Shown one piece after another: positions 1 through 42,737 of a stretch of 42,737 nucleotides of DNA (position 1 is the stretch's first letter; the number at the start of each line of letters is the position of its first letter). Below the pieces are notes generated by a model. The model was not told where the DNA came from and searched no databases. It worked only from the letters and a program-made list of their open reading frames with translations. The DNA is from Atopobium deltae (GTDB taxonomy: Bacteria; Actinomycetota; Coriobacteriia; Coriobacteriales; Atopobiaceae): positions 1 to 42,737 of the forward strand of contig NZ_KQ959496.1 in the NCBI RefSeq assembly GCF_001552785.1, in the 5' to 3' direction. A program made the translations under genes and the position numbers.

Positions 1-440
1 TTGGTCGCCAACAATCTCACTGACGACCATTTTTTATCCCCAGAAAGCCTTCCCTTGCATAAACTCACCTTTAGCTTTGTGTATAAAGAACGCCCACGCA
101 CATGGCCTTCCCCCAGCGATGATGACGACACAGCTGAAAAAGACTCAGAGCCTGATGGTCTTAGCGTAGACACAACCACGCTCACACCTAAACCCCAACG
201 GGTGCGGTTACCCCCAAGGCTAAAAAGAAAGCTCCTCTATATGTTGATGGTAATGATATGGACTATCTTTTTGATAACACCTTTAAATTAATTTCTCATG
301 GAAACAGAGAAGTTCTGTCAATGGATTTGAACAAAATTGATGTAGAGGCTGTAAAAAAAGATATTTATAAGACAGTACAACCTGTCATAGACGCTCAGCC
401 AATGCCTTCTGTCAATCTTCAGTGCTGTATTATCGACTGA
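1..440 (+). pseudogene. Frameshifted C-terminal remnant of an unknown protein, cut by window edge
   Basis: The window opens inside a coding stretch. Frame 1 reads as protein to about position 192 (an Asp/Glu-rich linker after LHKLTFSFVYKERP). The protein-like reading then continues in frame 3 (KAKKKAPLYVDG, then DLNKIDVEAVKKDIYK) to a stop at 438-440. Frame 1 itself runs on to a stop at 289-291 but becomes Arg/Leu-rich and unprotein-like after the switch. The switch falls at a CCTAAACCCC run, so a one-base deletion is the simplest explanation. The run does not form a standard X-XXY-YYZ slippery heptamer in the upstream frame, so programmed frameshifting is unlikely. The family is not recognised. 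The 5' end may lie outside the window. Confidence 0.4.
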
Positions 441-617
441 ATAGAGATAAGTTCAATTGACCTCAAATCGTATTTTTGACACTTTCTATAAGCAGGGAAA
501 CCTAGTTATGCGGCATAGGTATCATTTTTTAGCAGGGTTAATCTTGAGTTACATGCGGCACCAAACATACCTTGTATTGTAGGTTAAGCAACACGATAGA
601 TTAAGCAGCACGCACGA

Positions 618-646
618 TTCAGACCTGTACTGCGATAACGTATAAT
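618..646 (+). promoter_or_regulatory. Candidate sigma-A type promoter ahead of the PAP2 gene
   Basis: A perfect TATAAT (641-646) lies 17 bp downstream of TTCAGA (618-623), which matches the -35 consensus at four of six positions. It would give a leader of about 125 nt before the ATG at 777. The rest of the gene-free stretch 441-776 shows nothing else I can name. Confidence 0.4.
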
Positions 647-776
647 GTACTCATAGGTTTACTCGCACTGCAATCTGCGTACTCACAGCCGCACACCCGA
701 GTATCTGCATCCGTGCTCACACACGACTCGAGGTCAAGTTGAACATCGCGCATCGCGCGCTTACCAGAAAGTTTCT

Positions 777-1781
777 ATGGATATCACCTATCTTTTATGG
801 CTGCAAGATATACGTCTGCAATTCGAGGGTCTTCTCGACCCCCTGTTTAATGTTGTCAGTAGCATTCTTGTAGCACCAGCTGCACTTGTACTTTGCTGTC
901 TGCTCTATTGGTGTGTCGATAAGCGCGCAGCGTGGTTTTCGGTTACCAGCTTTGCCATTGGCACCAACCTCAATCAGACCATCAAGGATACCTTTTGCGT
1001 GGCGCGGCCGTGGATTCGTTCACTCGAGATACATCCTTCCAAGGCGGCGATCGGCGGTGCAACAAGCTATTCGTTTCCCAGCGGCCACACGCAAACGGCA
1101 ACGAGTGTGTTTGGGTCTGCGAGCTGGTACTTTAAGGATGCTGCGCGCTGGTTGGTTCCCGCGGCGCTGACGCTTATAGGTTTGATTGGCTTTTCCCGCA
1201 ATATTCTTGGTGTGCATATGCCGCAAGACGTCCTTGCTGGTTTTTGCGTGGGTGTGGTTTCGATATGGCTTGGCGACAAGGCCTTGCGTTGGATGGAGTC
1301 TGCCACAACACCCGCTTGGCAGGTCGCACTCACGTTTTGTGGCGTCGCGGCGATGCTTCTTGTTTATACCCTCGCAAAGCCATACCCGCGCGAGGGTCTC
1401 GCATCCATGGTGAACGTGATGGCGATGCAAAAAGATGCTTTTACGAGCGTGGGACTCTTGGCAGGTCTTGGTGTTAGTTGGTGGGCCGAGAAGGCCTTCG
1501 TAAACTTCCAAATCGATCGTAGCAACACAAAAGAATGCGTCCTGCGCGTTATCTGCGGTTTTGGCATGATTGCGTTTGTTTGGTTTTGCCTGTTAATGCC
1601 TCTTAAGCTGCTGTTCGATGGAGGGTTTATCTACAAATTTGCCGTGGGCTTTCTGTTGAGTTTCACTGGCCTTGTGGTGGGACCCGCACTGAGTAAAAAA
1701 CTTTATCCACTCATAAGTGGTGCTCGCGATGGTGCAGGCGAAGATGCTGGCACTGACGACGTGAACGCTGCTCGCCGTTAA
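777..1781 (+). CDS. PAP2-superfamily membrane phosphatase
   Basis: A 334-residue integral membrane protein carrying the complete three-part signature of type 2 phosphatidic acid phosphatases. K70 with R77-P78 forms K-x6-RP, PSGH lies at 101-104, and S140-R141 with H147 and D151 forms SR-x5-H-x3-D. H104 and H147 would be the catalytic pair that removes phosphate from a lipid phosphate on the outer face of the membrane. Several hydrophobic helices follow the catalytic core (about 125-310), so it is longer than a minimal PAP2 domain. The substrate (phosphatidate, undecaprenyl diphosphate or another lipid phosphate) cannot be told from sequence. It stands alone, with a candidate promoter at 618-646. 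Confidence 0.85.
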   Translation: MDITYLLWLQDIRLQFEGLLDPLFNVVSSILVAPAALVLCCLLYWCVDKRAAWFSVTSFAIGTNLNQTIKDTFCVARPWIRSLEIHPSKAAIGGATSYSFPSGHTQTATSVFGSASWYFKDAARWLVPAALTLIGLIGFSRNILGVHMPQDVLAGFCVGVVSIWLGDKALRWMESATTPAWQVALTFCGVAAMLLVYTLAKPYPREGLASMVNVMAMQKDAFTSVGLLAGLGVSWWAEKAFVNFQIDRSNTKECVLRVICGFGMIAFVWFCLLMPLKLLFDGGFIYKFAVGFLLSFTGLVVGPALSKKLYPLISGARDGAGEDAGTDDVNAARR

Positions 1782-1786
1782 GACTA

Positions 1787-1874
1787 ACGATGCATACTTC
1801 TTATCGTTAGCACTTCTTGACGATGCATACTTCTTAACTTGGCGCTCCTCAACGGGAGCTCCTCTCAACGGGAG
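1787..1874. repeat. Two sets of short direct repeats after the PAP2 gene
   Basis: A 17-bp repeat (ACGATGCATACTTCTTA) occurs at 1787-1803 and 1820-1836. An 11-bp repeat (CTCAACGGGAG) occurs at 1848-1858 and 1864-1874. TAACGAT (1785-1791) can also pair with ATCGTTA (1803-1809), but no T-run follows, so it is not a convincing terminator. Confidence 0.7.
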
Positions 1875-1899
1875 TACTTCTCGTCCGTCTGACTCTAGG

Positions 1900-2919
1900 C
1901 TAGCGCCTAACGGTAACCCAGCTCAAGCCCCTATCATTTGATCGATACTCGTGCACATTCTTATTGATGTCGACAAATCGCAGGTGAATAGTACCACCTT
2001 TATCGAGAAACCCAGATGCGTGAGGGCTAGTCTCGGGTACCTCAGAAATAAACGTCAGACTCGCGCTGCTTTTCTTCGCAAAAAACCAGCGTCGGCGACC
2101 CATGGCAGCATCAACAACGACAAGGTGATACGCTGAATTTTTGAGTGACACGACCTCAGGAGATTCACAAGCATCTAAAATTTTTTGACCTGCTTGTTGG
2201 CTTAAGGGCTGCGAGGAGGTCGATGACAGCTGTGCTGCTTGTGGCTTTGTACCAGACGCACTGGTATTCTCGCTGGGGTCAGCGGTGCCACTGGGCTTAT
2301 CCATAGCGTCGGGCTTCTCGGCAGGCTTATCGGGCTTCTCGTCCGTCGAGCGGCTGGATGGACCATCAAACAACGACTCCATAATGGTGCGAGCTTGAGC
2401 TTCGTCAAAATGCTCACAATCAATGAAGCGATTGGGGCAGTAGCGCCCAATTTCCTTGGTGGTCAAAAGACTTGTTTGCTCGTCAATGATGTACGCAGGG
2501 GCAAGCCAGCTGACATCGTCGTAATAGTAGGTTTTTCCCTTGTAGCTAAAATGATCATTCGAGCGAAAATTAAACACGAAAAGGAGCAGCGCATACAAAC
2601 ACATCAGCAGCAAACCAAGTCCCAAAAAGAGAAGCAACAAGAATCGCAAACATGCGTTAACCCACGGCTTCACACGCTGACTGAGCCAAGCATTATGACG
2701 CAGGTTTGCAACTGCTCGCATACTTACGACCACTGCTATAAACAGGCATACAAACCCAACAACAAGCACCGTATTGTGAAGCCAGGGAATAAGCACTCGC
2801 TTTAAGCCCACATACCAAAGAGCGGCCCCCGTACAAAACCATACGGGAATCGCTCGTACACTCTTTGTTTTTTGTAATACTGTCCGTAGTTGCATTGCAA
2901 ACCATCTGACGCTATGCAA
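1900..2919 (-). CDS. Unknown membrane protein, last gene of the tig-clpP-clpX block
   Basis: Up to 339 residues. The furthest start is TTG at 2919; an ATG at 2895 (residue 9) is an equally plausible start, and neither has a strong ribosome binding site. The N-terminal half has about three hydrophobic helices (roughly 27-47, 50-68 and 90-116). A Ser/Thr/Pro/Lys-rich linker follows (about 185-245), then a soluble C-terminal domain of about 90 residues that probably lies outside the cell. That domain has alternating beta-like stretches ([30 protein letters not shown]). I do not recognise the family. It starts 46 nt after the clpX stop on the same strand, so it may be co-transcribed. Confidence 0.65.
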
Positions 2920-2964
2920 AGCTTCTTACTATCACGCGCGAGTGCGCACAGCGAACATTGCTCG

Positions 2965-4272
2965 CTATTTGCTGCGCTTTTTCTTTTTTGAGCTCACAAA
3001 ACGAGGTTGCTCGTCGGTCTCGACCGACTCAGGCGTCACGATGACCTTCTCGACCGTTAAGTCGTCAGGAATTGTAAACATGGTGTCTTGCAGCGTTGCC
3101 TCGCAAATCGCACGTAGGCCGCGGGCACCCGTCTTTCGCTTGAGCGCCATACGGGCAATAGCACGCAAGGCTTCTGGCTCAAACTCCAGCTCAACGCCCT
3201 CGAGCTTAAACATACGACGATACTGCTTGGTGATAGCATTTTTTGGCTGCGTCAAAATCTCGACCAGATCGTCTTCGCTCAGCTCGCGTGTTGACGTGAT
3301 CACTGGAATACGGCCCACAAACTCGGGAATCATGCCGAACTTGTGCAAGTCCATCGGCGTTACTTCGCTCATGAGCTCGTCGGAAGAATCCTCGACCTTC
3401 TTGCCCAACTGCGCATTAAAACCAATGCCCTTTTTGCCAATGCGGTCGGCCACGATCTTATCGAGCCCCACAAAAGCACCACCGCAAATAAACAGGATAT
3501 TGGTGGTATCGATGTGGATAAGTTCTTGCTGCGGATGCTTGCGCCCACCCTGGGGAGGAACGCTTGCTTGCGTGCCCTCAAGAATCTTGAGGAGCGCCTG
3601 CTGCACGCCTTCGCCCGAAACGTCGCGCGTGATCGAAAGGTTTTCGGCCTTACGCGCGATCTTATCGATTTCGTCGATGTAGATAATACCGACCTGTGCA
3701 CGCTCGACATTGCCATCGGCAGCGGTAATAAGCTTGAGCAGGATATTCTCGACATCCTCGCCGACGTAGCCAGCCTCGGTAAGCGTGGTGGCGTCAGCAA
3801 TCGCAAAAGGCACCTCAAGAAAACGCGCCAGCGTTTGCGCGAGCAAGGTCTTACCCGTACCCGTGGGACCCAAAAGCAAAATGTTACTTTTGGCGAGCTC
3901 GACCTGCTCCTCGTCATCGTCGACGGGCTCGTTATTACCTAGGATGACGCGGCGATAATGGTTGTACACGGCCACGCTCATGGCACGCTTGGCGTCCTCC
4001 TGGCCCATCACGTACTGCGAAAGTTCATCGTAAAACTCGCGCGGAGTGGGCAGGTTTTTGATAAGAACGCCGTCGCCCTCGTTGGCCTCGCCTTGTTCGT
4101 CAAAGTCAAAGGCTTGCGCGGCGCCGATAATATCGCTGCAGGCAGCAATGCATTCATCACAGATAAACACACCGTTTGCGCCCTGAATGAGCTTACTTAC
4201 CTGATCACGCGTTTTGCCACAAAAGGAGCAACAAATGGGGTCGTTTGGCATTCGGTCGTCATACTTCGACAT
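2965..4272 (-). CDS. clpX: ATP-dependent Clp protease ATP-binding subunit ClpX
   Basis: A 435-residue AAA+ unfoldase that feeds tagged proteins (including SsrA-tagged ones) into the ClpP chamber. The N-terminal zinc domain has C15, C18, C38 and C41. The Walker A motif GPTGTGKT lies at 135-142, the pore-loop GYVGED at about 168-173, and the Walker B motif ends in D200-E201. The IGF-type loop that docks on ClpP is visible as KGIGFNAQ. Length and domain order are normal for the family. The ATG overlaps the clpP stop by one base (TAATG), and AAGGAG lies just upstream inside clpP, so translation is probably coupled. A Lys/Arg-rich tail ends the protein. Confidence 0.97.
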
Positions 4273-4976
4273 TAACGCTCCTTGGACTCCGTGCTCGTAG
4301 CGACATCTGTGTCTGTGAGCGCGCTGCCGGCGCTGGATGCGCCCGTAATTGCGCCGCTCGTTGCAGCAGTACTGTCTTTACGCGAGGTAATGACTTCGTC
4401 GACCAGACCATAGGCAAAAGCCTCACGAGCGCGCATGTACTTATCGCGCTCGGTGTCAGCGTTGATCTTTTCGACTGGCTGACCCGTAAAGTCGGCGAGC
4501 AGTTCGTTGAGGTGCTCGCGGATGTACTTGGTCTCGTCAGCAGCAATTTGGATCTCTGTTTGCTGACCATGTGCGCCCGAGCTCGGCTGATGAATGAGGA
4601 CCATCGAGTTGGGCAACGCGAAGCGCTTACCCTTGGTGCCCGCAGCGAGAAGCACGGCGCCCATGGAGGCTGCCATGCCCACGCAAATGGTCGAAACGTC
4701 GGGCTTGATAAAGTTCATCGTATCCAAAATGCCGAGGCCTGCGTACACATCGCCACCAGGTGAGTTGATGTACAGAGCAATGTCCTTATCGGGATCCTGG
4801 CTTTCGAGGTGAAGGAGCTGCGCGATGACCAAGTTAGCGGAATCACGCGTCACTTCTTCGCCGAGAAACACAATGCGGTCGTTTAAAAGACGAGAGTAGA
4901 TGTCATAGCTACGCTCACCGCGCGGTGTTTGCTCGACGACATATGGGATCAGTGGAATATTGCTTGGATTAATCAT
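4272..4976 (-). CDS. clpP: ATP-dependent Clp protease proteolytic subunit ClpP
   Basis: A 234-residue serine peptidase forming the ClpP barrel. The catalytic triad is S104 (GMAASMGA), H129 (LIHQP) and D178 (TERDKY), each seven residues later than in mature E. coli ClpP numbering. The oxyanion region NSPGGDV lies at 71-77. The core ends near residue 200, and about 35 residues of Ala/Ser/Thr-rich tail follow, an unusual low-complexity extension. The start overlaps the tig stop by 8 nt, with AAAAGG directly in front of the ATG, suggesting coupling to trigger factor translation. Confidence 0.96.
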
Positions 4977-6519
4977 CCTTTTCGTCTTTCTTTACCTTGG
5001 TATCTTCAGACTTGACATCGCTGGTGGCTGCCTTCTTTTTGGTGGCAGGCTTCTTAGCAGCCTTTTTCTTGCTTTCGGCTTTGTCGGCTTTGTCGGCTTT
5101 GACATCGGCCTTGGTGGTCTTTGTGTCAGCCTCGTCGGCGTTGGCGTCATTACGAGCAGCGCGACGCTCGGCAACCTCGTCTACCTCGGTGACCTTGGCG
5201 TTTTCTACCAACCAGTCAAGAGCCTTGTGGCGCTTAATGGCCGAACGCACTGCTGGAAGCTGACCACTTTTGCGCCAATCCTCGATGAGTTCATCGGGAT
5301 CGCCGCTTTGCGCCTTGGCAAACTCATCGCGAATGTCCTGCTCAGTGGCCTCAAAGCCCTGCTTTGCAGCAATGGCCTCGAGCGTCAGGCTCTGACGAGC
5401 ATTCTGATCAGCCTGCTCGTGCAGGTCGGCGATAAATGCCTGTGGGCTGATGCCCTGTGCCTGCAGCCACGAATCAAGGGTGGCACCTTGCGCCTGTAGC
5501 TGTGCCAAGAAGTTTTGCGTGATTTCGTTAAAGACCTGGTTGGCATAGTCGGCAGGAACCTCGTCCAGCTTGAGGTGCTCGGTCATAGCCTCAAGCACGC
5601 GATTCTCTTTGAGGGTAGGCAGTCTGTGCTCTTTGTCGGAAGCAATCTCGGACTTAAGCGCGTCACGGAGCTCAGCGACCGTCTTGAAGCCGAAGCCCTT
5701 CTCGGCAAGTTCATCGGTGAGCTCGGGAACAACCGACTTTTTAATGGCATTCAAGGTTACCTTGACAGCAAACTTGTGGTCGTGAGCTGAGGTCTTGTCG
5801 GTCTTCTCGGCGTCGGAGTCGTCGGCTGCATCAGTCTTCTCGGCAGCATCATGCGTCTCTGACCAGGTAATCTCTTTGGTCTCGCCCTTCTTCATGCCAA
5901 TAAGACCCTCGTTAAAGCCTTCAGGAAGGCCCTTGTCATTCAGAGCGAGCATGCGGTTGGTGCCTGCAAAGCGCTCGGCATTCTCGACATTCTCGATATC
6001 AATGTTGATAATATCGTCGGCTTGGGCGCCACGATCCTCATCGATGTCCTCATAGGAGGTGCGGTACGACAAAAGGAGATCGATTTGCTCGTAAATCTCG
6101 GCATCGGTGACCTCTTGCGGAGGCATGTTGATGCTCGGAGCGTCGTAGGAATCGAGCTCAACCTCAGGACGAACAGGAATGGTTACCTCAATGGTGTAGT
6201 CGGAACCCTCCACCACAATGACGGGCTCATCGCCGTAATTAGGCTCACCAACAGGGGTGATGTTAAGCTCCTCGAGCATGAGCGGCTCAGCCTGCTTCAA
6301 AAGCTCATTGGTTGCCTGAGATAGAACGCCTTCTTTTCCTACAATACCGTCAATAACGGGGCGAGGGGTTTTACCTTTACGGAAACCTTGGAAATTGTAG
6401 CGATTCGCAATGTCTTTGTACGCTGCAGCAATGACCTTATTAACATCTGCAGCAGCTACGACAAGCGTAGCGACAACCTTGTTGTCCTGGGGCTTTCCAG
6501 CAGTGACAGTAATCTTCAA
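4969..6519 (-). CDS. tig: Trigger factor, ribosome-associated chaperone and prolyl isomerase
   Basis: A 516-residue trigger factor that binds the ribosome exit tunnel and helps nascent chains fold. The ribosome-docking signature GFRKGKTPR is at 45-53. A central FKBP-like PPIase region follows (about 165-265), interrupted by a short Asp/Glu/Ser-rich segment ([13 protein letters not shown]). Then comes the helical C-terminal chaperone domain. The last about 75 residues are a Lys/Ala/Asp-rich tail not needed for the fold, which makes the protein longer than the usual 430-450 residues. A strong GGAGGAACG precedes the ATG. First gene of the tig-clpP-clpX operon, with tRNA-Leu 91 nt upstream on the same strand. 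Confidence 0.96.
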
Positions 6520-6610
6520 CGTTCCTCCAGTGTCTTGAACCTTCTGCGGCTATGTCTAGCTCACGTCGCATATGTATATGTACGTTGTGTACGTTGCACC
6601 TGTTGTACAT

Positions 6611-6696
6611 TGGTGCGGGCGAAAGGACTCGAACCTTCACGGGGTTTGCCCACTAGAACCTAAATCTAGCGTGTCTACCAATTCCACCACGCCCGC
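6611..6696 (-). tRNA. tRNA-Leu (anticodon UAG)
   Basis: Class II tRNA with acceptor arm GCGGGCG/CGCCCGC (6690-6696 with 6615-6621). The anticodon stem CTAGA/TCTAG encloses the loop TTTAGGT, giving anticodon TAG. There is a variable arm, and the T-loop is TTCGAGT. The 3' CCA is encoded (6611-6613). 86 nt. Confidence 0.96.
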
Positions 6697-6873
6697 AGAG
6701 AAAAACATACAACTTTGACATAATACCAGACAAACATGGTGTACCCACTCGTTTTGCGGTCAAAACATCTGAATAATCGGTATCTAATTTTTTTCTACAC
6801 AATACCTTGCGCTGCCGACACACGGGGGCTTGGGTACGCCTACGCGACATCAGGTGCGTGCTTACCACAGAAC

Positions 6874-8765
<1,892 letters not shown>

Positions 8766-8877
8766 ACGCATCGCAGACGCATCATAAGCATGTCGTAGAC
8801 GTGTGTGCACAGGGCGTGGCAAGCATTGCTCAAGACTTGCAATGTTGTGAAAGCTTGCTATACTAACCTAAGCTAAT

Positions 8878-8954
8878 CGGGGTGTGGCGCAGCTTGGTAG
8901 CGCATCTGCTTTGGGAGCAGAGGGTCGCTGGTTCGAATCCAGTCACCCCGACCA
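8878..8954 (+). tRNA. tRNA-Pro (anticodon UGG)
   Basis: Cloverleaf with acceptor CGGGGTG/CACCCCG. The anticodon stem TCTGC/GCAGA has loop TTTGGGA, giving TGG. The T-loop is TTCGAAT, with encoded CCA at 8952-8954. 77 nt. Confidence 0.97.
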
Positions 8955-9021
8955 TGCTTGTAGTATGTTTTTTGCAACATGCTTGTAGCGTGTCTACAAC
9001 AAGTATCGTAGCAACCCAGTT

Positions 9022-9097
9022 GCGGCAGTAGTTCAACTGGTAGAGCATCAGCCTTCCAAGCTGACTGTTGCGGGTTCGAGCCCCGTCTGCCGCTCCA
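9022..9097 (+). tRNA. tRNA-Gly (anticodon UCC)
   Basis: Acceptor GCGGCAG/CTGCCGC. The anticodon stem TCAGC/GCTGA has loop CTTCCAA, giving TCC. The T-loop is TTCGAGC, with discriminator T and encoded CCA at 9095-9097. It follows tRNA-Pro by 67 nt and is probably co-transcribed with it. Confidence 0.97.
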
Positions 9098-9170
9098 TTT
9101 TTTTGTCTAGCGATTTTCTGTACCTCGTTTTCTTCACCTCGTTTGGCGGTATCGCTCAAAGGAATTCGTT

Positions 9171-10619
9171 ATGGTAACTCCTCGTCAAAATCCGCATCGC
9201 CTTTCCCCCACGCATGACGAAGGCCTGTCCGCTGAGCAAACTCAGCAACCCCAAGCCAAACAGCTCAAGCCGCTTCCGAAATTCCACCACCCACCACAGC
9301 AGACTCAGCAGCACCAGCAACCTCAACAGCTCCAACAACTAAAACACTCCCAGCAGTTCCTCCAGCAGCCCAAGCGCCCTCGTCGACGCTCCAAATGGCC
9401 GCGCTTCGTGCTCCTCTTTTTGACAAGCGCAACCTGCCTTTTATTTGCCTTCGTTCTGTGGAGCATCTTCGCAAGACCTCACAACAACACAGCATCTTCT
9501 CAAAAATCAACGCAACCCATACCGCAGGGCGTCCTCCAACAAGAAGCCCCCGCGCCGCCACAGGATCAAACAACACGAGTCACGCTCGGTGCAGTCGGCG
9601 ATATTATGTGCCACCTCGGACAAGCACACGCTGCCTACAGTGCACAGAGCAGATCGTACAATTTTGATGGAAGCTTTACCGATGTTGCCGCGGCGCTACA
9701 AGGCTACGACCTAGCGCTTGGCAACTTCGAAACCGTGACCAAAAAGAATACAGGCCTTTCGGGTTTTCCTGCCTTTAACAGCCCCATCGAACTTCTCGAT
9801 GCGGTCAAAAAAGCGGGCTTCGATGTCTTGTCGACCAGCAATAATCACAGCTTTGACCAGGGCGAAGGCGGTGTGTACGACACCTTGGATGCCATCGTCG
9901 AGCGCGGCATGCACGCAGTCGGCACGCACAAAGCGCAACAGCGCCCCAATCCCCTTATTGTCGAGAAGAACAACATTAAGATCGGCATTTTGGCCTACAC
10001 CTATGGCATTAACCAAGGAGCCAATGTAACGGCGCAGGGCATCATCGACCATCTGAACAAAGAGACCATCCAAAAGGACACCGCCTGGCTCAAGGAACAA
10101 AAGGTGGACTTCATCATTTCGTACGTTCATTGGGGCACCGAGTACGACGTAAAGGCCAACGAGTACCAAAAGACCTGGGCCAAAGTGCTGGCCGATAATG
10201 GCGTCGGCTTGATTCTTGGATCGCATCCGCACGTCATTCAAGACACCGAGGTTATAACTGGCGCGGGCGGCAACAAAACCCACGTCGTCTACTCGATGGG
10301 CAATTTCATAAGCAATCAAAGGCTCGAAACTGTGCATAACGAGAATACCGAGCACGGAATGATATTCGAAGCAACGCTCGAGAAACGCGGCGGGCAGACA
10401 CAGATTTCCAACGCCAACGTGCGTCCATGCTGGGTCTATCGCAAATCGCTGCAGCAAAAACTTCACTTTGCTGTGATTGACCTGCATGGTGGTGATATTG
10501 CGAGCATCAAACAACGCCTGGTCGAGAAGGGCGGGCTACCCGTCTCTGATGATGACGTTGCCAGGATGGACAGAGCCTACAAGACGACCAAGGATCGCAC
10601 GGAGTTTCCTAAAGCATAA
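9171..10619 (+). CDS. CapA-family (PGA_cap) metallophosphatase-fold protein, membrane anchored
   Basis: A 482-residue protein. Residues 1-70 are Gln/Pro/His-rich and end in a basic patch (KRPRRRSK). One membrane helix follows at about 79-100, then an extracellular CapA-type domain (about 136-460). CapA motifs are visible in order: GDIMCH (143-148), GNFET (184-188), NNHSFDQG (224-231), VHWGTEY (319-325), GSHPHV (350-355) and YSMGNF (374-379). These residues form the metal site of the calcineurin-like fold. The family is linked to poly-gamma-glutamate capsule synthesis, but no capB or capC is nearby, so the substrate here is unknown. AAAGGA precedes the ATG by 7-8 nt. Confidence 0.85.
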   Translation: MVTPRQNPHRLSPTHDEGLSAEQTQQPQAKQLKPLPKFHHPPQQTQQHQQPQQLQQLKHSQQFLQQPKRPRRRSKWPRFVLLFLTSATCLLFAFVLWSIFARPHNNTASSQKSTQPIPQGVLQQEAPAPPQDQTTRVTLGAVGDIMCHLGQAHAAYSAQSRSYNFDGSFTDVAAALQGYDLALGNFETVTKKNTGLSGFPAFNSPIELLDAVKKAGFDVLSTSNNHSFDQGEGGVYDTLDAIVERGMHAVGTHKAQQRPNPLIVEKNNIKIGILAYTYGINQGANVTAQGIIDHLNKETIQKDTAWLKEQKVDFIISYVHWGTEYDVKANEYQKTWAKVLADNGVGLILGSHPHVIQDTEVITGAGGNKTHVVYSMGNFISNQRLETVHNENTEHGMIFEATLEKRGGQTQISNANVRPCWVYRKSLQQKLHFAVIDLHGGDIASIKQRLVEKGGLPVSDDDVARMDRAYKTTKDRTEFPKA

Positions 10620-10670
10620 AAATCTAGAGCGTAAGACCCTGGAGCACCCTCGAGGCTGGTCCAACGAAAA

Positions 10671-10694
10671 AGGGTCTCTAGGACGCAAGACCCT
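10671..10694 (-). terminator. Rho-independent terminator of the PTS gene
   Basis: AGGGTC (10671-10676) pairs with GACCCT (10689-10694). Read on the reverse strand, a TTTTT run follows the hairpin directly. It lies about 55 nt past the EIIBCA stop. Confidence 0.65.
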
Positions 10695-10703
10695 GGGACG
10701 CAA

Positions 10704-10755
10704 CTCAAAGCGTCAAACTATTTTGAGGCACAGCTCAAAGCATCAAGCTATTTTG
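10704..10755. repeat. 22-bp imperfect direct repeat at the 3' end of the PTS gene
   Basis: 10704-10725 and 10734-10755 match at 20 of 22 positions. The second copy includes the last codons and stop of the PTS gene, so the first is a duplicate of the gene end lying just outside it. Confidence 0.7.
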
Positions 10756-12844
10756 TTATCTCAATCACGGGCGTATTGACATCAGCCGTCATGCCGACCA
10801 AGGGTTTTACCTGCGCAAAGTCATCCGTATTGGTAATGACAACGAATGTCGTTGTTTCGAAGCCAGCCTCGCGAACTACGTCGAGATCAACCTGCGCCAG
10901 AGGATCTCCCGCTTGAACCTGTTGCCCGACAGCAACCTGCGGCGTAAATCCCCTACCCTCAAGTTCGACCGTATCAATACCAATGTGTACCAAAACTTCA
11001 ACACCATCAGCAGACGTAATACCATAGGCGTGACCATTTTTTTGCACCACGTTTACCGTTCCAGTCACAGGACTTACAAAGACGGATGCTTCGGGGATAA
11101 TACCAACGCCCTCGCCCAACATACCCGAGGCAAAGACTTTTTCGCTTGTCTCAGCAAGGCTGATAACCTTACCAGTCACCGTGCTTAAAACGGTGAATGG
11201 AGCGGTGGAGGTGGGTTCAGCTTCGACGGCATCAGCAGCAGCTTCGGCGGGTTTCTCGTCAGATGCATCTTTCTCGTGATAACCCGACACAGCAACCAAA
11301 ATCATCGAGGTAAAGAATGCCGCAGCCACCGAAATGGCATAGGCGCCCATGGGGGTAAACGACGGAATCGTTAGCAGCGAGGTAAAGGTAAACGCCGAGG
11401 TAAATACACCTGAAGTGGGAAGGCCAAGCACACCAATGGTAATGCCGCCAACCAAGCAGCCCGCGAGCATGCGCGGATACACACGCTTGTAGCGCAGGTG
11501 AATGCCATACAACGAAGGCTCAGAAATGCCGCCGATAAGACCAGCCGCAAGCGCACCCGTCGCCGTTTGGCGCATCACGTTATCGTGCTCGAGCATGGCA
11601 CAAACCAGCACGCCAGCCGTCGCACCAAAACAGGCAAAATTCCAGGTACCCATGGAGCCTTGGATGAAGTCGTATCCCATGGTATTGATGTTGACAAGCA
11701 TGAGCGCATTGAGCGGCCAGTGCAGGCCCAGCGGCACCAAAAAAGGATACATAAGTGGGATGAGCACGGCAAAGGCAAAAGGCGCTTTTTCGTTAATCCA
11801 ACCGAAGGTCGTGCCAATCGTGTTGCCCAGCCATATCGAGAACGGCCCGATAAGGAAGGCGGTTACGGGGATCATGATGAGCATTGAGAAGAACGGCACG
11901 AATACCATCTGGAAGTTTGCGGGAAAGACTTTTTTAATCTGGTGATACACCAGTGCCAGCAGCGGCACCATGAGCAGCGGCGCAAAGACTTGTCCGCCAT
12001 AATCATTGAGCTGCATGGGCAGACCAAAAATATTAGCCACCGCAACGGTCGTGCCAAGAGCTGGATCTTTGACTAGGGTGCTGTCGAAATTGGCCGCAAG
12101 CCCCGTAAAACTTGGCATCATGAGCGTGGCCATAATGGCGCCGCCAAGCCAGGGATCGACATCGAGTTTTTTAGAAGCGTTGTAAGCAACCATGATGGGC
12201 AAAAAGTATAGGATGGCATGCCACATCGCGTCGATAAAGGCCCAGCCACCTGCTTTTGCTCCAGCGCTATCGACAGAAGCGCCTAAACCAAATGCTCCCA
12301 GCAGCGAGGTCAGCGCAATGATGAGTGAAGCTCCCAATAATACACCCAGGATGGGGCGGAAAGAATCGGAGAGATACTCCAAAAAGCTGTCGAGAAAAGC
12401 GGGTTTGTCTGAAGTCTGCGCAGCGGTGGTTACGGTGTCGGCGACAGCCTGAGCGCTTACGTCGGTCGCGGCACCCGTAGCACTAGCATCAGACTCCGCG
12501 GCGGCGTTGCCATCTTGATACGCATCAGCATCCAGCGCCCCAGCCGTATGCGCGTTTTTCTCGATAAGCTTGTTAACCTGCGTGTAGACGGATTGCACCG
12601 CACCACCAACAATAATCTGATAGCGATTGCCACTTTGTGGCACCACACCCAACACCTCGGGCAGGGCCTCAATTGCAGATGCCTGAACGCGTGAGGCATC
12701 CTTTAGCTCAAAGCGCAAACGAGTCGCACAACAGGTAAAGCTTACGATATTATGCACACCGCCGATAGCATCAAGAATGGCTTGCGCGGAGGCGTTGCTG
12801 TTTGGTTTTGTTGTTACTGATTTTGCTGGGTGAGCTGTCCTCAT
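10748..12844 (-). CDS. PTS EIIBCA permease, beta-glucoside family
   Basis: A 698-residue fused sugar transporter-phosphorylase. The EIIB domain comes first (about 18-95), with phosphorylated C39 in the CATRLRF motif. The hydrophobic EIIC channel follows (about 135-510). A linker rich in Ala, Glu and Asp leads to the EIIA domain (about 555-695), with its active His in the VHIGIDTVEL motif and the companion His in NGHAYGI. The B-C-A order is typical of BglP-like enzymes; sucrose or trehalose members share it, so the sugar is not certain. The start is set at the ATG at 12844 because AAGGG lies 6 nt upstream. The longer frame to 12931 runs through the promoter region. No antiterminator gene is adjacent. 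Confidence 0.88.
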   Translation of the reverse strand: MRTAHPAKSVTTKPNSNASAQAILDAIGGVHNIVSFTCCATRLRFELKDASRVQASAIEALPEVLGVVPQSGNRYQIIVGGAVQSVYTQVNKLIEKNAHTAGALDADAYQDGNAAAESDASATGAATDVSAQAVADTVTTAAQTSDKPAFLDSFLEYLSDSFRPILGVLLGASLIIALTSLLGAFGLGASVDSAGAKAGGWAFIDAMWHAILYFLPIMVAYNASKKLDVDPWLGGAIMATLMMPSFTGLAANFDSTLVKDPALGTTVAVANIFGLPMQLNDYGGQVFAPLLMVPLLALVYHQIKKVFPANFQMVFVPFFSMLIMIPVTAFLIGPFSIWLGNTIGTTFGWINEKAPFAFAVLIPLMYPFLVPLGLHWPLNALMLVNINTMGYDFIQGSMGTWNFACFGATAGVLVCAMLEHDNVMRQTATGALAAGLIGGISEPSLYGIHLRYKRVYPRMLAGCLVGGITIGVLGLPTSGVFTSAFTFTSLLTIPSFTPMGAYAISVAAAFFTSMILVAVSGYHEKDASDEKPAEAAADAVEAEPTSTAPFTVLSTVTGKVISLAETSEKVFASGMLGEGVGIIPEASVFVSPVTGTVNVVQKNGHAYGITSADGVEVLVHIGIDTVELEGRGFTPQVAVGQQVQAGDPLAQVDLDVVREAGFETTTFVVITNTDDFAQVKPLVGMTADVNTPVIEITK

Positions 12845-12964
12845 GTAAACCCTTACTCGCGAAATTTTTTCTCGATTATTATATCGTCTTTTATAACCTG
12901 TCGTTGTGAGAGACACATAGTTTGATATCATTTTAGTAGGTCTTTATCCATAGGAGATTTGTGT

Positions 12965-13903
12965 ATGGCACAAACGTATCTTGGGCAAACACTTGTTATT
13001 GCGAATCCAAGTTCTCATAGTGGCAAAGGGGCTGCGGCCGCAGACTTTGTGGAGCGCTTTTTGCACAGTTTTTCTCGGGCAACGCAGGGTTTTAGCGTAT
13101 ATCGCACCAAAACGATGGATGACGCACGACGAACCGCGCGCGAGGCGAGCGAATATCAGACGGTCATCGCCTTAGGCGGAGACGGCATTATTCACGAGGT
13201 GGTCAACGGGCTTATGGCTATCCCCGCGCACAAGCGTCCCGTACTCGGCATTATTCCTATGGGCACTGGCAACGATTATGCACGCACGCTGGCTATTGCG
13301 CGCAACGCTCCCGAGGCGGCGCTCGGACAGCTTATGCAAGGTCCCGTCAAAAACATCGACCTTGGCTGCGTCAATGGTGAATATTTTGCCGAAACGCTTT
13401 CGTTTGGCCTTGATGCGTTGGTGGCCGCCGACACAACTAAGCGCCGCGAGGCTGGCACTACTCAGCAGGGCACCTCGCTCTTTGTGAGTTCGGGCTTTAA
13501 GTTTTTTAGTAAACGGCCCCCTACCTGGAATTGCATAGCTCATATTGACGAAAAGACCGTCGAGCTCAAAACCGTTATCTTTGTCATGCAAATTGGTCCC
13601 ACCTATGGTGCAGGATTTAAAATTTGCCCCGAGGCTCTTCCCCACGACGGCTACTTTGATCTTTGCTACAACACGAGCGTGCCAAACTTGCCGCACCTGC
13701 TGAGCTTATTTGGCCTTGCGCGTGTCGGCGCGCATACCAAATCACGTATTATACAGACCGAGCGCGCGCAGCATGTTCAACTTCATTTTGATGAAGACGT
13801 ACCCGTACAAGCCGATGGCGAGCCTTTGAGTGGACGTGACTTTGACATCACGATACTCCCCTCTGGCTTGCGGGTCATTCCCGCGGCTTCTTGCAGCTGG
13901 TAG
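12965..13903 (+). CDS. Diacylglycerol kinase family lipid kinase
   Basis: A 312-residue member of the DagK/YegS/sphingosine-kinase family, which phosphorylates lipids such as diacylglycerol using ATP. The nucleotide-binding motif GGDG is at 71-74 and PMGTGND at 98-104, both diagnostic. The C-terminal half is the beta-sandwich lipid domain (FGLDALVAA, then QADGEPLSG). The ATG at 12965 is preferred over the TTG at 12959 because AGGAG (12952-12956) is then 8 nt away. It is divergent from the PTS gene; the 120 bp between holds both promoters. Confidence 0.9.
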   Translation: MAQTYLGQTLVIANPSSHSGKGAAAADFVERFLHSFSRATQGFSVYRTKTMDDARRTAREASEYQTVIALGGDGIIHEVVNGLMAIPAHKRPVLGIIPMGTGNDYARTLAIARNAPEAALGQLMQGPVKNIDLGCVNGEYFAETLSFGLDALVAADTTKRREAGTTQQGTSLFVSSGFKFFSKRPPTWNCIAHIDEKTVELKTVIFVMQIGPTYGAGFKICPEALPHDGYFDLCYNTSVPNLPHLLSLFGLARVGAHTKSRIIQTERAQHVQLHFDEDVPVQADGEPLSGRDFDITILPSGLRVIPAASCSW

Positions 13904-13947
13904 CTTAACGCATTGCGCTGGCAGGCTGCTTTCCCAAGCGGTAGACA

Positions 13948-13983
13948 AATTTGCGGCGCTCCCGTGCGGGGGCGCCGCAAATT
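13948..13983. terminator. Strong bidirectional terminator between the lipid kinase and ptsI
   Basis: AATTTGCGGCGCtCCC pairs with GGGgGCGCCGCAAATT around a GTGC loop. It lies between two converging genes and has A/T runs at the base on both sides. Confidence 0.85.
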
Positions 13984-14046
13984 ACTAACAAGCGATAGCC
14001 TATGTGTGCAGTAAACTAGCAGATCGGTAAGCCAGCGAACCAGCGC

Positions 14047-15750
14047 TTAGCGCATGGCAGCCTGCAGCGCCTCGCGTACCTCAGCAGCGGTCTTCAAGCT
14101 CATGATCTTCTCGGTAAGTTCGTCTGCCTCAGTCTTGGTCCACATCGAAATAATGCGGCGCGTGCGCAAAATCGAAGGCGCCGAAACCGAGAACTCAGAC
14201 AGACCAAAGGACAGAAGCACGGGAACCATCAGCGGATCGGCGGCAACCTCACCGCACATGCCAACCATAATGCCAGCGCGGCGACCCTCGGTGATGACAC
14301 GCTTCAGCGAACGCAACACAGCCGGCTGATATACCTCGTACAGGTAACCCACGCGGTCATTGCCGCGGTCGGCGCACATGGTGTAACCAATGAGGTCGTT
14401 GGTACCGATCGAGAAGAAGTCGCACTCCTGCGCCAGGTCATCGGCAATAAGCGATGCGGCGGGAGTCTCGATCATGGTACCAACTTCGATATTCTCGTTA
14501 AATTGAATGCCCTCACGGCGCAGCTCGTCCTTGCACTGCTCTACCAATGCGCGTGCCTCGCGGACCTCGGTGATGCTCGTCACCAAAGGAAGCATGATCT
14601 TGACATCGCCAAAGGCAGAAGCACGAAGCAAAGCACGCAGCTGCACCTTATACTGGTCGGGGTTGTTCAAGCAATAACGAATCGCGCGGAAGCCCATGAA
14701 GGGGTTTTCTTCCTTTTGCATGTTCAAATACGGGATTTCCTTATCGCCACCCACATCGAGCGTACGGATGATGACAGGCATACCCTTCATGCGCAGAGCA
14801 ACCTTTTGATAGGCGCTAAATTGTGAGTCCTCGGAAGGAAGCTCGGGGGCGTCCATAAACAAAAACTCTGAGCGGAACAAACCGATACCCTCAGTGTCGT
14901 GCTCGGCGGCAATGTTGGCGTCGTCGGGGTTACCAATGTTGGCAACAAGCATGACCTTTTCGCCATCGGCCGTGACCGTTGGCTTGCCGCGATAAGCTTC
15001 CAGCGCCTGCTTTTCTTCGGCATACTGCTTGGCCTTGGCCTCATAGGTGGCCAGCTCGTCGCCAGCGGGGTTGGCGATAACGTGGCCGTGTGCACCATCC
15101 ACAATGACCTTATCGCCATTTTTAATATTCAGTGTCACGTCGGCGACCGACAACACGGCAGGAATCTCGAGGGCGCGGGCAATAATCGCAGAGTGCGAGG
15201 TACGGCCACCTGTCTCGGTCACAATACCAGCAACGTTGTTTTTATCGATATCGGCCGTCATCGAAGGAGTTAACTCGTGTACCACGATGATGGAATTCTC
15301 GGGCAGCGTGGACAGGTCCACAACTTCCTTGCCAAGCAAGTCGGCGAGAAGACCAGTCTTGACGTCAGCAACGTCGGCAGCGCGCTCGCGGAACAGCTCG
15401 TCTTCCATCTGCGAAAACATGGTGTAGTAGGTGTCGTAAGCATCGCAGACGGCCTGCTCGGCACACATGCCAGCACTAATAGAGCCGTTGACCATATCTT
15501 TAATGCCATCGTCCTCGGCAAACTCGATGTGTGCACCCATGATAGCGGCGGACTCCTCGCCCACCGTTTGCTTCATGCGCTCGATTTGCGCGCGCGTCTG
15601 CTCGACGAATTTTGTGATGGCTGCGGCGTAACGCGCTTTTTCGGCCTCGACATCGGCTGGTGCATGCGGCGTAAACGACAAATCGGGCTCGACAGCCACG
15701 CGCGCTACACCAATACCAATGCCATCGGATGCATTAACCCCTTTAAACAT
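14047..15750 (-). CDS. ptsI: PTS enzyme I (phosphoenolpyruvate-protein phosphotransferase)
   Basis: A 567-residue cytoplasmic enzyme that takes phosphate from PEP and passes it to HPr. The phospho-histidine motif GGRTSHSAIIAR is at 181-192 (H186). The PEP-binding barrel shows RTLDVGGDK, the magnesium and PEP motif FSIGTNDLIGYT, and the catalytic-cysteine motif MCGEVAADP near the C-terminus. Length matches the family (about 570). Lies 21 nt after ptsH in the operon fruK-ptsH-ptsI, ending at the bidirectional hairpin at 13948-13983. Confidence 0.97.
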   Translation of the reverse strand: MFKGVNASDGIGIGVARVAVEPDLSFTPHAPADVEAEKARYAAAITKFVEQTRAQIERMKQTVGEESAAIMGAHIEFAEDDGIKDMVNGSISAGMCAEQAVCDAYDTYYTMFSQMEDELFRERAADVADVKTGLLADLLGKEVVDLSTLPENSIIVVHELTPSMTADIDKNNVAGIVTETGGRTSHSAIIARALEIPAVLSVADVTLNIKNGDKVIVDGAHGHVIANPAGDELATYEAKAKQYAEEKQALEAYRGKPTVTADGEKVMLVANIGNPDDANIAAEHDTEGIGLFRSEFLFMDAPELPSEDSQFSAYQKVALRMKGMPVIIRTLDVGGDKEIPYLNMQKEENPFMGFRAIRYCLNNPDQYKVQLRALLRASAFGDVKIMLPLVTSITEVREARALVEQCKDELRREGIQFNENIEVGTMIETPAASLIADDLAQECDFFSIGTNDLIGYTMCADRGNDRVGYLYEVYQPAVLRSLKRVITEGRRAGIMVGMCGEVAADPLMVPVLLSFGLSEFSVSAPSILRTRRIISMWTKTEADELTEKIMSLKTAAEVREALQAAMR

Positions 15751-15771
15751 GTAAACCCTCCGTACTGATGA

Positions 15772-16029
15772 TTAATTAAAGCTCTCGATAAGATGCAAGG
15801 CGTGTGCTAGGGCCTCATCTTCGCGATCGCCCGTGCAGATAATTTCTATTTCCATACCTTTGGTAATGCCGACGCCCATAAGACCAAGAGCGCTTTTTGC
15901 ATCAATACGCTTACCTTGTGCAATGACCTCTACTGTGCAGGGGAACTGCGAAAGCCCGTTGGCAAAGGTGGTTGCAGGACCAATATGCAAACCATGTGAG
16001 TTCGAAAGCGTAACTGTTTGGGAAACCAT
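15772..16029 (-). CDS. ptsH: HPr phosphocarrier protein with unusual active-site loop
   Basis: An 85-residue HPr that carries phosphate from enzyme I to sugar permeases. The phospho-acceptor H15 is present in GLHIGPAT, but the family's nearly invariant Arg17 is Gly and residue 16 is Ile (usual form GLHARPA). The regulatory Ser46 is kept in the KSALGLMGVG segment, so control by HPr kinase is possible if that enzyme exists. Length and fold pattern are otherwise normal. It sits between fruK and ptsI, which argues it is the general HPr. No second HPr is visible in the window. Confidence 0.92.
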   Translation of the reverse strand: MVSQTVTLSNSHGLHIGPATTFANGLSQFPCTVEVIAQGKRIDAKSALGLMGVGITKGMEIEIICTGDREDEALAHALHLIESFN

Positions 16030-16049
16030 AAAACTCCTTCATGCTCTGT

Positions 16050-17045
16050 TTAGTGTTTGTCGAGGGTATCGGCATAACGATCCGCTTTGCGCACGCGTTC
16101 GAGTGCAGCTTCTATCTCCTCTTTATGCTCTTCTAACACGGCACCTAATGAGGCATACAGTTTATCAATCGTTGCACGATTTGCAAGGTACTTTGACGAA
16201 GCTGTTGCAGAACCGCAACACGATGCAAAGTTCAATGCCGTTGCATAATCGGCACCCTCATCGATTTTGGCGATAAACCCGGCGACCATGGAGTCGCCCG
16301 CACCTGTCGCATTGACAAGCTTGCAGGGCGGAACCATCGTAATGTGCTCACGGCCATGCTCGTCCAACAAAGCCGAACCATATTTGCCGCAGGAAACAAG
16401 GACGTTAGCGGCGCCGCGATCGTGCAAAATCCGTGCAAAGGGAAGACATTCTTCGGGAGTCTCGGGCTTCTCGTCAAACAGACGACCTACCTCGTGGTTG
16501 TTCGGCTTAATCAAAAATGGCTTGGCGCCCAACGCACGCACAAGCAGGGTGCCTGGCGCGTCAACCACAAAACGAATGCCGCGACCAGCGAGATGATTCA
16601 TAATCATGTCGTAAGTGGTATCGGGCAAACTCTTGGGGATGGAGCCCGTGAGTACGACGGTATCACCCTCGCGGATCATATCCATGCGCTGCAGCAATTC
16701 ATCGAGCTTACGCTGCGGAATCGTGGGGCCCATGCCGTTAACGATGGACATAACAATGCCGTTGAGCTTGACGTTGATGCGCGTATCGCCCTTATCGAGG
16801 CGCACAAAATTGCACGAAATCCCCTGCGATTGCAGCGTGCGAATCAAATAGTCGCCAGTAAAGCCACCACAAATGCCCAGTGCCGTATTTGCTACGCCTA
16901 GTTCGTTGAGAATACCCGCAATGTTAATGCCGTTGCCGCCACAATAAATTTCTTCGTGAGAAGAGCGGTTGGTAAAACCCATATCGAGCGTGAGAGGATG
17001 CATTACGTAGTCAATTGCAGGATTAAGCGTAACTGTATAAATCAA
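16050..17045 (-). CDS. fruK: 1-phosphofructokinase / hexose-phosphate kinase (PfkB family)
   Basis: A 331-residue PfkB-family kinase, probably converting fructose-1-phosphate to fructose-1,6-bisphosphate. The start is a TTG at 17045: GGGGAG lies 5 nt upstream and the product then begins IYTVTLNPAIDY, the classic FruK/LacC N-terminus. The sugar motif reads GGNGINIA (36-43) where most 1-phosphofructokinases have GGKG. The catalytic motif TGAGDSMVAGF is near the C-terminus. Tagatose-6-phosphate kinase is the main alternative. It heads the operon with ptsH and ptsI; no fructose permease is adjacent. Confidence 0.82.
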   Translation of the reverse strand: MIYTVTLNPAIDYVMHPLTLDMGFTNRSSHEEIYCGGNGINIAGILNELGVANTALGICGGFTGDYLIRTLQSQGISCNFVRLDKGDTRINVKLNGIVMSIVNGMGPTIPQRKLDELLQRMDMIREGDTVVLTGSIPKSLPDTTYDMIMNHLAGRGIRFVVDAPGTLLVRALGAKPFLIKPNNHEVGRLFDEKPETPEECLPFARILHDRGAANVLVSCGKYGSALLDEHGREHITMVPPCKLVNATGAGDSMVAGFIAKIDEGADYATALNFASCCGSATASSKYLANRATIDKLYASLGAVLEEHKEEIEAALERVRKADRYADTLDKH

Positions 17046-17259
17046 AAGAATCTCCCCGTACGTTTTATTCAAAACCTTTCATAAGTATGACGCATTTTCG
17101 AAAAAATTTATAGTTCTAAAAATGTGATTTTGCATTTTGCGGGCGAGAAGATCGCTCGTAAAATCGAGAAAGACGCGGCACGAGGCATATGAAATTTGCA
17201 ATCCAGTATGCAATACAGTATGCATAAGGAGTACCCGCGTGATAAAATAGCTTGCACGA

Positions 17260-17335
17260 GCGCCCGTAGCTCAACGGATAGAGCATCGGACTTCTAATCC
17301 GGCGGTTGAGGGTTCGAGTCCCCCCGGGCGCACCA
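17260..17335 (+). tRNA. tRNA-Arg (anticodon UCU)
   Basis: Acceptor GCGCCCG with CGGGCGC. The anticodon stem TCGGA/TCCGG (with a G-U-like end) has loop CTTCTAA, giving TCT. The T-loop is TTCGAGT, with encoded CCA at 17333-17335. 76 nt. Confidence 0.96.
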
Positions 17336-17345
17336 GCATTTTTCA

Positions 17346-17391
17346 CTTTTACTTGTCGCTGCGATCGCGCTTCCAGCTTTTACTTATCGCT
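17346..17391. repeat. 15-bp direct repeat at the 3' end of manA
   Basis: CTTTTACTTGTCGCT (17346-17360) recurs as CTTTTACTTATCGCT (17377-17391). The second copy spans the manA stop and last codons, so again a gene end has a near-copy just outside the gene. Confidence 0.6.
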
Positions 17392-18330
17392 ACTTGGCGG
17401 ATACGAGCAAATCAATTCCATATCCCCCGCGAGCACAAGCGTATTAGCCGTGGCGGGAACTATGCAATGCTGCCCCTTGTTCACGTCACAACCGTTGATA
17501 GATCCAGCACCCTCAATAACACTCACACATAAAAATGGCCCCGGACGATCCATCGTCAGCTCGCCAGATACACGCACACGGTCGACGGTATATACATCGC
17601 AGGCAACAAGGCGCGTTACGCCGCGCTTCTCGGCAGGAAGGGCGGGAGCCTCGGTGGGTGCGCCCATAGAAAAATCGATGCAATCGAGTGACTGCTTCAT
17701 ATGCAGCGTGCGCAGGGTTCCATCGGCCTGACGGCGATCATAATCGTAGACGCGATAGGTGATGTCCGAGGACTGCTGCGTTTCGAGCACCATAGTGCCC
17801 CCGCGAACGGCATGCACGCAGCCTGGGCTTATCTGGAAAAAGTCGCCAGCCTTCACAGGAATAATGTTGAGAAGTTCGTCCCATTTGCCCTGCTCAACCT
17901 TGTGCGCAAACTCCTCGGGCGACTGTGCGTGCTGCCCGATCAGAATGGTCGCACCTGGCTTGGCGTACAGCACATACCAGCACTCGGATTTGCCCAATGC
18001 ACCATCTTCGTGCTTATAGGCGTAGTCGTTATCGGGGTGTACCTGGATTGATAGGTCGTCATCGGCCGCAAGAACTTTTACCAGCAGAGGGAACTGATCG
18101 CCCGCAACGTCACCAAAAAGCTCGCGATGTGCGCGGAACAACTCCGACAAATACAGGCCTTTGTAAGCTCCCGTTGCCACCTGGCAGTCTCCCGCAGGGT
18201 GCGCCGAGATGGCCCAACACTCGCCAATGGTGGTGTCGGGAAGCTCGTAGTCAAATTGCTCTTCGAGCATACGGCCGCCCCAAATTTTATGGTGAAACAC
18301 AGGTTGCAAAAAGATCAGTTCGTCGGACAT
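17380..18330 (-). CDS. manA: Mannose-6-phosphate isomerase, class I
   Basis: A 316-residue zinc enzyme that interconverts mannose-6-phosphate and fructose-6-phosphate, linking mannose uptake or mannan precursors to glycolysis. The zinc ligands Q96 and H98 (IQVHPD), E116 (KSECWY) and H173 (GCVHAVRGG) are visible. The active-site arginine region TYRVYDYDRR is at about 191-200. The length fits the short Bacillus-type class I enzymes. It stands alone, converging on tRNA-Arg. The PTS genes nearby make a sugar-catabolism role natural. Confidence 0.92.
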   Translation of the reverse strand: MSDELIFLQPVFHHKIWGGRMLEEQFDYELPDTTIGECWAISAHPAGDCQVATGAYKGLYLSELFRAHRELFGDVAGDQFPLLVKVLAADDDLSIQVHPDNDYAYKHEDGALGKSECWYVLYAKPGATILIGQHAQSPEEFAHKVEQGKWDELLNIIPVKAGDFFQISPGCVHAVRGGTMVLETQQSSDITYRVYDYDRRQADGTLRTLHMKQSLDCIDFSMGAPTEAPALPAEKRGVTRLVACDVYTVDRVRVSGELTMDRPGPFLCVSVIEGAGSINGCDVNKGQHCIVPATANTLVLAGDMELICSYPPSSDK

Positions 18331-18527
18331 CTAAACCCCCTGCATGATGAGAAGTTCGTGGCATACACGCGCGATATACACGCACGGTACAAGCGTTGCT
18401 TTCTATAATAGCGCACGATCCCAACATAAGGCATGTTTCTTGCCTTTGAGTGCGCAGCGTTACAAAGACGCTATACAATCACAAGCTTTGATATTTGAAA
18501 TGTGGGATTTAAGAGTAAGAGAAAAAA

Positions 18528-18603
<76 letters not shown>

Positions 18604-18632
18604 GATATGTGTGATGCTACCAAATGCTGCGT

Positions 18633-18709
18633 TGGGGTGGGCGAAGGGTCTCGAACCCTCGACCTACGGAGCCACAGTCCGTCGCTCTGCCAACTGAGCT
18701 ACGCCCACC
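18633..18709 (-). tRNA. tRNA-His (anticodon GUG)
   Basis: Acceptor GTGGGCG/CGCCCAC with the histidine-specific extra G at position -1 (18709) and discriminator C. The anticodon stem ACGGA/TCCGT has loop CTGTGGC, giving GTG. CCA encoded at 18633-18635. It lies 29 nt upstream of tRNA-Lys on the same strand, so the two are probably co-transcribed. Confidence 0.96.
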
Positions 18710-18789
18710 ATGTGCATCGCCACGGTGCGCGTTCTATTATTGCAAAAGTACGCGCTGATGCAAGCCCTCAAATCAAAGTTTTTTTCTAA

Positions 18790-19165
18790 TCAGCGCTCTC
18801 ATCACATATTGTGCAGATATCTCGTTTGCGTCCCATCGGTAACTTACTTGCACCTCGATGGGCACCACAGGGCACAGCGCACTTCCCTAGACAAACAGCT
18901 CCGCAATCTGCACGGCGTTGGTTACCGCACCTTTCTGATCTGGTCACCACAGCACCAAAACGTCAACGACCTGCTAGGATCTTCGATCAAAAAGGTCACG
19001 ACGGATGCGCCTACGTAAATCATATCCTGATTTGCAACATCCAAAGGCATGGGATATACCAGCTCATGGGCGAATCAACCACTTTCACACCAGGAGCAGC
19101 CGGCAAAACCAATGATGGTTGCGCAGTTGGGGCGAGGCGAACGCCCAGCAGGTATATGACGCATG
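18790..19165 (-). pseudogene. Probable decayed gene, family unknown
   Basis: The 560-nt stretch between tRNA-His and the next gene has no intact ORF. On the reverse strand it holds protein-like pieces in different frames separated by stops: LPAAPGVKVVDSPMSWYIP, then NQDMIYVGASVVTFLIEDP, then KGAVTNAVQIAELFV followed by a TAG. This pattern suggests a gene broken by several indels. I cannot name the ancestor. Confidence 0.3.
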
Positions 19166-19170
19166 CAAAA

Positions 19171-19198
19171 AGGCGTACCCAAACTTTTGGATACGCCT
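19171..19198 (-). terminator. Rho-independent terminator of the 504-residue gene
   Basis: AGGCGTAcCCAAA pairs with TTTGGaTACGCCT. On the reverse strand the hairpin is followed by TTTTT. It sits about 80 nt past the stop of the gene at 19278-20792. Confidence 0.75.
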
Positions 19199-19277
19199 GA
19201 TTCAATGCAGTGATGCTGGGCTTGAGATCTTATAGCTGGCAACGTCGTATGTAGCAACGCCTCGCTACGCTGGGTGC

Positions 19278-20792
19278 CTAGCCTTGCTGCAGCAATGACA
19301 ACGAGCTCGAAAGCTGTTTTACGAACGGCTTCATATGACGAGGCTTATGATGCGATTTCCGTCGCAACTCGCCCGACGAGCCCATCAAGTTTGCACTGGT
19401 GCCGCCCTCAATAACGTGCAGATAGTCATAGCGCTTCGCATGCGCACCGCGATGACGCGCGCGCGACATTTCGTCGGCAATCAAATACTCAACATAGCTC
19501 TTCTCGTCCAAAGCGCCCAACTGACTTCCAGGAGCGTGAAAATGCATAACCTCGGTATAAGAGGCTGGCAGCTCGGGATCATCGAGCGAGACCTTCGTAA
19601 AGCCGATAATATCATCGAGAAGATCGTCTTGTTTTTGCGTCGATGTCGTCGGCACTGGGGTGGCCTGCGACTCTGGCGCGGAGACTGCTGGCGCGATCCC
19701 AAGGGGTGATGCGTCCACAGGTGCGGCGGTCGCAACCTGACCGTCGCTCTTCAAAGCAACGTCGCCCGTGTCAAGCGAAACACGCAATGCAGAAGCTGTC
19801 ACTGGCTTTGGCGCAGTCGGCAAAACCGCAGGTACATGAGCTGAGGCCTCGCGGGCCTTCTCGTCAAGTGCCGCCAAGGCAATCTCCCACACGTCGCGAC
19901 GATCATTGAGTTGCTCGGGCGTGCGAGAGGCTGGATACAGGCCAAAATCGATATTGGCAATGCGCGAAACCACCTCGTTGTGGCGGCGGCGCTCCATAAC
20001 TTTTTGCGGGGTAGGAATGTCGGTTTGCGGCTGCGTGGGGTCATCGAAATCCGCTTCCATGGAACCTTCGTGCGTCATCTGGTCGCCAACCGCGGCTTTC
20101 CACCAGGTCGTGCCAATGTCGCCAACGGATCCATCGGCGCGTTCGATAACGGGAAGTCCGTCCATCATCATGTTCGGCGAGAAAATCGCGCCGAGACGCT
20201 CAACCAAAATGGAACGAACGCCCTGCTTTTGCGCTTCTTGGCGCTGCTCAAAACGCTGGCGCTCCACGTAGTTTTGTGCGATTTGCTCGTAGTCCTTGGC
20301 GAAATGCTTTGCCTTGGGTTTGCGAGCAGCTGCATTGCGGGCGGTTGAATTTTGGGGCGATGCTGCATTGCTCGCGACCTCAGTGCTTGAGATCACCACA
20401 TTTGCAAAGGTAAACGTGTCACTTTTACCACTAAGGCCATCTGTACCCGACGCGCCAGACGATTCACCATCGAGCGCATCGCCATTCTCGGCATGCTCCT
20501 CCATAAAGCTGCGATAGGTCTCGTAACCCAAAAGACCAATAATGATACAAGGTACTCCCACGATCATCGCAGCAAACAAGGGGTCGCGAAACACGACCCG
20601 AGCTGAAGCAAGCAGCGAGGTATCAGATGCCGCCTGCGCTACACGAGACGTGCTCACAACCGTACTTAAGCACAATCCAGCATACAACGCTGGATGTATG
20701 CCTTGGTGCACGTAGGTGTATGGTGTGGCGCAAGTATGTGGCGTAGTGCGACGTAAGCTGTTCATAGCTCCAGTACCCTTCTGTACACTCAT
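19278..20792 (-). CDS. Unknown single-pass membrane protein
   Basis: Up to 504 residues (ATG at 20792; another ATG at 20765 is possible and neither has a good ribosome binding site). A hydrophobic segment near residues 35-50 may be part of a leader. A clear membrane helix lies at about 73-92 (FAAMIVGVPCIIIGLLGYE). The long remainder is hydrophilic: a Gly/Ser/Asp linker, a Lys/Arg/Gln-rich stretch (KHFAKDYEQIAQNYVERQRF) that may be helical, and Ala/Pro/Thr-rich low complexity around 320-395. The C-terminus is basic (SGELRRKSHHKPRHMK). I do not recognise the family or its role. Confidence 0.6.
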   Translation of the reverse strand: MSVQKGTGAMNSLRRTTPHTCATPYTYVHQGIHPALYAGLCLSTVVSTSRVAQAASDTSLLASARVVFRDPLFAAMIVGVPCIIIGLLGYETYRSFMEEHAENGDALDGESSGASGTDGLSGKSDTFTFANVVISSTEVASNAASPQNSTARNAAARKPKAKHFAKDYEQIAQNYVERQRFEQRQEAQKQGVRSILVERLGAIFSPNMMMDGLPVIERADGSVGDIGTTWWKAAVGDQMTHEGSMEADFDDPTQPQTDIPTPQKVMERRRHNEVVSRIANIDFGLYPASRTPEQLNDRRDVWEIALAALDEKAREASAHVPAVLPTAPKPVTASALRVSLDTGDVALKSDGQVATAAPVDASPLGIAPAVSAPESQATPVPTTSTQKQDDLLDDIIGFTKVSLDDPELPASYTEVMHFHAPGSQLGALDEKSYVEYLIADEMSRARHRGAHAKRYDYLHVIEGGTSANLMGSSGELRRKSHHKPRHMKPFVKQLSSSLSLLQQG

Positions 20793-21153
20793 CTCGCAGT
20801 ACTTTGTGGCTGGTAGATATACTTAAGGCGCTACGAATATGTTGCAAAATCTGTTGCGTTACGCATGCACACATCAGGCAAAGCATCATGCAAACAACAG
20901 CAAAAACTCTTCAACGGCGTAGTGTGTTTTAAGTATAAGTACCGTTTTTTAGACACTTCACGCAGGATTGCATAAAGCTACTTTGAGTTTACTGCGATAT
21001 TCAAATAATACAAGCGAGAAACCCAAGTTTACTTGCCCAAAAGCAAAAATATCGCCGAAATTTCAAGGCGAAAGCTCAAAGCAAAGTCTCAAGGCGAAAG
21101 CTTAAAGCACAAGCTCAAGCGACATCATGGTAAGCCACTATGACTAAATTCGG
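20793..21153. repeat. Gene-free 361 nt with a 21-bp direct repeat
   Basis: No gene is supported here. A 21-bp sequence at 21063-21083 recurs at 21089-21109 with one mismatch (core AAGGCGAAAGC, then TCAAAGC or TTAAAGC). Shorter AAGCTCAAGC echoes follow. The core GCTCAAAGC also appears in the repeat after the PTS gene. AT content is higher than in flanking genes. Confidence 0.55.
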
Positions 21154-22089
21154 TTACTGCCGTGATTGCTGGCGCAGGTGCTGTCGTGAATCAGTCATCA
21201 ACGCTTTTCCCCATATAGCAAGCGCTATGCCTGCGCATACAAGCATAGCCACAATGCTGAGTGCAGCTTCTACATCTTTCCCAATGTTAAAAGCGTAAGA
21301 AACCATGGGTATCTCAAGCCAAGCTGCAATGCTCTCACCATAAAATACGACGACGAACGATATCGCTATGAGCACCGCACAAATAACACGTTTAAGAGCA
21401 TGTGAGCGCCTCTGCACATCATAAAGGGAAGCTATGATAATAAAATCCGGAAGCACTAGACCACAAAGCAGCGCAATTATAGAGTATTCGTTATATTCAG
21501 ATGTACAAACAAAGCATAAATTGAAAAGGTCCCAAACGGAAAAAGCAATAAGAGCAAATACCACAAGCAATTTTACGATTGCATATGAACGTTTTCTCGC
21601 GGAAATATCTGCGTCCTGCCTCTGAGTATTCGTGGCACGATCATACAAATCCTTGCTTCTACAAGCTGTTTTTCCCCACATAGTAAAAGCCATAAAGAAA
21701 CAGACAAGCATCGCAATAATACTGATTACGGTATATAGAGAGGGAGTTGGACCGATGGAGTACTCATCTCTTGTCAACCCAAGGGCATCGGCAATTTCTT
21801 CAGCAAAAAATGCTGCAATAAATACCACAGTCATAAAGGCGTAGCAAAAGATACGTTTGTGTTCGTGTTTTTTCCAATCCTTATCGTAGAGTGAAGCTAT
21901 AACAAGAGCGTTAGGCATGACAACACCATAGAGCAGAGTAACTATCAATAAGGAGAACTCAATATCTTCGCTAAAAAGCCAAGTGCTCACAAGAAAGGCT
22001 ATTCCCAGAAGAATGGCAAGTACTACCACGAACAATTTAATGCCACTGGAGCTGCCATCGTTTTTATGGCGCTCATTATCTGCGAACAT
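21154..22089 (-). CDS. Unknown membrane protein built from two homologous halves
   Basis: A 311-residue protein with about eight hydrophobic helices. Residues about 18-141 and 171-296 are clearly similar. MPNALVIASLYDKD (58-71) matches LPDFIIIASLYDVQ (213-226). FFAEEIADALGL matches FYGESIAAWLEI. ISIIAMLVC then MWGK (122-140) matches LSIVAMLVC then IWGK (277-295). A hydrophilic linker (142-168) joins the halves. The conserved Pro, Asp and Tyr in each half suggest shared structure, but the family is not recognised. The higher AT content of gene and flanks hints at acquisition. GGGAAGGG lies upstream of the ATG. Confidence 0.7.
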   Translation of the reverse strand: MFADNERHKNDGSSSGIKLFVVVLAILLGIAFLVSTWLFSEDIEFSLLIVTLLYGVVMPNALVIASLYDKDWKKHEHKRIFCYAFMTVVFIAAFFAEEIADALGLTRDEYSIGPTPSLYTVISIIAMLVCFFMAFTMWGKTACRSKDLYDRATNTQRQDADISARKRSYAIVKLLVVFALIAFSVWDLFNLCFVCTSEYNEYSIIALLCGLVLPDFIIIASLYDVQRRSHALKRVICAVLIAISFVVVFYGESIAAWLEIPMVSYAFNIGKDVEAALSIVAMLVCAGIALAIWGKALMTDSRQHLRQQSRQ

Positions 22090-22216
22090 GGTGGCACCCT
22101 TCCCTTGATGAGCTTCTCGAAGCTTAGCGAGTTTCTCTGGTCTTGACGGGCTTTTTGAATTACAAGCTTATTACTACTCTTTACTATAATTTTAGCTTTC
22201 TAGAAAGAAAAATGCC

Positions 22217-22249
22217 AGGACAGTCCCATTCCGAGCATGGAACTGTCCT
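22217..22249 (-). terminator. Rho-independent terminator downstream of rho
   Basis: AGGACAGT (22217-22224) pairs with ACTGTCCT (22242-22249), and an inner CCAT/ATGG extends the stem past one mismatch. On the reverse strand a T-rich run (CATTTTTC) follows, about 65 nt after the rho stop. Confidence 0.8.
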
Positions 22250-22312
22250 AGGTTAACAAATCATGTAATGACACTACGCACCACAGTGCGCCGCAGCTAT
22301 ACGCTCGATACC

Positions 22313-24436
22313 TTACAGCGCGTCAAGGTGCTCCGCGTTTTGTGCCTTCTTCGCAGAACGAATGAGAAACTCCTCGTTGCTGTTGGTCGCTTTAAGGCCC
22401 TTGACCAGCGACGACTCCGCACGCTCAACATTGTTCATGTTCGCAAGAATGCGACGAATACCCCAGACGAAGGGCTGCAAGGCAGGATCGATGAGCAGCT
22501 CCTCATTACGAGTACCCGAAGCAACGGGATCAATAGCTGGGAAGATACGCTTATCGGCCAGATCACGATCGAGCTTCAGCTCCATGTTGCCCGTACCCTT
22601 GAACTCCTCGAAGATAACTTCATCCATCTTGGAGCCCGTATCGATAAGAGCCGAAGCAATAATGGTAAGCGAACCGCCATTCTCGATATTACGCGCGGCA
22701 CCCAAGAAACGCTTGGGGGGATAGAGCGCTGCCGAATCGACACCGCCTGACAAAATACGTCCCGAGGCGGGTTGCGCAAGGTTGTACGCACGCGCCAAAC
22801 GGGTAATCGAATCGAGCACCACGACCACGTCGCCGCCGAGCTCCACGATACGCTTCGCACGCTCGATGACCAGCTCAGACACCGCGGTGTGATTTTCGGC
22901 AGGCATATCAAAGGTCGAAGCAATAACCTCGCCCTTAATCGAGCGCTGCATATCGGTTACCTCTTCGGGGCGCTCGTCAACGAGCAGGCACATCAGGTGC
23001 ACTTCGGGATTATTTGCCGCGATGGATTGGCAAATGTGCTTCAAAACCGTAGTTTTACCTGCTTTTGGAGGCGAGACGATAAGACCGCGCTGACCCTTAC
23101 CAATCGGAGAAACCAAATCAATGGCGCGACCCGTAATCGAATCCTTGCCATTCTCGAGCTTCAGAGGATCGTCAGGATAAATGGGCGTGAGGTCGCGGAA
23201 TTTGGGGCGCTTGCGCATTTGCTCGGGCGGCAAACCATTGACAGAAACAAGGCGTCCAATGGGAGGCAAAGACTTATTTGCTGCCTTGGGAGGTGTAATA
23301 ACGCCCTCGATAAAATCGCCAGGTCGCAGCCCATATTGACGAATCATTTGACTATAGACGTAGGCATCAAGCGGACCGTGAATATACCCTTCAGCACGTA
23401 CAAAACCGTGTCCCTCTTTTTGAATTTCGAGCACACCAGTGACGTTTCTATAGCCTTCTGCTCGCGCTGATGCCTCGTAGACAAGCTCAACGAGCTGCGC
23501 TTTTTTGACGCCCGCAAAATCAATATCCAACTCTTGTGCATGTGCGCGCAAGTTAGCAACTTTCATCTCGCTTAATTGCTCACGCGTAAGCGATGGCCCA
23601 GAATTATTTTCCGCAAAATTACGGCGATTATTCCTGCGGTTATTGCGAACGTTTTGGTTATTTTGGTTGCTCTGATTGTTCTGGTAATTTTGGTTGTTCT
23701 GGTAATTTTGAACGCCCTGATTATTTTGATTATTTTGAGCACTATGGCCATCGTGATTATTTTGACCGTTTTGCGCGTTAGAGGCGCTTTGCGCATTTTG
23801 CGCGTTTGGTCCACTTTGATGATTTTGATTGCGACCAAACGGTGTTGTTCTCTCCTGCCTCATATTACGTCCAAGACGGCCAGGACGACGATGAGGATGC
23901 GCTTCTTGTTGCGGCGATTGCAACGACTGTGCTGGCTGCATTGAGGGGGCTGGCTGCTCCAATAAAGTTTGCGAAGGCATTTGCTGCATATGTGCCGTAG
24001 CGCGAGTGTAGCGCTGAGTGCGCCTATTGAGCGCTGCAATATCGCGCACCTGCTTAGAAGGCATACCCGAATGCTGCGACTGCTCGTGAGTCTGCTCGTG
24101 TACGGGCTCGTACGCCTGGCCGCGAGCTTGCTCCTGGGTCTGCCCAGACTCCTGACTTACACCCTGAGCCTGCATCTGCTGACGCGCAGCAGTCTCTTTT
24201 GCCGCCTTAATGGCTGCGACGGTAGCTTCGTAGGCCGCTTTTTCTGCCTTCGAGGGACGACCACGACGGCGTTTTGGCAGCACCAAATCGACTGGTATGT
24301 CGGGGTTGGCAGCAACCTGCGCGATATCCTCGGTAGTGCTTGCGGTAGCAGCATTTGTGTCGGCTTGAGAGGGCTTCTCAACAGGGTTTTCTCCAGCAGA
24401 TAACGACTGCTCGGCATGGACAGGAGTATCGGTCAC
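22313..24436 (-). CDS. rho: Transcription termination factor Rho with Asn/Gln-rich insertion
   Basis: A 707-residue hexameric RNA helicase that ends transcription. The start is GTG at 24436 with AAGGAG 8 nt upstream. Residues 1-150 are disordered and include a basic AT-hook-like RRRGRPSK (57-64). Residues about 203-272 are almost all Asn, Gln, Tyr, His and Ser. The Rho N-terminal helical domain follows (281-325), then the RNA-binding cold-shock domain (about 330-400) and the ATPase, with Walker A in VSPPKAGKTT (454-463). The Q- and R-loop regions LSGGVDSAALYPPKRFLGA and KGTGNMELKLDR are intact, so the enzyme should be active. High-GC actinobacteria often carry basic N-terminal insertions; this Asn/Gln-rich type resembles prion-like Rho regions described in some other bacteria. 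Confidence 0.97.
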   Translation of the reverse strand: MTDTPVHAEQSLSAGENPVEKPSQADTNAATASTTEDIAQVAANPDIPVDLVLPKRRRGRPSKAEKAAYEATVAAIKAAKETAARQQMQAQGVSQESGQTQEQARGQAYEPVHEQTHEQSQHSGMPSKQVRDIAALNRRTQRYTRATAHMQQMPSQTLLEQPAPSMQPAQSLQSPQQEAHPHRRPGRLGRNMRQERTTPFGRNQNHQSGPNAQNAQSASNAQNGQNNHDGHSAQNNQNNQGVQNYQNNQNYQNNQSNQNNQNVRNNRRNNRRNFAENNSGPSLTREQLSEMKVANLRAHAQELDIDFAGVKKAQLVELVYEASARAEGYRNVTGVLEIQKEGHGFVRAEGYIHGPLDAYVYSQMIRQYGLRPGDFIEGVITPPKAANKSLPPIGRLVSVNGLPPEQMRKRPKFRDLTPIYPDDPLKLENGKDSITGRAIDLVSPIGKGQRGLIVSPPKAGKTTVLKHICQSIAANNPEVHLMCLLVDERPEEVTDMQRSIKGEVIASTFDMPAENHTAVSELVIERAKRIVELGGDVVVVLDSITRLARAYNLAQPASGRILSGGVDSAALYPPKRFLGAARNIENGGSLTIIASALIDTGSKMDEVIFEEFKGTGNMELKLDRDLADKRIFPAIDPVASGTRNEELLIDPALQPFVWGIRRILANMNNVERAESSLVKGLKATNSNEEFLIRSAKKAQNAEHLDAL

Positions 24437-24599
24437 TCTTTGTCTCCTTCAAATTAAAATGATATATACACTCACTACAACGAATACATGAAATGAATGA
24501 GGCTCGAAATAAAAATAAAGTTCAACAAGAAAAAGTGGATGAACTATGCGACAGTATACCATAGTCTGTATGTGTGTGCATCACATTATAACAAAAAAG
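24437..24599 (-). promoter_or_regulatory. rho upstream region with candidate -10 elements
   Basis: On the reverse strand TATACT (24553-24558) and TATAAT (24585-24590) are possible -10 boxes, but neither has a convincing -35 partner. The TATAAT is right after the T-run of the argS terminator. No leader peptide or riboswitch fold was recognised. Confidence 0.3.
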
Positions 24600-24679
24600 T
24601 TGGCCTCCATAGCGAGGTACCATAATCGATACCATAAACCTCGCAGATTATGCAGATAACTGCATGATATGGAGGCCAA
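24600..24679 (-). terminator. Three-way-junction terminator after argS
   Basis: Outer stem TTGGCCTCCATA (24600-24611) pairs perfectly with TATGGAGGCCAA (24668-24679). Inside it are two hairpins: GCGAGGT (24612-24618) with ACCTCGC (24638-24644), and ATGCAG (24650-24655) with CTGCAT (24660-24665) around an ATAA loop. On the reverse strand the outer stem is followed by ACTTTTTTG. It lies about 100 nt past the argS stop and 160 nt before rho. The branched shape is unusual for a simple terminator. Confidence 0.75.
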
Positions 24680-24780
24680 ACGAACTTCTTAGCTGGCGAG
24701 AAGATCACGCGGCGAACGGCACGTCGGACAGCGCGGCGGACGCCAAGCGCTGCAAGACGCTAGGCGCCACTACGTGCGAC

Positions 24781-26625
24781 TTACATCTTCGTCGGAGCCG
24801 AAACGCCAATCATCTTCAGGTTTAGCGCCAACACGCGACGCACGGCATCGCAGGCAGCAAGACGTGCGTGCGAGAGCTCCCGATCCACAGAATGACCCTC
24901 AGAGGGCAGAACCTGGCACGCATTATAAAATGCGTGGAAGTCGCTGGCGAGCTCCTCTAAATAATGCGTCAAGCGAAACGGAGCGCGGTCGCGAGCGGCC
25001 GAGGCGATAAGATCGCTCATGGCGTTGAGCTTACGGGCAATTTGCAACTCAGTGGGGTCGGTGAGCAGCGAGAGGTTGTAGTCATCCCCGATGGCCTTCT
25101 CGGCAACCGCATCCATACCCAGCTGCTGGGCCTGGGCGTTATCGACACCTGCGGCGCGGCGCAAAATGGAGCAAATGCGCGCGTGAGCATACTGCACATA
25201 GAAGACGGGGTTGGACGCATTGCGCTGCTTGACAGCCTCGATGTCAAAATCGATCGTCTGGTTAGAGGACTTCGATACCAAGGTGTAGCGCGTGGCATCG
25301 ACACCGACCTCGTTGATAAGTTCTTGGAAGGTGACCATCGTGCCCTTACGCTTGGACATACGAACGGGCTGACCAGAACGCAGCAAGTTTACGAACTGAC
25401 CCAAGTCGACCTCGAATTTGCCTTCGTAGCCAAGTGCATCGCAGACGTTTGTTACACGCGCGATGTAGCCGTGGTGGTCGGCACCCCACAGGTCGATGGA
25501 GTAGTCGTCACGCTGCAGCTTATCCCAGTGATAGGCGACATCGGAGGCAAAGTAGGTGTACTCGCCGTTTGATTTGATAAGCACGCGGTCCTTATCGTCA
25601 CCAAAGGTGGTCGAACGGAACCACAGCGCGCCATCATCGGTTTTATACAGGTGGCCCTTTTGCTCCAAACGGGCAAAAGCGCGATCCACCGGAGAGGTGC
25701 CCGTCTCGTCCTTGACATACAAGCTGCGCTCCGAGAACCACATGTCAATGGGGCAACGAGCCTCTGCGATCGTGGCTTTAATGCGTGCCATCATTGCCTG
25801 GTACGCGCGCTCCCTAAACTGGTCGGTGCGCTCCTTCGCATCAAGCGAGGCCCATTTGTCGCCATCTGCCTGGTAAAACTCGCGAGCAATTTCGATGATG
25901 TAGTCGCCACCATAGGCGTTGCCACCCAGTGCCTCATTAAAGGCATCCATGTAACGATGCGTCTCGGGCTTCTCGTCAGCCTCGTCTTCCACGTAGGCTT
26001 CGCGATCGGCAAGAAGGATGTCAAAAGCCTCGTCCACACTGATGTGTTTCTCGTTGATAAGATCGACGAGCTGCGTGTAACGAACGGCGACCGAACCACC
26101 AAATACGTCCATCTGGCTGCCATGATCGTTGATGTAATACTCGCGACATACCTTGTAGTTGGCGTGCTCTAAGACATTGCACATCGAGTCGCCCAACGCC
26201 ACCCAGCGGCCGTGGCCGACGTGCAGAGGACCAGTTGGGTTGGCCGAGATGAACTCGTAGTTGACCTTGAGGCCGTGGCCCTCGTCAACGCGACCAAAAT
26301 CGTCGCCCTGCTCGCGAACCTGACGGATAACCTCATTGTTGGCTGCAGCGTTCAAATAGAAGTTGATGAAGCCAGGACCTGCGATTTCGACCTTCGCAAT
26401 AGAGGGGTCGGAAGGCAGATGCGATGTAATGATCTGGGCAATTTTTGCGGGAGCCATGCGGGCCGCACGAGCTGACCTGAGAGCAACCGTTGAGGTCCAC
26501 TCGCCATGGGAGGTGTCGGCGGGTCGCTCGACACCGGCGTTTTCTACGGTAAATTCTGGTAGCTCGCCTGCCTTTTGGGCAGCGGCAATTGCCTGTAAAA
26601 CTAATGCTTCAATCGTGTCGGGCAT
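24781..26625 (-). CDS. argS: Arginyl-tRNA synthetase
   Basis: A 614-residue class I synthetase that charges tRNA-Arg. The N-terminal ArgRS-specific domain is followed by the HIGH motif as HVGH (135-138) in SANPTGPLHVGHGRW. The KMSKS-equivalent is MSKRKGT, and the C-terminal DALR anticodon-binding domain ends the protein. The ATG at 26625 has GAGGAG 7 nt upstream. Length is normal. Upstream 26626-26833 has no gene. Confidence 0.97.
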   Translation of the reverse strand: MPDTIEALVLQAIAAAQKAGELPEFTVENAGVERPADTSHGEWTSTVALRSARAARMAPAKIAQIITSHLPSDPSIAKVEIAGPGFINFYLNAAANNEVIRQVREQGDDFGRVDEGHGLKVNYEFISANPTGPLHVGHGRWVALGDSMCNVLEHANYKVCREYYINDHGSQMDVFGGSVAVRYTQLVDLINEKHISVDEAFDILLADREAYVEDEADEKPETHRYMDAFNEALGGNAYGGDYIIEIAREFYQADGDKWASLDAKERTDQFRERAYQAMMARIKATIAEARCPIDMWFSERSLYVKDETGTSPVDRAFARLEQKGHLYKTDDGALWFRSTTFGDDKDRVLIKSNGEYTYFASDVAYHWDKLQRDDYSIDLWGADHHGYIARVTNVCDALGYEGKFEVDLGQFVNLLRSGQPVRMSKRKGTMVTFQELINEVGVDATRYTLVSKSSNQTIDFDIEAVKQRNASNPVFYVQYAHARICSILRRAAGVDNAQAQQLGMDAVAEKAIGDDYNLSLLTDPTELQIARKLNAMSDLIASAARDRAPFRLTHYLEELASDFHAFYNACQVLPSEGHSVDRELSHARLAACDAVRRVLALNLKMIGVSAPTKM

Positions 26626-26833
26626 TGGTAACTCCTCGCAATCGATATTGTCATCTTGTCGTTTTGTCTTGCGTTACATCAATACCTTGCATTGATCCAG
26701 CTGTTACGCTGGTTGCTATAGGTAATCGCTGTTATCAATATGATAGTACCAATTGTTGTGCAATTTGGTATTTCTTTTTACACAACTGTCATGGTTTGTG
26801 TGCCATGTAATGCGCGTTGGTGCATGATTTAAA

Positions 26834-28315
26834 TCATCGTCGTCCCGAGTGCAATTGTTCTTCTCGGCTGAGCGCACCGCGCAATTCTGCCAGGCCCTCT
26901 TCCATACCCACGGGATATATCTGAGGATTTAAGAAGCGCTTGACCGCAGGATCCAAATGCATGAGGGCATCGTGAGCGCGCTGACGCGCCTTGGCAAGAT
27001 CCGTAGGCACCTCGCAGGCACAGCCCGCGTCGACCAGCTGCTGTAGGAGGGCAAAACTGCGATAGCCACTAAAATCATACGAGGTATACGGGTCAATAAC
27101 ATCAATAGCGCGGGCGGAGCCTTCGTGCTGATAGCTGTCACCCACGATCATGTCGCCCACAGGACAATGGCTGGCATCCACAAAGCGGATTACCTGCTGC
27201 ACCCCTGGAATCGTGCGCTTATACATTTGCTCAGAAATTTTCATGACGGGCGTCCACGGATCGGCAGGCGTTGCGCGTATGGCGCTGAGCTTGTAGACAC
27301 CGCCAAGCGAGGGCTGCGGATCACAGGTTGCCAACTTGGTGCCGACGCCAAAGGAGTCGATGGGTGCGCGCTGAGCCATGAGTGACTGGATAGTATGCTC
27401 GTCAAGGTCGTTAGAGACGGAAATTTTTACGTACGGCAGGCCCGCATCATCAAAGGCTTTGCGTGCATAGGCGCTTAGTTTTGCAAGGTCGCCCGAGTCA
27501 ATGCGTATGGCACTTAAGCGCTCGCCTGCTGCTTCCATTTCGCGCGCGACGGTGATGGCATGCTCCACACCGCGGCGCACGTCATAGGTGTCTACCAGCA
27601 ACACGCAGTTTTTGGGACTCGACTTTGCAAAGGCTCGAAACGCCTCGAGTTCCGAAGAAAATGCCATAACCCACGAATGCGCATGCGTACCAAAAACGGG
27701 GATACCATACATTTTACCAGCCAAAATATTGGAAGTTGAATTGGCACCGCCAATGTAGGAGGCGCGAGCGACGCTTAAGCCTCCGTCGGGTCCCTGCGCA
27801 CGACGCAAACCAAAATCAGAAATGGCATGACCTTCGGCTGCCTGGACCACACGGGCAGTTTTGGTCGCAACCAACGTCTGGAAATTCACGAGGTTGAGCA
27901 AAGCGGTTTCGAGCAGCTGGCAATCAATGATGGGTCCCTCTACACGAACCATGGGCTCGCGCGGAAACACGAGTTCACCTTCGGGAACAGCCCACAACGA
28001 GACACGCATGCTAAAGCTGCGCAGGTAATCTAAAAATTGTGGGGTGAACATCGCGCCGCCACCAGGTGCCTGCAGTGACGCAAGGTATGCGAGTGCCTCA
28101 TCGTCAAACGAGAAGTTCCTGACGAGGTCAATAATTTGACCAACACCGCAGCTAATGGCATAGCCTCCACGAAAAGGATTTTCTCTAAAAAAGACCGTAA
28201 AACAGGCGTGGGTATCGACAAGACCCGACTCAAAAAAACCCTGCGCCATGGTGAGTTCATATAAATCGGTGTTGAGCGCTACATCAGTGGGTTTGGTTTT
28301 ATCGGTTAAAGGCAT
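26834..28315 (-). CDS. pncB: Nicotinate phosphoribosyltransferase
   Basis: A 493-residue enzyme making nicotinate mononucleotide from nicotinate and PRPP, the entry step of the Preiss-Handler NAD salvage route. The N-terminal LNTDLYELTMAQGFF is diagnostic. GTHAHSWVMAF carries the histidine that is phosphorylated in the family, and RIDSGDLA and FGVGTKLATC form the phosphoribosyl site. The ATG at 28315 is chosen because it gives the family N-terminus; the frame to 28348 adds 11 unrelated residues. It is the last gene of a same-strand group (Sir2, radical SAM, tail-anchored protein, this gene) and starts 34 nt after the previous stop. Confidence 0.93.
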   Translation of the reverse strand: MPLTDKTKPTDVALNTDLYELTMAQGFFESGLVDTHACFTVFFRENPFRGGYAISCGVGQIIDLVRNFSFDDEALAYLASLQAPGGGAMFTPQFLDYLRSFSMRVSLWAVPEGELVFPREPMVRVEGPIIDCQLLETALLNLVNFQTLVATKTARVVQAAEGHAISDFGLRRAQGPDGGLSVARASYIGGANSTSNILAGKMYGIPVFGTHAHSWVMAFSSELEAFRAFAKSSPKNCVLLVDTYDVRRGVEHAITVAREMEAAGERLSAIRIDSGDLAKLSAYARKAFDDAGLPYVKISVSNDLDEHTIQSLMAQRAPIDSFGVGTKLATCDPQPSLGGVYKLSAIRATPADPWTPVMKISEQMYKRTIPGVQQVIRFVDASHCPVGDMIVGDSYQHEGSARAIDVIDPYTSYDFSGYRSFALLQQLVDAGCACEVPTDLAKARQRAHDALMHLDPAVKRFLNPQIYPVGMEEGLAELRGALSREEQLHSGRR

Positions 28316-28348
28316 AACATTCTCTTTTCCGTGGGGACGGCGTAGCAC

Positions 28349-28666
28349 CTAGTGCATAAAGTAGTAGATGATAAAAACAACGACAAAGAATGCCAAAGTG
28401 CCAAGCACTAATTTTTGTGCAAAAGGCATGCGCAGGTCCTCATCGGGCTCCATCGCGCGACGGTTTCTTTCGCGAATTTTTGCAATGCGCTCGTCTTCGG
28501 CTCGCTCACGCTGTTGGCGGCGTTGCTCCTCGCGCAGTGCCTGCAATTCTGCACGCTGCTGCTGTTGAAGACGGCGCTCTTTTTCTTTGCGAAGTGCCTG
28601 CAGTTCCGCACGCTCAGCGTCCGTTAACGTGTCTGCGCTGGCGGGGTTGTTCGTCGCATCCTTCAT
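28349..28666 (-). CDS. Small tail-anchored coiled-coil membrane protein
   Basis: 105 residues. Residues 17-70 are Glu/Arg/Gln-rich and strongly helical, with an internal repeat (RAELQALRKEKERR at about 19-32, RAELQALREEQRRQ at about 39-52), typical of a coiled coil. A single hydrophobic helix (about 86-103) ends the protein, placing the coiled coil in the cytoplasm if it is tail-anchored. AAGGAG precedes the ATG. It lies between the radical SAM gene (18 nt) and pncB, so it is probably co-transcribed. Function unknown. Confidence 0.75.
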   Translation of the reverse strand: MKDATNNPASADTLTDAERAELQALRKEKERRLQQQQRAELQALREEQRRQQRERAEDERIAKIRERNRRAMEPDEDLRMPFAQKLVLGTLAFFVVVFIIYYFMH

Positions 28667-28684
28667 GAAATAACTCCTTACGCT

Positions 28685-29818
28685 TTATGCATCATCATAA
28701 TATGACGAGCGACGCGTTGCAGTCCACGTTGGATCAAGCTGGAGCTCGGGGCCATCCACGCCCGTCGCATCAAACTCGGGAATGAAGCTTTCGGACACCG
28801 TACCACCCTGCTGCCACCACATGCGCTCAAAGCCCAGATCATCCGCATGATCCAGCACGATTTCGTACTCCTCATCGGTCAAGGTGCGCGATAGCTCTCC
28901 CCCGTGCACGCGACAATACTCGTTGGGCGTGTATTGATTCATCACCGAAATATCAATGTCGTTGCCCGCTAAATCCCACAGCAAATCCAGCACGGCACAC
29001 GAGTCATCGGTGTGGTCTGGCATCACTAAGTGTCTGACGATAATACCAACTTTTAATGCACCATCATCGCCAACGACGCGGGTGCCCCGAGCTCGCACGA
29101 ATTGCAGCATTTGCTTGAGGGCTTCGGTGGCGATGCGCGGATAATTGGGAGCTTTCGAGAATTTCCGTGCGAGTACATCGGATGCATACTTAAAATCGGG
29201 CAGCCAAACATCAACAACATCACCCATGATCTGCACGGTGCTAACCAGCTCATAGCCCGAGGTATTGCACACAATGGGAATGCTCAAGCCCGCAGCACGT
29301 GCCATTAAAATGGCTTGGCGAACCTGAGGCGCAAAGTGCAAAGCGGTTACCAAATTGATGTTGAGCGCCTTTTGTTTTTGCAGCTCAAGCATCATGTTTG
29401 CAAGGCGTGCAACCGAAACCTCGTGGCCATAATTGGTCTGAGAAATTTGCGTGTTCTGACAAAAAATGCAGCGCAGCGGACAGCCCGAGAAAAAAATTGC
29501 GCCCGAACCCGCCTCGCCCGAAATGGGTGGCTCCTCCCAAAAATGCAAGGCACTACGTGCTACGCGAACGTTTTGCCCTGCGCCGCAAAAACCGTGTTTG
29601 CCCTGCGCACGGTGTGCCTTACACACACGAGGGCAGAGCATGCAGGCTTGATATGCGCTGTATGCGGGAACAACGGGTGCGTTGGCGGCAGTGCCAGCGG
29701 TGGAGGTAGTTCCTGCGACGGCGGTGGCGGCGGTGGCGGCGGTGGTGGCGGTGGTCGTGCTGATGCCGACGCTAGCAACGCTTGCAACACATGAATTGTT
29801 ATCTGAATGTACAGACAC
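28685..29818 (-). CDS. Radical SAM protein of the PflA/PflX-like group
   Basis: A 377-residue iron-sulfur enzyme. The 4Fe-4S motif is CPLRCIFC (C113, C117, C120), next to the SAM-binding region and followed by a TIM-barrel-like pattern. The front carries the extra cysteine cluster CMLCPRVC (59-66) and GFCGAG (76-81), found in the uncharacterised group annotated as PflX-like pyruvate formate-lyase activating enzyme homologues. Residues about 17-50 are Thr/Ala-only low complexity encoded by GGCGGT-type repeats. The start is GTG at 29818 with AAGGTC upstream; a later start is possible. No pyruvate formate-lyase lies nearby, so the target is unknown. Confidence 0.82.
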   Translation of the reverse strand: MSVHSDNNSCVASVASVGISTTTATTAATAATAVAGTTSTAGTAANAPVVPAYSAYQACMLCPRVCKAHRAQGKHGFCGAGQNVRVARSALHFWEEPPISGEAGSGAIFFSGCPLRCIFCQNTQISQTNYGHEVSVARLANMMLELQKQKALNINLVTALHFAPQVRQAILMARAAGLSIPIVCNTSGYELVSTVQIMGDVVDVWLPDFKYASDVLARKFSKAPNYPRIATEALKQMLQFVRARGTRVVGDDGALKVGIIVRHLVMPDHTDDSCAVLDLLWDLAGNDIDISVMNQYTPNEYCRVHGGELSRTLTDEEYEIVLDHADDLGFERMWWQQGGTVSESFIPEFDATGVDGPELQLDPTWTATRRSSYYDDA

Positions 29819-29882
29819 TTATTAATGACCTTCTTTATTGCACGATCTTCTCGGCATTTCGCTGCGCGGTGGGTGCGACGGG

Positions 29883-30716
29883 CTACACCGAGGCAAAACG
29901 GCTGATCGTAGTATCTACGAGCTGTGGTAATGCTACCGCAATATCCTCATGAATGGTGCGTGATGCAAGATAATCATACTGTGTTGCGCCCAAATTCATA
30001 ATCGTAATTGGCGGGCCGATGCGCGCGGCGAGCGGCACCAACGAAGCCGCAGGAAAGACCTCCAGCGTCGAGCCAATGACCCACAGCTCATCGGCTGTCA
30101 AAAGTGCTTGCACGCAACGTTCGATCGCACCTTCTGGCAGCGCCTCGCCAAAATACGTCACGTCCGTTTTGATAAGACCATCGCAGGATGTCGAGCTATC
30201 GTGTGAGGTCGAAATGTCGTATGGGGTCGAGCCCGCATGCGATGCCGTGGCTCTGCGGGGCTTCGTGCAATGCGGATCGGAGTTTTCGTCAAGATGCGCC
30301 ATGATTTCTGCTGTTTTGTACGGCGCATGGCAGCGCATGCAGTGCGACGTTGCGATCGTTCCATGCAGGTTCACGATAATGTCAGGACTATTACCAGCTT
30401 TTTCGTGCAGCGCGTCAAAATTTTGCGTCGCAAGCAGGCTCAACAGACCGGTGTGCTCGAGCGTCACGAGCGCCTTGTGAGCCGAACCTGGACGCGCATT
30501 CCATACGGGAGACTCTTTTTGCCAACGCCAGGAATATTTACGCGCTTCGGTATTGCCGAGAAACTCATCGATATCGTATACATTCATTTGCTCGGGATGC
30601 TTTGTCCAAACACCGTCGGGTCCACGAAAATCGGGGATACCCGCAGTGGTCGAAATTCCCGCCCCCGTCAGAACCACAATGTGATATGCGTGAGATTTAT
30701 TTTTCATACTGATCAC
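29883..30716 (-). CDS. cobB: Sir2-family NAD-dependent protein deacylase
   Basis: About 277 residues (GTG at 30716; the ATG at 30707 is equally possible). The NAD site is GAGIST (18-23) with GIPDFRG, and TQNFDALHEKAG (97-108) follows. The catalytic His is H118 in NLHGT. Zinc ligands are C126 and C129, then C150 and C178. The last pair is normally CxxC but here is separated by 27 residues of hexapeptide repeats. After C178 the usual pattern resumes (DVTYFGEALP), so the fold looks intact. It removes acyl groups from lysines using NAD and releases nicotinamide. It is 64 nt upstream of the radical SAM gene on the same strand. Confidence 0.93.
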   Translation of the reverse strand: MISMKNKSHAYHIVVLTGAGISTTAGIPDFRGPDGVWTKHPEQMNVYDIDEFLGNTEARKYSWRWQKESPVWNARPGSAHKALVTLEHTGLLSLLATQNFDALHEKAGNSPDIIVNLHGTIATSHCMRCHAPYKTAEIMAHLDENSDPHCTKPRRATASHAGSTPYDISTSHDSSTSCDGLIKTDVTYFGEALPEGAIERCVQALLTADELWVIGSTLEVFPAASLVPLAARIGPPITIMNLGATQYDYLASRTIHEDIAVALPQLVDTTISRFASV

Positions 30717-30785
30717 TTTTCATACTTTTTTACACGGGCGGGCGACACTTGTGTGCGCCTGCTTTTATTGTGTTCACTGTTTATT

Positions 30786-30962
30786 GTGCGTGGTTTTTCC
30801 ACTTATGCGTATCGTATCTGTATATCAGTATACGCAACATGGAATATTCCTAAACCTTATTATCTAACCTATGATGTTAATGAAGAAGATGATGAGCTCT
30901 ATGATTACCCTACACATGTCACCGCTGAAGAGCGTGAGCCCATCAAAAAGCACGGATGGTGA
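30786..30962 (+). CDS. Short ORF ending in a P-H-T-E-IKKHGW motif
   Basis: 58 residues from a GTG at 30786. The first about 20 residues (RGFSTYAYRICISVYATW) look poor, but the rest, from NIPKPYYLTYDVNEEDDELYD to PTHVTAEEREPIKKHGW, reads like real protein. The end is similar to the end of the next ORF. The true start may be lost, making it a fragment. It is divergent from the sirtuin gene. Confidence 0.3.
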   Translation: MRGFSTYAYRICISVYATWNIPKPYYLTYDVNEEDDELYDYPTHVTAEEREPIKKHGW

Positions 30963-30969
30963 CCGAATC

Positions 30970-31053
30970 ATGCAAAAAACTCTAATCTTCCCTCCTAACC
31001 CACTTCATATGACCAAAGTAGAGTACGAGCGCATAAAACGCATCGGCTATTAA
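30970..31053 (+). CDS. Very short ORF with the same C-terminal motif
   Basis: 27 residues (MQKTLIFPPNPLHMT, then KVEYERIKRIGY), 7 nt after the previous stop and in another frame. PLHMT with IKRIGY mirrors PTHVT with IKKHGW of its neighbour. It may be a tiny gene or the tail of a duplicated, decayed gene. Confidence 0.3.
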   Translation: MQKTLIFPPNPLHMTKVEYERIKRIGY

Positions 31054-31063
31054 ACAATATTTT

Positions 31064-31360
31064 TCAAACATCACAAGAACCAAACTCTTTTGTAGCTTTT
31101 ATGCGCTTCTTCAGGAGCTCATCCGTTAGCTGAAATATTCGTTTATCCTTATCTCTTTCATCATCAAAAACAAAGTTTTCCAGCGTCTCATTTTTGTCTT
31201 CAGAAACTGTATACCACGCTTTATTCGTAAGAAAATAGGGCATAATTAAGTCCATGTAATACAAACTCCTCATGTCGACGAGCTGCAAAACTGACAAAGA
31301 ACAGCCACCAAAGCACGGTTGTGGTGTTTGGTTAGTTAGCGGTGTTTGGTTAGTTAGCAT
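31064..31360 (-). CDS. Unknown small protein downstream of the RHH gene
   Basis: 98 residues starting with an ATG that overlaps the stop of the RHH gene (TGATG). The N-terminus holds a perfect duplication of the hexapeptide LTNQTP. A later ATG (MDLIMPYFLTNKAWYTV) may be the ancestral start, since the part from there on looks better conserved in character (FVFDDERDKDKRIFQLTDELLKKRI). Charged and probably soluble. Family not recognised. The overlap suggests it is translated together with the RHH protein. Confidence 0.5.
   Translation of the reverse strand: MLTNQTPLTNQTPQPCFGGCSLSVLQLVDMRSLYYMDLIMPYFLTNKAWYTVSEDKNETLENFVFDDERDKDKRIFQLTDELLKKRIKATKEFGSCDV
31323..31358. repeat. Perfect 18-bp tandem duplication inside the small gene
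   Basis: GGTGTTTGGTTAGTTAGC occurs twice head to tail (31323-31340 and 31341-31358), encoding LTNQTP twice on the reverse strand. Confidence 0.9.
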
Positions 31361-31536
31361 CACTTAGCTATTTTGCATATCCTTGCGGATAAAGCGCGTA
31401 AATATTCAGCCTTTTTAGGCTGTTGTTGCAAATACTCATACAAATCATGGTCGGCAGGAAAGAACTTCAACGTAAACGACTTGATATTTTGCTTACGGTA
31501 CTTCTCGGTAGCTTTTAGTTGTGCTTGAGTTGCCAT
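31360..31536 (-). CDS. Small ribbon-helix-helix-like protein
   Basis: 58 residues, too short for usual ORF cut-offs. It begins MATQAQLKATEKYRKQNIKS, then FTLKFFPADHDLYEYL and a second helix EYLRALSARICKIAK. The MAT-AQ-KA-EKY-K start with a short beta strand and two helices resembles small Arc/RHH-type DNA-binding proteins often found on mobile elements. AGGGG lies about 7 nt before the ATG. Four 10-bp repeats lie 28-67 nt upstream and could be its operator. It could serve as an antitoxin-like repressor for the overlapping downstream gene; that role is inference. Confidence 0.6.
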   Translation of the reverse strand: MATQAQLKATEKYRKQNIKSFTLKFFPADHDLYEYLQQQPKKAEYLRALSARICKIAK

Positions 31537-31563
31537 TGTCTGCCCCTATATAAGAAAATCACG

Positions 31564-31603
31564 GTTGAGCGTAGTTGAGCGTAGCTGAACGCAATTGAGC
31601 GGA
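31564..31603. promoter_or_regulatory. Four 10-bp tandem repeats upstream of the RHH gene
   Basis: On the plus strand the units are GTTGAGCGTA, GTTGAGCGTA, GCTGAACGCA and ATTGAGCGGA, head to tail with no gaps. The 10-bp period equals one helical turn, which would put successive binding sites on one face of the DNA. The position just upstream of the RHH start suggests an autoregulatory operator. Confidence 0.6.
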
Positions 31604-31644
31604 ACGATTCCAACATAAGTTCGACGTAAGCAGAAATAAAAAAA

Positions 31645-31668
31645 TGGTGGAGATGAAGGGATTCGAAC
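31645..31668 (-). other. Prophage attachment core: orphan tRNA/tmRNA 3' end
   Basis: Read on the reverse strand, the 24 nt are GTTCGAATCCCTTC followed by ATCTCCACCA. This is a T-loop (TTCGAAT), the 3' half of a T-stem (CCCTT), an acceptor strand (CATCTCC), a discriminator A and CCA. The 5' T-stem half that should precede it is absent: upstream TAATG does not pair with CCCTT, and no D- or anticodon arm exists. So only the 3' end is present, as expected at the distal att site of an element integrated into the tRNA or tmRNA gene. Confidence 0.8.
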
Positions 31669-31741
31669 ATTATTACAATCTCTATAAATTTTTATATTTA
31701 TGCTGTTAATCGGCGTTTTTTGGTGCTTGTGTAAATAGCAC

Positions 31742-31759
31742 CTGTCACTAATCTGTCAC
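31742..31759. promoter_or_regulatory. Candidate integrase arm-type sites
   Basis: CTGTCAC occurs at 31742-31748 and 31753-31759 as direct repeats 11 bp apart, about 75-90 bp inside the prophage from the att core. That is the usual arrangement of tyrosine-integrase arm sites. Confidence 0.45.
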
Positions 31760-32003
31760 ATGGAAAATGGGCATATAGAGTTTTTTTAAGTGTATTTTCC
31801 TGCGCATATAAAATAGTATTTATTACTATAGCAAAAAATGCAGTCACGTTGTGCGCATGTATAAAATTCTCAAAAATAACACTTTTTCGTGTAATTAAGG
31901 TATAAATACTCGTTTTGTAATTTATCGGGGCTTAGAACGCCTTACAACGGCTCGTTTACCTGCGGTTTTATAGATTGAAAAATGCTAACATAAACTAAAA
32001 ATA

Positions 32004-32042
32004 CCCGCCTTGCATGTGCAACAATGTAACACGCAAGGCGGG
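32004..32042 (-). terminator. Terminator of the prophage late operon
   Basis: CCCGCCTTGC (32004-32013) pairs perfectly with GCAAGGCGGG (32033-32042). On the reverse strand TATTTTTAGTTT follows. It lies 5 nt past the last phage stop codon. Confidence 0.85.
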
Positions 32043-32047
32043 GCTAG

Positions 32048-32239
32048 CTATCCTCTAACAACACAACTAACGGTTTTCTTCTCGTTGTCTATGCTAATTT
32101 GAGCGGCGTAATATGTATCTTGAATAAAGTCGAATAGCGCTTTTTTAGACTTGAAAAACAACACACGCTGCTTTCGGTAATTCATGCCGCTGTTTGGTGT
32201 TTTTACCCACAACGTAAGTCGCCATTTATCTGCAAACAT
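32048..32239 (-). CDS. Small phage protein after the endolysin, unknown
   Basis: 63 residues from the ATG at 32239, right after the endolysin stop at 32241. A longer reading from 32293 would overlap the endolysin end and is less likely. Basic and aromatic, with alternating strands (WRLTLWVKT, RVLFFKSKK, TVSCVVRG). Not recognised; it could be a lysis accessory or a lysogenic-conversion gene because it is the last gene before the terminator. Confidence 0.5.
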   Translation of the reverse strand: MFADKWRLTLWVKTPNSGMNYRKQRVLFFKSKKALFDFIQDTYYAAQISIDNEKKTVSCVVRG

Positions 32240-32240
32240 A

Positions 32241-33248
32241 CTAACCTGCCGCCTTGATGGATAGCGCGCCAGTTTGGTCGGCTTCAACTTCAACTGTTCC
32301 TGTTAGCATTGCGCCTGTTTTATCGAACGCGTACACTTTGCCGTTAATCTCTTTTAGACAATCAACAATGCATGCACCATCTTTTGATGCGTCCGCATAG
32401 TAGTACTTGTCGCCTTCTGTAAGCCAGCCTGTAGCCATCTGCCCGCCAGCCTTGGCAAAGTAGTATTTCTTGCCTTCGATGGTCTGCCAGCCTGTAAGCA
32501 TAGCGCCTGAATCGTCCAGGTAGTACCAGCTGCCGTTAATCTTTTTCCAGCCTGTGACCATTGCTCCTGAATCGTCTAGGTAGTACCATGTGTCGCCGCG
32601 CTTGAGCCAACCTGTAACCATATAGCCATGTGTGTCGAACCAGTACCACTTGCCGTTAATCTTTTCCCACTTATCTGCGGGATAGCTTGCGTCTTGGCGC
32701 TTGTACCACCATCCTGTTTCGTTTTTAATCCAGCCTTGCGCCGTGGTGCTGCCTTGTGTAATTTGCGCCTTTAGTGCTTGCCATTTGCTCTCATTGATAT
32801 AAGGCGCGGGGCAGCGCTTGTAGGCTGATGCGGTTTTGCCTTTTGTTGCAATTCGCGCCGCGTCATGATGCCTATATACACGGCTTGCGGGTATGCCATA
32901 TTTAGCCATGAGGTGTTGCACAAGCCACGTCAATTCGCTAATTTCAGCGCTTGTAAAATCTCGTCCATCGCTTACAACTTCAATTGATATGCTTCGCTGA
33001 TTTAAGTCAAAATTGCCCACTGCCCATGCGGTGGAATCCTCGGGTACGCTGATATAAATTGTGCCTGTACCGTCAATGAAAAAATGCGCACTAGCGTTTC
33101 TGTTTGCACGGGAAAAGTACAAGCAATTATTACGCGCGCTGCCTTGGTTGCTCGTGTAATGAACAAAAATATATTCAACGCGTTTGCCGCTTCTGCCTTT
33201 TGTGTACGTATGCGGACTGGCGTAAATTGCCTTGAACGGGTAACTCAT
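32241..33248 (-). CDS. Endolysin: N-acetylmuramoyl-L-alanine amidase with wall-binding repeats
   Basis: 335 residues. An amidase_2 domain (about 1-160) cleaves the bond between muramic acid and the peptide stem. Zinc ligands appear to be H30 (FVHYT), H127 or H128 (RHHDA) and C146 (RCPAPY). From about 172 to 325 run tandem aromatic repeats of the choline/glucan-binding type (GWLKRGDTWYYLDDSGAMVT and similar), which anchor the enzyme to the cell wall. No signal peptide is seen, so release needs the holin just upstream. The start overlaps the holin stop by one base (TAATG). Confidence 0.92.
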   Translation of the reverse strand: MSYPFKAIYASPHTYTKGRSGKRVEYIFVHYTSNQGSARNNCLYFSRANRNASAHFFIDGTGTIYISVPEDSTAWAVGNFDLNQRSISIEVVSDGRDFTSAEISELTWLVQHLMAKYGIPASRVYRHHDAARIATKGKTASAYKRCPAPYINESKWQALKAQITQGSTTAQGWIKNETGWWYKRQDASYPADKWEKINGKWYWFDTHGYMVTGWLKRGDTWYYLDDSGAMVTGWKKINGSWYYLDDSGAMLTGWQTIEGKKYYFAKAGGQMATGWLTEGDKYYYADASKDGACIVDCLKEINGKVYAFDKTGAMLTGTVEVEADQTGALSIKAAG

Positions 33249-33667
33249 TATTTATCGCCTTTTTCGTCCTGGTGCTTTTGCATAGAATCAAGCGCTTGGA
33301 ATAGTGGACTATGCGCTAAGTTGGGGTTAATCTTGCCAATGGTTTCAAGGCACGATGCAATTTCCATCACGATAATATATGAGCAGCAGCCCAGGAGCAC
33401 GGGGCTGTCAATGCCGAGATGTAGTCCACCTTTAAGCGCTCCATCAATGACAATGCCTAAAAGCACAAAGCATATTTCTGATGCCTTGTGCGCCATACCT
33501 TGCCGCGCCACGCTTGACGAATATTTATGCTGTGCGATTGCCGCCGCGCTTCCTAAAAGCCAATCAAAGAAAATGAGCAGCAATACTGCCACAATTGCAA
33601 TTTGTGCAAGCTCTGAATCTCGCACGGGCGAGAAAAACACATCAATATAGTTGGGAATGTGATACAT
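33248..33667 (-). CDS. Phage holin (toxin-secretion/lysis holin family)
   Basis: 139 residues with hydrophobic helices at about 20-38 (IAIVAVLLLIFFDWLLGSA), 66-78 and 83-100, and a charged C-terminus (QKHQDEKGDK). The FDWLLGSAAAIAQHKYSSSVARQGMAHK pattern, a short helix then DWLLG and a basic loop, is typical of the holin_tox_secr family. It forms membrane holes that let the endolysin reach the wall. Confidence 0.85.
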   Translation of the reverse strand: MYHIPNYIDVFFSPVRDSELAQIAIVAVLLLIFFDWLLGSAAAIAQHKYSSSVARQGMAHKASEICFVLLGIVIDGALKGGLHLGIDSPVLLGCCSYIIVMEIASCLETIGKINPNLAHSPLFQALDSMQKHQDEKGDK

Positions 33668-33687
33668 AGTTACTCCTTATAATTGAA

Positions 33688-34665
33688 TTAGTAAAACCAC
33701 ACGGCTTGTCCCCATGTTGGGTGCTTTGCTTTTGCTTCTACTCCTCGTTTTTGGACTTTTACGTTACCGTCTGTGCCAACTTGAACGCACGCCACCCACG
33801 GATCACCTGTATCCACGCATAGCGGCACTTGGATCCATTGTTTGGGGCAATATTTTTCGGGTATCCAGCCAGCGCCCGTGTACGCGTGACCCCACGGGCC
33901 AAGGTTAAGCGGTAGTGTTACTCCTCGAACTTCAAGAATTGCAACGCCATTTCTGCATGCAAGGCGCAAATATTCGCCATTTGCCTTATTCCACTCGCCT
34001 AGCTTCTCAAAAATGCTGCCTGTGCCGTCCTCGATGGATAAAACGCGGCTGCGCAAGCTTGCAACGTCGCTATTGATGCCCGCTATGCCAGATTTCACGG
34101 TTGCGATGTCAGATGTATGCGCCTTAACTGTGTCTGCTGCGTCTTTAAGCGTTGTCATGACGGGCGTTATGCGTTCGGGCTTGTCGGCTTGGATGCCGTC
34201 AAGGCGTACACGCCACAATGGCAAGTCAACAATTTCATCTCCCTTAAAGATTGAATTATTCTTATGGGTATCGGGGTCTGATGCTTCATCGCTCGGGCGG
34301 TATCTGCCGCCGTGATAGTCATATCCGCCGCCTGTCGTCTCGCCTTTGACAACGACAAGCGAAGCGCTCTCTTGTGAGCCTTGCTTTTGGTAACGAATAC
34401 AGATTAAGTCGTTTCGCTGCCCTGTTTGCGAGCCATTCTCAATGGTTACAGTCTCGGCCTGCTCGGACACAATCAAACGTCCGTCAATGACGGCTGCTCC
34501 CTTGCCTACGGTCACTTGGTTTGCGCTTACTTGCGTTGACTTGAAATTATCCAGCACGTCAAGTACGCATTTACCCTTGCCCACAACACCTGCCTGCCAT
34601 GCTGCGGCTTGTGCTGCGGTTACATGTGGGCTTCCTGTATGCGTTGTTACTAATTCAAGCGCCAT
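33688..34665 (-). CDS. Phage tail fibre or baseplate-type structural protein
   Basis: 325 residues. The N-terminal part (ELVTTHTGSPHVTAAQAAAW) resembles virion proteins placed near the receptor-binding module. The middle (about 170-210, TVKAHTSDIATVKSGIAGIN and after) has heptad-like spacing suggesting a trimeric coiled coil. The C-terminal about 100 residues form a Gly/Trp-rich domain that could bind a host receptor. It is placed after the tail-associated protein, where receptor-binding proteins usually lie. Function inferred from position. Confidence 0.6.
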   Translation of the reverse strand: MALELVTTHTGSPHVTAAQAAAWQAGVVGKGKCVLDVLDNFKSTQVSANQVTVGKGAAVIDGRLIVSEQAETVTIENGSQTGQRNDLICIRYQKQGSQESASLVVVKGETTGGGYDYHGGRYRPSDEASDPDTHKNNSIFKGDEIVDLPLWRVRLDGIQADKPERITPVMTTLKDAADTVKAHTSDIATVKSGIAGINSDVASLRSRVLSIEDGTGSIFEKLGEWNKANGEYLRLACRNGVAILEVRGVTLPLNLGPWGHAYTGAGWIPEKYCPKQWIQVPLCVDTGDPWVACVQVGTDGNVKVQKRGVEAKAKHPTWGQAVWFY

Positions 34666-34667
34666 TA

Positions 34668-34898
34668 TTACTCCTTGTCTGCCTTCATGAATTGCAAGAA
34701 CTCCGCGTCATGCTTGCGGGCTAGCTCTCGATACTTTGCGGCGCAACTTGTGCATAAAAGGCGTGTTACACCCACACCGTCTGCCGTTATACGCTCTATG
34801 GTTGAATACATAAGCGCTTCTGACGAATCGGGCTGTGCGAACTTCTCGGTAACGCACCGGTCACACGAATACTTGCTGAAACCGTCTGTTTTTGCCAT
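34668..34898 (-). CDS. Small Cys-rich phage protein
   Basis: 76 residues with two CxxC pairs (CDRC at 12-15 and CTSC at about 49-52), suggesting one zinc-ribbon site, followed by a charged helical tail (KYRELARKHDAEFLQFMK). It lies between tail genes with spacings of 2 and 9 nt. Not recognised. Confidence 0.6.
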   Translation of the reverse strand: MAKTDGFSKYSCDRCVTEKFAQPDSSEALMYSTIERITADGVGVTRLLCTSCAAKYRELARKHDAEFLQFMKADKE

Positions 34899-34907
34899 AT
34901 CTGCTCC

Positions 34908-36461
34908 TTAGTCGGTAATAAAAGTGAAATTGCCATAGATTTGCTGCGTACCCAGCGTTCCAGAACCTAGCCCCCATACAATAATTTCTCCTGTTGGCTT
35001 AATTTCTGCGGCTATTTCTGCATATGAGTGTTTGCCAACGATTGCCACCTCAATCGGAAAAGCGGGTCTCATGTCATGCGGTAGCGTTGCTATGGTATGT
35101 GTAGAACGTGCGTTCGGTAGTTGTGCCGTCCATCCGTCAATAGTTCCCGCTACCACTTTGCCGTATCTTTTGACGTGCAAGCGCTCGCCATTCTCACTAT
35201 AGGTGCGCTCATAAGGCGCGCTTGTGCTTGTTGCCAGCCTGTATGCGTCATCTGCGCGGCTCTTTGCGTCTTGTGCTCGTTCGTATGCATCGTCCGCTTT
35301 TTGATAGGCTTCATCGGCTCTGTGTTGTGCTTGGTCAGCGCTCGCCTTGGTCTTTTTGGTTTCGGCTTTTGCTTCGTCCGCTTTTTTGTCGGCAGCTTGT
35401 GCGGTTGCTTGTGCTGCTTCGGCTTTTTTGGTTGCGGCTTGAGCTTCTGATGAACCTGTGCCGTCTGAGGCGGGCACGGGCTTTTCTGCCTCGGGTGCAT
35501 CTTCTTTTTTGGCGGCGGTGCCTATTTCGTACTGTACCTTGAGCACACCATCTTTGATGCGTGCAATCTTCTTTTTGATTGGTGCCTGTACAATGATGCC
35601 TGTGCGGGTGTCTCGCGCCTCGATGATGTCGCCTACCCACCAGTTCTCGACGCGCGCAAGGTTTGCGTCAACGCCGCCTTGCTGTTGCAGCTCTTTGAGC
35701 TTCTTTGTGCCATTTTTGGCAAGCTCCTCAGGCTCTGCGCTTGATGCGTCGTAGGTCTGCGAGCGCTCGGCGCTTCCGTAAAAGGTTTTTGTGCGGCTGA
35801 TGTTGCCGTGCTCGTCTGCATACAGATGCAGCACTTGTCTGTCTTTGAGCCCGCCTTTGCCAAGGCAAACGAGGTGGTTTATGGGCCGTACTGCTTTTGT
35901 CACGCTGAATTGCATGATGTCTGTGTCGACCTCGTTGCCAATGGTTGCGACCTTTTGAGCGCATATATGCACATATGCGTCAATGTGCGCCATGGTAAGC
36001 TTTGCGCCAGATGCCGCGAGCATGTCTTTGATGCCCGTGTAAGCGTCGACATAGCGCTTAAATTGATAATCGATATGCACGGGGTCGCATACGTCGACCA
36101 CAAAAAGCTTGTCGAGCGATATGCGCTTTATGAGGCGTGTAAGCACGTTTTGTGCGTCACCTTGAGCGCGCAAGTAGTCTTGCCCCGCGTCGGGCTCAAG
36201 CACTTTGTCGGTAAGTATGCCGTGCCACGTGCGGCCCTTGTATGTGGTCGCTTTGAGATTGGACGTGCTTTTTACTTCGTCGACGATGCCGCCATATTCA
36301 GTGCCGTCAATATAAACAAATTCCCCGCCAAAAAGTAGCGGGGAATCGAATGTGAGTTCAAAATCTTGTTCGCCTGAACCAAAGGCAAAATCGCCCTTAT
36401 AATTTTCGATTAAAGCGCGCGGGGTGCCTTGTGCATCGGTAATGGTTAGTAATGCGTCCAC
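34908..36461 (-). CDS. Phage tail-associated structural protein
   Basis: 517 residues, start GTG at 36461, overlapping the previous gene by 16 nt. The N-terminal about 300 residues resemble the Gp37/Tal-like tail proteins of siphoviruses (opening with LLTITDAQGTPRALIENYKG, then YKGRTWHGILTDKVL). Residues about 335-415 are an Ala/Lys/Glu/Gln/Asp coiled coil with near-heptad repeats (KKADEAKAETKKTKASADQA). A C-terminal about 90-residue beta domain follows. It would form the tail tip or fibre attachment. Confidence 0.75.
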   Translation of the reverse strand: MDALLTITDAQGTPRALIENYKGDFAFGSGEQDFELTFDSPLLFGGEFVYIDGTEYGGIVDEVKSTSNLKATTYKGRTWHGILTDKVLEPDAGQDYLRAQGDAQNVLTRLIKRISLDKLFVVDVCDPVHIDYQFKRYVDAYTGIKDMLAASGAKLTMAHIDAYVHICAQKVATIGNEVDTDIMQFSVTKAVRPINHLVCLGKGGLKDRQVLHLYADEHGNISRTKTFYGSAERSQTYDASSAEPEELAKNGTKKLKELQQQGGVDANLARVENWWVGDIIEARDTRTGIIVQAPIKKKIARIKDGVLKVQYEIGTAAKKEDAPEAEKPVPASDGTGSSEAQAATKKAEAAQATAQAADKKADEAKAETKKTKASADQAQHRADEAYQKADDAYERAQDAKSRADDAYRLATSTSAPYERTYSENGERLHVKRYGKVVAGTIDGWTAQLPNARSTHTIATLPHDMRPAFPIEVAIVGKHSYAEIAAEIKPTGEIIVWGLGSGTLGTQQIYGNFTFITD

Positions 36462-37282
36462 GGCGGGATACTCTCCTCTTCAAAGTACTCAAGCGTAAAG
36501 TTAAATGAGCCGTCCCAGCGCACAATCTGCTCGCCTTGCTTGATAGGCTCGAAAATGTATGAGCCTCGACCCAAACCACGCCCGCGCTCTGCCTTATCGA
36601 AAATGTTGGTCACGCTTCCTACTTGCGAATGCAGCTCCACGGTCTTTTTAAGGCTGTCTACGACCACGAAATCGCCTGCCAGAATAGATGTGCGTAATTG
36701 GTAGTGATTGCCTCCCACAATGACGCACGGGTCGTTTGCGGGCCCGTAAATGGTGAGCCTGAACGAAATTGCATCGGATTGGCCAAAGTCGAGCGTCTGC
36801 GCAAAAGGCTCTTGTGCGACGTAATCGAATGCGTAATCGTGCGGGTAATCTTTGCCTGTCGTGGTCGTCTTTACAGCTTGTGCGACAAATTGTTTGGTGT
36901 GCTTTTTGCGCCAGCAGCCATCGATGAGAACGGCTTCAATGCTGCACTCTGCTGTGCCGTCGACGTTGAGTTTGTCGAGCTTTGTGCCAGTCACAAAAGC
37001 ATGCTGCTCCCAGCATTTTTGCGCGACCATCACGCCAGCTATGCCAGCTTTGATGTCTGCGTTGGCCGCGCGCCTTAGCGCATCGAGTTCGTCAAGTTCA
37101 AGCGCAGTTACTTTAATTGTCGCCTTTTTTGCCTTAAGAATCGGCGCTGCTATGCCTCGAACTTGTAGCTCATAATTCCACGCGTAAGAGCGAACATCTT
37201 CGGCCGTCCCACTGTATATAGCGTCGCCGTCAAGGCCGACTGTGACACGTTTTGCAGCAGAAATGTACTTAAGCTGATCCAT
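36446..37282 (-). CDS. Phage distal tail protein (Dit-like)
   Basis: 278 residues placed directly after the tape measure (3 nt), the position of Dit in siphoviruses. The beta-rich C-terminal half (QLRTSILAGDFVVVDSLKKT, then ERGRGLGRGSYIFEPIKQGE, then FNFTLEYFEEE) fits the Siphovirus_tail family, which joins the tail tube to the baseplate. The identification rests on position and this pattern. Confidence 0.7.
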   Translation of the reverse strand: MDQLKYISAAKRVTVGLDGDAIYSGTAEDVRSYAWNYELQVRGIAAPILKAKKATIKVTALELDELDALRRAANADIKAGIAGVMVAQKCWEQHAFVTGTKLDKLNVDGTAECSIEAVLIDGCWRKKHTKQFVAQAVKTTTTGKDYPHDYAFDYVAQEPFAQTLDFGQSDAISFRLTIYGPANDPCVIVGGNHYQLRTSILAGDFVVVDSLKKTVELHSQVGSVTNIFDKAERGRGLGRGSYIFEPIKQGEQIVRWDGSFNFTLEYFEEESIPPWTHY

Positions 37283-37285
37283 GCG

Positions 37286-39283
37286 CTACACCAGCCTTGC
37301 TTGCTCGCGCTGCGAGAGCACGGGCGTGTACTGCGAGATGATGTAAGGCATAACCTCCGCCAAGGCGGACGCCACAGCATCTTGCATGTCTTGCTTTGTC
37401 ATATCTGAATTGCCCCCAATACGAGAAGCGATGTAGTCGGCAAATGGGTGCATGGCACGGCCCTCCAAAGGCGTAATAAGCTCGTTGTGCCTTGCTTCAC
37501 CCACAACACCAAGCTGCGGCCCACCGAATGCGGGGCCAACGATGCCGCCTTTTGCGTAAAACGAAATCTTAGGCAAGCGGAAGTGCAGCGGGTTTAAGTC
37601 GAAGCCACCTTCGATGTGAAGCGTGGGTACGTGGATGTTTTTAAACATCGCAGCGATTTTGCCTGGTATAGACGAAAAGAAATCACCGATAGACTTGGGA
37701 ATGCCGCGGAAGAAGTCAAGGATGCCCCGTCCTGCATTTTTGGCGGCGTTGAGCGCGCCGTTGAAAAATCCGCCAATTTTACTCGGGATAGACGAGAAGA
37801 AGCCAGCGATTCGAGAGGCTGCCCCGCTCAAAAATCCGATGAGCCTGTCCCAAGCGCCTTTTATGCCGCCGAGCGACGACACAAAAGAGCTGAGCAAGTT
37901 TGCCACGAACGCCGTGATGCGTCCCACAGCACCTGCAACCGCAGCCACTACAGTGCCAACGATGTTTACAACATGCGTTAGCGCGCTTGCGATAAAGCTC
38001 AAGATTGGCATCACGAAATTAACCACAGGCGCCACCGCGGGGAGCACCGCCTTAATGCAGTTGATGATGTTTGTGACTATCGCCACGATAAGCCCGCCGA
38101 CATTGCCCGCAAGCGTCATGATGTTTTGAAGCGCACCGTTTTGGGCCATCTCATCAATGGCATCTTTTGCCGCTTGGAAAAGCCCCGAGATTGCGTCTGC
38201 TAAAGGCGCGAGCTGACTAGTGAAGCCAGAAAAATCAAAGGGGCTGTTTTGCAGCTGTTCGGTGATAAGGCCGAAAATTTTCCCCGCAAAGTCGGGAATC
38301 TGCGTGATAAGGTCTGCTGCCATGCCAAAGGCGTTTTGTAAAGCACTCGCGATGGAACCAGCAATGCCAATCCAATCAATGCCTGTAACAAGCGTGCCGA
38401 CAATATCTGCCATCGCAGGAACAGCGGCCTGAATGACCGACGGAAGCGCATTTGCCATGTTCTTGGCGACATTGGCCACAATGGGAAGTAGATTCTGTGC
38501 CACCTGACCGATACTCTCGACGAGCTTTTGCGTCATGCCTTCAATGTCGCCCGAGGGGTCAGCAAGTGCAGAAAGCCAGTTTTCCCACGCTGCTTGCATG
38601 GTTTGGATAGAGCCTTGAATGGTATGTGATGCTTCTCTTGCAGAGTTGCCCGTGATGTTTTGAGCCTCTTGCACGTCGTGAATTGCTTGGATGACATCGC
38701 TGTACTTCTCAATGGTCAAGTCGCCAGCTCGCCCCTGTGCCTTTTCAAGCTCATTGGCGTCTTTAATGAGGCGCTGCATCTCTGACTTGGTGCCGCCATA
38801 ACCAAGCTTTAGGTTGTCAAGCATCGTGTAGTTTTGCTTGGCAAAGCCTTGATAGGCGTTTTGCACGTCCTGCAAGTTTGTGCCAAAAATGGAGGCATTA
38901 TCTGCCATATCCTTGATAGCAAGGTTTCCGAACTTAGCTGCTTGCTGAACGTCACCGCCGAGCGATTGCTTAAGCGCTGCACCGAAGCTGTTAATTTGGC
39001 TCATGTACTGGTTCATCGACACGCCAGAAACCTTGTAGGCTTCTGCCGCATCTTGCATAACTTGTTTTGATGCGTTGCCGAAGATCGTCTGAACGCCGCC
39101 TTCAAGCTGCTCAAAGTTCGAATATGCATCAATTGCAGCCTTGGACACGCCACCTATGGCCGCAGCTGTTGCGGCTGCTGCTGTGGCAAGTCCTGCGGTG
39201 ATACCAGAAAAGACCTTGCCGTCAAAGCCTTTCATGGAGGGTATGATCGACAAAAACGCCGAGCCAACCTCTGTATTTGCCAT
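37286..39283 (-). CDS. Phage tail tape measure protein
   Basis: 665 residues. Long hydrophobic helices in the middle (about 270-470) and Gly/Phe/Ile-rich repeats (FFSSIPSKIGGFFNG, FFRGIPKSIGDFFSS) are hallmarks of tape measure proteins, which set tail length and later open a path for DNA. A YAKGGI motif and Gly-rich C-terminus are also typical. The length would correspond to a fairly short siphovirus tail. The start overlaps the upstream stop by one base. Confidence 0.92.
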   Translation of the reverse strand: MANTEVGSAFLSIIPSMKGFDGKVFSGITAGLATAAAATAAAIGGVSKAAIDAYSNFEQLEGGVQTIFGNASKQVMQDAAEAYKVSGVSMNQYMSQINSFGAALKQSLGGDVQQAAKFGNLAIKDMADNASIFGTNLQDVQNAYQGFAKQNYTMLDNLKLGYGGTKSEMQRLIKDANELEKAQGRAGDLTIEKYSDVIQAIHDVQEAQNITGNSAREASHTIQGSIQTMQAAWENWLSALADPSGDIEGMTQKLVESIGQVAQNLLPIVANVAKNMANALPSVIQAAVPAMADIVGTLVTGIDWIGIAGSIASALQNAFGMAADLITQIPDFAGKIFGLITEQLQNSPFDFSGFTSQLAPLADAISGLFQAAKDAIDEMAQNGALQNIMTLAGNVGGLIVAIVTNIINCIKAVLPAVAPVVNFVMPILSFIASALTHVVNIVGTVVAAVAGAVGRITAFVANLLSSFVSSLGGIKGAWDRLIGFLSGAASRIAGFFSSIPSKIGGFFNGALNAAKNAGRGILDFFRGIPKSIGDFFSSIPGKIAAMFKNIHVPTLHIEGGFDLNPLHFRLPKISFYAKGGIVGPAFGGPQLGVVGEARHNELITPLEGRAMHPFADYIASRIGGNSDMTKQDMQDAVASALAEVMPYIISQYTPVLSQREQARLV

Positions 39284-39977
39284 TAGTCCTCCTTTCTGCT
39301 GCTCCAGAAAGTCTCAAATTCTTGTTTTGTCACAGGCTTGCTGCCGAAACGCTTGACGTCTGCTTTCTTTTGCTTGATGCCTGGTCTTGGAATAGGTTCA
39401 GGCTGCTTTACGGCGTGCTCCGAGTGAGAGGCGGTGTAGATGTATTGCATGCTGCGCAGCTCGTCCACAAGAAGCGCTACAAGCTGCGGAAGCACAGCAG
39501 GTGATTCCCACAAAGCTTCGTCTTGCCTGTCTTGGTGCATCTGCTGCCACAAAAGCGACGTTTTGTCCAAACCCGAGATAAAAGAAAAGAGCGCCCGCCA
39601 CGGAAGCGAGCGCCCTAAATCGTCAAGTGTGAAATGTGTGCGCACCATTAAGTCGTATTCAAGCGCTTGCTGGTGATGCGCCACAATCGGAAGCAAGCCT
39701 ATTATTTTCCCTTTTGGCCCTTGGTGAGCTCGCTTTTGTCAGACCACTCTTTCATGATCTTGCTCAAGGCCGTCATGGGCAAAAGCTCCACGTTGGGAAC
39801 GTAGCGCTTTAAGTACGTCAAAAACCAGCGCGCAAACTCTGCTGTGCTCGCACCTTCGGTGCTGAAAAGCTCTGCCGCTTCGTCAAAATCCTGAACTGTC
39901 GGCTCAAGCGGGATGCTGTATGTTTGCCCGTCGACATCAATATCGAGCGTTTTTATTTCAGTGGAAAATTTAAGCAT
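39283..39977 (-). CDS. Tail assembly chaperone, -1 frameshift fusion (GT-like)
   Basis: Predicted 231-residue fusion: 91 residues of the short form, then after slippage Ile-Ile-Gly and 137 residues read in the -1 frame to 39283. That second part has no ribosome binding site of its own; its only in-frame start is a TTG at 39696 inside the hairpin. The C-terminal part (TLDDLGRSLPWRALFSFISG, then Gln/Lys-rich) would be the T-like region that binds the tape measure. The stop overlaps the tape measure start. Confidence 0.8.
39665..39711 (-). promoter_or_regulatory. Programmed -1 frameshift signal
   Basis: Slippery heptamer G GGA AAA (39711 down to 39705) is in the correct frame and is directly followed by the TAA of the short form. 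Six nt later a stem GCTTGCT (39698-39692) pairs with AGCAAGC (39671-39665), the usual stimulatory hairpin at the usual distance. Confidence 0.85.
39702..39977 (-). CDS. Tail assembly chaperone, short form (G-like)
   Basis: 91 residues ending KGQKGK then TAA. It lies between the tail tube and tape measure genes, as lambda gpG does. Its last codons contain GGGAAAA, where some ribosomes are expected to slip back one base and make the long form. The short and long forms together coat the tape measure during tail assembly. Confidence 0.85.
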   Translation of the reverse strand: MLKFSTEIKTLDIDVDGQTYSIPLEPTVQDFDEAAELFSTEGASTAEFARWFLTYLKRYVPNVELLPMTALSKIMKEWSDKSELTKGQKGK

Positions 39978-39991
39978 GCTTCAAGCTCCTT

Positions 39992-40573
39992 TTATGCAGA
40001 AAATACGCCGTCGTCTGTGTAGATGTAAATGTTCTTGCCTCGCTCATCAGGCGCGCAGTTAAGCTCAATGCCAATGGTCGCGGCATCCGAAGACGTAAAT
40101 GAAATGTCATCCGAGATAGTTGCCTGTCCGTTAGGAACGACGAGCAGCACTTTCTTCTTGCCGTCTTTGATTTTGAAAACCCAGCTTCGAGGACTTGGGA
40201 TCTGTGCTCCGATTGCCACAGAAACTCGCGTGCCGTGGTCTTGTCCTGCCGCCTCGGTGGTTACAGAATCTGTACCAAAAGCGCGCTCGAGCGACTTTTT
40301 GGAAACCTCGAGCTCTGTCCACTTCACTGTTCCCGTAAACTCTTTTAGGATCTGACGGATGCCTGCGGCCGACCAGTCGCGGATGGTCTCGGTGGAAGTC
40401 TTAAGCGACAAAGAAACACCATCCTCCGAAATGTAGCCAGAATCTTCAAAGGCGGCGTTAATCTTGTCGAGTGCGTGCGTCGGAAGCTTTGTTCCCAGCG
40501 GCGCATCACAAATAGCGCCTGTAACCAACTGGTCAGGGGCGCCAACTAAAACGTTGCTAGCATTTACTGCCAT
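39992..40573 (-). CDS. Major tail (tube) protein
   Basis: 193 residues from the ATG at 40573 (AGGAG 8-9 nt upstream; the frame to 40591 adds 6 residues overlapping the previous gene). Beta-rich, with Ig-like spacing (VSVAIGAQIPSPRSWVFKIK, then KVLLVVPNGQATISDDIS). Position before the chaperones matches siphoviral tail tube genes. Confidence 0.75.
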   Translation of the reverse strand: MAVNASNVLVGAPDQLVTGAICDAPLGTKLPTHALDKINAAFEDSGYISEDGVSLSLKTSTETIRDWSAAGIRQILKEFTGTVKWTELEVSKKSLERAFGTDSVTTEAAGQDHGTRVSVAIGAQIPSPRSWVFKIKDGKKKVLLVVPNGQATISDDISFTSSDAATIGIELNCAPDERGKNIYIYTDDGVFSA

Positions 40574-40583
40574 TTTTTGTCTC

Positions 40584-40943
40584 CTATTCATCGTGAATGT
40601 TGCAGACGAGCGAGAAGCTCACCTGCCATATAAAGTATCCTGCGTCGTCCCTGCCATATGAAAAGACATTCGGCGCTGCGCATGTGTTTACATGCACGTC
40701 CTTCATCGGGCGCGTTTTAAGCCCAATTGCCAGCACGTGCGCCAGCTCTTCGCTTTTGGCTTCGGACTTTGTGTAAATCGATACGCTGTATTCGGGCGCG
40801 TCGTGCGGATAGTCCATAACGCCACCCGTGCGGTCAACAAGCGCATACGCATTAGGCGTGTTTTTCTGCGCGTAGGTCGACGTTGGAATCTCGAGCACGT
40901 CCTGCACATAGCCAATTACGTACTCGATGGAGCTGAATATCAT
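40584..40943 (-). CDS. Probable tail terminator or neck protein
   Basis: 119 residues with a mixed alpha/beta pattern and a segment PEYSVSIYTKSEAKSEELAH like the small proteins that cap the tail tube. It sits immediately before the tail tube gene and overlaps the previous gene by 4 nt (ATGA). Function inferred from position. Confidence 0.6.
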   Translation of the reverse strand: MIFSSIEYVIGYVQDVLEIPTSTYAQKNTPNAYALVDRTGGVMDYPHDAPEYSVSIYTKSEAKSEELAHVLAIGLKTRPMKDVHVNTCAAPNVFSYGRDDAGYFIWQVSFSLVCNIHDE

Positions 40944-41233
40944 TTGCCGCCTCCTAGCGCCTTTTGTAGCGTGTTGTGTATTCTGTTCGAACGCATAGAG
41001 TGCAGGTCACCTGTGTACACATAGGCCCTTGCTCTTGTTTGTCCTTGCTTTATTCGCACACGGTAGCCTTTTGCGCCATACATTGCGTTGGCTTTCTTGG
41101 CAATGCGCTCCGCTTTTGCTCTGATGAGTGCCTTTGTTGCAATCGAGCTCAAGATGGCTGTTCGTACCTTGTTCGGCTTGTATTTAAGCTTTACGGTCTG
41201 GCCGTTTACGCTCGCTTCGATTTCGTTAGCCAT
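40940..41233 (-). CDS. HK97 gp10-like head-tail joining protein
   Basis: 97 basic residues (KALIRAKAERIAKKANAMYG, then YRVRIKQGQTRARAYVYTGD), the style of the gp10/neck family in this slot of siphovirus genomes. Overlaps its neighbours by 4 and 8 nt. Assignment by position and composition. Confidence 0.55.
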   Translation of the reverse strand: MANEIEASVNGQTVKLKYKPNKVRTAILSSIATKALIRAKAERIAKKANAMYGAKGYRVRIKQGQTRARAYVYTGDLHSMRSNRIHNTLQKALGGGK

Positions 41234-41570
41234 CGTATGCCTCCAGCATCACAGCGCAGCTGTACGGAAAGCCTTTCGGGAGCATCTCGCAGGGGTACTC
41301 TAAAGGATCACCCACAACTTTAAGCCAGCGTTTTTCATCGGTGCTTACAAGCGCTCCACGCAGCCGAGAAGACCATCCGCGCGGGAAAAATACCGTCGCA
41401 GACACCTTCACCCCTTCGGGTTTTGATGCTGCTAAGTCCTGCGAAATGCCAGGGGCAAATAAGCAGCCATCGACCGCGGTACTTTGCGCATGTTCATGCA
41501 CTTTGTTGCCAAGGCGATCTTTGCCCGCGCTGGCCTGTAAGCGAACGTAAAGCTTCATCTTCGGTCTCAT
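41226..41570 (-). CDS. Probable head-tail adaptor (stopper)
   Basis: 114 residues, beta-rich (MKLYVRLQASAGKDRLGNK, then GVKVSATVFFPRGW and WLKVVGDPLEYP), consistent with the head-closure proteins between connector and gp10-like genes. The ATG at 41570 overlaps the connector stop (ATGA); a second ATG is at residue 5. Confidence 0.6.
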   Translation of the reverse strand: MRPKMKLYVRLQASAGKDRLGNKVHEHAQSTAVDGCLFAPGISQDLAASKPEGVKVSATVFFPRGWSSRLRGALVSTDEKRWLKVVGDPLEYPCEMLPKGFPYSCAVMLEAYDG

Positions 41571-41953
41571 GAGCCCACCTTTTGATTGATGAAGTACATC
41601 TCGGTGGTGCCGATGCCTAAAAGATGCTTTTCAAATGCCGTGAAGTAGATGTCACCTGTTGGGTTCGCGTAGGAAACGCTGCCGCTGAACGGTGCCGCCC
41701 CCCAGCTTTCAGAAGTCGCTCCGATTGGGGTTTCGGTGCCTGCTTGAAGAGCGCGTGACACAGCTTGACACACAACGAACGTGAGAACCTCAGGATCAAT
41801 CGACTTATAATCGCTGCATTGAGCTCGTATGATTGCCGAAACAAGCGCAAGCAGCTTATCAGCACGCTTGCGCTTTGTCTCGTCATAGCAAGGACAAACA
41901 TCAGCCAAGTCATCTACGGTTGCAAATGGTTTAGGCGTGTTTGTCGTATCCAT
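41567..41953 (-). CDS. Head-tail connector protein (gp6/Gp19-like)
   Basis: 128 residues, helical N-terminal half (FATVDDLADVCPCYDETKRK, then ADKLLALVSAIIRAQC), typical of the small helical connector that docks under the portal. It follows the capsid gene directly (TAATG overlap), the normal position. Confidence 0.7.
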   Translation of the reverse strand: MDTTNTPKPFATVDDLADVCPCYDETKRKRADKLLALVSAIIRAQCSDYKSIDPEVLTFVVCQAVSRALQAGTETPIGATSESWGAAPFSGSVSYANPTGDIYFTAFEKHLLGIGTTEMYFINQKVGS

Positions 41954-42737
41954 TATTTGCCTGCGCTCTTAAGAACAGCAAAGCCCTTGGGATCGACGCA
42001 CGCAAAGCTGTACACGACGCCCAGACGGTATGCAACCTCGTCTTTGTAGGCAAGGTCATAACCCTTGTTGTCAGGGTCACCAGCGGTGATAACGTCCATG
42101 TAAATGTCGCGAACCATGCCCCACTTGATGAGGTTGAAGTTGCCGAGAATTGCCAACACATTGGTTGCGGTAGTGGCAAGAGCACCGTTTACAGCAGAAG
42201 AGGTGGCCGCGGCGATGCCATCAAGCTGTCCTGCCTTGAGGTTCAAAGGAATCTCGGGGAACAGACGATAACCCGTCCCGTCTGCGCGAACGCTGCGCAG
42301 AGAGCCAGCGTATGCCTTGGACAAAGCGATACCGTCGATGTCGTAATCAGGAACAGCGGCCACAAGTGCGTCTAGATCCTTCACGGGGTCTTTGGAAGCA
42401 GTCACCACATTTGCTTGCGCGGTAAGACCTGCTACACCATTGATGGCGGTACCCGTTGCGGGGTTAATGCCATGAAGCACAGCGTAGTCAAGCGCACGGC
42501 CAAGCGCAGAAGAAGCGCTATCGATAAGCGTGTCCAAGATCTCGGTCTTGGCATCCTCGTCTGCCCACTGAACCTCTTTGTTCATACGAACAGTAACGTG
42601 CGCCTTCTTAATGATGCCCTGTACAGGTTTAAACTCCACCTGCTGAGAAGTGTGAGCGCCGCCCTCGTCGACAAACTCGGCCTCAGGCTCCTTGGCAAAG
42701 AAGATGTTGGTGGTGTCCTGGAAAAGTACAGGCTTCG
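41953..42737 (-). CDS. Major capsid protein, HK97 fold (5' end beyond the window)
   Basis: The open frame runs to the window edge, giving the last 261 residues. The visible part begins KPVLFQDTTNIFFAKEPEAE, then EFVDEGGAHTSQQVEFKPVQ, the conserved E-loop to P-domain region of HK97-type capsids. The GTG at 42639 is internal and not the start. The Ala/Gly-rich middle and the C-terminal DEVAYRLGVVYSFACVDPKG strand also fit. Forms the icosahedral shell. Confidence 0.88.
   Translation of the reverse strand, partial: KPVLFQDTTNIFFAKEPEAEFVDEGGAHTSQQVEFKPVQGIIKKAHVTVRMNKEVQWADEDAKTEILDTLIDSASSALGRALDYAVLHGINPATGTAINGVAGLTAQANVVTASKDPVKDLDALVAAVPDYDIDGIALSKAYAGSLRSVRADGTGYRLFPEIPLNLKAGQLDGIAAATSSAVNGALATTATNVLAILGNFNLIKWGMVRDIYMDVITAGDPDNKGYDLAYKDEVAYRLGVVYSFACVDPKGFAVLKSAGK

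Follow-up and report, generated by a model that had tools for sequence, protein, structure and literature searches.

Insertion into a tRNA gene is a textbook route by which a bacterial virus enters the chromosome, and where a tyrosine integrase acts at the 3′ end of such a gene the tRNA is left whole, since attP carries the same 3′ end. In Eggerthella lenta, tyrosine-integrase prophages of about 31–42 kb have their attB sites in tRNA-Leu, -Ser, -Ala and -Arg genes, with DSM15644phi3 (clade 3) and DSM2243phi4 listed at tRNA-Ala, and attP circularisation has been demonstrated by PCR for several E. lenta prophages (PMC8778435).

The window analysed here is a 42,737-bp stretch of Atopobium deltae DNA that constitutes the entire contig C14 of a genome assembled into 35 contigs (1,447,260 bases, about 97% complete). 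A short segment within it, at 31644–31668, is almost certainly the att site at the far end of a prophage, temperate and of siphophage type, whose own tyrosine integrase inserted it into the 3′ terminus of tRNA-Ala(CGC). The tyrosine integrase and the tRNA-Ala site are features shared with the E. lenta prophages, whereas the phage and the host genome differ. Prophages in tRNA-Ala having already been published for that species, the present case is clean but ordinary. Its value is that a boundary is fixed for a prophage that the assembly broke into three contigs, and that attB is named as tRNA-Ala(CGC). With a deduced attP and its likely arm sites in hand, an excision PCR is simple to design.

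The late module is shared, gene order included, with the viral contig IMGVR_UViG_2541047018_000001 (L120), the head and tail proteins of which are 41–55% identical and the terminase 60%, but the stretch of it that was examined is without a matching integrase or replication module. Scans of the genome_contigs and viral_contigs sets with the integrase returned distant relatives only, mostly 22–31% identical. An integrase of 49% identity in genome G015 (L114) has an orphan tRNA 3′ end (TTCGAATCCCTCCTCCTCCGCCA) no more than about 100 bp away. That tail derives from another tRNA, and the G015 integrase sits beside the orphan fragment, whereas the one described here sits beside the intact tRNA. The integrase of genome G026, 33% identical, likewise ends near the orphan 3′ tail of a different tRNA.

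The orphan tRNA end and its partner

An earlier note, made from the letters of the window, had claimed an orphan tRNA or tmRNA 3′ end at 31645–31668 as the mark of a prophage attachment site. The orphan end is real: on the minus strand, the 24 nucleotides read as a T-loop (TTCGAAT), the 3′ half of a T-stem (CCCTT), an acceptor strand (CATCTCC), an A and CCA, and no tRNA is called at these positions by ARAGORN or Rfam. With up to two mismatches allowed, the 24-mer is present at only two sites in the genome, the second being C24:14312–14335, and the reversed 24-mer, used as a control pattern, gave no genome matches. Simple arithmetic puts the random expectation for a 24-mer in a genome of this size at ~1e-8, which rules out chance as the origin of the repeat. 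The true identical block extends to 25 nt, 31644–31668 being equal to C24:14311–14335, and ends abruptly on either side.

The copy on contig C24 completes, at its 3′ end, an intact tRNA-Ala with anticodon CGC (complement of 14312–14387). In this tRNA the 5′ strand GGGGATG is paired with CATCTCC, and the pairing includes G3:U70, a pair typical of alanine tRNAs. The intact tRNA with the same 24-nt end that had been predicted is therefore found, on the reverse strand and in direct-repeat orientation, and it begins with one of the two 5′ ends (GGAGATG or GGGGATG) that had been derived from the acceptor strand. The 3′ end of the tRNA is directly repeated at the two boundaries of the prophage; both the 25-nt repeat and its orientation are seen directly.

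So is the integrase, which had been expected near the far end. A gene for a tyrosine integrase of 354 amino acids (C24:13016–14080) is directed toward tRNA-Ala and ends 231 bp short of it. The protein has a Phage_integrase catalytic domain (PF00589, 86.5 bits), a SAM-like core-binding domain and an N-terminal Arm-DNA-bind_4 domain.

Matching 11-bp repeats in tandem (CCTGTCACnAAnCTGTCACAT) are present on both phage arms of the deduced attP. In the window these lie at 31741–31762 on the plus strand and are 20/22 identical to the region C24:14139–14160. Two 11-bp units in tandem make up this 22-bp match (CCTGTCACTAAtCTGTCACAT and CCTGTCACAAAcCTGTCACAT), at distances of 73 and about 150 bp from the core. 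No local match between the arms is better, and none of 500 shuffles reached its score. The heptamer CTGTCAC occurs four times in the approximately 32-kb prophage, always within the two repeat sites. The paired repeats (CCTGTCAC) are probably arm-type sites, putatively bound by the N-terminal domain of the integrase.

Two other origins of the fragment deserve consideration. Taken by itself, the acceptor strand would suit a tmRNA as well as a tRNA, and the earlier note had accordingly kept a tmRNA as a possible partner. That part of the claim did not hold: the only other copy of the 24-mer at up to two mismatches belongs to tRNA-Ala(CGC), whose end it forms, and integration at ssrA is refuted in this genome, at its completeness of about 97%; the chance that a tmRNA gene was the target is negligible. 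The other possibility is that the adjoining phage has nothing to do with the fragment, which would then be a tRNA pseudogene in decay or a relic left by an older element. The AT-rich DNA and the small phage-type gene on its host side mean that an older element may indeed have used the site, but the identity of the copy is 100% across 25 nt and breaks off abruptly on both sides, and the phage arms adjoining both copies have the matching 11-bp tandem repeats. Moreover, no other core-like sequence lies nearby, a search allowing up to six substitutions having yielded true tRNAs only. An unrelated relic is thus very unlikely.

For an att site generated by the adjoining phage, the course of events would be as follows. 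The attP and attB sites would share the 25-bp core, from the T-loop through CCA. Because an identical 3′ end comes with the phage, recombination would leave the tRNA whole at the integrase end, on C24, and the 25-bp copy would remain at the lysis-gene end, in the window. The C24 side would then comprise the 5′ part of the host tRNA, the core and the integrase arm, and the window side the late arm, the core and the host downstream DNA. Excision would restore attB, in which tRNA-Ala would be followed by TTTTTTTATTTC, and the element is presumably still able to excise.

Phage genes on three contigs

Phage genes are directly observed at both boundaries. To the right of the att copy in the window, a phage arm of about 335 bp leads to a terminator-like hairpin on the minus strand (32004–32042) that closes the late operon; it has 14-bp arms, −29.6 kcal/mol with flanks and a z of −4.2, and a T-rich tail follows. 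The fragment had been said to lie exactly between host-type genes and this terminator, which proved too strict: the arm intervenes on the right and about 930 bp of AT-rich DNA on the left. Beyond the hairpin, the operon runs leftward, all on the minus strand. It encodes an endolysin of the amidase_2 type with choline-binding-type repeats (32241–33248), a holin (33248–33667, phrog_199), a minor tail protein (34908–36461, phrog_538), a distal tail protein (36446–37282, a weak match to phrog_33), a tape measure protein (37286–39283, 41% to L120), a major tail protein (39992–40591), connectors with a head closure protein (41226–41570) and a major head protein (41953–42735), the N terminus of which lies beyond the contig end.

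Left of tRNA-Ala, C24 encodes a primase/helicase, a helicase, an SSB-like protein, an AAA protein, a YqaJ-type nuclease and a RusA-like resolvase, together with a repressor-like protein and, near the integrase, a phage endonuclease-like protein. Pfam portal and terminase models gave no matches across the genome, and a search with the terminase protein of L120, the nearest relative, located a third contig, C27 (6,630 bp). It carries the terminase that is 60% identical to that of L120, a portal, a protease and a scaffold protein. Because L120 keeps its terminase, head and tail genes consecutive, in that order, on a single contig, C27 in reverse fits between the end of the window and the start of C24. 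We infer a prophage split over window positions 31669–42737 (lysis, tail, head), C27 (terminase, portal, protease, scaffold) and C24:1–14311 (replication, repressor, integrase). The pieces sum to 32,010 bp, plus unsequenced gaps, and phage genes for virion structure, packaging, lysis and replication all lie between the two boundaries. Synteny, gene order and homology point to the linkage from window through C27 to C24 across these gaps; no end overlaps were found among the three contigs.

A 128-bp repeat common to C27 and a second phage-like locus on C25 may have caused the assembly to break. This second locus of the same genome (L221, C25:1–19999) also bears a terminase gene, and the openings of C25 and C27 are nearly identical over 38 bases in addition to the 128-bp stretch.

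The uninterrupted site and its surroundings

In 11 of the 16 relatives inspected, the alignment of a radical-SAM gene starts 62–705 bp past the CCA of tRNA-Ala(CGC), and nicotinate phosphoribosyltransferase (NAPRTase) and then argS follow beyond it, the order found in the window (28685–29818, 26834–28348 and 24781–26625, respectively, all on the minus strand). This direct succession of tRNA-Ala(CGC) and radical-SAM in 11 family members supports it as the predicted uninterrupted site, and the empty site in these relatives is observed directly. Here the three host genes border the window fragment, and tRNA-Ala itself is on C24, beyond the phage.

In both same-genus genomes (G001 and G002) some 270–380 bp separate tRNA-Ala from the start of glutamine synthetase III (GSIII), and neither has a clean empty site. 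On one contig of G002 the order is GSIII, tRNA-Ala, 6 kb of unrelated genes, radical-SAM, NAPRTase and argS. G001 has recombinases and no radical-SAM within 10 kb; its tRNA-Ala gene (L100:9888–9961) ends CTCCAC followed by TA, so that the encoded CCA is lost, and genes for large serine recombinases are found within 8 kb. In the present genome GSIII is on contig C33. C24 and C33 probably meet, because each terminates inside a HamB gene with complementary profile positions (569–865 on C24, 1–573 on C33), and the two flanks of a single ancestral locus are thereby accounted for.

The earlier note had also named, as evidence to the contrary, relatives with the same fragment and no phage beside it. 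Such cases were looked for, and in the family members searched all other copies of the 24-mer (at most one mismatch) coincide with intact tRNA-Ala matches. No att-like tRNA-Ala repeat of at least 14 nt lies within about 10 kb of tRNA-Ala in the 16 relatives, and hence the search of these stretches yielded no second element with this core.

The AT-rich DNA between Sir2 and the att core (30717–31644, about 930 bp) has a GC content of 40%. It contains a gene for 53 amino acids (31378–31536, minus strand), 47% identical to a gene of C27 and 76% to one near a prophage of genome G029, and is possibly what remains of an element that used this site earlier. L003:15113–17615 and L222:1–7784, which lie 5′ of tRNA-Ala and before GSIII, hold a PDC-S14 candidate, Hachiman HamB and HamA, and a type III restriction-modification pair; GSIII in this genome lies on the far side of tRNA-Ala, past this defence island. 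It is conceivable, although on balance somewhat doubtful, that tRNA-Ala(CGC) is a two-sided hot spot, with the prophage in its 3′ end, the remnant of an earlier element beyond (Sir2 and the AT-rich DNA with its small phage-type gene) and the defence island extending 5′ up to GSIII. Where HamB is split at two contig ends (L003:17580–17615 and L222:1–60), the ends carry the inverted 11-mer TGAGTGTCGCA and have GAAAAAAGAAAAAA in common, which looks like an unassembled multi-copy insertion sequence within HamB.
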